From positions 1-55,172 of IMG/VR virus record IMGVR_UViG_3300044982_000113: DNA of 55,172 nucleotides. One strand, given 5' to 3'. This document shows, piece by piece, positions 1 through 55,172 of this stretch (positions within the stretch are counted from its first letter, which is position 1; every line of letters begins with the position of its first letter). Under the pieces are notes generated by a model. It made no database searches. It was not told the origin of the DNA and saw only the letters and a program-made list of their open reading frames with translations. The position numbers were made by a program, and so were the translations under genes. Source of the DNA: a virus.

Positions 1-29
1 GGTGGATTGACCCCGAACGCCGTCGATAG
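1..29 (+). CDS. C-terminal end of the junction-spanning gene (duplicate of 55046-55074)
   Basis: The first 29 bases repeat the last codons of the gene that starts at 54763 and ends in TAG at 27-29 (equivalent to 55072-55074). The fragment exists only because the contig ends overlap; it is not a second gene. Confidence 0.9.
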
Positions 30-45
30 GGATAAAACGCTCGAC

Positions 46-61
46 GCCCCCTGACGGGGGC
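46..61. terminator. Hairpin after the junction gene
   Basis: GCCCCC and GGGGGC pair perfectly around a TGAC loop, 17 bases after the stop codon at 27-29. No T-run follows. An almost identical hairpin (loop TCAC) follows the next gene at 801-816, so this is part of a repeated intergenic module. Confidence 0.6.
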
Positions 62-86
62 TGAGAGCTAGATCATTTGCCGAGGA

Positions 87-96
87 ATGCTAGCAT
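87..96. promoter_or_regulatory. Palindromic putative operator, copy 1
   Basis: ATGCTAGCAT is a perfect 10-bp palindrome between a terminator-like hairpin and a promoter. Related palindromes occupy the same place in the next two intergenic gaps (853-864 and 1184-1195). A repeated palindrome just upstream of promoters suggests a binding site for a dimeric regulator; no regulator is identified. Confidence 0.4.
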
Positions 97-160
97 ACGC
101 CGACGGATGATCATGCCTCAGATCGCCGAGTATGGCTCTGTAACAATGTCGCCGATGACC

Positions 161-189
161 TTGCCATGATGGTGTGGAGGTGGTATACG
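161..189 (+). promoter_or_regulatory. Putative sigma70-type promoter
   Basis: TTGCCA, a 17-base spacer and TATACG with an extended -10 TG (TGGTATACG). The spacer contains a copy of GTGTGGA. It would serve the gene at 334 together with the promoter at 245-273. The rest of 128-333 holds no ORF. Confidence 0.45.
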
Positions 190-244
190 TGCATGCGCGT
201 CATATAACTGCCAAAAAGATCTTGGTCGATACCCTTCCGTCACC

Positions 245-273
245 TTGACCCGCGCCCCGTGAGGGCATAGTAT
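245..273 (+). promoter_or_regulatory. Promoter of the gene at 334
   Basis: TTGACC, a 17-base spacer and TAGTAT. Transcription would start near 280 and leave a roughly 55-base leader with the ribosome binding site GAAGGA at 319-324. Confidence 0.6.
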
Positions 274-333
274 TTACCTATCGACGAAGGGGGAATCGCC
301 CCCGACGCCCGACGATCCGAAGGACTGATCAGA

Positions 334-786
334 ATGACGACCTACACTTCCGCCACCCTCGCCGCTGCCATCATGGGGGACGAGGCGGTCGACACCAACA
401 AGAAGGCTGCTACTCGCATCATCCGGAAGTTCCTGCGCGACGAGCTCGGCGGAGGCAAGGCAGTAGTCGGCAAGGGAAGCCGCTACGCCCTCGACTACAA
501 CAAGCGCGAGATCACCGCCATGGCGAAGCGCTTCAAGGCCTGGGAGGTCGCCCAGGACGAGGCGAAGGCGCTGCGCAAGGAGGCGCTGGAGGCCGCCAAG
601 GCGCCGGCGAAGCCCTCCATCGCCGAACTCGTCAAGCCGACTGGGGTCGACCCGCTGACTCTCTCTGACGACGAGTACGACGATGAGGAGATCGACGAGG
701 ACGACGACAAGCCGGCGACCGGCCCGACCGACGAGGAAATCGCCGCCATGCTCGAGGACGACGACGAGGACATCGAGGAACTCTGA
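334..786 (+). CDS. Small DNA-binding-type protein with acidic tail (RKFLRD family, copy 1)
   Basis: 150 aa. The N-terminal 70 residues are basic and carry RKFLRD followed by VGKGSRY. The same arrangement occurs in the proteins at 47457-48005 and 31630-32289, so this is one of three paralogues, most likely a small winged-helix-like DNA-binding domain. The C-terminal third is almost entirely Asp/Glu and ends in DEDIEEL. ATG 334 has GAAGGA 9 bases upstream and its own promoter at 245-273. A role as nucleoid-like or regulatory protein is inference; no defined family could be assigned by eye. Confidence 0.75.
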   Translation: MTTYTSATLAAAIMGDEAVDTNKKAATRIIRKFLRDELGGGKAVVGKGSRYALDYNKREITAMAKRFKAWEVAQDEAKALRKEALEAAKAPAKPSIAELVKPTGVDPLTLSDDEYDDEEIDEDDDKPATGPTDEEIAAMLEDDDEDIEEL

Positions 787-800
787 TCTGAACCGCTGAT

Positions 801-816
801 GCCCCCTCACGGGGGC
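801..816. terminator. Hairpin terminator-like element
   Basis: GCCCCC/GGGGGC stem with a TCAC loop, 15 bases after the stop of the gene at 334. It is the twin of the hairpin at 46-61 and lacks a T-run. Confidence 0.55.
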
Positions 817-852
817 TCAGTGGTGTGTCTGAGGCATGATCGCCTGCTGAGG

Positions 853-864
853 TATGCTGGCATA
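853..864. promoter_or_regulatory. Palindromic putative operator, copy 2
   Basis: TATGCTGGCATA is palindromic except for the central TG. It sits between the hairpin at 801-816 and the promoter at 908-936, matching the layout of the gaps on either side. Confidence 0.4.
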
Positions 865-907
865 GGCTGGCTCGCGATCAAGCCGCAGGATGGTGTGGAA
901 TGCCTCC

Positions 908-936
908 TTGACTCCGTCGCCATGAGGTGGTAGAAT
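908..936 (+). promoter_or_regulatory. Promoter for a leaderless gene at 943
   Basis: TTGACT, a 17-base spacer and TAGAAT with extended -10 TGG. The -10 box ends exactly 6 bases before ATG 943, so transcription should start at or next to the initiation codon. No Shine-Dalgarno sequence precedes that ATG. Confidence 0.8.
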
Positions 937-942
937 TAAGGC

Positions 943-1131
943 ATGACCAACCACCGCATTGACTCGAATCCCGCACCCTATCCCTACTTTCCCCTCGCCG
1001 CGCCGGTTCCTTGCGGTATCTGCGGCAAGGATGCGCCGGCACCGGCTTCCATCGAGATCGATCCGATGTGCAAGGACTGCTACGAAACCCCAACCGTCGA
1101 CGAACTTATGACCCTTATGGGACTCGACTAA
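943..1131 (+). CDS. Small zinc-ribbon protein
   Basis: 62 aa with two Cys pairs, CGIC at residues 24-27 and CKDC at 43-46, the pattern of a small zinc ribbon. The start is fixed by the promoter: the -10 box ends 6 bases upstream, predicting a leaderless transcript. The C-terminus is short and acidic. Function is unknown; such mini zinc ribbons often bind nucleic acid or protein partners. It sits in an early-type left-arm block where each gene has its own promoter. Confidence 0.75.
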   Translation: MTNHRIDSNPAPYPYFPLAAPVPCGICGKDAPAPASIEIDPMCKDCYETPTVDELMTLMGLD

Positions 1132-1136
1132 TAACC

Positions 1137-1174
1137 GCCGGGGGCTCCTATGGAGTCCTCTGACGGCGTTTTGA
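1137..1174 (+). terminator. Hairpin terminator
   Basis: An outer GCCG/CGGC pair encloses a short hairpin (GGCTCC with GGAGTC), followed by GTTTTG. It lies 6 bases after the stop of the gene at 943. Confidence 0.5.
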
Positions 1175-1183
1175 CCGTTGGGG

Positions 1184-1195
1184 AATGCTGGCATT
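1184..1195. promoter_or_regulatory. Palindromic putative operator, copy 3
   Basis: AATGCTGGCATT is palindromic around TG. Downstream lies GATGATCAAGCCGCAG, close to the sequence GCGATCAAGCCGCAG that follows copy 2. The shared downstream sequence shows that whole intergenic modules, and not only the palindromes, are duplicated. Confidence 0.4.
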
Positions 1196-1249
1196 GATCC
1201 CAGGATGATCAAGCCGCAGAACGGCGTTAAAATCCGTTGATTTGCCTCC

Positions 1250-1278
1250 TTGACGACGTGGCGATGGGGTGGTATATT
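1250..1278 (+). promoter_or_regulatory. Promoter of the gene at 1317
   Basis: TTGACG, a 17-base spacer and TATATT with extended -10 TGG. The spacer end (GATGGGGTGG) resembles those at 908 and 161. Confidence 0.7.
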
Positions 1279-1316
1279 TATTACATCAACCCGATGCGCC
1301 GAAAGGACTGATCGCC

Positions 1317-1757
1317 ATGACGATCATCAATTCCACCGCCACCACTAAGGTCACCACCCTCCGTAGGCGCCGGCCGACCAAGGTCCACACCATCGTCCTG
1401 ATCATCGCCGGGGTGATCTTGCTGCCCTTCTTCTGCGCCGCGATGGTCGGTTGCGCCGATGCGGCGACCTCCAAGCCGGCGAAGATCGCGACCTACAACG
1501 ACGGTTGGATCGACGCCAGCCAGAACATGATCGACCAGTACAAGATCTCGCGGCAGGGGGTTGACACCTGCCTCGCCGGCGATAAGTCGGGGACGGCACT
1601 GATCCGCTGCATCGATGCCATCCGCAAGCCGAATGCACAGGAACTGCAGGAACTCAAGGAGGCGACCGAGACATCCGGCAAGAATGCCGATTGCCACCTG
1701 GAATGGGATGGCACTGCCAACGACCAGAATGACTGGTACGAGGCAATCTGCCGATAA
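1317..1757 (+). CDS. Putative membrane-anchored or secreted lipoprotein
   Basis: 146 aa. A basic N-terminus (residues 13-22) is followed by a hydrophobic segment at about residues 25-47 that ends in MVGC, a lipobox-like sequence, so the protein may be lipid-anchored with an extracytoplasmic C-terminus. That part contains four further Cys residues that could form disulfides. I chose ATG 1317 because GAAAGGA precedes it at 1301-1307; an in-frame start further upstream overlaps the promoter. Early expression plus membrane location would fit superinfection exclusion, but this is inference. Confidence 0.65.
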   Translation: MTIINSTATTKVTTLRRRRPTKVHTIVLIIAGVILLPFFCAAMVGCADAATSKPAKIATYNDGWIDASQNMIDQYKISRQGVDTCLAGDKSGTALIRCIDAIRKPNAQELQELKEATETSGKNADCHLEWDGTANDQNDWYEAICR

Positions 1758-1775
1758 CACCTTGACAATCACCGG

Positions 1776-1792
1776 GGGCGCATATCGCGCCC
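1776..1792. terminator. Hairpin after the membrane-protein gene
   Basis: GGGCGC/GCGCCC stem with ATATC loop, flanked by a further CACC/GGTG pairing. It ends the left-end gene block before the gene-free iteron region. Confidence 0.5.
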
Positions 1793-1803
1793 TTAGTGGT
1801 GTC

Positions 1804-1868
1804 GGGGGTTATATGTGTCGGGGGTTATATATGCCGGGGGTTATATATGGGGTTATTGGGATATAACC
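1804..1868. repeat. 16-bp tandem iterons
   Basis: GGGGGTTATAT begins at 1804, 1820 and 1836, an exact 16-base period, with a partial copy near 1849 and an inverted copy ATATAACC at 1861-1868. The last two form the palindrome GGTTAT-TGGGAT-ATAACC. Directly repeated sites beside an AT-rich stretch are typical of replication origins or replication-initiator binding sites. Confidence 0.7.
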
Positions 1869-2490
1869 TAACACCTTTATGTATTCTATATGTTTCCGTA
1901 ATCATTTTGGTTTGATTAATGACTCGATATATCAAGCGACTCAACATAATGATTCCTACATACAATCAGGTTGGATATGGAAGTCACTTACGATCTGATA
2001 TCGGGTGCACATGCAATCGCGACACCTATAGGATATCCGGATGCAGGATATGGGGATATGTAGTATAGGTATTGACCCGATGTATATGCATTGTTTCTGG
2101 TATATACTATGCATATCATCTTGGTATATAGTTGGTAATGACTTGGTAATATGCATGGATGTATCCTATGTATATATGTGGTTGATCGCATGTCCATACA
2201 GGTATCATCATGGAGTCAACCGGATGTCTGATATAGGTGTTATCCATGGAATCGTCGGTTGTATCCCAGATGTGGCGCGATAGTCGTTGTAGGATGTATG
2301 TCGGATCTATGGATGAATCCGTCAGAACGTCCGTTTTGGTTGGTTAGGTCGTTACTGGTAGGTATGAACCCCCTGGGAGAATAATCCGGTATGTCCGTTT
2401 TACACCATACACAAACCATCCGGTGCCACATCTAGCGGTCTCTACCAAAAAGTTGATCCACGTATTGCCCCCTCAATTACGGGCAGCCGG
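1869..2490. other. AT-rich gene-free region, candidate replication origin
   Basis: About 620 bases without a convincing gene. It is clearly AT-richer than its surroundings and full of short repeats (GGATAT, GTATATA, TATGCAT, and TTGGTA three times at about 2122-2150). Open frames here have the biased composition of non-coding DNA and no ribosome binding sites. Together with the iterons at 1804-1868 it is the best origin candidate. A regulatory or packaging site is an alternative. Confidence 0.5.
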
Positions 2491-2493
2491 ATT

Positions 2494-2522
2494 TTGACAC
2501 TGTCATTTGGCCCCCCTATGAT
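2494..2522 (+). promoter_or_regulatory. Promoter for a leaderless gene at 2529
   Basis: TTGACA, a 17-base spacer and TATGAT, followed by six bases and ATG 2529. This is a near-consensus promoter with the start codon at the expected transcription start. Confidence 0.85.
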
Positions 2523-2528
2523 GGATCC

Positions 2529-2918
2529 ATGACCCAACTCGAGCTGAAACGCGCCGCCAACATGCTGATCCAGAGGAACCACGGCTTCAAGTTCCCCGCC
2601 GCGCTCCTCGCCAAGCTCAACCTGAACCAGATCCAGCGGATCATGGCCATCCTGGCCGAAGGCGATCGCTCGACTCAAACAGCAACTACGCCATCTCTCG
2701 ATGAGCAGAAGCACGGTTACAGTCTACAGGTCCTGCTGGCTTCGGCAAAGGGGCTATCCGATGACCCCAAATGGCACCTCACGCTCCACCCGATGTGGGA
2801 CACCGAGCTGATCCTGACGACATTCATCGAGGCCGGCTATGTCCACGCCACGCTGGATGCCCAGTTGGGTCGGATGGGAGTCCGACTCTATCCCGGTCCC
2901 TATGACCCGGCACCTTGA
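2529..2918 (+). CDS. Hypothetical protein
   Basis: 129 aa, with no recognised domain. The N-terminal part (residues 1-45) is helical and basic; the C-terminal half is mixed with several aromatic residues. The start is set by the near-consensus promoter six bases upstream, so the mRNA is probably leaderless. It is the first gene after the candidate origin. Confidence 0.7.
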   Translation: MTQLELKRAANMLIQRNHGFKFPAALLAKLNLNQIQRIMAILAEGDRSTQTATTPSLDEQKHGYSLQVLLASAKGLSDDPKWHLTLHPMWDTELILTTFIEAGYVHATLDAQLGRMGVRLYPGPYDPAP

Positions 2919-3076
2919 CCTTCGTGACACTGACTCGAGCAATCCCGCGGCATGTTGTATAATCTGTGCTACGTGGGTCTGTGAGGGTGGTCGTAAGTGC
3001 CACAAGTACAGTATAAGCGCTGGTGCCGTTAGAAAACGGCCTAGATGTCCCCATTGCAGGAGTGGTGGAGGACATT

Positions 3077-3160
3077 ATGAGGCAGTTAGGCATCGTAGCG
3101 CTGAGTATCACCGATCTAGTCAGGCTAGACTGGCTTACAATCAACCGGAGGATGAGATGA
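3077..3160 (+). CDS. Possible 27-aa leader peptide coupled to the next gene
   Basis: A 27-codon frame begins at ATG 3077 after a good ribosome binding site (GGTGGAGG) and ends in TGA overlapping ATG 3157 (ATGA). This suggests translational coupling to the gene at 3157. An 11-codon frame from 3045 ends at the same kind of ATGA overlap with ATG 3077. A -10-like TATAAT lies near 2958. It may be a regulatory micro-ORF or chance. Confidence 0.35.
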   Translation: MRQLGIVALSITDLVRLDWLTINRRMR

Positions 3161-3495
3161 GTAAACCGCTTGGGCCACCGCCCGCTAAGCGAGTCGCCGC
3201 GAGGCAGCCGTCAGCGACTCACTGCCTGCTGTGCAGGGTTCACAAGGATCTTCATCCGAGGAATCCGCGGAGGCTCACTGCGGCAGGCCCCGGTGTGGAA
3301 CCCCAGGTAACGCCGCCTGAGAGCCCCTCGCCGGCGAACTTTCCGGGGGCTCACTTCTTCATTCCGGGGAACCACACTGCGTTTATCCACCGGATTCCGA
3401 TGGGTACGGCCGCGTATGCTATGAAGCCGGGTGACCTCGTGCTTCAGGTGTTGCCGAGTCATATCGTGGTCTACCGTCCGATGAGGTCGTCGTGA
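3157..3495 (+). CDS. Hypothetical protein
   Basis: 112 aa. GGAGG at 3148-3152 precedes ATG 3157. An early CLLC with a following His could bind a metal. The remainder is Pro-rich and then hydrophobic/aromatic. The same frame is open upstream to 2839 and contains further Cys pairs (CCIIC, RCPHC), but there is no good start there, so the shorter form is preferred. The stop overlaps the GTG start of the next gene (GTGA). Confidence 0.55.
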   Translation: MSKPLGPPPAKRVAARQPSATHCLLCRVHKDLHPRNPRRLTAAGPGVEPQVTPPESPSPANFPGAHFFIPGNHTAFIHRIPMGTAAYAMKPGDLVLQVLPSHIVVYRPMRSS

Positions 3496-4013
3496 GAAAG
3501 ACATCTCGAATATCCCAGCCCGTGAGGCGGACATTTATACAGCCTCGAACTGGGAAACCGTCGACCCCGTTGGTGACGTTGGTACTCGGTTTGGCGCTTA
3601 TCGGGGGTGTGGAGTGGGGGGCTTGGGAGGGATTTTCGTTGCCGACGACTAGTTCGACACCGTCGGTCTCGGCCAAGCCGTCATACGGACCGCCGCTGAC
3701 GTATGGGCCCACACACAAGGCATCGGCCAAGGTGGTGCCGAGTTATTCCCAGGGGGTCATGCCGAGTTATAGTGCGCCGGCGAGGCATAAATTGACCGTT
3801 GTGATGACTCCGACGGTGTCCGTGACACCTGTGTATGTGCCGCCGCCCGTACATACGGTGGCGCCTATCCGCCCGTCCCACAGGCATACCCAGCCGGTGC
3901 AGCCTACACCGCCAAGTGCGCCGCCGGTGGGGTCAACTGGACCGAGTGATTCCGCTTCCGCGACTCGCTCAATGAGTCCGTCGCCGTCTAGCTCGGAAGT
4001 TGTCACCAATTAG
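3492..4013 (+). CDS. Membrane-anchored Pro/Ser/Thr-rich protein
   Basis: 173 aa. A basic N-terminus (1-25) precedes one transmembrane segment at about 27-45. The remaining 125 residues are almost only Pro, Ser, Thr, Val and His, a low-complexity extracytoplasmic stalk. GTG 3492 overlaps the previous stop by 4 bases. The topology is type II-like: cytoplasmic N-terminus, disordered outside. Function is unknown; a surface or exclusion role is possible. Confidence 0.65.
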   Translation: MRKTSRISQPVRRTFIQPRTGKPSTPLVTLVLGLALIGGVEWGAWEGFSLPTTSSTPSVSAKPSYGPPLTYGPTHKASAKVVPSYSQGVMPSYSAPARHKLTVVMTPTVSVTPVYVPPPVHTVAPIRPSHRHTQPVQPTPPSAPPVGSTGPSDSASATRSMSPSPSSSEVVTN

Positions 4014-4108
4014 TCCATGGTGACGAATTAGTAACCGTGGGGTTGAGTGCGATCGGTCCTACCCGATAGGGTCAAGCTGAACCGATGACGACCTCATGAG
4101 GGTGTGGG

Positions 4109-4498
4109 ATGGCTGATACGACCCACTGTGTTACTTGTGGACACCACAAGCGTAACCACGGGGAACCTATTGGGTGTGAGCGATGCACCGGCGGGGAGAG
4201 TAATCACCGGTTTATGTCCGCACACCAGGCTCAGGAATGGATGAACAGGCAAATGGCAGAGCCTACTGGTAGGGGTCGTATGGGGGGCAGTCGGAGCTGG
4301 GATGATGACCCTCCGATGGATGACCTGGAGATGGACATCGAGGGTGACGGAGAAGAGACTCAGTTGAGGGTCTATGCTCTTCAGATGGCCATGAAGGGGT
4401 ATGACCTCGTGACTGAGGCTCAGAATGATGCTCCGGGGCCTGAGTGGATCCTCGAGACCGCGCGACGCTACTACCGGTTCCTGAATGGGGAGGACTGA
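4109..4498 (+). CDS. Zinc-ribbon protein
   Basis: 129 aa. Residues 7-27 hold CVTCGHH and CERC, a compact zinc-binding site. The middle is Asp/Gly-rich and the last 50 residues are predicted helical and end in an acidic tip. GAGGGTG lies just before ATG 4109. TTGAGT with TAGGGT upstream (about 4043-4072) could be its promoter. Function unknown. Confidence 0.65.
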   Translation: MADTTHCVTCGHHKRNHGEPIGCERCTGGESNHRFMSAHQAQEWMNRQMAEPTGRGRMGGSRSWDDDPPMDDLEMDIEGDGEETQLRVYALQMAMKGYDLVTEAQNDAPGPEWILETARRYYRFLNGED

Positions 4499-4499
4499 G

Positions 4500-4673
4500 T
4501 TGGATGGTGTGGAACACTACGATAAGGCGAAGGAACTGGTGGACGTGGACTCAGCCAAGGCACTTACTCATGGTGTCTTGGCGTTGGTGGCGTTGTTCGC
4601 AGATAGACCTTGGCAGTATGCGGATGGTCATCCCCTGAAGATGCGCTGGAAGAAAGCTGCAGCTGGGGGATAG
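4500..4673 (+). CDS. Small hypothetical protein
   Basis: 57 aa from TTG 4500, which has GGGAGGA 5 bases upstream. ATG 4485 in the same frame is an alternative but lacks a binding site and would overlap the previous gene by 14 bases. The protein has a central hydrophobic helix and a basic C-terminus. It is probably co-transcribed with the zinc-ribbon gene before it. Confidence 0.5.
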   Translation: MDGVEHYDKAKELVDVDSAKALTHGVLALVALFADRPWQYADGHPLKMRWKKAAAGG

Positions 4674-4690
4674 TATTTATGCTTAGAGCC

Positions 4691-4719
4691 TTGGGTGAGG
4701 CGAACTAGGTCGGTATAGT
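4691..4719 (+). promoter_or_regulatory. Promoter for a leaderless gene at 4726
   Basis: TTGGGT, a 17-base spacer and TATAGT, then six bases and ATG 4726. It repeats the spacing seen at 931, 2517, 39281, 52787 and 54751. Confidence 0.65.
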
Positions 4720-4725
4720 GATGCT

Positions 4726-5718
4726 ATGACCGATGACACAAACACCCACGGCGACGATGACCGCCACCGTGCCCAGGATAACCTGAGGCACGGTGACTGG
4801 TTTTTTGAGCAGGGCGTGGCTGAGGGCCATGCGGCTTTCATGCCCAAGCTCCCATCAGTCCCCATGGCGTACCTGAACCAAGCCTCGCTGTATGCGGCAG
4901 CCGCTGAAAGCTTGGCCTCCATCGAACACCACTGTTACCTGGTTCATCCTGAGATCAGCCACCAGGAGTGGAAGCAGAAGACCTTCCTCGACCGGTACGG
5001 GATTAGTGCCGATGAGCTGGCCTCCGCTGAGGCGAAGAGGGTCAAGGACTTTCCGCCCGGCGGCGAGTCGACCATGGCCCACAGCATGCACCCCACCTGG
5101 ATCACGCCGGAATGCCCGCACTGCAGCGGCACCGGTCACCCGTACAGCTATCGTAACCAGAGGTGCGGCTACTGCATGCCGGTGCCGGATGAGGGTACGG
5201 TGTTCAGCAAGTGCGGTGAGTGCAACCGTAAGATCTGGTGGCAGGACTGCCCGACCGGGGGTTGGTGGATCCACGACAACCATCCCGAGGATCACCACGA
5301 TGCGGTTCCCACACCCGGGTTGCTCGAGCGGGTGGAGACGATCGCCAAATTGAATGCCATCACGACCCATGAGGTCATGAAGTCGATCCAGACGGTTCAG
5401 GCGACAACTCCGATCGACCTGAACCATCTCGCCGGCATCACCGGCAAGCCCAAGTCTAACTCCCGTTACCGCCGTGAGCCAGTACCGGGTATGTTCGACA
5501 AGATCGAGCCCAAGACGGTCCACCTGGTGCCGGTCGGGGTTTCGTCGTTCACCTGTCCGACCCAGTGCTGCCGGGTTCCGATGTGCGACCTCGACCCGGA
5601 CCGCGATCTGGTGACCGAGTATGCTGACAAGGTCACCTGCCCGGACTACCTCACGGGCAAGGACAAGGTCATCGGCCACACCATCCATTCCACCATCGAA
5701 GACCTGAACAAGGACTGA
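4726..5718 (+). CDS. Hypothetical protein with several zinc knuckles
   Basis: 330 aa. Cys pairs CPHC, CGYC and CGEC lie at about residues 127-170 and are followed by a Trp-rich segment; another Cys cluster (CPTQCC) lies at about 282. The N-terminal 110 residues are helical. The protein probably has one or two zinc ribbons between helical parts; no enzyme motif is visible. The start is set by the promoter at 4691-4719. It begins a run of four closely spaced genes (4726-6943). Confidence 0.65.
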   Translation: MTDDTNTHGDDDRHRAQDNLRHGDWFFEQGVAEGHAAFMPKLPSVPMAYLNQASLYAAAAESLASIEHHCYLVHPEISHQEWKQKTFLDRYGISADELASAEAKRVKDFPPGGESTMAHSMHPTWITPECPHCSGTGHPYSYRNQRCGYCMPVPDEGTVFSKCGECNRKIWWQDCPTGGWWIHDNHPEDHHDAVPTPGLLERVETIAKLNAITTHEVMKSIQTVQATTPIDLNHLAGITGKPKSNSRYRREPVPGMFDKIEPKTVHLVPVGVSSFTCPTQCCRVPMCDLDPDRDLVTEYADKVTCPDYLTGKDKVIGHTIHSTIEDLNKD

Positions 5719-5721
5719 AAC

Positions 5722-6186
5722 ATGAGCCCCAAAGAGCTGCCTCCACACGAAGAGGGCAGGTTCGCCTTCGCCGCGGCGGACTGCGACCACCAGTATGGCG
5801 AGTACATGGCCATCGAGTTCAGCGGACCGCTGAGTCGGATGATCAGGGTGCCCCGGTGCTCCGGCTGCGGCATCAACTTGTCCGACGTTGACCAGATCGC
5901 GTCGGCCATAAACCACTGCGAGCCGGACGAGCACATCACCCAGGACATGCTCGACCAGACCGACGGCAAGCTGTACACCACCTGCCTTCGGTGTGGGAGG
6001 AAGTTCTCCGAGGCGCTGGACTTCTGGGTCACTACCGAGGTGGGCACTCGGACCCTCAGCTTCCGTCGGAAGATCGACAGCCCGATCGCCCGGCACTCCG
6101 TCCACGTCAGCAAGTGGGATCTGTTCATCCATCTACTGTTCGGCCACGGTCCGCTCAACGTGTTCGTCACCACCGGGGAGAACTGA
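5722..6186 (+). CDS. Zinc-ribbon protein
   Basis: 154 aa. CSGC at about 46-49 and CLRC at about 88-91 could form one zinc site around a helical insert. The C-terminal third is hydrophobic/aromatic. AAGGA lies 9 bases before ATG 5722, and the stop overlaps the next start (TGATG). No known family recognised. Confidence 0.65.
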   Translation: MSPKELPPHEEGRFAFAAADCDHQYGEYMAIEFSGPLSRMIRVPRCSGCGINLSDVDQIASAINHCEPDEHITQDMLDQTDGKLYTTCLRCGRKFSEALDFWVTTEVGTRTLSFRRKIDSPIARHSVHVSKWDLFIHLLFGHGPLNVFVTTGEN

Positions 6187-6605
6187 TGTTCTGGGACTAC
6201 ATCGCGGCTCTCATAGCCGTCGGCACCCTTGGGCTCATCGTTGGCTGTTTCATCGCCGAGCGACGGGAGCGCAAGCCGAAGACCTACACCTCCACCTCGG
6301 AGAATGAGAAGGTTACCGGCGAGTACCCGACCTACCTGACCCCGTACGTCGACGATACGCTTCTGCTCGAGCGGATGGATCGGGAGTACTTCAAGCGGCA
6401 CAAGCCTCACACGATGCGCCGCATGATGGTCGATCAGGCGCCGCCCGAGCAGGTCCTGGAGATGCCTGGGGTCGAGTTGGTTGGTGCGACGGTGATATAC
6501 TGCCCGCTGTGCGACACCGACTCCCACAAGTGCGCAGGGTGCGGTGAGCCGACTGCCCACGGCGTCAGAGACTGCGGCAATGCTGCCTGCTCGTCCAATT
6601 GCTGA
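6186..6605 (+). CDS. Membrane-anchored zinc-ribbon protein
   Basis: 139 aa. One transmembrane helix at residues 4-24 is followed by a charged linker. The C-terminus holds CPLC, CAGC and further Cys residues (about 106-139), a cytoplasmic zinc-ribbon tail if the N-terminus is outside. ATG 6186 shares one base with the previous stop, which decides the start. Role unknown. Confidence 0.65.
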   Translation: MFWDYIAALIAVGTLGLIVGCFIAERRERKPKTYTSTSENEKVTGEYPTYLTPYVDDTLLLERMDREYFKRHKPHTMRRMMVDQAPPEQVLEMPGVELVGATVIYCPLCDTDSHKCAGCGEPTAHGVRDCGNAACSSNC

Positions 6606-6619
6606 GAGGCAAACAACTC

Positions 6620-6943
6620 ATGGCACAGGACCTCTCAACCTTCACAGTGCGACTCGACTTCAATGAAGAGGGCGAAGTGGCGGCAATAACCTACGAAGAC
6701 CTGGTCGGGTGTGGAGAAGAGCACGCCCTCGACATGGGATCCCAGCCCGATATGACTGTTCTGCAGTTGGTCAGGTATCACCTGGATCACTATGACCAGA
6801 ACCACAACGTGAGACCTCGAGTCAGGTGCGGCTATGCCATCCGAACTGAACCTTTCGCTGTCGACCTCGAACCCCGGGTGCTTCGCTGCACCCATGAGGT
6901 TCACTCAGATGAAGTCAAGCATCGCTTCGAGATGGATGCTTAA
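6620..6943 (+). CDS. Hypothetical protein
   Basis: 107 aa. GAGAGG precedes ATG 6620. The sequence is acidic with alternating hydrophobic residues and a late RC-T-H stretch, likely a small alpha/beta protein. It is the last gene of the left-arm block before a long hairpin and the packaging genes. Confidence 0.6.
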   Translation: MAQDLSTFTVRLDFNEEGEVAAITYEDLVGCGEEHALDMGSQPDMTVLQLVRYHLDHYDQNHNVRPRVRCGYAIRTEPFAVDLEPRVLRCTHEVHSDEVKHRFEMDA

Positions 6944-7025
6944 CCGTTACAGGAATCTAGTGATCGGCCAGCCGGTCAGAGTAGGTTGACACGATCACCC
7001 GGTAGATGCGATCATCAACATGATT

Positions 7026-7090
7026 CCACCGGAGCAGACCGCAAGGGCATGCTGTCCCGCTTAGCCCTCCCCGCCGGTCTGCTTCGGTGG
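7026..7090. terminator. Long hairpin between left arm and packaging genes
   Basis: CCACCGGAGCAGACCG (7026-7041) pairs with CGGTCTGCTTCGGTGG (7075-7090) over 16 positions with one G-T pair. No T-run follows. It separates the early-type block from the terminase operon and sits about 30 bases before the next start. Confidence 0.6.
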
Positions 7091-7118
7091 TGTCGTAGAT
7101 ACCGAAGAGGAGGTTGAT

Positions 7119-7817
7119 ATGCCCGGTCTGAGACCCTTGAGTCCAAGGGTGATCGACTTTCGTAACGTCAAGGCTGGCCCGGAGCCGGAGGATGACGATC
7201 GTCCCCGAAACTCCCAGGGCAAGCTACTGACAGCTCGCCAGGTGAGGTCGAGGGCCCGCCGGCAACTCTTCAGGGGTGGCAAGGTCTCGGATGAGGACTT
7301 CGAGGTCTGGGCGGGCAAGCCGATCGATGAGTGGGACCTCGAGGAACTGGCTCGAGGCCGTACCAGAGATGCCAAGGGCGGTTTTCGCGGTAAACCCCCC
7401 TCCTTCATGCCGCGCGCGGTGATGGAGCGCATCCAAAGCCGGTACAAGATGCTGCTCAAGGGTCAACTTGACCAGCAGGCAACCACTGCCATCGGGGTTA
7501 TCGAGCACCTGCTCCGTAATCAGGAAGTCGATGACAAGGGCAAGCCGCTGGTACCCGCTGCCACCAAGCTCGACGCCGCGAAGTGGTTGGTCGAACACGT
7601 TGTTGGTAAGCCGGTTCAGCCGACTACCACTGACGTCTCGGTCAAACTCCAGGGTATCCTGGGTGCGGTGATGGTCAACCCAGTCATGGATGATGATCAT
7701 CCGGATATTCGAGCCCTCCCGCGCGGGTATTCTGCCGCTCACTTCGGGGTTCGAGGCGCTGCAACACCTGACGCCGACGTTCTCGACGTGGATGGTGAGT
7801 GGGATGACGATGAGTAA
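7119..7817 (+). CDS. Putative terminase small subunit
   Basis: 232 aa. A basic N-terminal half with an R-rich stretch (about 40-50) and a helical core (about 100-160) that ends in a KLDAAKWLVEHVVGKP segment. That segment resembles small terminase or DNA-binding packaging proteins of actinobacteriophages. The position, four genes before the large subunit, supports the call. The C-terminus is acidic. GAGGAGG at 7109-7115 gives the start. DNA recognition for packaging is inferred from family resemblance and order. Confidence 0.5.
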   Translation: MPGLRPLSPRVIDFRNVKAGPEPEDDDRPRNSQGKLLTARQVRSRARRQLFRGGKVSDEDFEVWAGKPIDEWDLEELARGRTRDAKGGFRGKPPSFMPRAVMERIQSRYKMLLKGQLDQQATTAIGVIEHLLRNQEVDDKGKPLVPAATKLDAAKWLVEHVVGKPVQPTTTDVSVKLQGILGAVMVNPVMDDDHPDIRALPRGYSAAHFGVRGAATPDADVLDVDGEWDDDE

Positions 7818-8109
7818 CGACCGGTGCAAGATCTGCGGGGTCGAACGAGTCCCACACCAGATAGCTGAGGATAACCGCGCGACTCATCACAAGTTCTCTG
7901 AGACTGGCAAACTCGAGACACTAGATGATCCTCAGCAGCAGCCCAAGGTTCAACCTCGGATGGTCATTGCCAATGCGGTCGACGTTCAGTTGCGCCAGTT
8001 GCTCATCTCCAAGGGGGTGCTGACGTATGAGGACTTCGCGCCTCCTCGAGACCCTGGAGCTAGCTCTACCGGAGATTCACCTGCTGGGGAACCTTCGAGC
8101 CCCAGTTGA
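7810..8109 (+). CDS. Small zinc-binding hypothetical protein
   Basis: 99 aa. CKIC followed by two His residues within about 20 positions suggests a CCHH-type zinc site at the N-terminus. ATG 7810 overlaps the end of the previous gene by 8 bases; ATG 7804 is an alternative. The C-terminal part overlaps the JAMM gene by 83 bases in another frame, so the last residues are less certain. Confidence 0.5.
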   Translation: MSNDRCKICGVERVPHQIAEDNRATHHKFSETGKLETLDDPQQQPKVQPRMVIANAVDVQLRQLLISKGVLTYEDFAPPRDPGASSTGDSPAGEPSSPS

Positions 8110-8395
8110 GGCATGCGGCATTCTGATGGACTGTCCCCGATGGGTGGGCAGGAAGCAGAGCTACATCATCGAACTTCCGAATCGGTCACTGCACTCGGGC
8201 AGCTATGTGATCGAGCCGGGAGACCTTCGGATGGCCCTGGATGATGTCGGGGATGCTGAGGAAGTGGCCATCTGGCATACTCACCCGAGCGGGCTCATCG
8301 GGCCATCCGAGGGCGACCTCAGACATCGACTGCCCGAGATCCCGATGGTCGTTGTTGCACTAACCGATTGTGGTCCACACCCTACATGGTTCTAA
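8027..8395 (+). CDS. JAMM/MPN-domain metalloprotease-like protein
   Basis: 122 aa, about the size of a bare JAB/MPN domain. The JAMM signature is complete: Glu28 (EACGIL), HTH at 84-86 and Ser94-x2-Asp97 (HTHPSGLIGPSEGD), which together bind a catalytic zinc. Family members cleave isopeptide or peptide bonds; in lambda-like phages a JAMM domain occurs in the tail-tip protein gpK. ATG 8027 follows AAGGGGG, and Glu28 requires this start although it overlaps the previous frame. Its place before the terminase is unusual for a tail-tip protease. Virion processing or counter-defence are both possible. Confidence 0.75.
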   Translation: MRTSRLLETLELALPEIHLLGNLRAPVEACGILMDCPRWVGRKQSYIIELPNRSLHSGSYVIEPGDLRMALDDVGDAEEVAIWHTHPSGLIGPSEGDLRHRLPEIPMVVVALTDCGPHPTWF

Positions 8396-8405
8396 GGAGG
8401 TTCGA

Positions 8406-8741
8406 ATGCCAACCGGCGGCTATCAGAAGCTGACCCCGGCCCAGTACCTGGGTTCGGAATACGGCGGTGCACTGTACACCACGAACTCTCTCCAGCCTAA
8501 GGGTGAGGATGCCATAACCGCGGCTGACGAACTTCGCCTCGGTTACACCGTCGGTGACACCAGCGATCCCAGGCAGCAAAACCCGTGGATCAGCCTCGAA
8601 GATCACCGTCAGATGATGGGGCTTCGACCTGCTAGCGGTGATCGGCCAGTCTGGCTGCCTCACACCGGCAAGATCCCGCTGGCCGAGATCATCGGGGTGG
8701 AATACCCCGACGGACTTCAGCCCGAGGAGGATGAGCTGTAG
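8406..8741 (+). CDS. Hypothetical protein
   Basis: 111 aa. A strong Shine-Dalgarno TAAGGAGG precedes ATG 8406. The protein is hydrophilic with no recognised motif and ends in an acidic tail. Its stop overlaps the GTG start of the large terminase gene (TAGTG), so the two are translationally coupled; a packaging or head-associated role is only inferred from this. Confidence 0.6.
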   Translation: MPTGGYQKLTPAQYLGSEYGGALYTTNSLQPKGEDAITAADELRLGYTVGDTSDPRQQNPWISLEDHRQMMGLRPASGDRPVWLPHTGKIPLAEIIGVEYPDGLQPEEDEL

Positions 8742-10144
8742 TGGCTCGAACCGCCTCGGGCATTCGCGTCCCCGAAGGTAAGATCTTCCGCAAGGATATC
8801 TACTTCGATGAAACTGACTACCGTCCACACAGGGGTCAGCGAATCGTTCACTATCAAGGCGCGCGCCACCGCGTGCTGGTGAACGGTCGTCGTTGGGGCA
8901 AGACTCTTTGCGGGGCCAAAGAGGCCGAGTGCATGGCGTTCGTCAAGAACTTCCTCGGCGAGTCTCAGATCGGGTGGATCATTGGCCCGGAGTACTCGGA
9001 CTGCGAGAAGGAGTTCCGGGTCATCTACGACTCGCTGAAGAAGTTGGGTGTGGAGGCGCTTTCGAGCAAATTCACCAACAACCCTGACAACGGCAACATG
9101 CATATCAAGACCAAGTGGGGCTTCGACCTCCAGTGCCGGTCTGCTCGGCATCCGGAGAGCCTTGTCGGAGAGGGCCTGGATTTTGTGCTGATCGTCGAGG
9201 GTGGTCGACAGAAGCGCAAGATGTGGGGCGATTACGTACGCCCGGCTCTCTCCGACAAGCGCGGTTGGAGTTTTACCTCGGGGGTTCCTGAGGGTGCTTC
9301 TGACACCTCGCTGCTGTACTCCCTCTACAACCGAGGACAGGATGCCACGAAGCGAACGTGGTGGTCTCAGCAGATGCCGAGTTGGACGAACGACATCGTC
9401 TTTCCCGGGGGTTATGATGACCCCGAGATACAAGAAGCCAGGGATGACCTGACCGATGACGAGTTCAAGCGCCAGTACGGTGCTGAGTTCGTTGAGAACA
9501 TCGGCCGAGTCATGAAGGAGTGGGACAACGACGATCACGTCGGCGACTTCACTTACAATCGCAAGTGGCCACTCTTCGCTGCGGTTGACTTCGGCTACAC
9601 GAACGACTGGGTTTGGCTTTGGATCCAAGTGGATGAGTTCGGCAAGGTATACGTTATCGGGGAGCACAGATTCCGACTTCGCGATACCCACGACATCGCC
9701 ACCGAGGTCTTCAAGAACCATCCACTCACCTCGAAGTTGTTGACGATCTATGTCGACCCCTCTTCGCCTGACGATGCTTCCATCCTTCGTCGGGTGTTGA
9801 ACAAGACCACGAACAACAACACCGGCGGGGAAATCAAGACCCGGCTCTCCTTGATCCGTAGTGCGCTGAAGCTTCGTCCGGTCCATCTACCTGATGGTCA
9901 CCCGGAGAAGGTTGCCGACTTGTTCGTTGACCGGAGCTGCACTGATCTGATCTGGGAGATGAAGGAGGGTTATCGCTGGCCCGAGACTCGCAGCGAGCAG
10001 AAGAGTGACTCCGAGATTCCTCTGGATACCAACAACCACGGTCCTGAGGCACTTGGGCGGTTCTTCAAGGGTTACATGGAGGGTCGACTGCTGACCCGAC
10101 AGTCCAGGCAATCATCCATCGGCAAGAATCGAGGGAGGCGGTAA
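8741..10144 (+). CDS. terL: Terminase large subunit
   Basis: 467 aa, normal for the family. It is the ATP-driven packaging motor with a nuclease that cuts concatemers. A Walker A variant GRRWGKT is at residues 49-55 and a Walker B-like LDFVLIVE at 146-153 ends in the catalytic Glu. The C-terminal RNase H-like nuclease begins at VDFGYTNDW with Asp283, and further Asp residues follow (VDPSSPDD). GTG 8741 overlaps the upstream stop and the stop overlaps the portal start (TAATG), so packaging genes form one coupled operon. Confidence 0.95.
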   Translation: MARTASGIRVPEGKIFRKDIYFDETDYRPHRGQRIVHYQGARHRVLVNGRRWGKTLCGAKEAECMAFVKNFLGESQIGWIIGPEYSDCEKEFRVIYDSLKKLGVEALSSKFTNNPDNGNMHIKTKWGFDLQCRSARHPESLVGEGLDFVLIVEGGRQKRKMWGDYVRPALSDKRGWSFTSGVPEGASDTSLLYSLYNRGQDATKRTWWSQQMPSWTNDIVFPGGYDDPEIQEARDDLTDDEFKRQYGAEFVENIGRVMKEWDNDDHVGDFTYNRKWPLFAAVDFGYTNDWVWLWIQVDEFGKVYVIGEHRFRLRDTHDIATEVFKNHPLTSKLLTIYVDPSSPDDASILRRVLNKTTNNNTGGEIKTRLSLIRSALKLRPVHLPDGHPEKVADLFVDRSCTDLIWEMKEGYRWPETRSEQKSDSEIPLDTNNHGPEALGRFFKGYMEGRLLTRQSRQSSIGKNRGRR

Positions 10145-11871
10145 TGGTAAGTCTCGGTTATGATGAACGCAGCCCGTATGCCAACGCACTCGCTCTCGGT
10201 GGTGTGGATGGTTATCGGTGGATGCCGCCCAAGGACCGGGATCGCTGCAACGCGTACACCAAGTACGATCAGATGTACTGGAATGACTCAACTCAGTACA
10301 TGGTGAGGTTCTTGGAAGATGAGTTCCCCATCTTCGTTCCGAACCCACGTACGGTCGTCGATACGACCGCCTACTACTACCTCAAGGGTCTGTCGATCGC
10401 TCCGAAGCTGGGTAAGCCCAGTCCCATGGCAACGGCGTTGACCCAGTTCCTCGATCGAGAGATGTTCTACTCTCGATTCCACACCGCCAAGCATACTGGG
10501 GTGGCCCGCGGCGACTATGTTCTGCACATGACTGCAGATCCGTCGAAGCCCGCCGGCAAGCGACTCTCGCTCACCCCAGTTCATCCCTGCAAGGTGATTC
10601 TGGACACCGATCCCGATGACTGCACTCGGGTTATGCGTGCTCACCTTGTCGAGCTGGTGGACAACCCGGTAACTAGGGGTGAGAAGGCCGTCAAGGAGTT
10701 GCTGTACTGGTACTCCACTGAGGACGGCGAAGATGGCGACGCCTCGGCTCCGATCGAGAGTTTTTCGCCTGGGTACGATGATGAGGGTGAAGGTAAGCGC
10801 CAAGTCCTCCGTACCGAACGGGTCTGGAGTCTGGAAGCTGATTGGTGGGATGAGGAGGAGCGAATTCTGATCTCGACTCCCATCGCCAAGGAAACGCTTC
10901 CCGACCCGATCGATACCATCCCGGTGTACTGGTTCAGTAACCTGCCTTGGGATGATGGCCCCTATGGATTCTCGGATCTGAGGGGGTTTGAGCGTATCTC
11001 GCAGGGCATCAGTCAGGTAACCTCTGACCAGGGCACTGCGTTGTCGCTCGAGGGTCTTGGAGTCTATGCCACCGATGGCGGTCCGCCGGTCGATGAGCAG
11101 GGCAACAAGACACACTGGAAGATCGGGCCCGGTGAGGTCATGGAACTCGGTACTGCCGGTTCCTACTTCAGACGGGTCGAGGGTGTGGGATCGGTCAAGC
11201 CCAACATGGACCACGTCAACTATCTCGAGTCGAAGATTCGGGAAGCCAGCGGGTTGTCCGACGTTGCGTTGGGCCGGGTTGATGTCCAGACCGCCTCTTC
11301 CGGGATCGCCATGGCGATCAAGTTCATGCCCACGCTTGCCAAGCTCGAAGAGCGGGACAAGTCGGGCATAGACCGTCTCAACCAGATCTTCTATGACTGG
11401 AAGAACTGGAACCAGGCATACGAAGGTCGCACGTTCACGGATGACATCGAAGTCAGCATCGGCGACAAGCTCCCGACCGACCGTACTGGTCGAATCAACG
11501 AGCTCAACAACATGTTCGACCGCGACATCATCCCGGCAACGTACTATCGCTCTGAGATGCAGAAGTTGGGCTACGAATTCCCGCCCGACATCCAGGCACA
11601 GTTGGATGCCGAGCAGGAGAAGAAGGCCACCTACGCTGCGGAGGGCGCACCGTTCGGGTTGCAGGACAACGCGATTGCGGCAGCAACAGGCGCTAAGCCG
11701 CCACCGCCTAACCCCAACCAGCCCGGTCAGGTAACCCAGCCGAAGAATGGCGGGGTGAACAACAGCAACAACAAGAACAAGCCCAATGAGTCGGGTGGCA
11801 CAGAAGCCAACCAGCCAGTGGGTAAGCAGGCACGCGGCGCGAGGCCGCCGGCCAAGGTATCAGCTAGCTAG
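10144..11871 (+). CDS. Portal protein
   Basis: 575 aa. It directly follows the large terminase and precedes scaffold and capsid genes, the standard portal place. The N-terminal 350 residues have the mixed alpha/beta, aromatic-rich pattern of SPP1/HK97-type portals. The 400-500 region is helical and the last 80 residues are Asn/Pro/Gly-rich and likely disordered. The dodecamer forms the DNA channel and head-tail joint. The start overlaps the terminase stop. Confidence 0.85.
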   Translation: MVSLGYDERSPYANALALGGVDGYRWMPPKDRDRCNAYTKYDQMYWNDSTQYMVRFLEDEFPIFVPNPRTVVDTTAYYYLKGLSIAPKLGKPSPMATALTQFLDREMFYSRFHTAKHTGVARGDYVLHMTADPSKPAGKRLSLTPVHPCKVILDTDPDDCTRVMRAHLVELVDNPVTRGEKAVKELLYWYSTEDGEDGDASAPIESFSPGYDDEGEGKRQVLRTERVWSLEADWWDEEERILISTPIAKETLPDPIDTIPVYWFSNLPWDDGPYGFSDLRGFERISQGISQVTSDQGTALSLEGLGVYATDGGPPVDEQGNKTHWKIGPGEVMELGTAGSYFRRVEGVGSVKPNMDHVNYLESKIREASGLSDVALGRVDVQTASSGIAMAIKFMPTLAKLEERDKSGIDRLNQIFYDWKNWNQAYEGRTFTDDIEVSIGDKLPTDRTGRINELNNMFDRDIIPATYYRSEMQKLGYEFPPDIQAQLDAEQEKKATYAAEGAPFGLQDNAIAAATGAKPPPPNPNQPGQVTQPKNGGVNNSNNKNKPNESGGTEANQPVGKQARGARPPAKVSAS

Positions 11872-11895
11872 GGCGTGAGGCTCTAGAGAGGTTGA

Positions 11896-12636
11896 ATGAT
11901 GAAGATCGCGGCAAAGTGGTGGCTGGCCAACCTTCCGAGGATCATCGGGTTCGATGGCGAGGGTGAAGGCGGCACTGGCGAGGGTCAGGGCACCGGCGAA
12001 GGGGGCCAGGGCGAAGGCCAGGGCTCTACCGACGGAGAGCAGGGAGAGGGTCAGGGAGACGGGGAAGGCGAGGGTGAGGAATCTGGCAGCGATGGCGCTT
12101 CCAAGGGCCTGAAGACTGCCCTGGATCGCGAGCGCCGCGACCGCAAGATCCTCCAGGCCAAGGTCAAGGCATTCGAGAAGGCCGAGAAGGACCGGGCCGA
12201 TGCCGAAAAGTCCGACGTCGAACGTCTGACCGGGGACAAGACGACCCTGGAAGCCAAGGCCCAGAAGCTCATCACCGGCTACAAGACCCAGGCGATCCGG
12301 GGCGCGGTTCTCGAGGCCGCCACCAAGGCCGGGTTCGCCGACCCGACCGATGCCATGCGCGCCGAGGTGCTCGATGACCTCGGTGTGGAGCAGGACGAGG
12401 AAGACCCCAGCATCGTCGAGATCGACGAGAAGGAACTCGCCCGCCGAGTCAAGCAGTTGCTGAAGGATAAGCCCCACTACAAGGGCGCGGCCACCGGCGA
12501 CCAGAACCAGCAACAGCAGCAGGTCCGCAGTGGCTCCAAGTTCGGCGGGGGTAACGGCAACCAGACCGCTGAGCAGACAGCCGCCCGCCGGGCAGAGCTG
12601 AACCGACGGTACCCGGCTCTCAACGGCCGCGTATAA
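11896..12636 (+). CDS. Capsid scaffolding protein
   Basis: 246 aa. Residues 20-70 are a Gly/Glu/Gln low-complexity stretch. Residues 75-130 form a strong charged coiled coil (ERRDRKILQAK onward), and a helical C-terminal domain ends in basic residues. This pattern and the place between portal and capsid genes are typical of siphovirus scaffolds, which shape the procapsid and then leave. GAGAGG precedes ATG 11896. Confidence 0.85.
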   Translation: MMKIAAKWWLANLPRIIGFDGEGEGGTGEGQGTGEGGQGEGQGSTDGEQGEGQGDGEGEGEESGSDGASKGLKTALDRERRDRKILQAKVKAFEKAEKDRADAEKSDVERLTGDKTTLEAKAQKLITGYKTQAIRGAVLEAATKAGFADPTDAMRAEVLDDLGVEQDEEDPSIVEIDEKELARRVKQLLKDKPHYKGAATGDQNQQQQQVRSGSKFGGGNGNQTAEQTAARRAELNRRYPALNGRV

Positions 12637-12653
12637 CACCTCAGGAGAGCATC

Positions 12654-13103
12654 ATGGCAGCGAAGTACGACAAGTACGAGCCGATCGCGGGTGGCTTCAG
12701 GGCTCCCCTCGCGGCCGACCTCACGTTCGATGCGGCGGGGCACTTCGGGCCGACCGCAGTCTCGCTGAACGCGAGTGGCCAGGTCGTCGTGGGTACCGCC
12801 GGGCAGTCGGGGTACGTCGGGGTGCTGGTCAAGAACGTCCCGCTGTACCCGAACCTCGGTAACATCCCCGGTGCGGTCAACTCGGGTGTCCCGATCGGTG
12901 GTCTGGCGGGTGACACCGTCGACATCATGACTTCTGGTGAGATCACCGGAGTCGCCAGCCTGGTCGCCGGCACCAAGTACTACGCGGCTTCGAACGGTAC
13001 CCTGACGGCCACTGCGCCGGCGGCGGGAACCGATGCCAACGTCGTGGGATGGACGGTCGAGGCGGACCGCCTGGTCGTTCGGGCCCAGGTCACCCAGCTC
13101 TGA
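12654..13103 (+). CDS. Capsid decoration/stabilisation protein
   Basis: 149 aa, Gly/Ala/Val/Thr-rich and predicted mostly beta, with pseudo-repeats around VVGTAG and VVGWTV. Its place between scaffold and major capsid genes and its composition fit head decoration proteins that trimerise on the capsid surface. CAGGAGAG precedes ATG 12654. The family is assigned by context, not by a diagnostic motif. Confidence 0.7.
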   Translation: MAAKYDKYEPIAGGFRAPLAADLTFDAAGHFGPTAVSLNASGQVVVGTAGQSGYVGVLVKNVPLYPNLGNIPGAVNSGVPIGGLAGDTVDIMTSGEITGVASLVAGTKYYAASNGTLTATAPAAGTDANVVGWTVEADRLVVRAQVTQL

Positions 13104-13147
13104 TCTGATCCACACCCACACCTAACCTGAGAGACAGGAACAACCCG

Positions 13148-14344
13148 ATGAAGAAGAAGTTCACCGTAAGGGAGCTGAAGACTCTCGCCGAGTGGGCCAC
13201 GCTGCTCGGTTACGACGGTCCGAATGGCCCCGGCCAGACCGGCGGCGGGTACAACGAGCGCTCAGACATCCTGGTCCAGGCCGCCGACGGCTCCAACCTC
13301 AACGAGATCTGGGCTGAGATCCAGGAAACGCTGATGATCTGGAACCAGCAGCGCACCACCCTGATGAACCGGCTGATCTACCAGGTCACCGAGCCGCTCG
13401 AGCACGTCGGCATCCCCGGCACGGTCGACTTCGAGGTCGCTTCCGAGTACGGTCAGCCGCGCTCCGGCGGCGGGTACACGTACTACAACCGGGGCTACGA
13501 CTTCGCCTTCTACGACCTGGCGATGCGCTACACCTGGATGTTCCTGGCCGAGGCCGGCGGCGACCAGGTTCGCAACCTGAACAACATGGCTCTCGAGGCC
13601 GACAACCGTCTGATCTTCAACAAGATCATGAAGACGCTGTTCAACCCGCTCAACCTGGCAACCGGTGTCGCCGACTCCAACATCCCCACCACGGTGTTCA
13701 AGTTCTACAACGGCGACGGCGAGGTTCCGCCGCCCTACAAGAACAACACCTTCACCGGCTCGCACAACCACTACGGCACCACGGACTCCCTCGCCACCGC
13801 CTCCACCTTCACCTCGCCCACCATGGACGCGGTCGAGGCGGACATGAAGCTGCACGGCTACACCCCGGTCCTCTCGGGCACCCAGCTGGTGGTCATGATG
13901 AACCCCCAGGAGGCCATGCTGGCGCGCCAGTTCAAGGTCCTCACCGGCGCCAAGTACGACTTCATGCCCAACGCCAACTACGGCGGCGGGGTCTACATCC
14001 CCTTCAACTCGGGGGTCGTGGGCGCGCCGTCCGGTACGGTTCCGGAGGAGATCGGCACCTACGGACCGTGGCACATCATCGAGGAGCAGTACGTTCCCCC
14101 GGGCTACATGGCCTTCCTGGCTTCCGGCGGCGACTTCTCCCTCGAGAACCCGGTCGGCTTCCGGGAGCACAAGAACCCGGCGTACCAGGGGCTGAAGATG
14201 ATCCCCGGCGCTCGGTCGGACTACCCGCTCACCGACTCGTTCTACCGGCGCGGGTTCGGTACCGGCATCCGTCAGCGCGGCGCCGGCTTCGTCGTGCAGG
14301 TGACCAGTGGGTCCACGTACACCGTTCCCTCCATCTACGCCTGA
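13148..14344 (+). CDS. Major capsid protein
   Basis: 398 aa. This is the shell protein of the head, presumably HK97-fold. It has a charged helical N-terminus (residues 1-60), a long mixed core rich in Gly/Tyr/Phe, and strongly GC-biased codons typical of the most highly expressed phage genes. The scaffold is encoded separately; no protease gene is adjacent apart from the JAMM protein upstream. A 13-bp hairpin follows at 14355-14394. Confidence 0.85.
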   Translation: MKKKFTVRELKTLAEWATLLGYDGPNGPGQTGGGYNERSDILVQAADGSNLNEIWAEIQETLMIWNQQRTTLMNRLIYQVTEPLEHVGIPGTVDFEVASEYGQPRSGGGYTYYNRGYDFAFYDLAMRYTWMFLAEAGGDQVRNLNNMALEADNRLIFNKIMKTLFNPLNLATGVADSNIPTTVFKFYNGDGEVPPPYKNNTFTGSHNHYGTTDSLATASTFTSPTMDAVEADMKLHGYTPVLSGTQLVVMMNPQEAMLARQFKVLTGAKYDFMPNANYGGGVYIPFNSGVVGAPSGTVPEEIGTYGPWHIIEEQYVPPGYMAFLASGGDFSLENPVGFREHKNPAYQGLKMIPGARSDYPLTDSFYRRGFGTGIRQRGAGFVVQVTSGSTYTVPSIYA

Positions 14345-14354
14345 CCAACCTGAT

Positions 14355-14394
14355 CGGCGGGTGTGGGATATTCTCTTAGGACCCACACCCGCCG
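14355..14394. terminator. Hairpin after the major capsid gene
   Basis: CGGCGGGTGTGGG (14355-14367) pairs with CCCACACCCGCCG (14382-14394): 13 perfect base pairs and a 14-base loop, without a T-run. The stem contains the genome-wide GTGTGGR motif. It may attenuate transcription or stabilise the capsid mRNA 3' end. Confidence 0.7.
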
Positions 14395-14417
14395 TCGCGA
14401 GTGAGAAAGGAAGCACC

Positions 14418-14759
14418 ATGGCGAAGAAGCCTCAGAAGACTCCGATGGACGAGATCATCGACAACATCGTGGTCTTCAGGATCGAGGGTCGGGAGAACGA
14501 CGCCAACCGAGGTCACGTCAGCAACGACCCGTGGTGGAGGGACAACCGAGTCCGAACCGCGTGGCTGAACCGGTACGCGCCCGAGGACACCGACGGCGAC
14601 GGTGACGTGGACGACGATGACGAGGTCGACGAGCTGCCCTCGTACGAGACCCTCAGCAACGACGAGCTTCGTGCCGAGCTCTCTACCCGAGGCCTTTCGG
14701 TCGACGGCAAGAAGGCCGACATGATCCAGCGTCTCGAGGAAAACGACTCGAAGGGCTGA
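14418..14759 (+). CDS. Head-associated protein with C-terminal SAP-like motif
   Basis: 113 aa. AAAGGA precedes ATG 14418. The centre (about 58-75) is Asp/Glu-rich. The last 35 residues (LSNDELRAEL...KKADMIQRL) match a SAP or Rho-N-like helix-extended-helix motif, a small DNA-binding module. The same order (capsid, SAP-like protein, connector) is frequent in actinobacteriophages. Its function there is not established as far as I know. Confidence 0.65.
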   Translation: MAKKPQKTPMDEIIDNIVVFRIEGRENDANRGHVSNDPWWRDNRVRTAWLNRYAPEDTDGDGDVDDDDEVDELPSYETLSNDELRAELSTRGLSVDGKKADMIQRLEENDSKG

Positions 14760-14761
14760 CC

Positions 14762-15097
14762 GTGTCCTCACCGCCCGCGCCGCTGGACCTTCTTCGGCTG
14801 TATGTCGACGATGTCGTCCCGCTTGACAACTCCTCTGAGCCCCAGTTCACGGACGACGAGCTCAACTCGGCACTTGCGAATGCCAACAACAACCCGCAGG
14901 TCGCCGCAGTCGAGGTGTGGAAGTGGAAGGCGGCTCAGGCTGCGGCCATGGTCAACGTGACGGAAGGCAATGCCTCCCGGAACATGTCTGACCTCCAGGG
15001 ACAAGCCTTGGCAATGATCAAGGTGTTCGAGAACTCGCGAGTCGGGCCCACCGACGGACGAACCACGATCGGTAAGATCAGGCGAAGGAGGTTCTAG
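14762..15097 (+). CDS. Head-to-tail connector (adaptor, gp6-like)
   Basis: 111 aa from GTG 14762, two bases after the previous stop. It is largely helical with FTDDELNSAL near the start and WKWKAAQAAAM in the middle, as in HK97 gp6/SPP1 gp15-type adaptors that form a ring under the portal. The stop overlaps the next GTG. Confidence 0.75.
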   Translation: MSSPPAPLDLLRLYVDDVVPLDNSSEPQFTDDELNSALANANNNPQVAAVEVWKWKAAQAAAMVNVTEGNASRNMSDLQGQALAMIKVFENSRVGPTDGRTTIGKIRRRRF

Positions 15098-15507
15098 TGG
15101 ACATACCCATGGCGCCGGCACTTCGGAAGGTCATGGCTGCGTTCATAGCCGCTGATGCCCGATCCATAGTGCTCCAGCGCCCAACCTTCACCGAGACCTC
15201 GACGGGAGGGTATCAGAAGTCGGTCTACACCGCCATTAACCCGGCGCAGATCTTCCGTCTGGTACCCTACCGCCGGCGCCTGACTGACCTCGTAACCCCG
15301 ACGGCGGATGGCGAAGTTCCCACCATTCCCTACGTCTTGGTCGGGGCCTACAACGCCAACATCTTGCCGATGGATGAGCTCAACTACTCGGGGACTTTCT
15401 ACCGAGTCCAAGCCATCGAACCGGGCACCAATGACCCGACCACCACCGATCGGATCGTAGCTCAGGTCATCGCCCTGGATGAGAGTCGGGTGACCTGGAG
15501 TGGCTGA
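15097..15507 (+). CDS. Head-tail stopper-like protein
   Basis: 136 aa, GTG start overlapping the previous stop. A helical N-terminus (1-35) is followed by a beta-rich core (FRLVPYRRR, VLVGAYNANILP, TFYRVQAIEP), the pattern of head-closure/stopper proteins that plug the portal channel until the tail docks. The assignment rests on position and predicted fold. Confidence 0.65.
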   Translation: MDIPMAPALRKVMAAFIAADARSIVLQRPTFTETSTGGYQKSVYTAINPAQIFRLVPYRRRLTDLVTPTADGEVPTIPYVLVGAYNANILPMDELNYSGTFYRVQAIEPGTNDPTTTDRIVAQVIALDESRVTWSG

Positions 15508-15850
15508 TGAAGGCAGTGGCATCTTCCTCACCAATACTATGGAGGAGGGGATTGGTACTGCCCTCATAGAACTTCGGGATGACCTCGAAGAGGATGTTCT
15601 GAAGACTGCCATCGAGGCGTTGGACTGGGCCAAGGAGAATGCACCTTGGCAAGACATCACCGGCGATGCGCGGAATGGCCTGGACACTGAGGTCGAGTGG
15701 GATGGCGATGCCATCGTATGGACACTGTATCACACAGTAACCTACGGAATCTGGCTCGAGACCATTCAGAACGGGATGTGGGCCATCATCATGCCCACAC
15801 TGGAGCAATTTGGCCCCCAGATCGGGGATGGAGGTGGTAGTGGTGGGTAG
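15500..15850 (+). CDS. HK97 gp10-like neck/tail-completion protein
   Basis: 116 aa from GTG 15500, overlapping the previous gene by 8 bases. A long N-terminal helix (EGIGTALIELRDDLEEDVLK) and an AKENAPWQDITGDARNGL segment are characteristic of the HK97 gp10 family, in which the helix packs on a small beta domain. It ends in a Gly/Ser tail. Confidence 0.75.
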   Translation: MADEGSGIFLTNTMEEGIGTALIELRDDLEEDVLKTAIEALDWAKENAPWQDITGDARNGLDTEVEWDGDAIVWTLYHTVTYGIWLETIQNGMWAIIMPTLEQFGPQIGDGGGSGG

Positions 15851-16253
15851 TCAGTTGATTCGGGAGTGGGTATACTCCACACTGAAGACCGACCCTACGC
15901 TATCCGGCCTGGTCAGCGGTCGAGTCTTTCTCCAGGGCTCCGTACTCAGTGCACAGCAAGCTAAGCCATATCTCGTCTATCACTTCGGCAATCAGACTGA
16001 CGAAGGGATGTATGACGAGGACAACTTTCAACCAAGCAGACAGTTCCTGCAAGTCTTCATGCATGTTGACCAAGGGGACTACGGTCCCGTGGATGATATC
16101 GCCGATGCGGTGAAGGCAGCATTGCTTTCAGTTGCCGGTCGACCGCCCATGCTAGTCGGCATGCAGTATCTGGAGACAAGCCAGGACCTGCAAGACAATC
16201 TCCTGCAGACCTTTTTCAGGTATGCCAGGTTCCAAATCGCCCAAGCCAAGTAA
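15843..16253 (+). CDS. Tail terminator protein
   Basis: 136 aa. GTG 15843 has GGAGGT 8-9 bases upstream; ATG 15828 is possible but poorly placed. The pattern of helix (REWVYSTLKTDP), beta strands and a middle VFMHVDQGDYGPVDDIADAVKAAL is typical of gpU-like tail terminators, which cap the tail tube and join it to the neck. It is followed by tail tube genes as expected. Confidence 0.75.
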   Translation: MGSQLIREWVYSTLKTDPTLSGLVSGRVFLQGSVLSAQQAKPYLVYHFGNQTDEGMYDEDNFQPSRQFLQVFMHVDQGDYGPVDDIADAVKAALLSVAGRPPMLVGMQYLETSQDLQDNLLQTFFRYARFQIAQAK

Positions 16254-16262
16254 GGACCACCC

Positions 16263-16541
16263 ATGGCGACCAAGATCAAGTACACCGGGCTCGCGAACAT
16301 CCGCCAGCTGCTCGTCTCCGACCTCGAGAAGTGGGGTGTGGAGATCAAGTCCAAGCTCCACTTCCCCCACAACGAGGCGGTCGAGGTCGAGGACGACGTT
16401 GCCGACGCGGTGCTCGAGAACCTGCCCGGCGAGTTCGAGAAGCACGTCGACGAGCCCAAGACCACGACCGACGCGCCGGCAACCGACTCGGCGGCCACCG
16501 CGGGCCCTTCCTCGGCTGCGACGAGCAGCCCGACCCAGTGA
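16263..16541 (+). CDS. Small tail/head-region protein with Thr/Ser/Ala tail
   Basis: 92 aa. The first 60 residues form a mixed fold beginning IKYTGLANIRQL; the last 30 are Thr/Ala/Ser/Pro-rich and probably disordered. Its stop overlaps the GTG start of the next gene (GTGA). Proteins of this form sit between tail terminator and major tail protein in many actinobacteriophages; role unknown. Confidence 0.6.
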   Translation: MATKIKYTGLANIRQLLVSDLEKWGVEIKSKLHFPHNEAVEVEDDVADAVLENLPGEFEKHVDEPKTTTDAPATDSAATAGPSSAATSSPTQ

Positions 16542-17095
16542 ACACAGACCACCAGCGCATCCTAGCGCTGGAGCTCGCGGTTTCCTTCCACAAGGAAGGC
16601 AAGGCGAACAGCATCCGCGAGCATGAGGATGTTCTGAAGACCGCCAAGGACTTCTTGAACTTCCTCAACCCCCCCGTAGTAGCCACCTCGGTGAGCATCT
16701 ACTTCGATGCCCCGACCACGGAAGAAGGAGCACCACCCATGACCGCTCTCACCGACGGCCAGCAGATCGTCGCCCACGTCTCCGAGCTGGACTCCAAGGG
16801 CAACGCGGCCGACGAGCCCGGCACCTGGACCGTGGACCGCACCGACCTCGTCTCCGTCACCCCGTCCGCCGACGGTCTGTCTTGCACCTTCGAGGCCCTC
16901 GGCGGTCTCGGCACCGCGGTGGTCTCGCTGACCGTGGGTTCGCTGCCGACCGCGACCGCCACTCTGGACATCGTCGCCGGCGACGCCGCGTCCGTCAACA
17001 TCTCCTTCGACGACCCGACCGATGAGTCCACCTCCTCCGCCCCGGCGCCGTCCACCGGCACCACCACGCCGACCGAGCCGCCGGCCGCGCAGTAA
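16538..17095 (+). CDS. Ig-like (Big_2-type) virion protein with helical N-terminal part
   Basis: 185 aa from GTG 16538. Residues 1-48 (RILALELAVSF ... AKDFLNFL) form a helical domain like a separate small protein found near tail genes in other actinobacteriophages. Residues 68-160 are a beta sandwich with DGQQIVAHVS and TVDRTDLVSVTP, typical of bacterial Ig-like domains on phage surfaces. The C-terminus is Thr/Pro/Ser-rich. A second good start exists at ATG 16740 (GAAGGAG upstream), so the Ig-like protein may also be made alone. Confidence 0.65.
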   Translation: MNTDHQRILALELAVSFHKEGKANSIREHEDVLKTAKDFLNFLNPPVVATSVSIYFDAPTTEEGAPPMTALTDGQQIVAHVSELDSKGNAADEPGTWTVDRTDLVSVTPSADGLSCTFEALGGLGTAVVSLTVGSLPTATATLDIVAGDAASVNISFDDPTDESTSSAPAPSTGTTTPTEPPAAQ

Positions 17096-17115
17096 GCAAG
17101 CTGCGCTTGCTTGAC

Positions 17116-17178
17116 TGAGGGGCCCTCATTTGCTTCTCCTACCTGGGTCGGAGAATCGTGAGGGATGAGGGCCCCTCA
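17116..17178. terminator. Long hairpin before the major tail gene region
   Basis: TGAGGGGCCCTCAT (17116-17129) pairs perfectly with ATGAGGGCCCCTCA (17165-17178), a 14-bp stem with a 35-base loop. It lies in the 144-base gap after the Ig-like gene. Confidence 0.7.
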
Positions 17179-17239
17179 CCCTAGTAAGAATCATCGAGCA
17201 GTAATGCCCGATTGATTACGGACTCGCTGGGAGCTTCAC

Positions 17240-17479
17240 ATGATCGAGCTTCGATGCGGCGGGACGATGCATGGCAAACTGGACCTGGAAGCTATGGTCC
17301 TGGAGGTCAAGTGCCGCCATCGTAGGTGTGGAGCTCGGCCCGGCGTCGTAGTCCTTCACACCTTCAATCTCTCCTCTGGGGATCTGATACGTACCGAAAG
17401 GTATGCTGACCCCTCTACACGAAAGGACTCCGATGACCAGCAGCCCGCTGCCGAACACTTTGCCCTTCGGGCTTCGTGA
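17240..17479 (+). CDS. Com-like small zinc-finger protein
   Basis: 79 aa. It begins MIELRCGG and has CRHRRCG at about 28-34, a CxxxxC/CxxxxC metal site like Mu Com-type zinc fingers. Com proteins regulate translation, but here the role is unknown. Similar proteins precede tail genes in several actinobacteriophages. GGGAG precedes ATG 17240, and the end overlaps the major tail gene by 47 bases. Confidence 0.6.
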   Translation: MIELRCGGTMHGKLDLEAMVLEVKCRHRRCGARPGVVVLHTFNLSSGDLIRTERYADPSTRKDSDDQQPAAEHFALRAS

Positions 17480-17978
17480 CGTCGTCATCTACCCGCTGGA
17501 CAGCTCCGGTGCACGAGGCACCGGCGTCGACCTGCCCGTCTCCAAGACCTTCAGCTTCAAGGAGACCTACCAGAACGCCGAGCTCATCGGTGACGACCGG
17601 TACGTCGCGTCTCACTCCTACAATCCCCTGGTGGAGTGGGAGCTGGAGGCGGGCGGCATCTCCCTCACTGCCTACGCGGTCCTGGTCGGCGGAACCCTGA
17701 CCCAGACCGGCACTGGCTCGGCTGAGGTCCAGACCTTCGAGAAGCTGGTGACGGATGACCGTCCCTACTTCGAGGTCGAAGGGCAGGCGATCTCCGACTC
17801 CGGTGGGGACGTTCACCTGGTGGTCTACCGGTGCAAGGTGACCGGCGACATCGACGGCAAGATGGACAACGGCACCTTCTGGATGTCCAAGACCAGCGGC
17901 AAGGGTTACGGACGTCTGGACAACAACAAGCTGTACGACATCATCCAGAACGTCACGATCACTGCCATCACCGACTAG
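17433..17978 (+). CDS. Major tail (tube) protein
   Basis: 181 aa. It is beta-rich with FGLRDVVIYPLDSSG near the start, SKTFSFKETYQNAELIGDD and a late GKGYGRLDNNKLYDI, consistent with siphovirus tail-tube proteins that stack as hexameric rings. GAAAGGA precedes ATG 17433. The place between terminator-type proteins and the chaperones supports the call. Confidence 0.8.
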   Translation: MTSSPLPNTLPFGLRDVVIYPLDSSGARGTGVDLPVSKTFSFKETYQNAELIGDDRYVASHSYNPLVEWELEAGGISLTAYAVLVGGTLTQTGTGSAEVQTFEKLVTDDRPYFEVEGQAISDSGGDVHLVVYRCKVTGDIDGKMDNGTFWMSKTSGKGYGRLDNNKLYDIIQNVTITAITD

Positions 17979-18264
17979 TCCCACACCGCGAGGTGCGCCC
18001 GATAGTCCGTAGCCACGATACCTACGGAGAGTTAGTCATTGGGCGACGGACTATGACAATACTTTCTTGATCATTAGAGAAGGAAAGTGATGCCGAGGCA
18101 GCGCCACGCAGAAAGTTGTTGGTCATTGTCATCAAGCATAATCAGCTCACTGATTTTATGCATTGATTGACTAATGACGCAACATACTTCACTGCTGAGT
18201 GGCTTGCTTGCTGAGGCGACGAAAAGGGCAATAGCAACCAACCAACAACTTCCGGGAGACGGCT
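17979..18264. other. Structured 286-base gap before the tail chaperones
   Basis: The gap has nested inverted repeats. ATAGTCCGT pairs with ACGGACTAT (about 18002-18056), competing with CCGTAG/CTACGG inside it; AAGTTGTTGGT (18113-18123) pairs with ACCAACAACTT (18241-18251), just before the next gene. A 26-codon frame at 18090-18170 with an AGAAGGA site is possible but weak. The arrangement could be a terminator, an RNA switch, or regulation of tail chaperone synthesis. Confidence 0.4.
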
Positions 18265-18816
18265 ATGACCGCGAACCGTTCGGGTAACCCCGCCAAGCGC
18301 AACACCGCAAAGCCCACGAGTGTCTCGGCCTGGAAGAAGAACAACGAGGTCCCGCTCCACCAGCTGCCGTCGGGGAACTACATCCGCATCCGCAAGATCG
18401 GAATGCAGGGGTTCATGAAGCTGGGGATGATCCCCAATGCGTTGATGCCCTTCATAGAAAAGGGCGTGAACAAGGGCAAGGGTGCCGCGCCGGCGCCCAA
18501 CGAGCTGGACGGCGAGATGATGGCCTCCATGCTCACGGACCAGAACGCCCTTCGAGAAATGGCCGAGTTCTTCGACAAGATGGTCGTCGCGGTCTGCGCC
18601 GAACCCACCGTCGCCCTGATCCCCATGAAGAACGGTGAGGAGCTGGAGCGCGATCCCGACCAGCTCTACGTCGATGAGATCGACGAGGAAGACAAGTCCT
18701 TCATCTTCCAGCTCTGCACGGGAGGTACGACTGACGTCGAGCAGTTTCGTGCAGAACGGGACAGCGCTATGGAACTTGTACAGGGACTCCCAGACCTTCA
18801 GCTGCCGACCGAGTGA
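18265..18816 (+). CDS. Tail assembly chaperone, upstream frame (gpG-like)
   Basis: 183 aa, directly before an overlapping-frame ORF and the tape measure gene, the invariant place of lambda G/GT-type chaperones. It begins with a basic disordered stretch, then WKKNNEVPLHQLPSGNYIRIRK and a helical body with an acidic DEIDEEDKSF part. Chaperones coat the tape measure during tail assembly. GGGAGA precedes ATG 18265. Confidence 0.8.
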   Translation: MTANRSGNPAKRNTAKPTSVSAWKKNNEVPLHQLPSGNYIRIRKIGMQGFMKLGMIPNALMPFIEKGVNKGKGAAPAPNELDGEMMASMLTDQNALREMAEFFDKMVVAVCAEPTVALIPMKNGEELERDPDQLYVDEIDEEDKSFIFQLCTGGTTDVEQFRAERDSAMELVQGLPDLQLPTE

Positions 18817-18820
18817 CCTG

Positions 18821-19036
18821 ATGGGTGTGGAGGATGACTATGTCGCCTTCTGCCTTGACCAGGCCGCAGCTTACTGGGGTCGCAGCATTGAGATCGAGCT
18901 CGATGGTGTGGAAGACCCAGACCCCCGAATGGCCGAGTGGAAACGGCGAGCAATCCTCGATAGGTTCTTCGAGGGTGAAGAAGCTCCAGTTCGACCCGGC
19001 AAATTTGCCGATCCCATGCAGTTCTTGAATAAGTAG
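18821..19036 (+). CDS. Tail assembly chaperone, downstream frame (T-like part)
   Basis: 71 aa if started at ATG 18821; the frame is open upstream to 18635. It lies 5 bases after the first chaperone's stop in the +1 (equivalently -2) frame. It has no good ribosome binding site, so it is probably made as a fusion by programmed frameshifting near the end of the gene at 18265. Features: DDYVAFCLDQAAAYW helix and EWKRRAILDRFF helix. No classical slippery heptamer was identified. Confidence 0.65.
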   Translation: MGVEDDYVAFCLDQAAAYWGRSIEIELDGVEDPDPRMAEWKRRAILDRFFEGEEAPVRPGKFADPMQFLNK

Positions 19037-19047
19037 AGGGAGGACCG

Positions 19048-21891
19048 ATGGCAGGATCGCTTGGGACCATATCTGGTCAGGTACGACTTGATGCCGCCCA
19101 GGCTATTGCTGCCTTCGCCGCGATAAGGGCTTCTAGTGCTGAGACATCTGGTGCCCTGGATGCTGCGGGTGGTTCTCTAAAGAAAGTCGGCACCATAACC
19201 ATGGGTGCCGGTCTGGCGATGCTCGCTGGGTTCGGAGTTGCGGTAAAGGCTGCCGCAGACTTCGACACCAAGATGAGCTACGTTCAGGCCGTCACCCATG
19301 ATAGTGGCGCGGAGATGGATGAGGTCCGTAACAAGGCCATGGAACTGGGTAAGACTGGCCAGTTCTCCGCGGGACAGATAGCCGACGGTTTCGTAGACCT
19401 CGCCAAGGCGGGTGTCACCACGAAGCAGATGATCGGCGGTATGGCCGATGCCATGGTTAACCTGGCTTCCGCTGCAGTAGTCCCATTGGATACTGCGGTT
19501 GATGACCTGGTCGGGGTTATCCATACCTACGGACTTAGCAACACCGATGCCGCTCACGTCTCCGACGTGCTGACTGGCGCGATGCACTCCTCGGTGCTGA
19601 CCCTGAACGACATTACCCAGACGATGAAGTACGCTGGTTCCGTCGCGCACTCCCTGGGTATCTCCCTTGACAGTACGGCTACCGCCACCGCCCTATTGGG
19701 TAAGGCAGGCATCGTCGGCTCCTCAGCTGGTACTCAGCTTCGACAGATCATGCTGGACCTCGGCGGCGCGACCAAGCCCGCTAAGGCTGAGCTCCAGTCG
19801 CTGGGCATCATCACCAAGTCCGGCGCTAACGAGTTCTTCACCTCTGCCGGCAAGGCCAAGGACCTCGCAAGTGTCTTTCAGATCTTGCAGGACAAGACCA
19901 AGAACCTAACCTCAGAGCAGCAGTTGATGGCCTTCAAGACCATCTTCAATAGTCGCGCGGTTGCTGCTACTGAGATCTTGACCAAGGCTGGAGCATCTGG
20001 CTTCGATCAGATGGCTGCCTCGATCCAGAAGACCACCGCAGCATCTGTCGCCGCCGAGAAGTTGAACAACCTTAACGGCGATATCCAGAAGCTTAAGGGT
20101 TCCATCGACACCATGCTCATCGGTGCCGGTCAGCCCATGCAGAAGTACATGCGTGACTTGGTACAGACCATCACCAAGGTGATCAACACCTTCATCTCGA
20201 TGCCTGCTGGGGTTCAAGAGTCGATCATCGCATTCCTGGGTATAGCTGGTGCTGCGCTTACCCTGATCGGCGCCATTGTTCTCATCGGTGGCACGGTCAT
20301 CAAGTTCATCGGGATAGTTCGCCAAACCATCGCCGCATTCCGGCTCTTCGTATCGATGTTGAACTTCGTCAAGGTCGCCATGTCCGAGACAATGATCAGC
20401 TTCATGACGAACCCGATTGTCCTGGTGGTGATAGCTGTAGTTGCGCTGGCAATCGCCTTCTACGAGCTGTACCAACACTGCAAGACTTTCCGCGACATCA
20501 TCAACGACATTGGTAAGACCATAGCCTCTGGATTCATGGATGCGATCCACTGGTTTGCTGGGTTGCCGAAGTTCTTCGAGGACGTCTGGACGGACATCAG
20601 CGGTTGGTTTGAGACGGGTGTGGGATGGGTTAAGAAGAACTGGGACATTCTCCTAGCCATCTTCCTGGGACCCATTGGGATCATCATCCTGATCATCCAC
20701 CGGTTCGGTGGCACTATCCTGGATTTCTTCAAGGAGATACCAGCTGAGGTAGTTGGTTGGCTCAGTACGGCATGGAGTGCCTTCACCAGCTTCATGACTA
20801 ACCTACCCGACAAGATAGCCTATGCCATTGGGTTCATCCTCGGGTACATCATCCGACTGCACATCGAAGCTGCCGAGGAACTGGGCAAGCTGGCGGTGGA
20901 TGCCTGGAATGCCATCGAGAGTTTCTTCGAGAAACTGCCCGGTGAGATCGAGAACTGGCTTCAGGAAGCATACAACAACATCGTCAAGTGGGGCGATGAA
21001 TCCGGCGATGACATAGCCGACTTCGCCGAAACCGCCTTCAACGATGTGGTTAAGTGGTTCGAGCAACTGCCTGGACGCATCGCCTCGTTCTTCGAGGACA
21101 TGTACAACAAGGGCAAGGAAGAGCTGGATAAGTTTGCCTCGGAGTCTGAGCACTTTGGGGTAACCGTCTTTGACGACATTGTCAGCTTCTTCGAGAAGTT
21201 GCCGGGTGAGACGGTCAAGTTCTTCGAGGCCATGTACAATGATGCCAAGGGTGCTTTCAACACCTTCATCAACGGAGCTAAGAGCTTCGGTAGTACGGTG
21301 TACAATGACATCACCGGTTTCTTGACCAAGCTTCCGGGTATGATCAGTAACATCGTGGGTGAATGCATCAGCGCCTTCAAGCAGGCGGCGGGACAAGCCT
21401 TCGATGCGGTGAAGGGTTTCGCCAGCAGTATGTGGAACGGTTTCAAGAAGGGCTTGGGTATCAATTCGCCCTCGCTGATCGAGAAGCAAATGGTCCAGAT
21501 CACCTCAGTCTGCCAGACTGAAACCACCAAGCTGAAGGGCCACGTTCAGGTCCTCCAAGGTCTCTCTGCTCAGATCACCAAGGCCGACCCCAGCAAGGCA
21601 GCTTCTACAGTTACTACCAACACCATCAAGTCTCTCACAACCGGCATGACCCAGCAGGCTGCCTTGCTCAAGCAGGCGGCGATCAAGTCTGGGTTGATGT
21701 CAGCGAATGGGTCGGCAATGGCCGCTGCGGGCCTGCCTGCGAGTGCGGCCTCAGCTATGCCTGGGACGGGCCTGACGAGCTCCACGAGTCAGTCGGGTAT
21801 CACATTCAATGTCTACAACCCGGTTGCTGAAAAATCATCCGATACGGCCGCACGGAAGCTGCGGACCCTTACCAGCTTGGGGGCTTTCTGA
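19048..21891 (+). CDS. Tape measure protein
   Basis: 947 aa, predicting a tail around 140 nm by the usual length rule. The N-terminal 330 residues match the tape-measure core (FDTKMSYVQAVTHDSGAEMDEV, GQFSAGQIADGFVDLAKAG). Hydrophobic segments lie at about 395-425, 450-475 and 540-560. Residues 570-800 contain four or five degenerate units built on (F/W)FExLPGxI spaced roughly 35-45 residues apart. GGAGG precedes ATG 19048. It sets tail length and may enter the host membrane. Confidence 0.95.
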   Translation: MAGSLGTISGQVRLDAAQAIAAFAAIRASSAETSGALDAAGGSLKKVGTITMGAGLAMLAGFGVAVKAAADFDTKMSYVQAVTHDSGAEMDEVRNKAMELGKTGQFSAGQIADGFVDLAKAGVTTKQMIGGMADAMVNLASAAVVPLDTAVDDLVGVIHTYGLSNTDAAHVSDVLTGAMHSSVLTLNDITQTMKYAGSVAHSLGISLDSTATATALLGKAGIVGSSAGTQLRQIMLDLGGATKPAKAELQSLGIITKSGANEFFTSAGKAKDLASVFQILQDKTKNLTSEQQLMAFKTIFNSRAVAATEILTKAGASGFDQMAASIQKTTAASVAAEKLNNLNGDIQKLKGSIDTMLIGAGQPMQKYMRDLVQTITKVINTFISMPAGVQESIIAFLGIAGAALTLIGAIVLIGGTVIKFIGIVRQTIAAFRLFVSMLNFVKVAMSETMISFMTNPIVLVVIAVVALAIAFYELYQHCKTFRDIINDIGKTIASGFMDAIHWFAGLPKFFEDVWTDISGWFETGVGWVKKNWDILLAIFLGPIGIIILIIHRFGGTILDFFKEIPAEVVGWLSTAWSAFTSFMTNLPDKIAYAIGFILGYIIRLHIEAAEELGKLAVDAWNAIESFFEKLPGEIENWLQEAYNNIVKWGDESGDDIADFAETAFNDVVKWFEQLPGRIASFFEDMYNKGKEELDKFASESEHFGVTVFDDIVSFFEKLPGETVKFFEAMYNDAKGAFNTFINGAKSFGSTVYNDITGFLTKLPGMISNIVGECISAFKQAAGQAFDAVKGFASSMWNGFKKGLGINSPSLIEKQMVQITSVCQTETTKLKGHVQVLQGLSAQITKADPSKAASTVTTNTIKSLTTGMTQQAALLKQAAIKSGLMSANGSAMAAAGLPASAASAMPGTGLTSSTSQSGITFNVYNPVAEKSSDTAARKLRTLTSLGAF

Positions 21892-22757
21892 TGACAGTAA
21901 CAACTGCCGAAACCCTTACCGCGGGCGGGGTAGTGCTCAATACCCTGGCCATGAACATCGAGAGCTTGACGGGGCGATTGACCGTTGCTCCGATCAGGAC
22001 TGACAACCTGCTGGTCCCGGGTCGACATGGTCGGCTGAGGACTACGACCAAGTACTACGAAGAGGGTCAGATCACCCTGCCGATGTGGGTGCTGGGTTGT
22101 GATGCCAACGGGGGTGTACCGAGTGACCCCCGATCCCAGTTCTACACCAACCTCGACACCCTGACCTCACTGTTCCGGCCGGGCGATGGCATGGTGGACT
22201 TGGTCCACACGCTGCCTGACTTGACCCAGCGAGAGGCCCTGTGCGAGGTCACGGATGTGATCGACTTCTCCTCGATGGCTTACGGAGTACCGTATGCCAA
22301 GTTCTCAGTGGCCATGAGGGTTCCGGATGCATTCTGGCAGGAGCCGGATCTTCTGTCCATCACTCTGCCGGCAAACTTCTCGGGTCAGATCACCCAGTTG
22401 ACCGGCACCACGGCACCGATCGTGGACAGCATCTTCGAGATCACCGGCCCGACATCGAATATCGTAGTTGAGTCACTGTTCAACGGATCTACCCTCGAGA
22501 ACCAGGACTACTTCACTTACACCGGATCGATACCCGCCGGCAAGACCCTGACGGTGAACTGTGGTACCTGGCAGCTGACCGGCAGTTCGGGATTTACTCC
22601 CAACTATGCCGACTTCTCTCACAACGGTCCACCTCGTTGGTTGACTCTGGTTGCTGGGTTGACCGGCTTCGGACCTGAACTTGAGATCGTGACCTCGGGT
22701 TCAACTGGTGCAACCAAGGTAGTTCTGCAGGCTCGACGGAAGTTCTTGGTGGGCTGA
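21891..22757 (+). CDS. Distal tail protein (Dit-like)
   Basis: 288 aa. ATG 21891 overlaps the tape measure stop. An N-terminal beta domain (NIESLTGRLTVAPIRTDNLLVPGRHG) is followed by VDLVHTLPDLTQREALCEVTDVI and a C-terminal jelly-roll-like region, the layout of Dit proteins, which form the hexameric hub at the tail end. Position between tape measure and tail-tip protein agrees. Confidence 0.85.
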   Translation: MTVTTAETLTAGGVVLNTLAMNIESLTGRLTVAPIRTDNLLVPGRHGRLRTTTKYYEEGQITLPMWVLGCDANGGVPSDPRSQFYTNLDTLTSLFRPGDGMVDLVHTLPDLTQREALCEVTDVIDFSSMAYGVPYAKFSVAMRVPDAFWQEPDLLSITLPANFSGQITQLTGTTAPIVDSIFEITGPTSNIVVESLFNGSTLENQDYFTYTGSIPAGKTLTVNCGTWQLTGSSGFTPNYADFSHNGPPRWLTLVAGLTGFGPELEIVTSGSTGATKVVLQARRKFLVG

Positions 22758-25700
22758 TGTCTGCACCTTCAGTAGTTCTCAGGACAGTCAACCCCGATGG
22801 ATCGCTGGATCAATATCTGCCGGATCCTCAGGGGCTAGACATCTCATCGGTGTTCTCAGACTGCGGCACCATCTCGCTGAAGTACCCATCCTACGGCATC
22901 AACTTCAACCTGTTGAAGGACGATGTCGAACTCGCGGTCATCGTCGATGGTGTGGAATACCTCCCCATGCGGTCGAAGATTGAGCAGATCGAAGGTGATG
23001 ACGCCAGTGAAGATGGTGGTTCTGGCACGGCATTTCTCTGGACATACACCTGCCGAACATTGGCTGGAAGACTTCAGGAAGCGGTGGTCTACCCCAGTCT
23101 CTGGACGATCACACCGGTACTCCCAGACCCAGCCCAGATCAGTTTCACCGCAGCCACTCCCGGCTCTATCCTCATCACTCTCTTTGAGGCCGCTCAGTCC
23201 CGAGGAGCACTGCAGTGGTTGAGTTGGAACTTCACTTCCACACATGACTCCAATGGAGTCGAATGGGGTTCCACCTTCGACATTCAGTTCAGCATTGGGA
23301 CTGACTACTACACCGCGGTGATGGACCTGGTTCAGGCTAACGGCATGGACTTCAAGTTCATGGGTCGACAGATGAACGCGTTCAACGTGGGTACTTTGTC
23401 GACCGATCGGACGGTGACCAATCCTCCCCTAGTCTTCACCAAGGGCCGGGACATGGAGGAGTCACCGCGTAAACTGTCGACTCGTGACCTCGCCACCGCC
23501 ATCCTCGTGGTCGGCGACAACAACATCTTCTCTGAGCGGGTCTCTGATGAATCCTTCATAGACCTCTGGGGACGTAGGGAGTCTTACCAATCCCTCGACA
23601 ACATCACCACTGTAGCTTCCCTTGAGGAATACGGTGATGAGTTGCTGGCGACTGCCAACGTAGAACTTCAAGAGATCACTCACTCACTGTACTTTCAGGT
23701 AGATGAGAATCCCCAGCCAATCCGAGACTTTGAGGTTGGGGACTGGGCTTACAGTGATGTGGGCTATGGTCCTGAACGGCACCGCATCATCCAGTGGGTA
23801 TTCAGCCTCGACCAGCAGGACAACAGCGACAACTTCGAGGGCAGTGTTACCCTCAACGACCTGGTTGATGAGCAGATCACCAAGTTGAACAACCGCATCA
23901 ACGCGTTGCAGAATGGTAGTACTGGAGTCGGTGCATCTACTACCGTCGACGATGGCAAGAACCCCTCAGTACCCACCGGAATCGTGCTCAGTTCTACTGC
24001 GTACCTCGACGTCAGTTCGGCCAAGGCGATCCTGGATATCGTCTGGAACCCAGTCATCACCAACAGCGATGGCTCGGTGTGCAGTGACATCGAGGGCTAC
24101 AACATCAGGTGGCAGTACACGACCGACAGTTTCTGGCGACAGTCGGTGTCGGTAGGATCTGATCAGAGCACTATCTCCTTCGATGGGTTGAACCCCAACT
24201 CTGGAGTTAATGTTCAGATCCAGGCTGCCAACACCTGGGGTCGAGTCGGCGCCTGGTCGTCTAGTGTGGAAGAGACCACCGCCGGCGATACCGTGCCGCC
24301 GAATCAGCCGTCCTCGCCCACGGTCAACTCGGTTGTAGGTACCCTTAGAGTTCAGTGGGATGGTCTCGACTATACTGAGACTCCCCTCGCTGCTGACTGC
24401 ACTGGTGTACAAGTTCACATCAGTAGTACTGGTGGTAGCTTCACTCCCACAACGTCGACTCAGATTGATTTCCTGCCGCCAGGGTCGCCGATAGCCACGA
24501 CTCTGACAACAAGTCAGGGATTGACCTATGGAACTCAGTACTGGGTCAAGCTAGTAGCAATCGATACTTCTGGCAACGTCAGTACTCCCTCCGCTACCAC
24601 GGCTAACAGTACTGCGATCCTGATCCAGCTGATTCAGGTTGAAATCGGCACAGGTCAGGTTGGTTTGGCCAACACAACGTTCAGCGACGTTGGTAACTTG
24701 GCTGACGACGGCAGCTTCGAGAATGCCACGGTGAGGGCTACTCGATCTGCCACTTCGGTGGGCACACACTTCAGTTGGGATAACACAACCTCCTCGAATG
24801 GTACTTGGTCGTTGAGGCATGACTGGTTTGCAGCGGGCGCGACGATCGAGCGCATGCTGATCCAGGGAGCACTTCCGGTGAAGCCTGGGGAGCGCGTGTT
24901 CGGTGCGTGCGACTATCGCTACACTTCTGACAATCCCACTGGCTCGGTTGTAACCCTATCGATCAAGTGGATCGACAAGTCGGGGAACTACCTCGACAAC
25001 ACGGGTGCCATCAACAACGTTCACTATGACCTGTCAACCAACACTGACACGGCTGCAGATAACGCTTGGCATGAGCGAGTTGCCAGCGTATCTCAGCAGG
25101 CGCCGCCCAACGTCACCACGATGGAGATCTGGGCTTTCACGGCCAACCGTACAGCCGGCACCATCTGGATGGATGCGGTCGAGGTCAGGCGGCAGATAGA
25201 TACTCTGCTGATCGGTACCGCCGCAATCACCACAGCTCTCATCGCTAACCTGGCGGTGAATGATGCTCAGATCGGAAGTGTCTCTGCCGGCAAGATCACG
25301 GTCGGTACACTGGCTGCTGATGTGGTGGTGGGTGCCAGGATCAAGACTGCTGACACCGGTGCTCGAGTTGAGTTGAACTCGGGAGGCATTGGGGCATGGG
25401 ACAACTCGGGTAACCAGACGGTAGAGGTAGCCGCTTCCACTGGGTATGTATCGATCATCGGTACCCTGACCTCCGGGGCCGGTAGTAAGAAGATCGTGGT
25501 CAACCCTAATGACAGTGGAATTCTACCTGAGATCAGGTTCTACCCAACCTCAAGCGGCACCAACTACGGGTTCATCAACGCGGTCGACTCGAGTGATGGA
25601 ACTCAGGCTTACCTGGGCATGAACGGGGGTCAATTCACAAGCCTGGGTGAGACCTCTTCTCAGCGAGCCTACATGTATACTTCCGGGATGAGTTATGAAT

Positions 25701-26158
25701 ACATCCGGGCTGATACCCAGGCACAGTGGGGTGGAGGGCTGTACATCGATGACAATGCGGTGTACCTGGACATCACCACCACCGCTCAAAGCGGTTTCGT
25801 CGAGCTGACCACAACCGGTGCTTTCTTCGGGTGGAATGGTGCTACTTCCACTGATGCCGGTATCAACTTCTACAATGACAGCACCATCCAGTTCACCGGT
25901 ACCTTCGAGAACTATGCCTCGGCTAACAGCAACGATGGTACCTTCACTGGGTTGGTTGGTACTGGAAGTGGGGTCTCATCAACCTCCTTCGGTTACGGTG
26001 CCACGATGCTCGGTGCACTTGGGTGTGGAGGTACCCTTGTCCGGTCGGCGGGAGTTACTTCCTTCTGCATAACCGCGGCCAGTTCCACCGGTTTTACTGC
26101 TAGCTACGGAGCTACTACAACGGGAACCTTTGTCATCTGGACCTACCGATGCACATGA
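22757..26158 (+). CDS. Tail-tip minor tail protein with fibronectin III-type domains
   Basis: 1133 aa. Residues 1-380 resemble the Gp37-like/Tal N-terminal domain that closes the tail hub (DYYTAVMDLVQANGMDF). Two beta domains with fibronectin III pattern lie at about 410-510 and 520-625, followed by a carbohydrate-binding-type region (about 650-810) and a repeat-rich Gly/Thr/Ser C-terminus (about 850-1133) as in receptor-binding tails. ATG 22757 overlaps the Dit stop. It likely contacts the host surface. Confidence 0.85.
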   Translation: MSAPSVVLRTVNPDGSLDQYLPDPQGLDISSVFSDCGTISLKYPSYGINFNLLKDDVELAVIVDGVEYLPMRSKIEQIEGDDASEDGGSGTAFLWTYTCRTLAGRLQEAVVYPSLWTITPVLPDPAQISFTAATPGSILITLFEAAQSRGALQWLSWNFTSTHDSNGVEWGSTFDIQFSIGTDYYTAVMDLVQANGMDFKFMGRQMNAFNVGTLSTDRTVTNPPLVFTKGRDMEESPRKLSTRDLATAILVVGDNNIFSERVSDESFIDLWGRRESYQSLDNITTVASLEEYGDELLATANVELQEITHSLYFQVDENPQPIRDFEVGDWAYSDVGYGPERHRIIQWVFSLDQQDNSDNFEGSVTLNDLVDEQITKLNNRINALQNGSTGVGASTTVDDGKNPSVPTGIVLSSTAYLDVSSAKAILDIVWNPVITNSDGSVCSDIEGYNIRWQYTTDSFWRQSVSVGSDQSTISFDGLNPNSGVNVQIQAANTWGRVGAWSSSVEETTAGDTVPPNQPSSPTVNSVVGTLRVQWDGLDYTETPLAADCTGVQVHISSTGGSFTPTTSTQIDFLPPGSPIATTLTTSQGLTYGTQYWVKLVAIDTSGNVSTPSATTANSTAILIQLIQVEIGTGQVGLANTTFSDVGNLADDGSFENATVRATRSATSVGTHFSWDNTTSSNGTWSLRHDWFAAGATIERMLIQGALPVKPGERVFGACDYRYTSDNPTGSVVTLSIKWIDKSGNYLDNTGAINNVHYDLSTNTDTAADNAWHERVASVSQQAPPNVTTMEIWAFTANRTAGTIWMDAVEVRRQIDTLLIGTAAITTALIANLAVNDAQIGSVSAGKITVGTLAADVVVGARIKTADTGARVELNSGGIGAWDNSGNQTVEVAASTGYVSIIGTLTSGAGSKKIVVNPNDSGILPEIRFYPTSSGTNYGFINAVDSSDGTQAYLGMNGGQFTSLGETSSQRAYMYTSGMSYEYIRADTQAQWGGGLYIDDNAVYLDITTTAQSGFVELTTTGAFFGWNGATSTDAGINFYNDSTIQFTGTFENYASANSNDGTFTGLVGTGSGVSSTSFGYGATMLGALGCGGTLVRSAGVTSFCITAASSTGFTASYGATTTGTFVIWTYRCT

Positions 26159-26168
26159 GAGGGAAGAT

Positions 26169-26819
26169 ATGGCACTCCGATCTCACCTGGTAACCCAGGT
26201 CGATCAGGTTATGAACGGGGGTAATGCAGCTTGGGCGGTTCATCAGCAACTTCCCGAAGGCACAATCCACTGCACCAACTTCCCGATCGACACGATTGAA
26301 CATCGTGCTGCCGAGTACGGGTTCGACATTTCCACACCCGAGACTAGAGCTGTGGTTATCGATCTGATACTTCATGAGCCTTGGATGCCGGCGGTCGATC
26401 CTATGGCTCTCTGGCGATCAGGTCAGGGTAAGTCCCTGCCTGAAGATGAGATTCATCTCTGGAATGCGCCGAGTGTAGCGGCGGCTAAGGCAGCATACCT
26501 GGAGAAGTTGGCAACCACCAAGAAGAACCTGGTGCTGGTGATGTGGCCCAAGACAACCGAGGCCATGCATCCGATGCTCAAGCAACTGGTGTCTCATGAA
26601 GGCACTCAGGCTGGTGTGGATGACAAGCGCCGTCGGGTTCTGGCGATCCGTCACAGCTTTGGCCTCGAGTCCGGTTTGACCATAGATCAGCGCCGGCCGA
26701 GTAAGCAAACGGCAGCTCATCAGTTTGCCCCGAAGATACCTGAGATTGAAGCTCGTCGACTCAAGCTTGCCGGCGCAGCTAACACTCTCGAGATAGCCAA
26801 GAGCAACGGGAATCAGTGA
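26169..26819 (+). CDS. Conserved-type hypothetical protein after the tail tip
   Basis: 216 aa. GAGGGA precedes ATG 26169. Residues 1-110 are mixed alpha/beta; a helical AAAKAAYLEKLATTKKN stretch follows; the C-terminal third is basic. Similar-sized proteins follow the minor tail genes in actinobacteriophages, possibly structural or assembly factors. No catalytic motif is visible. Confidence 0.6.
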   Translation: MALRSHLVTQVDQVMNGGNAAWAVHQQLPEGTIHCTNFPIDTIEHRAAEYGFDISTPETRAVVIDLILHEPWMPAVDPMALWRSGQGKSLPEDEIHLWNAPSVAAAKAAYLEKLATTKKNLVLVMWPKTTEAMHPMLKQLVSHEGTQAGVDDKRRRVLAIRHSFGLESGLTIDQRRPSKQTAAHQFAPKIPEIEARRLKLAGAANTLEIAKSNGNQ

Positions 26820-26893
26820 TCTTCTGACCCTTTCGAAGAATGCCAAACTGTTGATATTATCATACGAGTTAACTCCTCAGAAAGGAATTGGGA

Positions 26894-27079
26894 ATGGCCG
26901 GTATTGCCGTCGATCCGAACCGGGTCATAGAGGTCTACAAGACCAAGCTTGCCGAGGCAACCGAGGAAAACATCCTGGTCACCGCGGCGATCAACCAGCT
27001 CTCGGCTCGATGCGAGGAGTTGGAGTCGGAGAACCAGCGGCTGACCGAGCAGCTCACCGAGCCCGATTCACAGGGTTAG
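26894..27079 (+). CDS. Small coiled-coil protein
   Basis: 61 aa. AAAGGA precedes ATG 26894. Almost the whole protein is one amphipathic helix (NRVIEVYKTKLAEATEENI ... ELESENQRLTEQL) predicted to form a coiled coil. A TATTAT -10-like box lies near 26854. Found between tail and lysis genes; function unknown. Confidence 0.6.
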   Translation: MAGIAVDPNRVIEVYKTKLAEATEENILVTAAINQLSARCEELESENQRLTEQLTEPDSQG

Positions 27080-27097
27080 TACAATCTGAGGTAAGAG

Positions 27098-27418
27098 ATG
27101 AACTCCACGCCCCAACTCCTTGAGCTTCTCTTGGGGTCGACCAGTCTTCCACTTCTGGCGGTTGCACTGATACTGAAGGGCAATCTCCTACCTCGGAAGA
27201 CCCACGAAGAACAGATCAAAGATAAGGAAGACCAGATAAAGTATCTCCAGATCGCACTGAATCGGGAGATAGCCCGCAATGATGAACTTAACCGTCAGAA
27301 TGGGAGACTCATGGAAGTCGGTCGTACGACCGAACACATAGTCAGAAGCCTCCCCATCGCCGCGGTTGGGAGTGACAGTGCACTGGACTCGGCGTCATCG
27401 CAGACAACAATGTCATGA
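27098..27418 (+). CDS. Membrane-anchored coiled-coil protein
   Basis: 106 aa. One transmembrane segment at about residues 6-27 is followed by a charged coiled coil (THEEQIKDKEDQIKYLQIAL, about 35-75). The topology resembles inner-membrane spanin-type or lysis accessory proteins, and it lies four genes before the endolysin. GAGGTAAGAG precedes ATG 27098. The spanin analogy is inference. Confidence 0.6.
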   Translation: MNSTPQLLELLLGSTSLPLLAVALILKGNLLPRKTHEEQIKDKEDQIKYLQIALNREIARNDELNRQNGRLMEVGRTTEHIVRSLPIAAVGSDSALDSASSQTTMS

Positions 27419-27593
27419 GCCTTCGCCTGGTCTTCAGCATGCCATGAGACAGGCAGAAGAAGCCGGTCAACGACTGGAGCGAGACAAGAGCAAGGCGCCG
27501 GAGGTCGAGAGGACATCTCGATCTTTGGCTGAGATCCGCAAGGAGAACCACTTCGCCGAGCGGATCAGAACAGCAATCGTGGGAGGTGGGTAA
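27366..27593 (+). CDS. Small conserved-type helical protein (NHFAERI motif)
   Basis: 75 aa from TTG 27366, with GTG 27372/27378 and ATG 27444 as alternatives. The C-terminal half (APEVERTSRSLAEIRKENHF then AERIRTAI) matches a short family I associate with the lysis region of actinobacteriophages. It overlaps the previous gene in a different frame and abuts the next start. No transmembrane segment is evident. Confidence 0.55.
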   Translation: MGVTVHWTRRHRRQQCHEPSPGLQHAMRQAEEAGQRLERDKSKAPEVERTSRSLAEIRKENHFAERIRTAIVGGG

Positions 27594-27904
27594 TGGGCCT
27601 ACAGGTCAGTGAGTGGTTTGCCTTGGGTTCTGAGATCCTGGCCGCCCTCACCAGTTTCTTGTTCATCCTGGTGTATGCCATCTTGGCTGAGTGGCATAAG
27701 TCTATCGATGGCAAGCTGATGGTGTTGGTGGCTGCGGGGACCGGGCTCAAGTGCATATGCTCCATAGCCTTGACCGGCCACTGGGGTGACCCCGCTCTAG
27801 ACTGGCTTCGGGTCGGCAGCGCAATCTTCACACTGATGATCGGGTTGTTCTTCGGGGCAATGTCGACCAGGGTGTGGAACGCACAACTCGGAAAGGTTCG
27901 ATAA
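27593..27904 (+). CDS. Three-helix membrane protein, lysis region
   Basis: 103 aa. Hydrophobic segments at about residues 10-31, 41-63 and 70-92 predict three transmembrane helices, with a basic C-terminus. Such proteins next to endolysin and holin are candidate second holins or lysis regulators. ATG 27593 abuts the previous stop; the endolysin starts one base after its stop. Confidence 0.65.
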   Translation: MGLQVSEWFALGSEILAALTSFLFILVYAILAEWHKSIDGKLMVLVAAGTGLKCICSIALTGHWGDPALDWLRVGSAIFTLMIGLFFGAMSTRVWNAQLGKVR

Positions 27905-27905
27905 C

Positions 27906-28682
27906 ATGGCACGTATGCCTGAGGCTACCTGGATAGGCCCCACACAGAACGAGGACACTGGCGGGATGCTTTCCCATCGAGGTCTCGTGCTGCACATCCA
28001 GGACGGTACCGAGTCAGGTACTGAGAGCTGGTTCAAGAACCCGTCTTCTCAGGCGAGTTCCCACTTCCTGAACCCGCGCAGTGGCGGCCTTCGTCAGATG
28101 GTCGACACGAACGACAAGGCATGGGCAGAGGCCAACGGCAACCAGTACTGGATCTCGATCGAAAACGAGGGCACGGGGTCTGACGCGCTCACCGCCTCGC
28201 AGATCGAGAACTGCGCGCAGCTGCTCGCCTGGCTGCACAAGACCTACAACGTCGAGTTGGTTTCTACTGATTCAGTCAACGGATACGGACTCGGATGGCA
28301 TGGCATGGGCGGTGTCGCCTGGGGCGATCACCCCAACTGTCCCGGTGACCCGATCAAGAACCAGCGGCCGGCAATCCTGGCTCGAGCCACCCAGTTGGTG
28401 GCGGGTACGACCTCGACCCCTGCGCCGGCAACCCCTGCTTTTCCCAAGGGACTCGCACCGAACAAGTCCAACCCCTCGGCCAAGGTTCTTCAGCAGATGC
28501 TGAAGGACACTCAGTGGATCCCGGCCTCGACCGTGCTCTCGGACAACTACGGACCCGTCACCCAGAAGGGGGTCGCTGGGTTCAACGCCAAGCATGGGTT
28601 CAACGATGCCGGCGTGAGCTACGATCCGGCGATCGGGCCGAAGGGCTGGGTCCTTCTTGCTGAGCTGGCCGGGTACCGCTGA
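27906..28682 (+). CDS. Endolysin: N-acetylmuramoyl-L-alanine amidase with peptidoglycan-binding domain
   Basis: 258 aa. Residues 1-165 are an Amidase_2 domain: LHIQDG (His30), SSHF (His53), Glu86, WHG (His132) and GDHPNCPGD (His142 with Cys145/Asp148) provide the zinc ligands and catalytic residues that cut the MurNAc-L-Ala bond. A Thr/Pro linker (about 167-182) leads to a C-terminal PG_binding_1-like domain (KVLQQMLKDTQW ... YGPVTQKGVAGFNAKHGF). GGAAAGG precedes ATG 27906. No mycolyl-arabinogalactan esterase is present, which argues weakly against a mycolate-walled host. Confidence 0.92.
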   Translation: MARMPEATWIGPTQNEDTGGMLSHRGLVLHIQDGTESGTESWFKNPSSQASSHFLNPRSGGLRQMVDTNDKAWAEANGNQYWISIENEGTGSDALTASQIENCAQLLAWLHKTYNVELVSTDSVNGYGLGWHGMGGVAWGDHPNCPGDPIKNQRPAILARATQLVAGTTSTPAPATPAFPKGLAPNKSNPSAKVLQQMLKDTQWIPASTVLSDNYGPVTQKGVAGFNAKHGFNDAGVSYDPAIGPKGWVLLAELAGYR

Positions 28683-28936
28683 TGGCACCGGAGACGGTCG
28701 TCCTGAAGACGCGCACAGTTTTCTGGCGCGACTTGGCCGAGCGTACGATCAGCACCTTCATCCAAGGCGCCTTGGCCACTCTCGTGAGCTCACAGGTCAC
28801 AAGCTGGGGCGCGCTCAAGCAGGCGGGTGCATCAGTGATGATCGGCGGCATTGCCGCGGTTCTCGCGATGGCTAAGGGACTCATCGCCAGCAAGGTCAAC
28901 AACAGCAACTCAGCGAGCGCACTCGGCAAGATGTGA
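28682..28936 (+). CDS. Holin-like protein
   Basis: 84 aa; ATG overlaps the endolysin stop. A charged N-terminus (WRDLAERTI) is followed by two moderately hydrophobic helices (about 20-40 and 48-68) and a polar C-terminus. This resembles the r1t-type holins of actinobacteriophages. It would permeabilise the membrane so that the endolysin reaches the wall. Confidence 0.75.
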   Translation: MAPETVVLKTRTVFWRDLAERTISTFIQGALATLVSSQVTSWGALKQAGASVMIGGIAAVLAMAKGLIASKVNNSNSASALGKM

Positions 28937-28941
28937 CCATG

Positions 28942-28977
28942 GTGTGGAGGGGGTCTGGGGCAGCGCTCCCTCCACAC
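28942..28977 (+). terminator. Terminator after the holin gene
   Basis: GTGTGGAGGG (28942-28951) pairs perfectly with CCCTCCACAC (28968-28977), followed by TTTG. The stem is built from the genome-wide GTGTGGA/TCCACAC motif. It ends the lysis operon, and the fibre gene starts 23 bases later. Confidence 0.7.
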
Positions 28978-28999
28978 TTTGCCTACAACAGGAGGGGCC

Positions 29000-31174
29000 A
29001 TGGCTACCCCGGAAGGTCTTCCAACAGTAACTCTAGCCGGGCAGTATCTTGAGCCCGACATTCTCGGTACCCCTATGCAGGGTAGCTTGGTGTTCTCCCC
29101 CTCGGTGAGTCTGGTAACCTTCCCAGATCAGAACGTCCTCATCACCGGATCCATATCCGTGAACCTCGATGAGACCGGCTCCTTCACCATCACCATGATC
29201 GCCACGGATACTGCTCACGCTAACCCCAGTGGTTGGTCGTTCACAGTAACCGAGAAGATCGTCGGGGTCAAGAACCGGATCTACAACATCTTCTTGCCTT
29301 ACACCACCGAGACGATCAATCTCGCCGACATTACTCCGACCGATGCGGCGCCGGTATATCTCCCAGTGGTTGGACCTCAGGGTCCTCCGGGAGTCATTAC
29401 GACCTTGAACGGTTACTCGGCTTCTACGGTTGACCTCGATGCCGCGGACGTTGGAGCAATCGCCACCTCGGCCAAGGGTGCAGCTTCTGGGGTGGCTTCG
29501 CTGGACTCGAGTGGGTTGGTACTGGCAACTGAGTTGAACCTGGCTCAGTCAACCGACTTTCCCAACTCGATCAGTTCCACCAACAACCCTGGCACCTCAG
29601 CTCGAATAGCCAGGTTGGACCACACTCACTCGGGCATGGACCTGGTTTCCGGTCAGACCGCAGCCGGCGCCAAGGTGTTCTCGACGTCAGTGCAGTCTGC
29701 TGCGTTGGGTGTGGGAATCGCTCCGTCCTCGGCTCGCAGCCAGATCTCATCCAATGCTCAGGAGATAGTCCTCCTGGTTCAGCAGAACATCGCCAGTCCC
29801 ACCAACCCTATCTTTTTGGTTACCTCAACAGGTGCCAACGACATCGCATTTGGTACTGCGGTGGGTGGGGATGCGGACGATCGATTCAACTTCCAGGTAG
29901 GTGGGAAGCTGAGCTGGGGAACTGGTGCGGCGGTTTCCGACACCTCGCTTCTACGGTCTAACGTCAATGAGTTGACCACAGGACTGTTGGTGGTCTCCAC
30001 ACCGACCTCGACTGGCCATGCAACCACCAAGGCTTACGTCGATGGGTCGGCAACCTACACCGGCACGAAGACCTTCAGCAATGCTTCCTCGAGTGCCTTG
30101 GCTGCGGTCACCATCGCCACCGGGGACACCAACGACCGATTCACCCTCAACATCAGTGGTCTGATGTCCTGGGGTCCTGGAACTGCCGCGACCGATGTGA
30201 CCTTGTACCGAGAGTCATCAGGAGTCCTGGGAGTTACCGGCCAGCTCATCATCGACATCGCTGCACCGACGGCGGCTGGTCACGTTACCCGGAAGGACTA
30301 CGTAGACAATAACTACGTCAGTCTTGCTGGCACACAGACCATCACAGGTGCCAAGACCATCACCGGCACTGGTACCATGTTGCAGGTGCTCAGGACTTCA
30401 GGAACAGCCGCTGGGGTTTACATCTACAACAGTACCGCCTCGGGTGTCGGCATCAACCTTAACGTCACTGCTTACTCCACTGACCGAATCATCTCATCGG
30501 GTCTAGTGGCTGATACGGTATCTCCGTTCAGTATCTATGGAGATGGTCAGCATCAGTGGGGTGCGGGTGGCAGTGCTGCGCGAGACACCAACCTGTACCG
30601 CAAGGCTGCCAACGTACTGGCTACGGATGACAACCTCTCGGTGGGAATGGACCTCTACCTACCTGGCGGCACATTCCGTAACACTCTCTCCAGCGCGGTT
30701 ACCGTGGCCAATACGGTCACCGAGACTATCCTAGCTTCCTGCACCATCCCTGCATCCGACATGGTCGTGGGGGCTGATTACCGTATAACCGCATGGGGAA
30801 TAGCCTCGGTTACTGGTACCCCGACCATCACGTTCAACGCTCGGATCGGTGGGGTGGCGGGCGGTAAGCTGGGTGGGTCGGGTGCACGGACTGCCCAGAG
30901 CGGAGCGGCAACTCGGCCCTGGAAGGTGGAACTTCAGTTCACTTGCCTGTCCACAGGAACTACTGGAACCACCTTTGGTAACGTAGTGACCTCAGAGATC
31001 ATCAGCGTTTCCGGCGGATTCCCCGGTCCTGCCGCTGTGATCATGGACGGCAGTTCTGCTGTGACGGTCAATACCACAGTTTCTCAAGTACTCTGCATCA
31101 CCGCCGTCTGGTCGGCTGCATCCGCCTCGAACACGGTTACCTGCGAGGGTTGGACCGCGGAACGGGTCAGCTAA
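29000..31174 (+). CDS. Tail fibre protein with collagen-like and repeated beta units
   Basis: 724 aa from ATG 29000 after GGAGGGG; an in-frame ATG at 28979 lies in the terminator. N-terminal beta domain (1-115), a short collagen-like GPQGPPG at about 123-129, then a long Thr/Ser/Ala/Gly region. Three units of the form DRF-x-G-xx-WGxGxAxxDxxLxR recur at about 90-100 residue spacing (around 295-325, 385-415, 515-550). The C-terminal 130 residues look like a receptor-binding head. It is a side or tip fibre expressed after lysis genes. Confidence 0.8.
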   Translation: MATPEGLPTVTLAGQYLEPDILGTPMQGSLVFSPSVSLVTFPDQNVLITGSISVNLDETGSFTITMIATDTAHANPSGWSFTVTEKIVGVKNRIYNIFLPYTTETINLADITPTDAAPVYLPVVGPQGPPGVITTLNGYSASTVDLDAADVGAIATSAKGAASGVASLDSSGLVLATELNLAQSTDFPNSISSTNNPGTSARIARLDHTHSGMDLVSGQTAAGAKVFSTSVQSAALGVGIAPSSARSQISSNAQEIVLLVQQNIASPTNPIFLVTSTGANDIAFGTAVGGDADDRFNFQVGGKLSWGTGAAVSDTSLLRSNVNELTTGLLVVSTPTSTGHATTKAYVDGSATYTGTKTFSNASSSALAAVTIATGDTNDRFTLNISGLMSWGPGTAATDVTLYRESSGVLGVTGQLIIDIAAPTAAGHVTRKDYVDNNYVSLAGTQTITGAKTITGTGTMLQVLRTSGTAAGVYIYNSTASGVGINLNVTAYSTDRIISSGLVADTVSPFSIYGDGQHQWGAGGSAARDTNLYRKAANVLATDDNLSVGMDLYLPGGTFRNTLSSAVTVANTVTETILASCTIPASDMVVGADYRITAWGIASVTGTPTITFNARIGGVAGGKLGGSGARTAQSGAATRPWKVELQFTCLSTGTTGTTFGNVVTSEIISVSGGFPGPAAVIMDGSSAVTVNTTVSQVLCITAVWSAASASNTVTCEGWTAERVS

Positions 31175-31182
31175 ACAATACT

Positions 31183-31221
31183 GGGCCCTCCACACCGATC
31201 AGCCTTGGGTGTGGAGGGCCC
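31183..31221 (+). terminator. Strong hairpin after the tail fibre gene
   Basis: GGGCCCTCCACACC (31183-31196) and GGTGTGGAGGGCCC (31208-31221) form a perfect 14-bp stem with an 11-base loop. It contains the GTGTGGA motif in inverted orientation and ends the late rightward operon. Confidence 0.75.
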
Positions 31222-31363
31222 TTCGTCGCGTCGCGATCAGTGCGCATGATGCACTTTGGATGATCGTAGGGAAGTCAGGGGTCGACGAGCTCAGGTCGAT
31301 TGATGAATTGGGCGATGGGCCATGCCGCAATGATTAGGGAAGTACAGGGCGATTGATACACAC
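31222..31363. other. Gene-free spacer between convergent transcripts
   Basis: 142 bases without an ORF or clear signal; a small GTGC/GCAC hairpin lies near 31239-31253. It separates the rightward late operon terminator from the leftward terminator. Confidence 0.5.
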
Positions 31364-31420
31364 CAAAAAGCCCTCGCACCGGTTCGCAGTTCCGGACCCA
31401 GGATAGGATATGCGAGGGCT
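31364..31420 (-). terminator. Rho-independent terminator for leftward transcription
   Basis: On the minus strand AGCCCTCGCA pairs with TGCGAGGGCT (plus-strand 31369-31378 with 31411-31420) and is followed by TTTTT (plus A-run at 31365-31369). The loop holds a CCGG/CCGG mini-stem. Confidence 0.85.
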
Positions 31421-31426
31421 AATCGG

Positions 31427-31479
31427 AGTAAGCATCAGCTTCTTCCGAGGGAGTTTCCAGCTCCCAGCTTCAGCTTACT
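31427..31479 (-). ncRNA. Stem-loop domain in the leftward 3' region
   Basis: AGTAAGC (31427-31433) and GCTTACT (31473-31479) close a 53-base domain that contains a second hairpin, GGGAG/CTCCC (31449-31453 with 31461-31465). It lies between the tRNA-like element and the terminator on the same transcript. Confidence 0.45.
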
Positions 31480-31481
31480 AG

Positions 31482-31621
31482 TGGAGGTGGGGGATTCGAA
31501 CCCCCTGGTGACCGTCTCATCAGCCACTTTACCATGCCCGCGTCCGAGCCCTCCTTGAATGGGGCGCCCTACTAAGCCGGGTCGTTTTAAAGCTGCGCGG
31601 CGTTGAAAGCGCAGACCCCCA
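31482..31621 (-). ncRNA. tRNA/tmRNA-like structured RNA
   Basis: Minus strand. A perfect T-arm GGGGG-TTCGAAT-CCCCC (plus 31489-31505) is followed by ACCTCCA, which can pair over 7 positions (one G-U) with TGGGGGT at plus 31615-31621, as a tRNA acceptor stem would. The enclosed 140 bases also contain CTGCGC/GCGCAG (about 31595-31616) next to the 5' strand. I could not fold a normal D-arm and anticodon arm, 140 bases is too long for a tRNA and too short for a normal tmRNA, and no CCA end is encoded. It may be a tRNA-derived or tmRNA-like RNA, or the remnant of a tRNA. Confidence 0.45.
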
Positions 31622-31629
31622 TGAGGATG

Positions 31630-32289
31630 TTACTCGCCGTCGTCGTCGAGGTCGAGCTCCTCGTCGTCCTCGACCTCCTCGACGACCGGCGCCTTGCGCC
31701 GCTTCTTGGCCGGCGCCGCGGCCTTCTTGGCGGTCTTCTTCGGCGCCGGCGTCTCGTCCTCGTCGTCGTCCTCGTCGACCTCGGCCGCCGCGACCTTCTT
31801 CTTCTTGGCGGCGTCCTGGGCGGCCTTGCGCTCCTTCAGCGCGTCGAGCTTGGCCTTCTTCTCGACCTCGAGCTCGCCGCCCTTGTAGGCTTCCAGGATG
31901 GCGCGGACCTCGGGGTCGTTCGGGCCGGTCCAGTTGTAGCGGCTGCGGTTGCCGGGGACGATCTCGCGGTCGACCCGGCCGGTCTCGTCGCGGGCCATCT
32001 TGCGGATCAGGGTGCGCATGCCCCGGGGGTTGACGTCATCGCCGGTCTCGGTCTTGACCAGCTTGCAGAGGTCCTGGATGCCGAAGGTGATCTCGTCGTT
32101 GGCGGACTTCTTCTTGCCCTTGGCGGCGGGAGCCTCGTCGGCAACCTCGTCCTCCTCGAGCTCCTCCAGCTCGTCGCCATCGTCCTCCGCCTCGACCAGC
32201 TCGGAGTCGAAGTCCTCCTCCGGCGAGATCTCGGGCTCGACCGGGGCGGTCTTCGCCTTGGCCTTGCGGGCGGTGGTCTTCGCTGCCAT
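31630..32289 (-). CDS. Histone-like basic/acidic DNA-binding protein (RKFLRD-related family, copy 2)
   Basis: 219 aa. A Lys/Ala-rich start and an acidic segment (about 20-55) precede a central domain (about 65-140) with LIRKMARD followed by PGNRSRYNW, related to the proteins at 334 and 47457. The C-terminal 80 residues have H1-like Lys/Ala/Pro runs and end in the acidic EELDLDDDGE. AAGGAG precedes ATG 32289; an upstream in-frame start at 32343 is unlikely. It is the only leftward gene in this part and has its own promoter. A nucleoid-like role in DNA compaction is plausible. Confidence 0.75.
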   Translation of the reverse strand: MAAKTTARKAKAKTAPVEPEISPEEDFDSELVEAEDDGDELEELEEDEVADEAPAAKGKKKSANDEITFGIQDLCKLVKTETGDDVNPRGMRTLIRKMARDETGRVDREIVPGNRSRYNWTGPNDPEVRAILEAYKGGELEVEKKAKLDALKERKAAQDAAKKKKVAAAEVDEDDDEDETPAPKKTAKKAAAPAKKRRKAPVVEEVEDDEELDLDDDGE

Positions 32290-32355
32290 GGTAACTCCTT
32301 GGTTGGGTTGATCAGTAGTTCGACCCTCGGTGAGGGGCGTCAAGTTGATGAGCTA

Positions 32356-32384
32356 AGTTTATCCTTCCCGTCAAGCTAAGTCAA
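32356..32384 (-). promoter_or_regulatory. Leftward promoter for the gene at 31630-32289
   Basis: Minus strand TTGACT (plus 32379-32384), a 17-base spacer and TAAACT (plus 32356-32361). It diverges from the promoter at 32409. Confidence 0.75.
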
Positions 32385-32408
32385 GGTGGCCAGACGGTTA
32401 CGGGAACA

Positions 32409-32438
32409 TTGACCCCCCTATACGAGATCCTATATAAT
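32409..32438 (+). promoter_or_regulatory. Rightward promoter for the replication arm
   Basis: TTGACC, an 18-base spacer and TATAAT. It is back to back with the leftward promoter at 32356-32384, making the 181-base gap a divergent control region. Confidence 0.85.
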
Positions 32439-32470
32439 TGCCTCATCAACGGGGCAAAGGGGAGGATGAC

Positions 32471-32854
32471 ATGGCACGGTACATCCTAATCGAGGTGGAC
32501 AACAATGCCACGGCAGAACGTCTACGCGCGCAGATTGATAATGCCGGCGAGGCAAAGGGCATGAGGGTCGTGGGGATGTTCGCCAAGACGAGTAAACTCT
32601 GCAGCTGCCCCAAACAGGTAGAAAGTCTTTACACCCGCGACAAGAAGGTAGATGTACGAGGTGCGAAGTTTGGATGGTGGCTTTGCTGTGATTGCCACCT
32701 GCCGAAGAACGGTGCGGGACAGACTCTCAGGAATCTGCTCGATGCAGTCGGCACACCGACCAAGTACCGGGATCTCTGGCTCTCAGTCAGGTGGCGCCGA
32801 GAGGGCGACCGGGTCGTCACCATTCGATCGGCTTCACCTGAAGATTGGAAGTAG
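32471..32854 (+). CDS. Hypothetical protein with Cys cluster
   Basis: 127 aa; GGAGG precedes ATG 32471. The N-terminus (ARYILIEVDNNATAERLRAQI) is a ferredoxin-like beta-alpha-beta start. CSC and CCDCH in the middle could bind zinc. First gene of the rightward replication/nucleotide operon; of a type I recall from actinobacteriophages, function unknown. Confidence 0.65.
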   Translation: MARYILIEVDNNATAERLRAQIDNAGEAKGMRVVGMFAKTSKLCSCPKQVESLYTRDKKVDVRGAKFGWWLCCDCHLPKNGAGQTLRNLLDAVGTPTKYRDLWLSVRWRREGDRVVTIRSASPEDWK

Positions 32855-32855
32855 C

Positions 32856-33140
32856 ATGCACTGGCTGATGCACTTCTCGGGTGTGGATAACCTATCGGGA
32901 CCATGGTATGGGTTCTTCTCCGGCATAGGTAGTGACCTCGGTGAATGGACTATACCCTTCGGCATCATAGTCTATCTTCGCCGGCATAACTGCGCAGTGA
33001 AGCCATGTTGGCGACTGGGTCGACACCAGACTATCGTCAAGGGCAAACCCCATATGGTATGTCGTCATCATCACGAGGATGGTCATTTGCTCGCGGAGCA
33101 CATCATTCCTCGTGAGGCCATGCAGGAATCGGGGGAGTGA
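32856..33140 (+). CDS. Small membrane protein with C/H-rich tail
   Basis: 94 aa. The segment GPWYGFFSGIGSDLGEW, then a hydrophobic stretch (about 32-42) and RRHNCAVKPCWRLGRH ... CRHHHEDG match a short family common in actinobacteriophages. One membrane helix is likely, followed by a Cys/His tail that could bind metal. ATG 32856 follows the previous stop by one base. No function is known to me. Confidence 0.65.
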   Translation: MHWLMHFSGVDNLSGPWYGFFSGIGSDLGEWTIPFGIIVYLRRHNCAVKPCWRLGRHQTIVKGKPHMVCRHHHEDGHLLAEHIIPREAMQESGE

Positions 33141-33146
33141 TAGGGT
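33141..33146 (+). promoter_or_regulatory. -10-like box before a leaderless-type start at 33153
   Basis: TAGGGT is followed by six bases and ATG 33153, the spacing of the other leaderless promoters here. No convincing -35 box is present, so this is tentative. Confidence 0.35.
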
Positions 33147-33152
33147 AAGCCT

Positions 33153-33473
33153 ATGCCCTACACCAGATTGAAGTTGAAGTTTCGGGACAAGTTCATCCGG
33201 AGCACACACAAGACCACGGTGTATTACCACGTCATCGACGAGGACAGAAGTAAAGTCACGATCAACTCTCACGGTACAGCTATCTATCAGCTGTATGTCC
33301 TCTGTGGTAAACGAGTACCCACGAGGTTTCGATTCTTCTTTCAACCTCCCGAGGCCACCCAGCCCTGCAAGGGTTGTCATCTGACGCCGGCTCAGCGGGA
33401 GGCAAACAAGATGTGGCGCATGGATCAGAGCGAAAGTCACCGGGCTGGCAAGCAAGGTCCGCCACCCTTTTAG
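33153..33473 (+). CDS. Hypothetical basic protein
   Basis: 106 aa. It is beta-rich and basic at the start (RLKLKFRDKFIRST), with LCGKR and CKGCH that could form a zinc site. It ends in a polar, probably disordered tail. No ribosome binding site is obvious; the -10-like box six bases upstream suggests a leaderless transcript. Confidence 0.6.
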   Translation: MPYTRLKLKFRDKFIRSTHKTTVYYHVIDEDRSKVTINSHGTAIYQLYVLCGKRVPTRFRFFFQPPEATQPCKGCHLTPAQREANKMWRMDQSESHRAGKQGPPPF

Positions 33474-33481
33474 GAGCATGA

Positions 33482-34963
33482 GTGAAGTACCGTTGGAGGA
33501 CTCGACCCTACCGACACCAAGTAGCGGCCGTCAAGAAGCTGTTGTCAACTGGGTACGGTGGTGCTCTACTGATGGCACCCCGGACCGGCAAGACCAAGAC
33601 CATGATCGACTACGGCTCGATCTTGTACCAAGCCAAGGATGTAAACCGCATCCTGATCTTCTGCCCGCTCTCAGTCATCGGGGTGTGGGAACGGGAGATC
33701 AAGGCTCACTCGCCCTTCGAGTCGCGCATCACAGTCTGGGATAAGGAGGCTCGCAAGAAGGGGGTGACGCTGCCCAAGTATGGTCGGGATGGCATTGACT
33801 GGGTCATCCTCAACTACGATGCCCTGTCAACTCCTGGGGCGGTGATGAAACAAGACGAATATGGCAATAAGCTGCGCTCACGCAAGCGCGGAGGTAAGTA
33901 CGACATCATGAAGGCCCTCGAACGCTGGCAGCCCCAGGTTATCGCCCTGGATGAAAGCCACCGCATCAAGTCGCCGACTGCGGTCAAATCTCGAATGCTC
34001 CACAAACTGGGCAAGGTGGCAGACTACCGGGTCATCATGACCGGTACTGTCGTGACCAAGAAGAAGCGCGTGTTCGACATTTGGTCGCAGTGGAAGTTCC
34101 TCAATCCCAGTAAGTTCCCCATGCCGTTCGGTAACTTCAAGCAGACCTATGGGGTGTGGAGGAAGCGAAATGGGTACGATCAGTGGATCAGGAACATCAA
34201 CGAGGATGGTCTCCATGCCCAGATCCACGAGGATGCATTCGCGATCAGCCGAGAAGAATGCTTCGACCTACCGCCGAGGCGAGAGCAGATCATTCCTGTT
34301 GAGCTGGATGAATCGGCTTCGGGCTATGATGACATGGCCAAAGACATGGTTGCTCGGATTCACACCGGCGAGATCACGACGGCATCAATCGCGCTTGTGC
34401 AGTCGCTCCGACTCCGTCAGATGACCTCAGGCATCGCCAAGACTGAGCCCACGACTGAGCACCCCGAAGGCCGACTCGTTCGTGTGGGACGAGAGAAACT
34501 CGATGTCATGAGGGACATTCTCTCCGACCTTTTCGAGGCGGATGAGAAGGTGGTAGTAGGTGCACACTTCGTCGGTGACATCGTGGCTATCAAGGCGATG
34601 TGCGAGAAGCTCAAGGTGGATTGCTTCGTCCTCCGAGGTGGTATCCCCCGTAAACAACGAGATGCTGACATCGAGGCATTCAGGGTCCACACAGGGCCAG
34701 CTTGCTTCGTTGCACAACCTCAGGCGGCATCGCTGGGGATTGACCTGAGCACCGCGTCGATCTGCATCTGGTTCAGCCTCACCCCGAGCTACGTTGACTT
34801 TACTCAGTTCGAAGACCGGATTGCGTTGTCCAATCGTTCGACGATCTATATGTACCTGCTCGCTACAGGAACAATCGACGAACTGCTTTACCAGACTCTT
34901 CAAGAGGATGGTGACGTAGCTAAGGCCATCATGGCTTCCCCGGACCGCCTCTTGCGAGAATAA
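33482..34963 (+). CDS. SNF2/DEAD-like superfamily 2 helicase
   Basis: 493 aa. Motif I APRTGKT at residues 32-38, motif II DESH at 157-160, motif III-like MTGT after it, and a C-terminal RecA-like domain with QPQAASLGIDLSTA and a late arginine-rich segment define an SF2 DNA-dependent ATPase of the SNF2 type. In phages these act in replication restart, recombination or remodelling. GTG 33482 is 8 bases after the previous stop with AGGAG upstream. Confidence 0.9.
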   Translation: MKYRWRTRPYRHQVAAVKKLLSTGYGGALLMAPRTGKTKTMIDYGSILYQAKDVNRILIFCPLSVIGVWEREIKAHSPFESRITVWDKEARKKGVTLPKYGRDGIDWVILNYDALSTPGAVMKQDEYGNKLRSRKRGGKYDIMKALERWQPQVIALDESHRIKSPTAVKSRMLHKLGKVADYRVIMTGTVVTKKKRVFDIWSQWKFLNPSKFPMPFGNFKQTYGVWRKRNGYDQWIRNINEDGLHAQIHEDAFAISREECFDLPPRREQIIPVELDESASGYDDMAKDMVARIHTGEITTASIALVQSLRLRQMTSGIAKTEPTTEHPEGRLVRVGREKLDVMRDILSDLFEADEKVVVGAHFVGDIVAIKAMCEKLKVDCFVLRGGIPRKQRDADIEAFRVHTGPACFVAQPQAASLGIDLSTASICIWFSLTPSYVDFTQFEDRIALSNRSTIYMYLLATGTIDELLYQTLQEDGDVAKAIMASPDRLLRE

Positions 34964-34979
34964 AGCTTTGCCGGGTCAA

Positions 34980-35009
34980 TTGACTCAGCATCGCTGCCTC
35001 CTATACGAT
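34980..35009 (+). promoter_or_regulatory. Promoter of the nucleotide-metabolism block
   Basis: TTGACT (34980-34985) with TATACG (16-base spacer) or the overlapping TACGAT (18-base spacer). It is followed by about 60 bases of leader before ATG 35071. Confidence 0.6.
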
Positions 35010-35070
35010 TACCTTATTGCCGCCCACTTGACCGAGGTGGGGATGGTGGCACAACACTCGAGGAACTCAC

Positions 35071-35634
35071 ATGCTCATTGTTGAAGGCCCGGATGGAGCT
35101 GGCAAGACCTCTCTCATCCGACGCTTGAGTGCTGACCTGCGCTGGCCGGTAGCGCCGAAGGTCGTTGCCTCCGACACGACACCCATGGTGAACCTGGGTG
35201 CTTGGGTCGACGCCAACACCCAGCAGGGCTTCCAGCGCAAGATCTTCGACCGCCACCGACTCATCTCGGAGCCGATCTACGGCCCCTCGACGAGGTCGCA
35301 GCAGGACCAGAACTTCCTCGACCTCGGCTGGGTCGCGGAGATGAACTGGCGGTTCTACACGGCCAAGCCGATCCTGATCTACTGCATCCCTTCGCTGGAG
35401 ACGGTACGTCGGAACGTCATCAATGACCCCAACAACGCGGCGATTGCCAAGCGGATCACGGCGATCTACTCGTCCTACGTGACTCGGGCTTCGGTGGATT
35501 TCACCAGCGCCAGCACGTCGGCCAAGCTCTACAACTACGAGACGACCTTGTACGAGGACGTTCTCAACTGGACTCGCCGCGAACTGATGAGTCGCGGCAT
35601 CGGCAAGAAGGAGCAGAGTGAGCAGCACGTATGA
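35071..35634 (+). CDS. Deoxynucleoside monophosphate kinase (thymidylate kinase-like)
   Basis: 187 aa. The P-loop GPDGAGKTSL lies at residues 6-15, with DRHRLISEPIYG corresponding to the substrate/lid region and an LIYCIPSLETV strand-helix. It would phosphorylate dNMPs. Its neighbours (pyrophosphatase, two thymidylate-synthase-fold proteins, dCMP deaminase) suggest it serves a special nucleotide, as T4 gp1 kinase phosphorylates hydroxymethyl-dCMP. Substrate is not readable from sequence. Confidence 0.8.
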   Translation: MLIVEGPDGAGKTSLIRRLSADLRWPVAPKVVASDTTPMVNLGAWVDANTQQGFQRKIFDRHRLISEPIYGPSTRSQQDQNFLDLGWVAEMNWRFYTAKPILIYCIPSLETVRRNVINDPNNAAIAKRITAIYSSYVTRASVDFTSASTSAKLYNYETTLYEDVLNWTRRELMSRGIGKKEQSEQHV

Positions 35635-36064
35635 CAACCAGGTCCTGACGACCCCGGTCGAACAGCGCAACGACTACGGTCCGAACTACCTGGGTGAGTG
35701 CTTCGCGGCTCAGCGACAGCTGATGGAGAAGTACCACGACATCGAGGACTCCAACGGTTCCCCGGTTCTGATGGAGGACGAGGAGGGCGATCTGAACTCT
35801 CGGGTTGTCCAGAGCAGGCTCCACGAGCTCTTCGGCTACGCCACCCGCGAGTGGGCCGAGGCGATGCAGGAGCTGAAGCTCAAGCCGTGGAAGCGGGAGG
35901 AGATCCCGACCGACATCGCCAAGTTCGTGGGTGAGGTAGGCGACCTGTTCCACTTCTTCGTCGAGTTCTGCATCACGGCGGGGATCAGCGACAAGGACCT
36001 CCGGGACGCGTACTTCAAGGAGCACGCGAAGAACCACCGACGCATCGACTCCGGCATCTACTAG
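35618..36064 (+). CDS. MazG/dimeric-dUTPase-like all-alpha NTP pyrophosphatase
   Basis: 148 aa from GTG 35618, overlapping the kinase by 17 bases. The metal-binding pattern is present: EWAEA (ExxE) in one helix and GEVGDLFHFF (ExxD) in the next, separated by a WKREEIP loop, with a C-terminal helix DAYFKEHAKNHRR. The superfamily hydrolyses dNTPs to dNMPs; T4 dCTPase-dUTPase has this job. In context it could remove dCTP and dUTP from the pool. Confidence 0.7.
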   Translation: MSSTYDNQVLTTPVEQRNDYGPNYLGECFAAQRQLMEKYHDIEDSNGSPVLMEDEEGDLNSRVVQSRLHELFGYATREWAEAMQELKLKPWKREEIPTDIAKFVGEVGDLFHFFVEFCITAGISDKDLRDAYFKEHAKNHRRIDSGIY

Positions 36065-36079
36065 CAAGGAACTGCTCCT

Positions 36080-36241
36080 GTGATACGCCCCGCGATCCGT
36101 CGCCGCATCGAAACAGCGATGGAACTCGCCGAGGCATGGGAGTCGGTGATGTCGGCGGTGGCTTACACTGCCGCCGGCATCATCGGCATCTTGGCCGTCA
36201 TCATGATCATCTCCGCCGGCAACAAGTTTGGATTGCTATGA
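36080..36241 (+). CDS. 53-aa single-helix membrane protein
   Basis: From GTG 36080 (AAGGA upstream) to TGA 36239-36241, which overlaps ATG 36238 of the next gene (ATGA). A basic amphipathic start (RPAIRRRIETAMELAEAW) is followed by one transmembrane helix (AAGIIGILAVIMIISAG). The tight coupling to both neighbours supports it as a real gene. Function unknown. Confidence 0.65.
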   Translation: MIRPAIRRRIETAMELAEAWESVMSAVAYTAAGIIGILAVIMIISAGNKFGLL

Positions 36242-37278
36242 CGTCACCGAGGTTGTACACCGCCCGAACCATGACGGCCCTCCACGACGACATGGTCAAG
36301 TCGCTAGTGCTGGGTACTCCGGATCAATTGTCCACCGTGAGTGGGGTCGATGTATCGATCCACAACGTGGTGGCCTACGCCGATCGCATGGTGTGGGACT
36401 TCGACATGAAGAACTACTGGTTGACCAAGTCCAGGTGGTCGACCATGGTTCGTCAGTACCTCGACCCCGACGATGTCCAGGCTTGGTTGGACAAGTGCAG
36501 TACCGGCATCGGTAGGAAGGGCCGAGGAATCGCGGTGCTGCGCACCCGCACTGTCGCCCCCCGAGGCGGTGCCGCGACCGGCCACAGCAACAAGGAGACC
36601 CGACGATGGGGCTCTTGCATGCTGACCATCAGCTACAAGGCTGACCCCAAGCCGCAGATCACCCTGCACTCCAGGACCTCCTACCTCGGATACATCGGGG
36701 TACTGGACATGGGCATCGCCTGGATGCTGGCCAAGTACCTGGCGCACGAACTGAAGATGCCCGTCGAGGACATCAGCTTCATGTGGTACAACGAGGCGAT
36801 CCAGTGGCACTACTTCAAGTCGTTGGCCTGGATGCTCAGCAACCCCGACCTCGACGATCGGAAGATGTTCCGTCGGCTCATCCTCAAGAACAAGTCCGGC
36901 ATGGAACCGAATGAGGTCGAGATGGTCGACAACCATCCCGCGATCTACGGCAGCCGGAGATGGCTCATGAAGCTCCGCAAGGAGGATGCGGCCGGCAGTA
37001 CTTACGGCGACATGACCTACAACACCTACCGGCGAGTTCGGCGCCGATTCCACACCGAGGTGCTGGGTCACATGAAGGCCCAGACCTTCGAGGGTTGGTC
37101 CTACTACAAGCAGGGCGAGAAGGCCGGCGAGGAGAAGGAGTTCTTCAAGGCTTACCCGCCGCTGCCTTCGGTGGGCATCGACGACCTGGACCTCTCGGCC
37201 ATCAAGATGCCCTTCGGCAAGCGCTACGGTGGCGACTTCGTCGGGGGCGACGACATCGAGGATGACGACGATGAGTAA
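36238..37278 (+). CDS. Thymidylate synthase/dCMP-hydroxymethylase superfamily protein (divergent)
   Basis: 346 aa. Residues 95-200 align by eye with thymidylate synthase: GRGIAVLRTR for the sRRi segment, Cys127 in RRWGSC for the catalytic Cys, LHSRTSYLGYIGVLD for QRSxDxxLGxPFN, then AWMLAKYLAHE. The residue 11 after the conserved Arg146 is Asp157, where thymidylate synthase has Asn177 and T4 dCMP hydroxymethylase has Asp. The Asp of RSxD is missing (Tyr149), so activity is uncertain. The C-terminus is acidic. ATG 36238 overlaps the small membrane gene. Confidence 0.6.
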   Translation: MTSPRLYTARTMTALHDDMVKSLVLGTPDQLSTVSGVDVSIHNVVAYADRMVWDFDMKNYWLTKSRWSTMVRQYLDPDDVQAWLDKCSTGIGRKGRGIAVLRTRTVAPRGGAATGHSNKETRRWGSCMLTISYKADPKPQITLHSRTSYLGYIGVLDMGIAWMLAKYLAHELKMPVEDISFMWYNEAIQWHYFKSLAWMLSNPDLDDRKMFRRLILKNKSGMEPNEVEMVDNHPAIYGSRRWLMKLRKEDAAGSTYGDMTYNTYRRVRRRFHTEVLGHMKAQTFEGWSYYKQGEKAGEEKEFFKAYPPLPSVGIDDLDLSAIKMPFGKRYGGDFVGGDDIEDDDDE

Positions 37279-37792
37279 GAAGAAACAGCACAAGACCCAG
37301 CCCGGCAGTACCGGACGAACTCGGGATGCTCTTCCCAAGGCGGTGAAGCTTCCTTTCCCGCATCCGGACAATGGTCCTGAATCGGCAGGGATGGCAGAGA
37401 TTGGTCGGATCGTGATGCTCGACAATGATCCTCCCACCAAGCCCGAGCCGGTACCCCACTACTTCTGCGCGAGCGGCAAGAACGGGGAAGGCCCAGTTCG
37501 CTGCCGGCGGTGTGGGATGCATGAGGAGGGTCTGCTCATCCGGGATGAGCTCTGCTCAGGTTGGCAGGACTGGGAAGAGGACCTTCCGAGTCCTACCCCC
37601 GCCGTCCGGGCCATCAAGCGGATCCAGATCGTGGTTCTGCACAACGACAACGTCAACACCTTCCATCCCGTACCCGAGGGGGAAGGCTGGAAGATCGACC
37701 CTCCCAGCCGGACCTTGCAGATCGGCAAGGGGGTTGGTAGGGTACATGTACCGCTCGACAATGTGCGGTACTACAGCCCCCAGGAGTACTGA
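37271..37792 (+). CDS. Hypothetical protein with zinc knuckle
   Basis: 173 aa, ATG 37271 overlapping the previous gene by 8 bases. A basic start is followed by HYFCASG ... CRRCG (about 63-80), a zinc ribbon-like pair, then a beta-rich C-terminus (IQIVVLHNDNVNTF). No enzyme signature. Confidence 0.6.
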   Translation: MSKKKQHKTQPGSTGRTRDALPKAVKLPFPHPDNGPESAGMAEIGRIVMLDNDPPTKPEPVPHYFCASGKNGEGPVRCRRCGMHEEGLLIRDELCSGWQDWEEDLPSPTPAVRAIKRIQIVVLHNDNVNTFHPVPEGEGWKIDPPSRTLQIGKGVGRVHVPLDNVRYYSPQEY

Positions 37793-37793
37793 C

Positions 37794-37970
37794 ATGGCAA
37801 TGGACAACATCCAGCTCCGACGCGCTCTCGCCGAGATCGACGGGGGCATCGAGGCCAACCTCCCGATCGTGGCGGTGACCGAGGAGGGGGAGATCCTGGA
37901 GATCACCTCGGTCAAGTTCTCCCACGTCGAGGGTGGTCAGATCCACATCAACGTTCAGTACATGGACTAG
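37794..37970 (+). CDS. Small hypothetical protein
   Basis: 58 aa, ATG 37794 directly after the previous stop. A helix (NIQLRRALAEIDGGIEANL) and three strands (PIVAVTEEGEILEITSVKF) suggest a compact fold. It lies between the two thymidylate-synthase-fold genes. Confidence 0.6.
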   Translation: MAMDNIQLRRALAEIDGGIEANLPIVAVTEEGEILEITSVKFSHVEGGQIHINVQYMD

Positions 37971-37978
37971 GACAACAC

Positions 37979-38848
37979 ATGGTGAGGGTCTACACAGGAC
38001 CCTTCATCCGCGTGATTCGGCAGCTTCTGAAGGATTTCTCGGGAGCTGCCGAACCCGTAGATGTGGGGCAATGGCAGTCGGTCGACATCAAAGGCGATGC
38101 GTCAAGGGTCACTTGGGAGCTCAGGGAAGCGGTCCTGGCGATCGAGATGCAGTCGACGATCGATCAGGCGCAGCGCGAATACTCGCCGTCTCTGCCCTGG
38201 GCTGAGGATCACTTCCTCGAAAGGGTATCCGGCAAACCGCTGAACCCCCCGCCTTCCCAAGCTTGGTGGCCGTTTGCCCAGAACGGCAATGACCAACACA
38301 AGAAGGGTGGGAAGTTTTCCCACACCTACCCTGAGAGGTTCTGGCCTCGCTTCGCCGGCAAGGACCTCAACGTCACCTCGCTGCTGATCGATGGTGTGGA
38401 GCAGATCACTCCTCGACGAGGTATTCGATTTGCTTATGGCGATCTTCATGACGTCATAACTCGGATCGCCAAGAACCCCCAAACTCGACAGGCTTACCTG
38501 CCGATCTGGTTTCCAGAGGATACCGGGGCGCCTGACAGCGAGCGAGTACCCTGCACACTGGGGTACTTGTTCATGGTGCGGGGCGGTAAGCTTCACCTGA
38601 CCTACCACATCAGGTCCTGTGACTTCATGCGTCACTTCCGGGATGATGTCTACATGGCGGTGAGGCTGGGTCAGTGGATCGTCGAGATACTCGACCGTGA
38701 GTATGGACTCATGTTGGAAGTGGGTGAACTCACGATGCACATCGGATCTTTCCACATCTTCGCCGGCGATCGACCGATGTTGAACCACCTTCTTCGAGAA
38801 GCCCTCAAAGAAGCCAACCACGATCTCCTTAGGGGACTAGGTCAATGA
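37979..38848 (+). CDS. dCMP hydroxymethylase-like member of the thymidylate synthase superfamily
   Basis: 289 aa, the usual length. NPQTRQAYLPIWFPED (Arg170) is the phosphate-binding segment, PC at 191-192 holds the catalytic Cys192, RSCD at 212-215 matches the RSxD motif, and GSFHIFAGD (His259) matches the C-terminal HIY motif. The residue 11 after Arg212 is Asp223 (HFRDD), where thymidylate synthase has the dUMP-selecting Asn. T4 dCMP hydroxymethylase has FRND there, so dCMP is the likely substrate. Product (hydroxymethyl- or methyl-dCMP) cannot be read. The gene ends with ATGA overlap to the dCMP deaminase. Confidence 0.8.
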   Translation: MVRVYTGPFIRVIRQLLKDFSGAAEPVDVGQWQSVDIKGDASRVTWELREAVLAIEMQSTIDQAQREYSPSLPWAEDHFLERVSGKPLNPPPSQAWWPFAQNGNDQHKKGGKFSHTYPERFWPRFAGKDLNVTSLLIDGVEQITPRRGIRFAYGDLHDVITRIAKNPQTRQAYLPIWFPEDTGAPDSERVPCTLGYLFMVRGGKLHLTYHIRSCDFMRHFRDDVYMAVRLGQWIVEILDREYGLMLEVGELTMHIGSFHIFAGDRPMLNHLLREALKEANHDLLRGLGQ

Positions 38849-39306
38849 GGCCCACGCGTGATCACATCCTGATGGGTTCCGCTTTGCTGTTCGCTCAGCG
38901 AGGAACCTGCAGTCGGGCACAGGTCGGGGCGGTGATCTCGGTCGGTAGCCGTATACTGGTCAGCGGCTACAACGGCGCACCCGCCGGAATGCCGCACTGC
39001 GATCACATCAGTTGCAGTTGCGCCACCAACTTGATTCAACACAGGTACTGCCCCCAGCATAGCCCCTGCACCCGAGCGGTTCATGCCGAGGCCAACGCGC
39101 TGGCTTTCGCCGCTCGTTACGGCGTATGTGTGGAAGGTGCCACGCTCCACACCACGAGGGTGCCCTGTTTGACCTGCGCCGGGTTGATCATCAACTCTGG
39201 TATCCGGCGGGTTGTCTGGGGCGAAGAACATCGAGACATGGCTGGACTGAGCCTCCTTGCCTCTGCCGAGCTAGAGGTGGTAGAATATCGCCATGCCGAT
39301 TTCTAA
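38845..39306 (+). CDS. dCMP deaminase-like protein
   Basis: 153 aa. The zinc deaminase motifs are complete: VHAEANAL (His-Ala-Glu) and PCLTC. An upstream Cys-rich insert (CDHISCSC ... CPQHSPC) resembles the T4-type enzyme, which binds a structural zinc and is allosterically regulated. It makes dUMP from dCMP, the precursor of dTMP. ATG 38845 overlaps the previous stop, and its end overlaps the polymerase start by 14 bases. Confidence 0.9.
   Translation: MRPTRDHILMGSALLFAQRGTCSRAQVGAVISVGSRILVSGYNGAPAGMPHCDHISCSCATNLIQHRYCPQHSPCTRAVHAEANALAFAARYGVCVEGATLHTTRVPCLTCAGLIINSGIRRVVWGEEHRDMAGLSLLASAELEVVEYRHADF
39257..39286 (+). promoter_or_regulatory. Promoter for a leaderless DNA polymerase gene
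   Basis: TTGCCT, an 18-base spacer ending AGAGGTGG and TAGAAT, then six bases and ATG 39293. It lies inside the end of the deaminase gene. The extended -10 (TGGTAGAAT) is the same as at 931. Confidence 0.75.
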
Positions 39307-41872
39307 TCTCGATCCCGATGGGCGACCTATGTTGTCGTTGATCGGTAATCGATCCTGCACCGACTGCAAGCTCCAACGCAATACCGAGGAAGTCTGCGAG
39401 ATGGGTACTGGCCCTGGCCAGGCTCAGATCATGGTGGTCGGTAAGATGCCGAACTCGGACAGATACCAGCAGGCGCTGGAAGATCAACTGCTTGAGGTTG
39501 GCCTGAGCCCGAGCCAGATGTACTTCACCCAAGCCCTGAAGTGCCGAAACTTCGAGGACAATGCCAGCAATGCCGACGTCAAGGCTTGCCGGCAATATCT
39601 TGACAACGAGATTGCGGTTGTCAAGCCCTCACACATCCTGGCACTTGGTAACGAGGCATTGCTCGCGACCACCGGCCATTCTGGGATCATGAAGTACCGA
39701 GGTCGGGTAATCGAGAAGAATGGCTACACGGTCATTCCCACCGTATCCCCATCAGCGGTCTCGCGCAATCCTGGTCAACTGCCCGGGTATATGGCTGACC
39801 TTCGACTCTTCGCCAATGACTATCTCGGCAAGTCATCTGGGGTCAAGATTCCGAAGTATTCGGTGATCGACACCAAGAAGAAGTTGCAGGCGCTGAAGAA
39901 GATCCTCTTCATGACGAAGGAGATCAGCTTCGACATCGAGTCCACCATCAATCCGCTTGGGGAGTTCGACCCCGGCGCCAAGGTGATCAGTCTCGCCGGC
40001 ACTTGCATCGTCGATATGGGCGACGGCAAGGACAAGATCTTCGGCTTCGCTTTGCCGCTCTACCATCCCGAATCGCCCTGGCAACGTACCTGGCGATCGG
40101 TGCTGAGGTTCCTCAAGGGGGCTCTCGAGTCAATCCGTAAGGGGACTGCTCAGAACGGCAAGTTCGACTGTCGGTGGTTGGTGCACTTCGGCATCAACAT
40201 GAACCACACGTTCGACACCATGCTGGCCATCCACATGCTGAACGAGAATATCGCCAAGGGCCTCAAACCCAATGCCATGGCTCGATTGGGTGTACCACCA
40301 TGGGGTCGTGATACCAAGAACCTGCTGAACGACCCCCTCGCCGAGGTACTCGAGTATAACTTCCTCGATACCTACTACACCCACTTGCTGAAGAATGACC
40401 TGAAGAAGGAACTCGAGGAACAACCTCGGGTGATGCGCATCTTCGCCAAGTTGATGATGCCGGCAAGTCGAGACCTGGTGCACATCGAGCGTCGCGGGGT
40501 GTGGATCGACCTTGAGCGACTGCGCGCCAGAAAACCTCAGTGCGAAGCCAAGCTCGCCGAGATCGAGTCGAGCATCAGATCCTACCTGCCCGCGCAGGAC
40601 TCCGCCGATTGGCCGGTCGATGCCAAGGGTAAACCCCGTGACATCAACTTCAATGCCAGCATCTTCGCCAGGTGGTTTATCTTCGACTGGTTGAAGATGC
40701 CGGTGCTTGAACGGGGCAAGGAAAAACCCAACGGCGACCCCGGTGACCCCAGCATGGCGGAGTCGGTGTTGCTCCACCTCAAAGGCAAGCATCCGGCAAT
40801 CCAACTCATGCTCGATCGTGTGGAATGGCAGAAGAACCTGAGCTCGTTCTTCAATGCCTACGAGGTCATGCATGATGAAAACCACCGGGTCCACACCACC
40901 TTCAAGCTTGCCGGTACTGTCACTGGTCGACTCAGTTCGGGTAAGGTTGATGCTGAGAAGGTCGGGGGTAAGACGAACCTGCGCGGGGTAAACCTTCAGC
41001 AGGTACCTCGCGATCCATTCATCCGAGGACTCTTCGGTGCGCCTCCCGGTTGGACCTTCGTCGAAGCTGACTACTCTCAGATCGAGCTTCGTATTGCCTC
41101 GTTTATCGCCAATGAACGCCATATGAAGCAGCTGTACATCCAGGGCGCCGACATCCACATGACCACCGCTATGGCGGTGACCGGCTTGCCCAAGAACCGA
41201 ATTACCAAGGAGATTCGAAAGAAAGTCGGTAAGCCGGTCAACTTTGGGTTCCTCTATGGTATGGGGTGGAAGAAGTTCATCGAAACTGCCTTCAACAACT
41301 ACGGTGCGGTGTTCACCGAGTCTGAGGCCAGAGGGTATCGAGAAGCTTACTTCCAGCTTTTCCCCGATCTGATGAGGTGGCACGATCGTCAGCGACGTCT
41401 CGTAGCCAACCATGGGAGGGTGCAGTCACCCCTTGGGCGAGTGCGCCACCTGCCCGACATCTACTCGCCTGACAAGATGGTCCGGGCTGAGGCAGAGAGG
41501 CAGGCAATCAACTCGCCGGTGCAGGGCTTCGCCAGTGATATGGCCTTGCTCTCCATGACGATCATCAACGAGGAGTTCCGGCGCGAGGGTATCGCCGGTC
41601 ACTGCATCGGTCTGGTTCATGACGCCATCAACTTCGAGATCCGAGACGATGAACTGGCCAGGGCACTCCCCATCATCAAGAACACGATGGAAGACCCCGA
41701 TCCACTTCGACGTAAGTTTGGCACCGTGCTTGACATTCCCATCATCGCTGACCTGAAGCTGGGACGACACTGGGGTGACTCCCATGAGGTTGAGGATGCC
41801 TCGGTTATCTATGACGAAGAGCTATTGCGCGGATGGATGGAACAGAACCACCCCGCTTATGCTAGTCTTTGA
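39293..41872 (+). CDS. Family A DNA polymerase fused to a UDG-like iron-sulfur domain
   Basis: 859 aa. Residues 1-175 resemble family 4/5 uracil-DNA glycosylase: CTDC at 22-25 and a C-x14-C pair (KC...AC) for a [4Fe-4S] cluster, but the catalytic motifs are degenerate (SPS where HPS is expected). Residues 205-390 are a 3'-5' exonuclease (Asp214, Glu216 in SFDIES). The polymerase has motif A EADYSQIELR (Asp593), motif B VNFGFLYGMG (Phe651) and motif C VHDA (Asp777). It replicates phage DNA. The fusion may relate to reading or protecting non-standard bases. Confidence 0.93.
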   Translation: MPISNLDPDGRPMLSLIGNRSCTDCKLQRNTEEVCEMGTGPGQAQIMVVGKMPNSDRYQQALEDQLLEVGLSPSQMYFTQALKCRNFEDNASNADVKACRQYLDNEIAVVKPSHILALGNEALLATTGHSGIMKYRGRVIEKNGYTVIPTVSPSAVSRNPGQLPGYMADLRLFANDYLGKSSGVKIPKYSVIDTKKKLQALKKILFMTKEISFDIESTINPLGEFDPGAKVISLAGTCIVDMGDGKDKIFGFALPLYHPESPWQRTWRSVLRFLKGALESIRKGTAQNGKFDCRWLVHFGINMNHTFDTMLAIHMLNENIAKGLKPNAMARLGVPPWGRDTKNLLNDPLAEVLEYNFLDTYYTHLLKNDLKKELEEQPRVMRIFAKLMMPASRDLVHIERRGVWIDLERLRARKPQCEAKLAEIESSIRSYLPAQDSADWPVDAKGKPRDINFNASIFARWFIFDWLKMPVLERGKEKPNGDPGDPSMAESVLLHLKGKHPAIQLMLDRVEWQKNLSSFFNAYEVMHDENHRVHTTFKLAGTVTGRLSSGKVDAEKVGGKTNLRGVNLQQVPRDPFIRGLFGAPPGWTFVEADYSQIELRIASFIANERHMKQLYIQGADIHMTTAMAVTGLPKNRITKEIRKKVGKPVNFGFLYGMGWKKFIETAFNNYGAVFTESEARGYREAYFQLFPDLMRWHDRQRRLVANHGRVQSPLGRVRHLPDIYSPDKMVRAEAERQAINSPVQGFASDMALLSMTIINEEFRREGIAGHCIGLVHDAINFEIRDDELARALPIIKNTMEDPDPLRRKFGTVLDIPIIADLKLGRHWGDSHEVEDASVIYDEELLRGWMEQNHPAYASL

Positions 41873-41897
41873 CGACTGAGCCAGAGATTGGTATGAT
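41869..41897 (+). promoter_or_regulatory. Promoter of the gene at 41916
   Basis: TTGACG, a 17-base spacer and TATGAT with extended -10 TTGG. It overlaps the polymerase stop codon. Confidence 0.75.
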
Positions 41898-41915
41898 GAG
41901 CTAAAGGAGGCCATC

Positions 41916-42137
41916 ATGCCTAAGAAGCAGCGAAAGCGGGCACTCTGCAGGACGACTGGTAAGCCGATGTACAAGGATCGTATCCAGGCTGACTTGATCC
42001 TGCAGATGCTGGAGAAGAACCGGCGTCGACCGAGCTATGAACTCAAGAGGTCCTACCCTTGCGAGTTCTGCAAGTCGTGGCACCACACGACCCAGGAACA
42101 AGATCGAGGTCGGCGAACCATGAGTCATTCCGCCTAA
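41916..42137 (+). CDS. Small basic zinc-ribbon protein
   Basis: 73 aa. AAAGGAGG precedes ATG 41916. The basic start (KKQRKRALC) and CEFCKSWHH suggest a zinc-binding nucleic-acid-binding protein. It lies alone between two promoters, next to the polymerase. Confidence 0.65.
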   Translation: MPKKQRKRALCRTTGKPMYKDRIQADLILQMLEKNRRRPSYELKRSYPCEFCKSWHHTTQEQDRGRRTMSHSA

Positions 42138-42139
42138 CC

Positions 42140-42168
42140 TTGCCTAGTTCCTTCTCGGCATATATGAT
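42140..42168 (+). promoter_or_regulatory. Promoter of the recombination block
   Basis: TTGCCT, a 17-base spacer and TATGAT. It precedes the GAGGAGG site and GTG 42200. Confidence 0.75.
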
Positions 42169-42199
42169 CGACTAATCACTGACCGAGGAGGATTTGCTC

Positions 42200-43261
42200 G
42201 TGCCTGGGCTTTACTATGATGAGCGAGTGGGCAAGGAAGTCGTCACCCACTCCATGATCAAGACGTTTAGACGGTGTCCCCGTCAAGCGTTGTACAAGTA
42301 CCAGGAACGACTCAAGCCGAAGGTGGTGGCCAAGCCGCTCAAGCGCGGAACCTGGATGCACTACCTGCTTGAGGAGCACCACGCCGGTCGAGACTGGCGA
42401 AAGAAACATGCCGAACTCTCGAACAAGTACAACGAACTGTTCGATGAGGAGAAGGACTTCTACGGCGATCTGCCGACCGAGTGCCTGGCACTCATGGAGT
42501 CCTATATCTGGCATTACAAGGCTGATCCCTGGAACGTGCTTGAGACTGAGTTCACGGTCGAGGCTGACTTCCCGGATGGTACCCTGTACCGGGGCAAGGT
42601 CGATGCACTGATCGAGAATGCCTTCGGCCTATGGATCGTCGACCACAAGACCCATGCAGTTCTGCCTGACCAGACATTCCGACTTCTCGATGCCCAGTCG
42701 GCATTGTATATCTGGGCAGCTCGGAAGATGGGCATCGAGGTTCAGGGCTTCATCTGGAATTACCTCAAGACCAAGGCGCCGGCTGAACCTCGGTTGCTCA
42801 AGGATGGTTCGAGGTTGTCGCTGAAGCTGGGTGACACCGACTGGGTGACCTACACCAAGACTCTGAATCGACTCAAAGAGGAACGGGGTTACAAGATCAC
42901 CCGGGCCAACGTCGAGTTTGCCAACCGGCTCAAGGGGGATCGCTATGTACCCGGCGAGCCCCAGGTCTCACCCTTCTTCCGACGTGACATTCTGGAGAAG
43001 GATGAGGGTATGCTGAAGCGGGTGGCCGCGGAAGCCTATCATACCGCTCGACGCATGGCGCGATACCCCTTCACCCAAAGGGATATCGTAGAGAGGGTCG
43101 TGGATCGCGGGTGCACCTTCACCTGCTCATACCGCGACCTCTGCACCGCCGAGCTCATGGGAGGCAACACGACCTACATTCTGGGCAAGACGATGAAGGT
43201 CGGCGACCCTCAGGATTACTACGAGGACCGCGCTGGCGAGCAGAGGGGTACTCCGGAATAA
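42200..43261 (+). CDS. Cas4/RecB-like PD-(D/E)XK exonuclease
   Basis: 353 aa from GTG 42200 (GAGGAGG 9 bases upstream; TTG 42194 too close). Cys26 (FRRCPRQ) and three Cys residues near the C-terminus (CTFTCSYRDLC) form the four-Cys iron-sulfur site of Cas4/AddB-type nucleases. The catalytic segment has Glu117, Asp135 (GKVDALI) and DHK at 148-150. It probably resects DNA ends for recombination by the downstream Sak4-like ATPase and SSB-like protein. No CRISPR array is present. Confidence 0.85.
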   Translation: MPGLYYDERVGKEVVTHSMIKTFRRCPRQALYKYQERLKPKVVAKPLKRGTWMHYLLEEHHAGRDWRKKHAELSNKYNELFDEEKDFYGDLPTECLALMESYIWHYKADPWNVLETEFTVEADFPDGTLYRGKVDALIENAFGLWIVDHKTHAVLPDQTFRLLDAQSALYIWAARKMGIEVQGFIWNYLKTKAPAEPRLLKDGSRLSLKLGDTDWVTYTKTLNRLKEERGYKITRANVEFANRLKGDRYVPGEPQVSPFFRRDILEKDEGMLKRVAAEAYHTARRMARYPFTQRDIVERVVDRGCTFTCSYRDLCTAELMGGNTTYILGKTMKVGDPQDYYEDRAGEQRGTPE

Positions 43262-43301
43262 CATCCCACACCATCCTGTCAGTGCAACACTAGGGGAGAC
43301 C

Positions 43302-43502
43302 ATGTTCGAGCTCAAGTATAACCTCAAGCGCCGCACCGAAAAGGCCGCCATGGCTTTGGTGTGGAAGCTGCCCAAGAAGTTCGTCATGTGGTGCGCGATC
43401 CGAGTGATCGCCAACGCCACCACGGGGAAGTACAGCAACCAGGTTGTTCCCGACCTGACTGCCATGGAGGCGCTGGCGCGCTGGGAGCCGGCGAATGGCT
43501 GA
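43302..43502 (+). CDS. Small hypothetical protein
   Basis: 66 aa, GGGGAGA before ATG 43302. Helical, with basic residues and a VMWCAIRVIANATTGKY centre. Overlaps the next gene by 8 bases. The type is frequent in actinobacteriophage replication arms; function unknown. Confidence 0.6.
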   Translation: MFELKYNLKRRTEKAAMALVWKLPKKFVMWCAIRVIANATTGKYSNQVVPDLTAMEALARWEPANG

Positions 43503-44301
43503 GAAAGACTACAGCGCCATCGCCAAACGTCGGATCACTCGACCGGCGGACATCCAGCGGTTGCCGAAGTTCCACATCTACGCCCGACAGAAGAAGGGCA
43601 AGTCGACCTTCAGCTGCTCGGCGGGTGTGGAAAAGACACTCATCCTGGACCCCGAGCACGGCACCGACACCATGAAGACCAAGAACCCCCACGTCTGGCA
43701 CATCGAGAGGTGGGAAGACCTGGATGAGGCTTACAACTTCATCCGATCTGGGGATCACAACTATGAGTGGGTCTCGGTCGACGGTCTCACGAAGCTCTCC
43801 CAAATGTCGCTGAAGTACACCATGAGGTTGCAGGAAGAACGGTCGATCGACCGAATCCCCGGTCAGGTGCAGCAACGCGACTACGGTAAGGCCGGCGAGG
43901 TCATGAAGACCATGCTGACCAACTTCCACAACCTGCCGCAGGGGGTCATCTTCACCTCCCAGGAGCGGATGCAGGACGGTTTCAATGCCGAGGAGGACGA
44001 GGAGGCAGAAGAGACCGCTGCGGAGTTCGTCCCGGATCTTCCCAAGGGGGTTCGTGGCTACGTCAATTCACTGGTTGATGTCATCGGTCGACTTTACGTC
44101 GTCAAGGTGGAGAGCGCCCGGAACCCTGAGAAGATGGTCGTGCAGCGACGGCTTTGGGTTGGGGAGTCGGTGAAGTATGACACCGGCTACCGATCCGACT
44201 TCACCTTGCCCGACATGGTCAAGATGCCCACGATCCCCAAGTTGGTTCAGTTGATTGAGGAGGGACAGCCCGCAACCAAGAAGAAGGTTGCTGCCAAGTA
44301 A
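43495..44301 (+). CDS. Sak4-like RecA-fold ATPase (single-strand annealing type)
   Basis: 268 aa. The P-loop ARQKKGKST lies at residues 30-38 and a Walker B-like YEWVSVDGL at 90-98, the short RecA-core pattern of Sak4/AAA_24 proteins that anneal or pair DNA with an SSB partner. The genes around it (exonuclease before, SSB-like after) support a recombination role. The C-terminus is Lys-rich. ATG 43495 overlaps the previous gene. Confidence 0.8.
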   Translation: MAEKDYSAIAKRRITRPADIQRLPKFHIYARQKKGKSTFSCSAGVEKTLILDPEHGTDTMKTKNPHVWHIERWEDLDEAYNFIRSGDHNYEWVSVDGLTKLSQMSLKYTMRLQEERSIDRIPGQVQQRDYGKAGEVMKTMLTNFHNLPQGVIFTSQERMQDGFNAEEDEEAEETAAEFVPDLPKGVRGYVNSLVDVIGRLYVVKVESARNPEKMVVQRRLWVGESVKYDTGYRSDFTLPDMVKMPTIPKLVQLIEEGQPATKKKVAAK

Positions 44302-44323
44302 GGAATGAAGGGCCGTCCGGAAG

Positions 44324-44351
44324 TTGCTCTAGCGCTGCCCGGGCATATAGG
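44324..44351 (+). promoter_or_regulatory. Weak promoter before the SSB-like gene
   Basis: TTGCTC, a 16-base spacer and TATAGG. It would give separate high expression of the SSB-like gene. Confidence 0.4.
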
Positions 44352-44395
44352 GTGATCAAGTACTCAACCGCATGACCGAGGAAGGCTGCCAACAC

Positions 44396-45049
44396 ATGGC
44401 AACGCAGGACAAGAAGGAAACCGTCACGACTCATGTCGTTGACTTCACCAACGTGAAGGACGGCGGTGCTAGCTTCAACAAGAAGCGGGTGCCCGCCGGC
44501 GACTACCTCGCGAAGGTCACGAAGGTCCAGGACGCGCCGTCCAAGGCCGACGGGATCCACCAGTGGTTGTACACCGTGGAGCTCCAGCAGGCCCACACCG
44601 ATCGCAAGTTCCCGTACTACTGCAAGCTCCAGGAGAACCAGCTCTGGAAGCTGCGGAACCTCTTCCTCGCGGCCGGCATCGTGGTGCCCAAGAAGAAGGT
44701 CCGGGTCGACCCGTCCAAGATCATCAACAAGCTGATCGGCGTCACACTCGAGGACGACGAGTACGACGGTAAGATGCAGTCCAACATCGCCGCGGTCTTC
44801 CCCGCCAGCGAACTCGAGGACTCGGACACCGACGAGGACACCGAGGACACCGAGGAGGAGGAAGAGGAGGAAGAGGACACCGACGACGGCGAGGAGGAGG
44901 AAGACGAGGAGGAGGAAGAGGAGCCCGAGCCGGCGCCGAAGAAGGTCGCCGCCAAGAAGGCTGCTCCCGCCAAGAAGGCTGTCGGCAAGAAGAAGCCGGC
45001 GCCCGTCGAGGATGACGAGATGGAAGAGCTTGACCTCGACGACCTCTGA
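44396..45049 (+). CDS. SSB-like protein with very acidic and Lys/Ala-rich tail
   Basis: 217 aa. GAGGAAGG lies 9 bases before ATG 44396. The first 135 residues form a beta-rich, OB-like domain resembling phage single-strand DNA-binding proteins of the DUF669 type that accompany Sak4. An Asp/Glu tract (about 140-180), a Lys/Ala/Pro stretch and the acidic end EELDLDDL follow. An acidic C-terminal tip is the usual partner-docking peptide of SSBs. The same tip ends the protein at 31630. Confidence 0.7.
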   Translation: MATQDKKETVTTHVVDFTNVKDGGASFNKKRVPAGDYLAKVTKVQDAPSKADGIHQWLYTVELQQAHTDRKFPYYCKLQENQLWKLRNLFLAAGIVVPKKKVRVDPSKIINKLIGVTLEDDEYDGKMQSNIAAVFPASELEDSDTDEDTEDTEEEEEEEEDTDDGEEEEDEEEEEEPEPAPKKVAAKKAAPAKKAVGKKKPAPVEDDEMEELDLDDL

Positions 45050-45113
45050 TCTACCCTCCAACTTCGCCTTGACATCTCACAGTCCGAGATGAGACGATAG
45101 GCACGCAAAACTT

Positions 45114-45172
45114 GGGCGGTCCGACCACACAAATCCCTCCTCGGTCAAAGGTTCGGGGTGGTCGGACCGCCC
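45114..45172. terminator. Long hairpin after the SSB-like gene
   Basis: GGGCGGTCCGACCA (45114-45127) pairs perfectly with TGGTCGGACCGCCC (45159-45172), 14 bp with a 31-base loop. It lies between the SSB-like and nuclease genes; a TTGACA without good -10 is upstream at 45069. Confidence 0.7.
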
Positions 45173-45196
45173 ATCCTTGTAGCGACTGGAGAATGT

Positions 45197-45679
45197 ATGT
45201 CGACTCAGCCTGAGGCCAGGATCAGCAAAGCCATCATGGCTGCCCTCAGAGCCCGCGGAATCTTCTGCTTCAAGGTCCACGGCAGCGCCGAGCAGATGAC
45301 CGGTTTGCCCGATATCCTCGCCTGTGTGGAAGGACGGTTCGTTGGATTCGAGACAAAGATGCCGGATAAGCGGCAAAACGTCTCGGCTCGGCAGATCATC
45401 GTGCACAAGGCGATCCAAGCCTCACAGGGCATTGCGGTTGTAGTCTGCGGCGTCAAGGAAGCAATGGGCATCGTCGATGAATTGCACCTTGCCGCCAAGC
45501 GCCGCATGATCCTAGGGACGCCTGAGGTCACCGCGCTTATCGCCGACCTTCAAACTCTGATCTCCACACGAAAGCCTGATGGGCCGGTCAGGACAGCGTC
45601 GCGCGCGGCGGCGATCGCCGAGGGTGAGATCAACGGGCTGAACATGGCAATCCGTATACTGAAGGGAGAACAACCATGA
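45197..45679 (+). CDS. VRR-NUC-type endonuclease
   Basis: 160 aa. Residues 1-100 match VRR-NUC/Holliday-junction-resolvase-like nucleases: Glu6, VHGSAEQMTGLPDI with Asp39, FETKM with Glu52 and Lys54, and Gln66. This family cleaves branched or flap DNA. The C-terminal 60 residues are an extra helical part. It completes the recombination set upstream. ATG 45197 lies 24 bases after the hairpin; the stop overlaps the next ATG. Confidence 0.85.
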   Translation: MSTQPEARISKAIMAALRARGIFCFKVHGSAEQMTGLPDILACVEGRFVGFETKMPDKRQNVSARQIIVHKAIQASQGIAVVVCGVKEAMGIVDELHLAAKRRMILGTPEVTALIADLQTLISTRKPDGPVRTASRAAAIAEGEINGLNMAIRILKGEQP

Positions 45680-45780
45680 CTCTACCCGACGCTATCGTGG
45701 CCTGCTTTGCCATCGTCGGCTTGGTGATCGTGATCTGCGTGGCGATTATCGGACTCAGTATCATCAAGAAGGACAAGTAA
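45676..45780 (+). CDS. 34-aa membrane peptide
   Basis: ATG 45676 overlaps the nuclease stop (ATGA) and GGGAG lies upstream. The peptide is one transmembrane helix (IVACFAIVGLVIVICVAIIG) with a Lys-rich end. Tight coupling argues for a real small gene at the end of the rightward operon. Confidence 0.6.
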   Translation: MTLPDAIVACFAIVGLVIVICVAIIGLSIIKKDK

Positions 45781-45787
45781 CACCAAT

Positions 45788-45822
45788 GCGCCCCACCCAG
45801 TCGATATGACCCGGTGGGGCGC
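45788..45822. terminator. Bidirectional hairpin between convergent operons
   Basis: GCGCCCCACC (45788-45797) and GGTGGGGCGC (45813-45822) form a perfect 10-bp stem. It lies between the end of the rightward replication operon and the end of the leftward small-gene operon. Confidence 0.7.
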
Positions 45823-45829
45823 GAGGGTG

Positions 45830-45988
45830 TCAGTGCTGGTGACCGCAAGGCCACCGACCGGCACCCATGATCATGATGGGCTGAACCAAGTGACCCGCGT
45901 TGTACCCCTGCTTGGCCCAGATGGGGCAGTCACCGATCCATTCGGTGCCGTCCGGCCAGATGATCTTCCAACCCCTGCGGATCTTCAT
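45830..45988 (-). CDS. 52-aa hypothetical protein
   Basis: ATG at 45988 with GAGGGG just upstream on the minus strand; stop at 45830-45832. The protein is Trp-rich (GWKIIWPDGTEW) with two Cys and two late His residues, possibly a metal site. It is the third gene of a leftward unit starting at 46434. Confidence 0.6.
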   Translation of the reverse strand: MKIRRGWKIIWPDGTEWIGDCPIWAKQGYNAGHLVQPIMIMGAGRWPCGHQH

Positions 45989-46003
45989 GGTTGAACCCCT
46001 CAG

Positions 46004-46162
46004 CTAGAGTCGACGGTGGATCGAGAAGGTCTTGGTGCCCCGAGAGTTGATCGTCAGGTGTGGACCACCCTTGGGTCCGATGGTCACCGAGGTCGATCGG
46101 GTGTTCAGGTTGACCCTGACCCAGGGAAAGACGGTGATGGAGTCCCGGATGCGAAGTGTCAT
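46004..46162 (-). CDS. 52-aa beta-rich protein (DUF4236-like)
   Basis: ATG at 46162 shares one base with the upstream gene's stop (TGATG), so it is translationally coupled. The sequence (VRVNLNTRSTSVTIGPKGG ... TINSRGTKTFSI) has the repeated strand pattern of the small DUF4236-like family. Function of that family is unknown to me. Confidence 0.6.
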   Translation of the reverse strand: MTLRIRDSITVFPWVRVNLNTRSTSVTIGPKGGPHLTINSRGTKTFSIHRRL

Positions 46163-46434
46163 CAGGCCCTCAAGGCGTGGGTGGCAAGTGAGATGAGCAT
46201 GATGCTGGGCAGCTGGTGTGAGACGAAGGCGGAGATCTGCTCACCCAGTCGGATGTCGGTGCGGGCATCCATGGACTGCAGTCGAACCCAGCCGCGACCC
46301 TCGACCTGACGGTAGCAGCTCCAACCGTTTTCCGGGAACATCACGGGGCGCTTGTCATTGCGCTCCCACATGAGCCGGATGTCGGGACCATCCTCACGAC
46401 CGACTCGGTCGATGATGATCTTGTCGTGTTCCAT
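46162..46434 (-). CDS. Hypothetical protein
   Basis: 90 aa, ATG at 46434, first gene of a leftward three-gene unit driven by the promoter at 46472-46501. It is charged at the start (HDKIIIDRVGRED), with a Trp-rich centre and a hydrophobic C-terminal helix. A binding site (AGAAGGG) precedes the start. Confidence 0.6.
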   Translation of the reverse strand: MEHDKIIIDRVGREDGPDIRLMWERNDKRPVMFPENGWSCYRQVEGRGWVRLQSMDARTDIRLGEQISAFVSHQLPSIMLISLATHALRA

Positions 46435-46471
46435 GTCAACCCTTCTATTGGGTCAATTGGTCAGTAATTAG

Positions 46472-46501
46472 ATACTAGGGCATACGGGGGCATGATGTCA
46501 A
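46472..46501 (-). promoter_or_regulatory. Leftward promoter for 46434-45830
   Basis: Minus strand TTGACA (plus 46496-46501), an 18-base spacer and TAGTAT (plus 46472-46477). The 177 bases between it and the terminator at 46651 hold no convincing gene. Confidence 0.8.
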
Positions 46502-46650
46502 GGTGAAATGCCTCAAGTCCTGATGGCTTCTCTAAGCGATGGGCTCATCGAGTGCATGAAATTGGGCCCATCATGGGGTGCCGCTCGATTAGAATTGATC
46601 CCAGCTATCTCTGAGGCATGGTGATGCACGATGATGCAGGGGGTGACACC

Positions 46651-46673
46651 AAAAAGCCCCGCTAAAGCGGGGC
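46651..46673 (-). terminator. Rho-independent terminator, leftward
   Basis: Minus strand GCCCCGC-TTTA-GCGGGGC followed by TTTTT (plus 46651-46655). A textbook intrinsic terminator just after the gene at 46679. Confidence 0.92.
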
Positions 46674-46678
46674 CTTGG

Positions 46679-46873
46679 CTACTTATGATGATAACAGGGA
46701 TCTCTGGCAATGCCGGCTTGTTTGACGATCTGTTGAATAACCCCATAACTCCCCCGACCGTACTTGTTCTTGATGTATCGGGTTACCTGGGTTAGGGATT
46801 TACCCTGCTGGTATTCCCGAAGAACATCCCTTCGGATCATAGCCCGAAGAAGCGGGGGATATGGTGCCGGCAT
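46679..46873 (-). CDS. Small helix-turn-helix-like protein
   Basis: 64 aa, ATG at 46873 after AGGAGG. The core REYQQGKSLTQVTRYIKNKY followed by SYGVIQQIVKQAGI has the helix-turn-helix length and spacing of a Trp-repressor/transposase-type DNA-binding domain. Possible transcription regulator. It shares a leftward transcript with the gene at 46882. Confidence 0.6.
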   Translation of the reverse strand: MPAPYPPLLRAMIRRDVLREYQQGKSLTQVTRYIKNKYGRGSYGVIQQIVKQAGIARDPCYHHK

Positions 46874-46881
46874 ATGTCCTC

Positions 46882-47337
46882 CTAGGGCTGGTAAGCCATT
46901 GTGCGACTGAGTACCCGGTCGGCGGCGTCCTTGGCACTGAAACCGACCTGGTAGTAGACGGTCCAGGATTTTTCGGGTTCGTTGCAGGTGTCGTGCTTGA
47001 CGTCGGCGACCTCGACCATGTACTTGTCCACCTCAGCGAGGTAGTTGTAGAAGTCGTGAGTGTGCTTGTTGGCGAGACGACCCATCTCGTCGATGAGTTC
47101 CTGGTCATCAAAGAGCTGACCGAGAACCTCCACCCGGTTGGTCAGGATCTGCTCCCTGCGGTGCTCCCACACCAGGCGGTCTCGACCGTGGCGGGTGAGG
47201 TGGCGCAGGGAGGAGTTGCAGCCCTGTTCCTTGCAAGAAGCGACGTAGATGATCATCTTCTCGCCGTTGACGGCGCCGGTGGTCATGTAGTACCTCTGAG
47301 TGTGGAAGGTGAGGTCGGGCAGCTGGTGAAGGGTCAT
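46882..47337 (-). CDS. Hypothetical protein
   Basis: 151 aa, ATG at 47337 after GAGGAGGA; longer in-frame starts overlap the promoter. It contains YYMTTGAVNGEKMIIYVA and an EHRREQILTNRVEVLGQLF helix. The charged helical middle suggests a soluble protein; no known domain recognised. Confidence 0.6.
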   Translation of the reverse strand: MTLHQLPDLTFHTQRYYMTTGAVNGEKMIIYVASCKEQGCNSSLRHLTRHGRDRLVWEHRREQILTNRVEVLGQLFDDQELIDEMGRLANKHTHDFYNYLAEVDKYMVEVADVKHDTCNEPEKSWTVYYQVGFSAKDAADRVLSRTMAYQP

Positions 47338-47367
47338 TCCATCCTCCTCGGTCGAAGTGATGGGGCA

Positions 47368-47396
47368 ATAGTACCGCCTCCCGATTTGCCGCGCAA
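47368..47396 (-). promoter_or_regulatory. Leftward promoter for 47337-46679
   Basis: Minus strand TTGCGC (plus 47391-47396), a 17-base spacer and TACTAT (plus 47368-47373). Confidence 0.65.
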
Positions 47397-47456
47397 TAGC
47401 CGGATACACACCACGAAAGGCGGCCTGGCAAGAGCCGCCTTCCAGTTGGATCGACT

Positions 47457-48005
47457 TTAGTCTTCGAGAGGATCGTAATCCGGTTCGAAGTGGTTGAGCT
47501 CGCCCACGGCCTCGGCGAACTCCATCGCCGCCTGCTCCTCGTTGTGTGGAGGATCATCCATCACGGCGACCCGCTGCTTGGGCAACTCGACCCAGCGGCC
47601 ACCCTTTATGGTGAGGTTGTGTCGCTTGGCTCGCTCGGCGATGGAGGTTGTGGCGCGAACTCGGATGTCATCGTCATCCAGCGCGGTGCCGGTGAGGCCC
47701 GCCTCAGCAAGGGCCTTGGCAGTCTTGGCTCGCTCCCTGGGCGCCTCGGGCTTCGGGGTGAGGCGTGGGGCCCTCGGCATGGTGCTGGTGCTGCTGGAGC
47801 GATTCCTGCGCTGCTTGGTGGAGCTCCAGGCATCGAACTCGGCCTTGATTGCCGGCAGGTCAGTCTCGGGGAAGTCATACCGAGCGCCCTGGCCAACGGC
47901 CTTGTACTTGGTGTTCGGGTCTCTGAGGAACTTGCGTAGCTGCTTGGCGTCGGTGCCGATCCGCGTTGCTACCTGCTTCGCGGAATACGTACGAGGTTCT
48001 GTCAT
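47457..48005 (-). CDS. DNA-binding-type protein (RKFLRD family, copy 3)
   Basis: 182 aa, ATG at 48005 (GAGGAGG 10 bases upstream; a GTG at 48014 is too close). Residues 6-60 (YSAKQVATRIG, QLRKFLRD, VGQGARYDFP) are an excisionase/MerR-like winged helix pattern shared with the proteins at 334 and 31630. A basic middle and an acidic C-terminus (about 150-182) follow. Likely binds DNA; target unknown. Confidence 0.75.
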   Translation of the reverse strand: MTEPRTYSAKQVATRIGTDAKQLRKFLRDPNTKYKAVGQGARYDFPETDLPAIKAEFDAWSSTKQRRNRSSSTSTMPRAPRLTPKPEAPRERAKTAKALAEAGLTGTALDDDDIRVRATTSIAERAKRHNLTIKGGRWVELPKQRVAVMDDPPHNEEQAAMEFAEAVGELNHFEPDYDPLED

Positions 48006-48057
48006 TGAAATCACCCTCCTCGGTCAGTAGGTGGTGGATCGTGCGATGGTAGGAATG

Positions 48058-48086
48058 ATGCTATAGTACTTCGTTCCGACAGTCAA
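48058..48086 (-). promoter_or_regulatory. Leftward promoter for the gene at 48005
   Basis: Minus strand TTGACT (plus 48081-48086), a 17-base spacer and TAGCAT (plus 48058-48063). Confidence 0.65.
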
Positions 48087-48119
48087 GGTGCGATGAAGAG
48101 GCAGCATTGAACGAGACGG

Positions 48120-48386
48120 TCAAAGTTCTCGGCTAAGCGGGTTGAAGGGTTCCATCAGGCTCTCAGCGATCTGACGAATCTCCATGCGCTCGGTTTCCGT
48201 CCAGTTCAGCCCGTAGATGAAGAAGAACTCCAGGTTGATTTCTCCCTGGCTGATGCCCTGGAAGTCGAAGTTGAGCGAACCGCAGTTGGGGCAGGCGTCG
48301 AGTTCCGCGCAGAACCAGTCCTGCACGATCCTCGGCTTCATGAAGAAGGTGTAGCAACCATCACAGCGGAAGATGGGACCAAGCAT
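48120..48386 (-). CDS. Zinc-ribbon protein
   Basis: 88 aa, ATG at 48386 after GAGGAGG. CDGC at 8-11 and CPNC at 32-35 form a zinc ribbon; the C-terminal half is helical and acidic. Of the same general type as the left-arm zinc-ribbon proteins. Function unknown. Confidence 0.65.
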   Translation of the reverse strand: MLGPIFRCDGCYTFFMKPRIVQDWFCAELDACPNCGSLNFDFQGISQGEINLEFFFIYGLNWTETERMEIRQIAESLMEPFNPLSREL

Positions 48387-48415
48387 TTGGTGCCTCCTCG
48401 ATCGTTGGTGGTGTC

Positions 48416-48444
48416 ACCTTATTCTCTCCCGCATGACGGGTCAA
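48416..48444 (-). promoter_or_regulatory. Leftward promoter for the gene at 48386
   Basis: Minus strand TTGACC (plus 48439-48444), a 17-base spacer and TAAGGT (plus 48416-48421). Confidence 0.65.
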
Positions 48445-48496
48445 GGCTTGTGCCGACACCAATCGACCCCCACCGAAGCAGGGGCCGTGGTGTGGA

Positions 48497-48688
48497 TCAA
48501 GTCTGGCGCGGATAGACAGCCTCGATGGCGGTCAGCACCCGGTTCTTAACGTCGCTGACCAGGCCGGATGCCTCGTCGACCACGAACTTCGGATTGTCGC
48601 CGTAGTGCTGAGGGATCTCGCAGGAGAATCCCTCGATCTCTCCGTCGGCCCTCTCGATCATGACGTTGATCGTGGCGATGATCTTCAT
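48497..48688 (-). CDS. Small hypothetical protein
   Basis: 63 aa, ATG at 48688 after CCGGAGG. Beta-rich start (KIIATINVMIERADGEIEGF) then a helix near the end. It starts just after the stop of the gene at 48690 and is co-transcribed with it. Confidence 0.6.
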   Translation of the reverse strand: MKIIATINVMIERADGEIEGFSCEIPQHYGDNPKFVVDEASGLVSDVKNRVLTAIEAVYPRQT

Positions 48689-48689
48689 A

Positions 48690-49103
48690 CTATACCTCCG
48701 GAGGAGTGTTGATGTTCTCGGGCCAGGTGAAGGGGAAGATGGGCCCCATCTTCCAAGCGGCGGCGATCCGCTGGATGTAGTCCACACCATCCTTGGTGAG
48801 CGAGACGAAGTCGATGCCCGGGCCGATGTCGTCATCGTCGTAGCACATGGTTTCGGAGATGATGATCACGTTGCCGGCGATCTCACCGATGTAGCCGGCA
48901 AGGAGACGGCCCATTTTGTTCGGTCGGCCGGTCTCGAGGGAATTGTCGTCGACCACCGCGACAACATTGTTGCTTCTAGTGATCGGGGTGTTCACCCTTT
49001 CGGGGGACTCAATGCCTGCCTGTTCCATGATCCCCCGACGGGTGTCCGAGGTGATCCAGTCACTCGTGTCGTCCGGCCGGATGAGGAAGGCCAAGAACGT
49101 CAT
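48690..49103 (-). CDS. Hypothetical acidic protein
   Basis: 137 aa, ATG at 49103 after AGGAG. Mixed alpha/beta with VVAVVDDNSLETGR and IAGNVIIISETM strands and a central DDDD run. First gene of a two-gene leftward unit. No known domain recognised. Confidence 0.6.
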   Translation of the reverse strand: MTFLAFLIRPDDTSDWITSDTRRGIMEQAGIESPERVNTPITRSNNVVAVVDDNSLETGRPNKMGRLLAGYIGEIAGNVIIISETMCYDDDDIGPGIDFVSLTKDGVDYIQRIAAAWKMGPIFPFTWPENINTPPEV

Positions 49104-49147
49104 GGTGAGGCTCCTTGTTGAGGTAGGGCATTGTTGCCCATGCCTCA

Positions 49148-49176
49148 ATCATGGTGCATCCACTATCCGGCGTCAA
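49148..49176 (-). promoter_or_regulatory. Leftward promoter for 49103-48497
   Basis: Minus strand TTGACG (plus 49171-49176), a 17-base spacer and CATGAT (plus 49148-49153). It overlaps the end of the gene at 49163. Confidence 0.5.
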
Positions 49177-49381
49177 GGCTACCCGAGCAGCAAGTCGGGG
49201 CTGTTCCGTCGGTCAAAGGATTCCCGCACGCCTCGCAACCGATCTGCGACCCAGTTTGAGACTCCGGCGCTTCGACGACCGAACAAGCCCCGCTGAACGG
49301 GTCCACGATGACGTCCACCGGAGTGATGCTGTACCTGACCCACCGGTGCTTCTTCGTTGTGTGGGGTGCCAAAGAGCTCAT
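49163..49381 (-). CDS. Small zinc-ribbon protein
   Basis: 72 aa, ATG at 49381 with GAGGA upstream. Beta-rich start (RYSITPVDVIVDPFSG) and a Cys-rich C-terminus (CEACGNPL ... TCC). Probably co-transcribed with the gene at 49399. Confidence 0.5.
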   Translation of the reverse strand: MSSLAPHTTKKHRWVRYSITPVDVIVDPFSGACSVVEAPESQTGSQIGCEACGNPLTDGTAPTCCSGSLDAG

Positions 49382-49398
49382 TGCGTATGTTCCTCAGA

Positions 49399-49995
49399 TC
49401 AGCGAGTATTGCGTCGAAGCTTCTTGTTGATGGTTCGGGGGTCGTAGCCGACTGGACGGGCAGAACCCGCCGTACTGCGGACAAACGCTTCACGTGCCCC
49501 ACAGATAGTGCAACGCCGGTCGGAGGGGTCGATGATGTCGGCGATGTCAGTCCCTCGGAGGAGATGGTGAGTGCGAAACCAGCGGAAGACAGTGGGACGA
49601 CGGCAGTAAGTGCACCAGATGTGGGCTTCTTCGGAAGCGGGCACTCGAGGCTTCCATACGACGAGTGCGGTTTTCTGAACGAGCTGGCCGCCGGGCGACT
49701 TGGCCATGACGGGCTTTCCACCCTTAGTGACCTTGACGATTCGAGCCGGAGGAGCGTAGGCGACACCTCGCGACTGGATGGCGCCGTCATGTAGCTTTCC
49801 ACCGCGGAGGTAAGGTCGGAGGAATCGGAATGCATCGGCATACTTCTCGAACTCCTTCTTGGCCCAGGGGCCATCGGCCTCACGCTGAATGATGAGGCGC
49901 CAGGGTTTCTGACCGGCCCTCACCTCCAGCTTCGGAACGGTGAGGAAGAACTCCTTGTATCGAGGATCCGTCAGGAGCTCAGGCAGTGTAAGCAT
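49399..49995 (-). CDS. Zinc-ribbon protein of an actinophage-type family
   Basis: 198 aa, ATG at 49995 (GAGGG upstream), not the longer frame from 50031, which overlaps the promoter. Beta domain (PWRLIIQREADGPWA) and helical region, then CTYC and CTIC (about 126-170), a two-Cys-pair zinc site, and a basic C-terminus. Nucleic-acid binding is plausible; function unknown. Confidence 0.65.
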   Translation of the reverse strand: MLTLPELLTDPRYKEFFLTVPKLEVRAGQKPWRLIIQREADGPWAKKEFEKYADAFRFLRPYLRGGKLHDGAIQSRGVAYAPPARIVKVTKGGKPVMAKSPGGQLVQKTALVVWKPRVPASEEAHIWCTYCRRPTVFRWFRTHHLLRGTDIADIIDPSDRRCTICGAREAFVRSTAGSARPVGYDPRTINKKLRRNTR

Positions 49996-50033
49996 GTATA
50001 TGCCCTCGGTCGGTGGTGCTTGGTGATGCACTG

Positions 50034-50063
50034 ATACTATGCTTGGGCAGTACTGGTTGTCAA
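50034..50063 (-). promoter_or_regulatory. Leftward promoter for 49995-49163
   Basis: Minus strand TTGACA (plus 50058-50063), an 18-base spacer and TAGTAT (plus 50034-50039). The 112 bases from here to the rightward gene at 50176 form a divergent control gap. Confidence 0.8.
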
Positions 50064-50175
50064 CGAACCGAGCGCTCTTACTGGCAAGGCCTTTCCCGTG
50101 CAGATGGGAAATGGTTGATTGGTCTGATAGGGTGCTACAGATCGACCAACCAACTACTGACGTGAGGATAGGATT

Positions 50176-50427
50176 GTGGCCATCGTCCGGCCCGAGAAAA
50201 TGCCCGAGGATCTGGATGCCCTGGATGAATGGTTGGTGAAAGCCTACAACCGGGGCAAGGAAGACGGCCGAGACAAGCTTTGGGAGCAGATCAAGGCTTT
50301 CCTGCTCAAGGAGTTCTTGTACTCCAAGGGTCGTAATCGCCGCGCCGACATGGAAAACCCGCGAACCTTCGCAACCAACGAGGTCATGAGGAAGCTCTAC
50401 GCGGCTTACGAGGACGGAAGTCTGTGA
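50176..50427 (+). CDS. Small hypothetical protein upstream of the primase
   Basis: 83 aa from GTG 50176 with GAGGATAGGA before it. Helical and charged (DEWLVKAYNRGKEDGRDKLW). Its stop overlaps the primase GTG (GTGA), so the two are coupled. Could be a replication accessory; function unknown. Confidence 0.6.
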   Translation: MAIVRPEKMPEDLDALDEWLVKAYNRGKEDGRDKLWEQIKAFLLKEFLYSKGRNRRADMENPRTFATNEVMRKLYAAYEDGSL

Positions 50428-52445
50428 AACCAGCTCTCGACCACGCCAAAGCGCTTCGTATTATCTCGCGTGCGTGGGGTAAGCAAGACGGATATGCCTT
50501 CTTTCCACACATCGACCGTGAGGAGCAGGTTCGGTCGGGTGAACGGCGGGCGGGGTTTCATGAGAACCGTGCCTTCAAGTGGCCGCAGGAGAAAGCGGCT
50601 ATCCTGAAACACATGGAGGCTCATGAGACCCATGACCTCTATTGGTGTCCCTCACTGTTTGAGGGCACCGAACGCAAGACCGAGCTCGCCATGGATGAAC
50701 ATGCCTTGTGGGCTGACCTCGACGAGGCCAATCCCAAGAAACTGCATGGGGAAACCGACTTCAAGCCTACGATCGCCTGGGAAACCTCACCTGGTCGATA
50801 TCAAGGTCTCTGGGTTGGCAACCCGGTCATGGGCGACTTCCAGGGTGTTAGTTGGCCTGGCAACGAAAACCAACGACTCAGCTATCACCTCGGTGCGGAC
50901 AAAAGCGGTTGGGACACCACCCAATTGCTGCGTTTCCCGGGTTGGCCTAACTACAAGCCCGAGTACAAGAAGCGCGGTCAACCGGCTCCCGGGAAACTCC
51001 TTTGGGACCGCGGGCCGATGTACTCCATCGAGGACTTCAAGGAACTGCCAGCAGTTGCTGGAGCTCTCACTGCGGATAAACTCGGCGATATCCTGACCGA
51101 TGAGATCGACGCGGTCGATATCACCAAGGTCAAAGCTCGGGTTAAGCTGAAGTTGAACCAGCGAGCTCGGGATTTGCTTGGTGCCCGACACGTCGCCGGC
51201 GACCGAAGCGAAAACCTCTGGTATCTCATCCGTTGCCTGGCCGATGCGGGTTGCACGGTCCAGGAGATCGTCGCCATCGCTCGGGCTTCGGTGTGGAATA
51301 AGTTCGATGGTCGCAGCGATGAGATCAAGCGCCTGATCACCGAAGCGATGAAGGCCATCGATCAGCGCGATCCGGAAGTCTCAGAGAAGATTGAGGAAGA
51401 GGAGGCACCCAAGAATCGCCCCTCACGCATCGCCGCTTTTCTCAAGGACGTCAAGCCGCCACGGTGGCTCGTCGAGGGCATTGCCACCGAAGGTTCCGTC
51501 GGGTTTATCGCGGGTCAACCCAAGTCATTCAAATCGTGGTTCGGCCTCGACCTCGCCATTTCAGTTGCCACTGGGGCGATGTTCCTGGACTACTTTCGGG
51601 TTGTGAAGCCTGGACCAGTGCTCTACATCCAAGAAGAAGACTCGGCGATCACGGTCAAAAGCCGGGTACGCAAGGTGTGGAACAGCAAAACCGTTGACCG
51701 GATGCGCCTCCACACCAACGGTCACGATGTCATCTGGGAACCGGGCAACTCCCGAAACTTCGACCCGGACATCGACATTTACCTCCAAGAGGGTTTCATC
51801 GTCAGTGAGGGTCACTGGCAGGAATGGCTCGATGAGACTCTCACGGCAGGTATGGATGGTGTACCATATGTTCTGGTTATCATCGACACGCTGATGAACG
51901 TTGCCGGCGATGTTGAGGAGAATAAGAGCCAGAGCATGACCACCAAGATCTTCAAGCCCGTTAAGTTGCTCTGCCGCAAACACGCCGTCTCACTCCGCTT
52001 TATCCACCATATGGGCAAAGGTGGCGGGGACAATGATACTCGTCGCGGTGGACAGAAAATGCTAGGTGGCACGGCGAACCATGCCTGGGCTGAGGATAGT
52101 CTCTACCTGAGCCGCGGCAAAACCGGCACCATCCATATGGAGTTCGAGTCTAAGTCTGCCCCCGAAAAACAGTACACCATCAGCGGGTTGGATAATCGAG
52201 GCTGGACCCCCTACTTCGAGCCCGAAAAGCCCAAGAAAGAGCCTGTGCCGACTTCTCGCGGACGTAAACCCCGAACTGCCCGCACCAACCCCACGCTGGA
52301 TCTGCTGCAGCAAGGGGGTACCCTCCACACAAACGATATTGCCACCCAACTCAACCGACAGTATGGGCCAACCTATAAGTCGCTCCGAGCTCTCGAGGCT
52401 CAAGGCAAGGCTCACAGGACGGTGAATGGCTGGCAAGCTACCTAA
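50424..52445 (+). CDS. Primase-helicase: archaeo-eukaryotic-type primase domain plus RepA-like ATPase
   Basis: 673 aa from GTG 50424. Residues 60-230 hold DLDEA (Asp98, Asp100), the metal site of an AEP/RepB-type primase, with WETSPGRYQGLW. Residues 340-560 are a RecA-fold RepA/AAA_25 ATPase with Walker A GQPKSFKSW (364-372) and Walker B-like VLVIIDTL, plus RFIHHMGKG. A C-terminal winged-helix-like segment (about 620-670) may contact DNA. It primes and unwinds DNA for the polymerase at 39293. Confidence 0.85.
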   Translation: MKPALDHAKALRIISRAWGKQDGYAFFPHIDREEQVRSGERRAGFHENRAFKWPQEKAAILKHMEAHETHDLYWCPSLFEGTERKTELAMDEHALWADLDEANPKKLHGETDFKPTIAWETSPGRYQGLWVGNPVMGDFQGVSWPGNENQRLSYHLGADKSGWDTTQLLRFPGWPNYKPEYKKRGQPAPGKLLWDRGPMYSIEDFKELPAVAGALTADKLGDILTDEIDAVDITKVKARVKLKLNQRARDLLGARHVAGDRSENLWYLIRCLADAGCTVQEIVAIARASVWNKFDGRSDEIKRLITEAMKAIDQRDPEVSEKIEEEEAPKNRPSRIAAFLKDVKPPRWLVEGIATEGSVGFIAGQPKSFKSWFGLDLAISVATGAMFLDYFRVVKPGPVLYIQEEDSAITVKSRVRKVWNSKTVDRMRLHTNGHDVIWEPGNSRNFDPDIDIYLQEGFIVSEGHWQEWLDETLTAGMDGVPYVLVIIDTLMNVAGDVEENKSQSMTTKIFKPVKLLCRKHAVSLRFIHHMGKGGGDNDTRRGGQKMLGGTANHAWAEDSLYLSRGKTGTIHMEFESKSAPEKQYTISGLDNRGWTPYFEPEKPKKEPVPTSRGRKPRTARTNPTLDLLQQGGTLHTNDIATQLNRQYGPTYKSLRALEAQGKAHRTVNGWQAT

Positions 52446-52473
52446 ATCGGACTACACTTACGCGCGCATGGGG

Positions 52474-52596
52474 ATAGTTGGTCATCGACATGTAGAACAA
52501 TATTAAGGACCTCAACGCGAGCGCGCGCGCACCCGCACATATTTACTCATACAGTTAGCGAAGCTAACATGTATTAGAGTCAATATGACCAACTAT
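52474..52596. repeat. Inverted repeat in the gap after the primase gene
   Basis: ATAGTTGGT plus CAT (52474-52485) is the exact reverse complement of ATGACCAACTAT (52585-52596), 12 of 12 bases. Between them lie a GC-alternating run (GCGCGCGC), an AT-rich stretch and the small hairpin GTTAGC-GAA-GCTAAC. A further CCAACTAT follows at about 52607. This looks like a binding-site array or cruciform; it could be an origin or an operator. Confidence 0.5.
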
Positions 52597-52763
52597 AACA
52601 ATGTCAACCAACTATTCCCTCGCCATCGGTGGGAACCCGTTATTGCCTTATTGATCCCCCGGCCACCCCGCTCCGCGGGGCCGCGTCGACCAACAAAACA
52701 ACAAAGTGATCTCCTCGGCGAGGATAAACAGGAATGGGCACCACAACCAATTGCCACCCGACC
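52597..52763. other. Non-coding remainder of the 353-base gap
   Basis: No convincing gene. CCCCGC-TCC-GCGGGG forms a terminator-like hairpin near 52668. A frame from ATG 52585 is open to 52935 but has no ribosome binding site and is in conflict with the better gene at 52799. Confidence 0.5.
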
Positions 52764-52792
52764 TTGCTACCGGCTGGCAGCGCCGATAAGGT
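52764..52792 (+). promoter_or_regulatory. Promoter for a leaderless gene at 52799
   Basis: TTGCTA, a 17-base spacer and TAAGGT, then six bases and ATG 52799, the recurrent leaderless arrangement. Confidence 0.65.
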
Positions 52793-52798
52793 ACCACC

Positions 52799-53032
52799 AT
52801 GATGATTCGCGCCTTCCTGACATCGCTCGCCACCTTCACCACCGCGGCCATCACGGGGTTCAACATAACCTCATTCTGGTGGATCTACCTGACGGTCGCC
52901 GCCACCATCTGGTACTATCTCCGGCCCCAGACTGACCCCACGATGCTCTTCACGATAAACGGGGAAACCGGGGAAACCAAGATCCAGCCGCAGGACAAGG
53001 CTTACCAGCAGTACATGAACACCCGCAAGTAG
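52799..53032 (+). CDS. Small membrane protein
   Basis: 77 aa. Hydrophobic stretches at about 5-22 and 24-42 (two possible transmembrane helices) precede a polar, Gln/Lys-rich C-terminus. Start at ATG 52799 six bases after the -10 box. Membrane role unknown. Confidence 0.65.
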   Translation: MMIRAFLTSLATFTTAAITGFNITSFWWIYLTVAATIWYYLRPQTDPTMLFTINGETGETKIQPQDKAYQQYMNTRK

Positions 53033-53090
53033 AAGTAGCAGAAGTAGATAACAGCGGGTTCGGGAACAGAATAGCACGGAGGTTGAGGCT

Positions 53091-53591
53091 TTGTCCTCTC
53101 AGCACGATGACGCCGTCCGGTCTCGCATCGCCGAGATTCGGGCGGCGGCTGGCGTCCCACACGCACAGGTCTCCATGGAGGTTATGTACTTTTTGCCCCA
53201 GCGGTTCATAAGGGCATACGGAGAGATGTTCACCCGCGCCGTCAAATCCGACGCTGGCGAGAGTAGTCGGCATGATGCTCAGATCGATGGGGCAAAGGTC
53301 GGCAAAACCGCAGTCAGGAAGACTGGCGCTGGACCGACGGTTCAGGGTGGGGGAAAGCGGTACAAGAAGAGCTTCGTGGTCATGGACGAGAAGGCTCTTG
53401 ACGCCAAGCAGACCATCGACAAGAGACTTCGACAGATTGCTCGGGAAATCGAGATGATGCTGTCGGGTGGCTCTGACGGGGTCGGGGGAGTTGAACCGAC
53501 TCGATGCGGTTCGTGTGGAATCATCACGAAGCCCGAGTGGCGCTACTGTCCTCGGGATGGAACCGACTTGAGTGTGACGGCTACTGACTAA
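53091..53591 (+). CDS. Hypothetical protein with C-terminal zinc ribbon
   Basis: 166 aa from TTG 53091 with GGAGG 8 bases upstream. Helical N-terminus, AVKSDAGESSRHDAQIDGAK, a GGGKRYKKSFVVMDEKALDAK segment of a type I recall from actinobacteriophages, a helical KRLRQIAREIEMML, then CGSC ... CPRDG zinc ribbon at about 138-158. Probably nucleic-acid-binding. Confidence 0.65.
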   Translation: MSSQHDDAVRSRIAEIRAAAGVPHAQVSMEVMYFLPQRFIRAYGEMFTRAVKSDAGESSRHDAQIDGAKVGKTAVRKTGAGPTVQGGGKRYKKSFVVMDEKALDAKQTIDKRLRQIAREIEMMLSGGSDGVGGVEPTRCGSCGIITKPEWRYCPRDGTDLSVTATD

Positions 53592-53609
53592 CCGTCAATC
53601 GTTTTGGAA

Positions 53610-53679
53610 GCTCTCCTAAGGCGCGGGCAATCAGTGGGCTGATAGAATTAATTGACTCGCTGATCCGCGCCTTTAGAGC
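53610..53679. terminator. Long imperfect hairpin after the gene at 53091
   Basis: CTAAGGCGCGG (53616-53626) pairs with CCGCGCCTTTAG (53665-53676, one bulge), extended by GCTCT/AGAGC. The loop holds an ATCAG/CTGAT mini-hairpin. It closes the rightward operon. Confidence 0.6.
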
Positions 53680-54727
53680 GTGCTTATAGGTATGATAGGA
53701 GATCATCTGATTGCGACTCGATGATGAGTCGATCGGTGATTGTGCCGTTAGTGATCTTGATGGTTGGGATTGTGAGTGATGTCTACATGAGGTACTGATC
53801 CGTGATTTCGGGGTTAGGTTGATCGACGTGGGATGAGTTGAGGGTCCGGGTTTTGTACACTGTGGTGCCGCGTGCTTCGGGGATTTTCCGTGATAATCGG
53901 ACTTGCGGTCCGTGTCATGGTTTGATAGGTGGTTTCGGGAAGGGTTAAATTAGCTCCACATCACTTCCAACGTTTACTGTTGTTTGTGTTCCTACGTTGT
54001 ATCTGTGCCAAAAGCCGACTGGAGCTCTTTTTAACACTCCGTGGAGGACTCGAGGATTTTCGGGGAAATTTCCTTTGAATTTCGCGGAGAAATTCTTCCA
54101 GGCTTTGCAACGAAAAGTTTTGAGGTTTTTTCTGGGATATTTCTGCGATCCTGGGGTAAAAACATGCCAGAGTCTACCACGATTTTGCCAGGAAAGCTCT
54201 GTCAAGTTGTCTAGGAAACCACGTAGGAAATATCCCCGAACTATATAGTCCGTTGGGGAGTCGACACCTTTCCTGCTCATTGCTGTTTGCCGGCGCATGA
54301 TCGGATCATCAACACACGTCAAGACACTTTTTCATGATCCAAAATCGCTTCTGACGTTCATGATCGGTCTGATCTTGACGGTGGAATGTATAAATGATCT
54401 TGACGGGGTAATTCCATCGAGATTCGACAGAGTTTTTTCGCGATCGGCCGGACGGACGACGACGCGTATCAAAAAACGTAGCAAAAATGGACTTTGGAAA
54501 AGCTCCCCGATGTCGTACCATCCCAAACCTGGAAGTATCGGATAGATCGACGGAATCGGACATTTGCCATGTTGCCGGCGATTGCTTCCAAAACGGACAT
54601 TGGTGACATCCTTTCCGTATAGGTTGTATGGGGTGGTATAGGATAATGCTATCATCTCCCGTCATAGGGACTAAAACATCCGTCAAAAAGATCTTGTAAA
54701 CCCGTCCGTTTTGACAGTGTATGGGGA
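53680..54727. other. Gene-poor, AT-richer region before the last gene
   Basis: About 1.05 kb. Open frames exist (for example 53945-54322 and 54309-54746 on the minus strand), but their composition is random-like, they lack ribosome binding sites, and they overlap each other on both strands. Repeats include TGATCTTGACGG twice near 54370-54405, CAAAAAGATCTTG at 54684-54696 (also at 212-224), and CGTCCGTTTT near 54703 (also near 2329). Regulatory, origin or packaging functions are all open. Confidence 0.45.
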
Positions 54728-54756
54728 TTGACGGCGTCGCGCGCATGCATTAGAAT
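54728..54756 (+). promoter_or_regulatory. Promoter for a leaderless gene at 54763
   Basis: TTGACG, a 17-base spacer and TAGAAT, then six bases and ATG 54763. Same architecture as at 908-943. Confidence 0.8.
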
Positions 54757-54762
54757 GGGGGT

Positions 54763-55074
54763 ATGACAAACGATGAGGGATTCCCCGCAATCATGACACT
54801 CTCCGATCACTGCACGGGACCCAACAAGAAATGCCGTGCTGATCATCGTGCGGGACGATCAGTACACGTAATCCCCGTATGGGACGCCGATCTCCCGACA
54901 CTGATCATGCCGAGTTGGCATTTCCACACAACGGACGAAGGGATCGATTCGCTGCAAATCGCCTGGAAAACGGCGATCAGGGTCAAAACGGACAATGATC
55001 TCTTTGACGCCAGAAGGGACGGAATGCCCCATATCCTCCCGATTGGGTGGATTGACCCCGAACGCCGTCGATAG
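54763..55074 (+). CDS. Hypothetical protein at the circular junction
   Basis: 103 aa. Polar, with scattered His residues (SDHCTGPNKKCRADHRAGRS, HFHTTDEG) and two Cys residues that might bind a metal; no known domain. The start is fixed by the promoter. The end lies in the terminal repeat, so the gene is complete here and repeated in part at 1-29. Confidence 0.65.
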   Translation: MTNDEGFPAIMTLSDHCTGPNKKCRADHRAGRSVHVIPVWDADLPTLIMPSWHFHTTDEGIDSLQIAWKTAIRVKTDNDLFDARRDGMPHILPIGWIDPERRR

Positions 55075-55172
55075 GGATAAAACGCTCGACGCCCCCTGAC
55101 GGGGGCTGAGAGCTAGATCATTTGCCGAGGAATGCTAGCATACGCCGACGGATGATCATGCCTCAGATCGCC
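55046..55172. repeat. Exact terminal direct repeat (right copy)
   Basis: Identical to bases 1-127. See the left copy for interpretation. Confidence 0.95.

Follow-up and report, generated by a model that had tools for sequence, protein, structure and literature searches.

A probable cytosine-nucleotide modification cassette of phages contains a second protein of predicted thymidylate synthase fold

The window analyzed here, a 55,172-nucleotide stretch of viral DNA (IMG/VR record IMGVR_UViG_3300044982_000113), carries a run of nucleotide-metabolism genes ahead of a DNA polymerase gene, and the question it raises is whether these genes supply thymidylate or a modified cytosine nucleotide. A preliminary description had recognized four ORFs of this run, and all four are confirmed, on the + strand like every gene given below, with domain matches in agreement. 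The conserved cassette begins with a P-loop monophosphate kinase (35071-35634; PHROG 761, 'thymidylate kinase', 6.8e-11), followed by a MazG-like all-alpha NTP pyrophosphatase (35618-36064) with ExxE and ExxD motifs in its translation, which matches PHROG 12184 pyrophosphohydrolase (1.5e-21) and, over the cut-off, PF08761 dUTPase_2 (1.6e-6); membership of this family does not separate dCTP from dUTP as substrate. The thymidylate synthase-fold enzyme, here called TS (37979-38848), matches PF00303 Thymidylat_synt over the cut-off at 1.3e-8 and PHROG 160 at 7e-34, and the dCMP deaminase (38845-39306), with HAE and PCxxC motifs, matches PF00383 (3.6e-20), PHROG 174 (2.6e-47) and PDB dCMP deaminases, down to 9.8e-20. 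A family-A DNA polymerase, PolA (39293-41872; PF00476, 4e-71; PF03167, 7.7e-16; PF01612, 2.4e-7), which has a UDG-superfamily domain at its N-terminus, closes the cassette as its last gene. The four ORFs had been placed in one rightward cluster; they do form a rightward unit but not a contiguous one, as three genes separate the pyrophosphatase from TS. These are P3 (36238-37278), whose start was taken at 36238 although the longest ORF begins at 36136; a small gene without known function (37271-37792), restricted to close relatives, with tblastn matches in L005, L008, and L009 only; and a 58-residue ORF just 5' of TS (37794-37970), read from the sequence and assigned to no family. The upstream neighbor is an SNF2-type helicase (33482-34963; PF00176, 4.4e-17; PHROG 62 DNA helicase, 2e-101), which is part of the replication module and lies outside the modification set proper.

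The residues previously singled out in TS are in place by alignment, namely Cys192, R212-S-C-D215, and Asp223 at the E. coli Asn177 column, 11 residues past Arg212. Cys192, Arg212, Asp223, and His259 are invariant among 100 relatives, and the PF00303 match, the predicted fold, and the invariant Cys and Arg together place TS in the superfamily. Its AlphaFold2 model (pLDDT 85.9) finds the CMP hydroxymethylase MilA as best Foldseek match (2.9e-14), and MilA is also its best solved neighbor by sequence profile (1.7e-8). In the tree TS forms its own clade, the 'Arg-type' clade. The Cys is directly followed by Thr or Ser, as in T4 dCMP hydroxymethylase, where ThyA has His (His147), and 30 residues lie past the conserved His in both TS and the T4 enzyme, compared with 57 in E. 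coli ThyA, whose C-terminal tail closes off the active site. TS is thus without the Asn177, His147, and C-terminal tail of a ThyA. An Asp at the Asn177 column, the mark of a dCMP-type enzyme, selects dCMP (PMC6400193) and marks phage contigs with modified cytosine in MetaGPA (PMC8670742).

At the signature positions of hydroxymethylation TS differs from the T4 enzyme. The published signature of dCMP hydroxymethylation is an Asp three residues before the Cys together with Ser-x-Tyr (PMC6400193), and TS does not carry it, because these positions are held by Arg189 (Cys-3; Arg in 100/100 relatives, not Asp) and His115 (Tyr-2; His in 92/100, Tyr in 8). The folate-activating Glu column (T4 Glu60, E. 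coli Glu58) is His78 in the window, with 89 His, 8 Glu, and 3 Gln among the 100, a column assignment that rests on an alignment stretch without gaps; the folate-pocket Asp215 is kept in 96/100. Of the features of a T4-type dCMP hydroxymethylase, TS therefore has the short C-terminus and is without Asp/Glu at Cys-3, Ser/Thr at Tyr-2, and Glu60, and it has Arg189 where the dCMP hydroxylase AfhB has a Cys-3 Glu, and Asp215 where AfhB has Asn in the folate-Asp column. The invariant Cys192, Arg212, and Asp223 make a cytosine-type substrate well supported on sequence grounds and plain thymidylate synthesis unlikely, while 5-hydroxymethylation by TS is less secure. The earlier proposal of cytosine modification consequently holds as far as a cytosine-directed set is concerned, given Asp223 in every relative and the frequency of separate ThyA or ThyX genes, but its '5-hydroxymethyl or methyl' product is not secured in view of Arg189, His115, and His78.

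The distinctive part of the cassette, overlooked in the preliminary description, is P3, a second TS-fold protein. It has no family in Pfam or NCBIfam, its PHROGs match is the function-less PHROG 13667 ('unknown function', 7e-106), and a PDB sequence search with it gave no match. Its AlphaFold2 model (pLDDT 91.2, pTM 0.88) retrieves from the PDB, among the top 50 Foldseek matches, TS-superfamily structures exclusively (best E 6.3e-8, prob 1.00), with modest TM-scores of up to 0.54 to solved structures. Across 101 relatives the only invariant residues are Tyr74, Cys127, Arg146, and Asp157, and the spacing from Cys to Arg is 19 and from Arg to Asp 11, compared with 20 and 11 in TS; the Cys-3 position is Trp in most relatives. 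A profile-profile comparison of P3 with the window TS gave no match, and for this reason the assignment is based on fold and residue spacing, weakly backed by a match to the AfhB group profile (E 3e-4, probability 38%) in which Cys, Arg, and Asp are aligned. This group is the best match of P3 beyond its own family, with ThyA and unrelated controls at 0.04 or worse. Judged on its predicted model, P3 founds a new family of the TS superfamily. The idea that a single gene had been split into TS and P3 was rejected, since each holds a complete Cys/Arg/Asp set.

Actinophages and proteobacterial phages share the gene order kinase-MazG-P3-TS-dCMP deaminase-PolA, and because it is found in dozens of independent phages the arrangement is not a matter of chance. 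TS lies directly downstream of P3 in 63/63 evaluable, independently found P3 loci, which were recovered by an alignment-seeded scan of viral contigs, and in many loci the stop of P3 and the start of TS overlap by 4 bases. A scan of viral contigs seeded with P3 alone gave no match, probably reflecting poor peptide patterns. TS is also known without P3, in large phages. A genuine ThyA is encoded in 9/22 TS-only records and as gp67 of Triscuit, and ThyX in 5/25 cassette records and in L004; since carriers so often encode a genuine ThyA or ThyX, TS is unlikely to be their source of dTMP. Cultured carriers of the cassette with laboratory hosts exist, among them Gordonia phage GTE2, Serratia phage Serbin, and Pseudomonas phage PMBT14. 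Literature searches found no modified-base measurement for any cassette phage, and no restriction or base-composition data for GTE2, Serbin, PMBT14, or Polewnik.

From the observed gene order, conservation, predicted folds, residue equivalences, and P3-TS linkage we infer every substrate and cofactor, the group at C5, and the part played by P3 as follows. The cassette for cytosine-nucleotide modification is real and its product putative; our favored reading, which we hold with moderate confidence, is that a self-contained enzyme set makes a C5-modified deoxycytidine nucleotide before its entry into phage DNA. The MazG-like enzyme would cleave dCTP and/or dUTP to the monophosphate, and TS would bind dCMP, with the cytosine read by Asp223 and the phosphate by Arg212, so that Cys192 could attack C6 and a one-carbon group, most likely hydroxymethyl, be placed at C5. 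P3, which has a Cys, an Arg, and an Asp of its own, would use either the nucleotide bound by TS or the one formed from it as substrate, or else pair with TS. The kinase is predicted to act on the modified dCMP and would bring it closer to the triphosphate, dUMP for dTMP would come from the deaminase, and PolA would replicate using the altered nucleotide pool. A tentative extension, which we consider doubtful, is that P3 performs a second, folate-independent step on the TS product, in which Cys127 would attack C6 of the 5-substituted dCMP, the substituent would leave to give an exocyclic methylene, and another nucleophile would add, the paired TS-fold enzymes completing a hypermodified cytosine at the mononucleotide stage without a transferase; in a variant of this two-step reading, P3 and TS may form a single mixed active complex.

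Several alternatives bear on the C5 group and on P3. The group could be a hydroxyl, with P3 and/or TS using flavin to hydroxylate dCMP to 5-hydroxycytosine in the manner of the phage HY126 enzyme AfhB. Among solved folds, AfhB structures do match P3 best (6.3e-8 and 4.8e-7), the AfhB group is its best outside profile match, and most TS sequences, like AfhB, are without Glu at the folate-activating column. We nevertheless regard this as unlikely, as the Cys-3 Glu of AfhB is missing from TS (Arg) and from P3 (Trp in most), TS retains the folate-pocket Asp where AfhB has Asn, and sugar-transfer genes were not found in the window with Pfam. It is similarly improbable that P3 is a catalytically dead partner that only stabilizes or regulates TS; its constant linkage to TS, the stop-start overlaps, and the existence of TS without P3 would fit such a role, but its sole invariants are Tyr74 and the Cys/Arg/Asp set, whose retention would hardly be expected of a protein without catalytic function. 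Xanthomonas phage XP12 has fully 5mC DNA, and if TS were a dCMP methylase forming 5-methyl-dCMP the cassette phages would resemble it. A single Asn-to-Asp change converts ThyA to a dCMP methylase, according to work cited in PMC8670742, and TS is without the water-activating Asp of hydroxymethylases, yet the missing ThyA tail, the short C-terminus shared with T4 dCMP hydroxymethylase, and the His in most TS at the folate-activating Glu column leave this reading with little probability. Least probable is ordinary thymidylate supply, with the deaminase forming dUMP, TS dTMP, and the kinase dTDP, which has the Pfam and NCBIfam name thymidylate synthase, a fitting deaminase and kinase, and the Azira report's description of the four genes as thymine synthesis (PMC10353413) on its side, but is opposed by the Asp for Asn177 in 100/100 relatives, the absent tail, and the separate ThyA or ThyX of many carriers, and leaves P3 without explanation.

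If the cytosine-modification reading is true, it changes how the resistance of cassette phages to restriction and CRISPR is to be read. What is new is the P3 family itself, which went unrecognized by the annotation libraries searched, has an intact catalytic set, and has TS as its constant partner; it may perform new chemistry, and the TS clade with which it is paired has a cofactor site without explanation.

The cassette shares with the T4 gp42 dCMP hydroxymethylase pathway an NTP pyrophosphatase, a dCMP-type TS-fold enzyme, a monophosphate kinase, and a dCMP deaminase, and TS shares with gp42 the Cys, the Arg, the Asp (Asp179 in T4), the Thr after the Cys, and the short C-terminus. T4 has Asp145, Ser94, and Glu60 where the window TS has Arg189, His115, and His78, and the clades are separate, so that the label 'T4-like' is apt for the pathway logic and not for the enzyme lineage. 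In addition, the cassette has the extra TS-fold protein P3 and is without a glucosyltransferase; the earlier failure to recognize a glycosyltransferase extends to 30 further proteins (Pfam), and a scan of the window with Pfam and PHROGs found neither this nor another decorating enzyme. MilA, an enzyme of mildiomycin (antibiotic) biosynthesis, is the best solved neighbor of TS, yet is only ~19% identical and has Asp at Cys-3 in the alignment where the window TS has Arg189. It also carries an additional C-terminal helical domain (PMC5175136).

AfhB (PDB 9iqu, 9iqc) has the TS fold and the Cys/Arg/Asp set in common with P3 at 13% identity, with Glu at Cys-3 in AfhB only; HY126 has one such enzyme, its annotated region being without an adjoining second TS-fold gene, and AfhB, Acj9, and AF3 all combine this Glu with Asn in the folate-Asp column. 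The 5hmC carbamoyltransferase modules (MetaGPA; Xp15-like) also combine an Asp177 TS-fold enzyme with dCMP deaminase and MazG-like neighbors and an association with cytosine modification, but the Xp15 TS has Asp at Cys-3, and a search near the TS-fold gene found no carbamoyltransferase in 24 cassette records. In L074, a TS-only record, a carbamoyltransferase lies ~1.3 kb upstream of TS, which gives no conclusion on 5hmC because it is just 23% identical to the Xp15 protein. Relatives of Serbin in the 9g group use a 7-deazaguanine cluster (PMC6509536), Serbin itself is without one, and this is in keeping with the cassette filling that role. Finally, the actinophages Zuko, Triscuit, Shrew, GTE2, and 8UZL share this set of six genes and its order, hypothetical P3 included. 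Their cassettes are annotated as thymidine metabolism, and a literature search on them found no description of P3 as TS-like. Although the literature presents this gene set as supplying thymidine, it more probably serves cytosine modification in the many actinophages and the several proteobacterial phages that carry it.

The window spans the entire 55,172-base virus record and has no tRNA genes, and its right half holds a rightward replication block that comprises an SNF2 helicase, the modification genes, a UDG/PolA fusion, a PD-(D/E)XK exonuclease and a Sak4-like annealing protein. The four genes singled out in the preliminary description are real, with family matches for each: a P-loop kinase (35071-35634; nearest PHROG 761, phage "thymidylate kinase"), a MazG-like pyrophosphatase (35618-36064; PF08761), a thymidylate synthase-fold enzyme, here TS (37979-38848, plus strand; PF00303, PHROG 160), and a dCMP deaminase (38845-39306). 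They do lie in a rightward block, though not contiguously, since two small ORFs and P3, a protein of 346 residues (36238-37278, plus strand), interrupt the set in its middle. The plus strand from 35071 to 41785 has no terminator-like site in a consensus scan alone, which fits one transcription unit. Elsewhere in the window, a leftward gene (31630-32343, minus strand) encodes a Lys/Ala/Glu-rich protein without a Pfam match, a compact segment of which appears nucleoid-protein-like by eye, and 50424-52445 encodes a primase/AAA helicase fusion (RepB_primase and AAA_25; PHROG 3123, still labelled "unknown function").

There is strong evidence that TS would work on dCMP. Residues Cys192, Arg212, Asp223 and His259 are unchanged in all 100 distinct TS sequences of the clade, and the residues originally named, including Asp223 at the Asn177 column, are correct. 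Enzymes of the TS superfamily with an Asp in this column select dCMP (PMC6400193), and in the MetaGPA study the same residue is a mark of contigs with modified cytosine (PMC8670742). The residue after the Cys is Thr or Ser, as in the T4 dCMP hydroxymethylase gp42, and is His in ThyA. The nearest solved enzyme by profile and fold comparison is the CMP hydroxymethylase MilA, and the C-terminus is short as in gp42.

The proposed cytosine modification stands as to substrate, but identity as a dCMP hydroxymethylase must be kept apart from it, because TS lacks the published marks: an Asp at the third residue ahead of the Cys (Cys-3) and a Ser two positions ahead of the active-site Tyr (PMC6400193). 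TS has Arg189 at the first (100/100) and His115 at the second (92/100), and the Glu column that activates methylene-tetrahydrofolate holds His78 in 89/100 and Glu in only 8, while the folate-pocket Asp215 is kept in 96/100. A hydroxymethyl product is the most likely single outcome, though not a secure one. TS relatives form one clade (100/99) on a long branch apart from gp42, AfhB (the dCMP hydroxylase of phage HY126) and ThyA, in a tree whose deeper order is unsure because of long branches. Eight members (L134, L157, L158, L159, L160, L162, L167 and L168) keep the folate-activating Glu with Tyr replacing His115, so the cofactor site is not uniform across the clade. Bacteroides phage BF486P3 (L095) provides another instance of paired TS-fold enzymes, with two different dCMP-hydroxymethylase-like genes close to each other (1006-1767 and 3839-4519), both aligning an Asp at Cys-3, and with the folate-activating Glu in one and Leu in the other.

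In the genome papers on Azira (PMC10353413) and Serbin (PMC6509536), these genes are assigned to thymine or nucleotide metabolism. TS is unlikely to be the dTMP source of carrier phages, because a strong separate ThyA occurs in 9/22 TS-only records and next door in Triscuit, and ThyX in 5/25 cassette records. The queuosine cluster present in the 9g-group relatives of Serbin is missing from Serbin itself (PMC6509536), and the part of 9g examined has that cluster and no annotated TS, which lends circumstantial support to a DNA-modification role; we found no published modified-base measurement for any cassette carrier in the literature.

P3 matches no Pfam or NCBIfam family, and its PHROG, 13667, is annotated without function, yet it is very likely an unrecognised TS-superfamily protein. 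An AlphaFold2 model with 41 relatives as input (pLDDT 91.2, pTM 0.88) gave TS-superfamily proteins as all top 50 Foldseek matches in the PDB, the best being AfhB (6.3e-8), with MilA, gp42 and ThyA also among the matches. Phage fold matches include the "uncharacterized" PMBT14 protein A0A2I6PI74, and a PMBT14 hypothetical protein of that size sits directly before the PMBT14 TS. Across 101 aligned P3 relatives, which extend into proteobacterial phages, the sole positions that never change are Tyr74, Cys127, Arg146 and Asp157, with Cys-Arg and Arg-Asp spacings of 19 and 11, versus 20 and 11 in TS. Profile comparison of P3 with the window TS gave nothing, and that with the AfhB group gave an E of 3e-4 with the same Cys/Arg/Asp aligned, versus 0.04 or worse for ThyA and unrelated controls. 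We consider it likely that P3 is catalytically active, with a cytosine nucleotide as its substrate; the alignment shows no conservation of the folate-pocket Asp, and P3 is probably not a normal folate user.

By tblastn, TS relatives over most of its length occur in actinophages as well as in phages of Serratia, Brevundimonas and Pseudomonas, with 188 matching IMG/VR stretches, and the order kinase, MazG-like, P3, TS, dCMP deaminase, PolA recurs around the best IMG/VR matches and in annotated records. In a second scan of viral contigs, seeded on P3 rather than TS, 63 of 64 loci have TS at most about 1.1 kb downstream of P3, the remaining contig ending inside P3; dCMP deaminase and kinase are each found in 58, and the P3 stop and TS start overlap by four bases in many. 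Another 22 records, some >300 kb, have TS without detectable P3. Tandem P3 genes (4020-5024 and 5027-5947) directly before TS in L030 hint at a duplication or a P3-P3 pair. The 118-kb phage contig L074 has a TS-clade member without P3 in an island (2982-6720 and 8259-9206) that also holds a carbamoyltransferase, a sugar dehydrogenase-like ORF and a possible glycosyltransferase.

The constant pairing with TS and the intact catalytic set of P3 suggest one of three roles for P3: it may convert the TS product in a second step, it may carry out a flavin-type hydroxylation like that of AfhB, or it may join TS in a mixed complex. The window yielded no decorating transferase, consistent with the earlier remark that no glycosyltransferase was recognised, so the modification may end at whatever TS and P3 make. 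The family-A DNA polymerase at 39293-41872 has a UDG-superfamily domain at its N-terminus; motif A of UDG is usually of GEAPG type, and the GKMPN seen here by eye points to a possibly inactive glycosylase, which is of interest given the adjoining base-modification set. In T4, a pyrophosphatase, a TS-fold enzyme, a kinase and a deaminase swap the dCTP pool; the corresponding four window enzymes would fit such a swap, and in comparison with the T4 logic P3 is the added element of the cassette.
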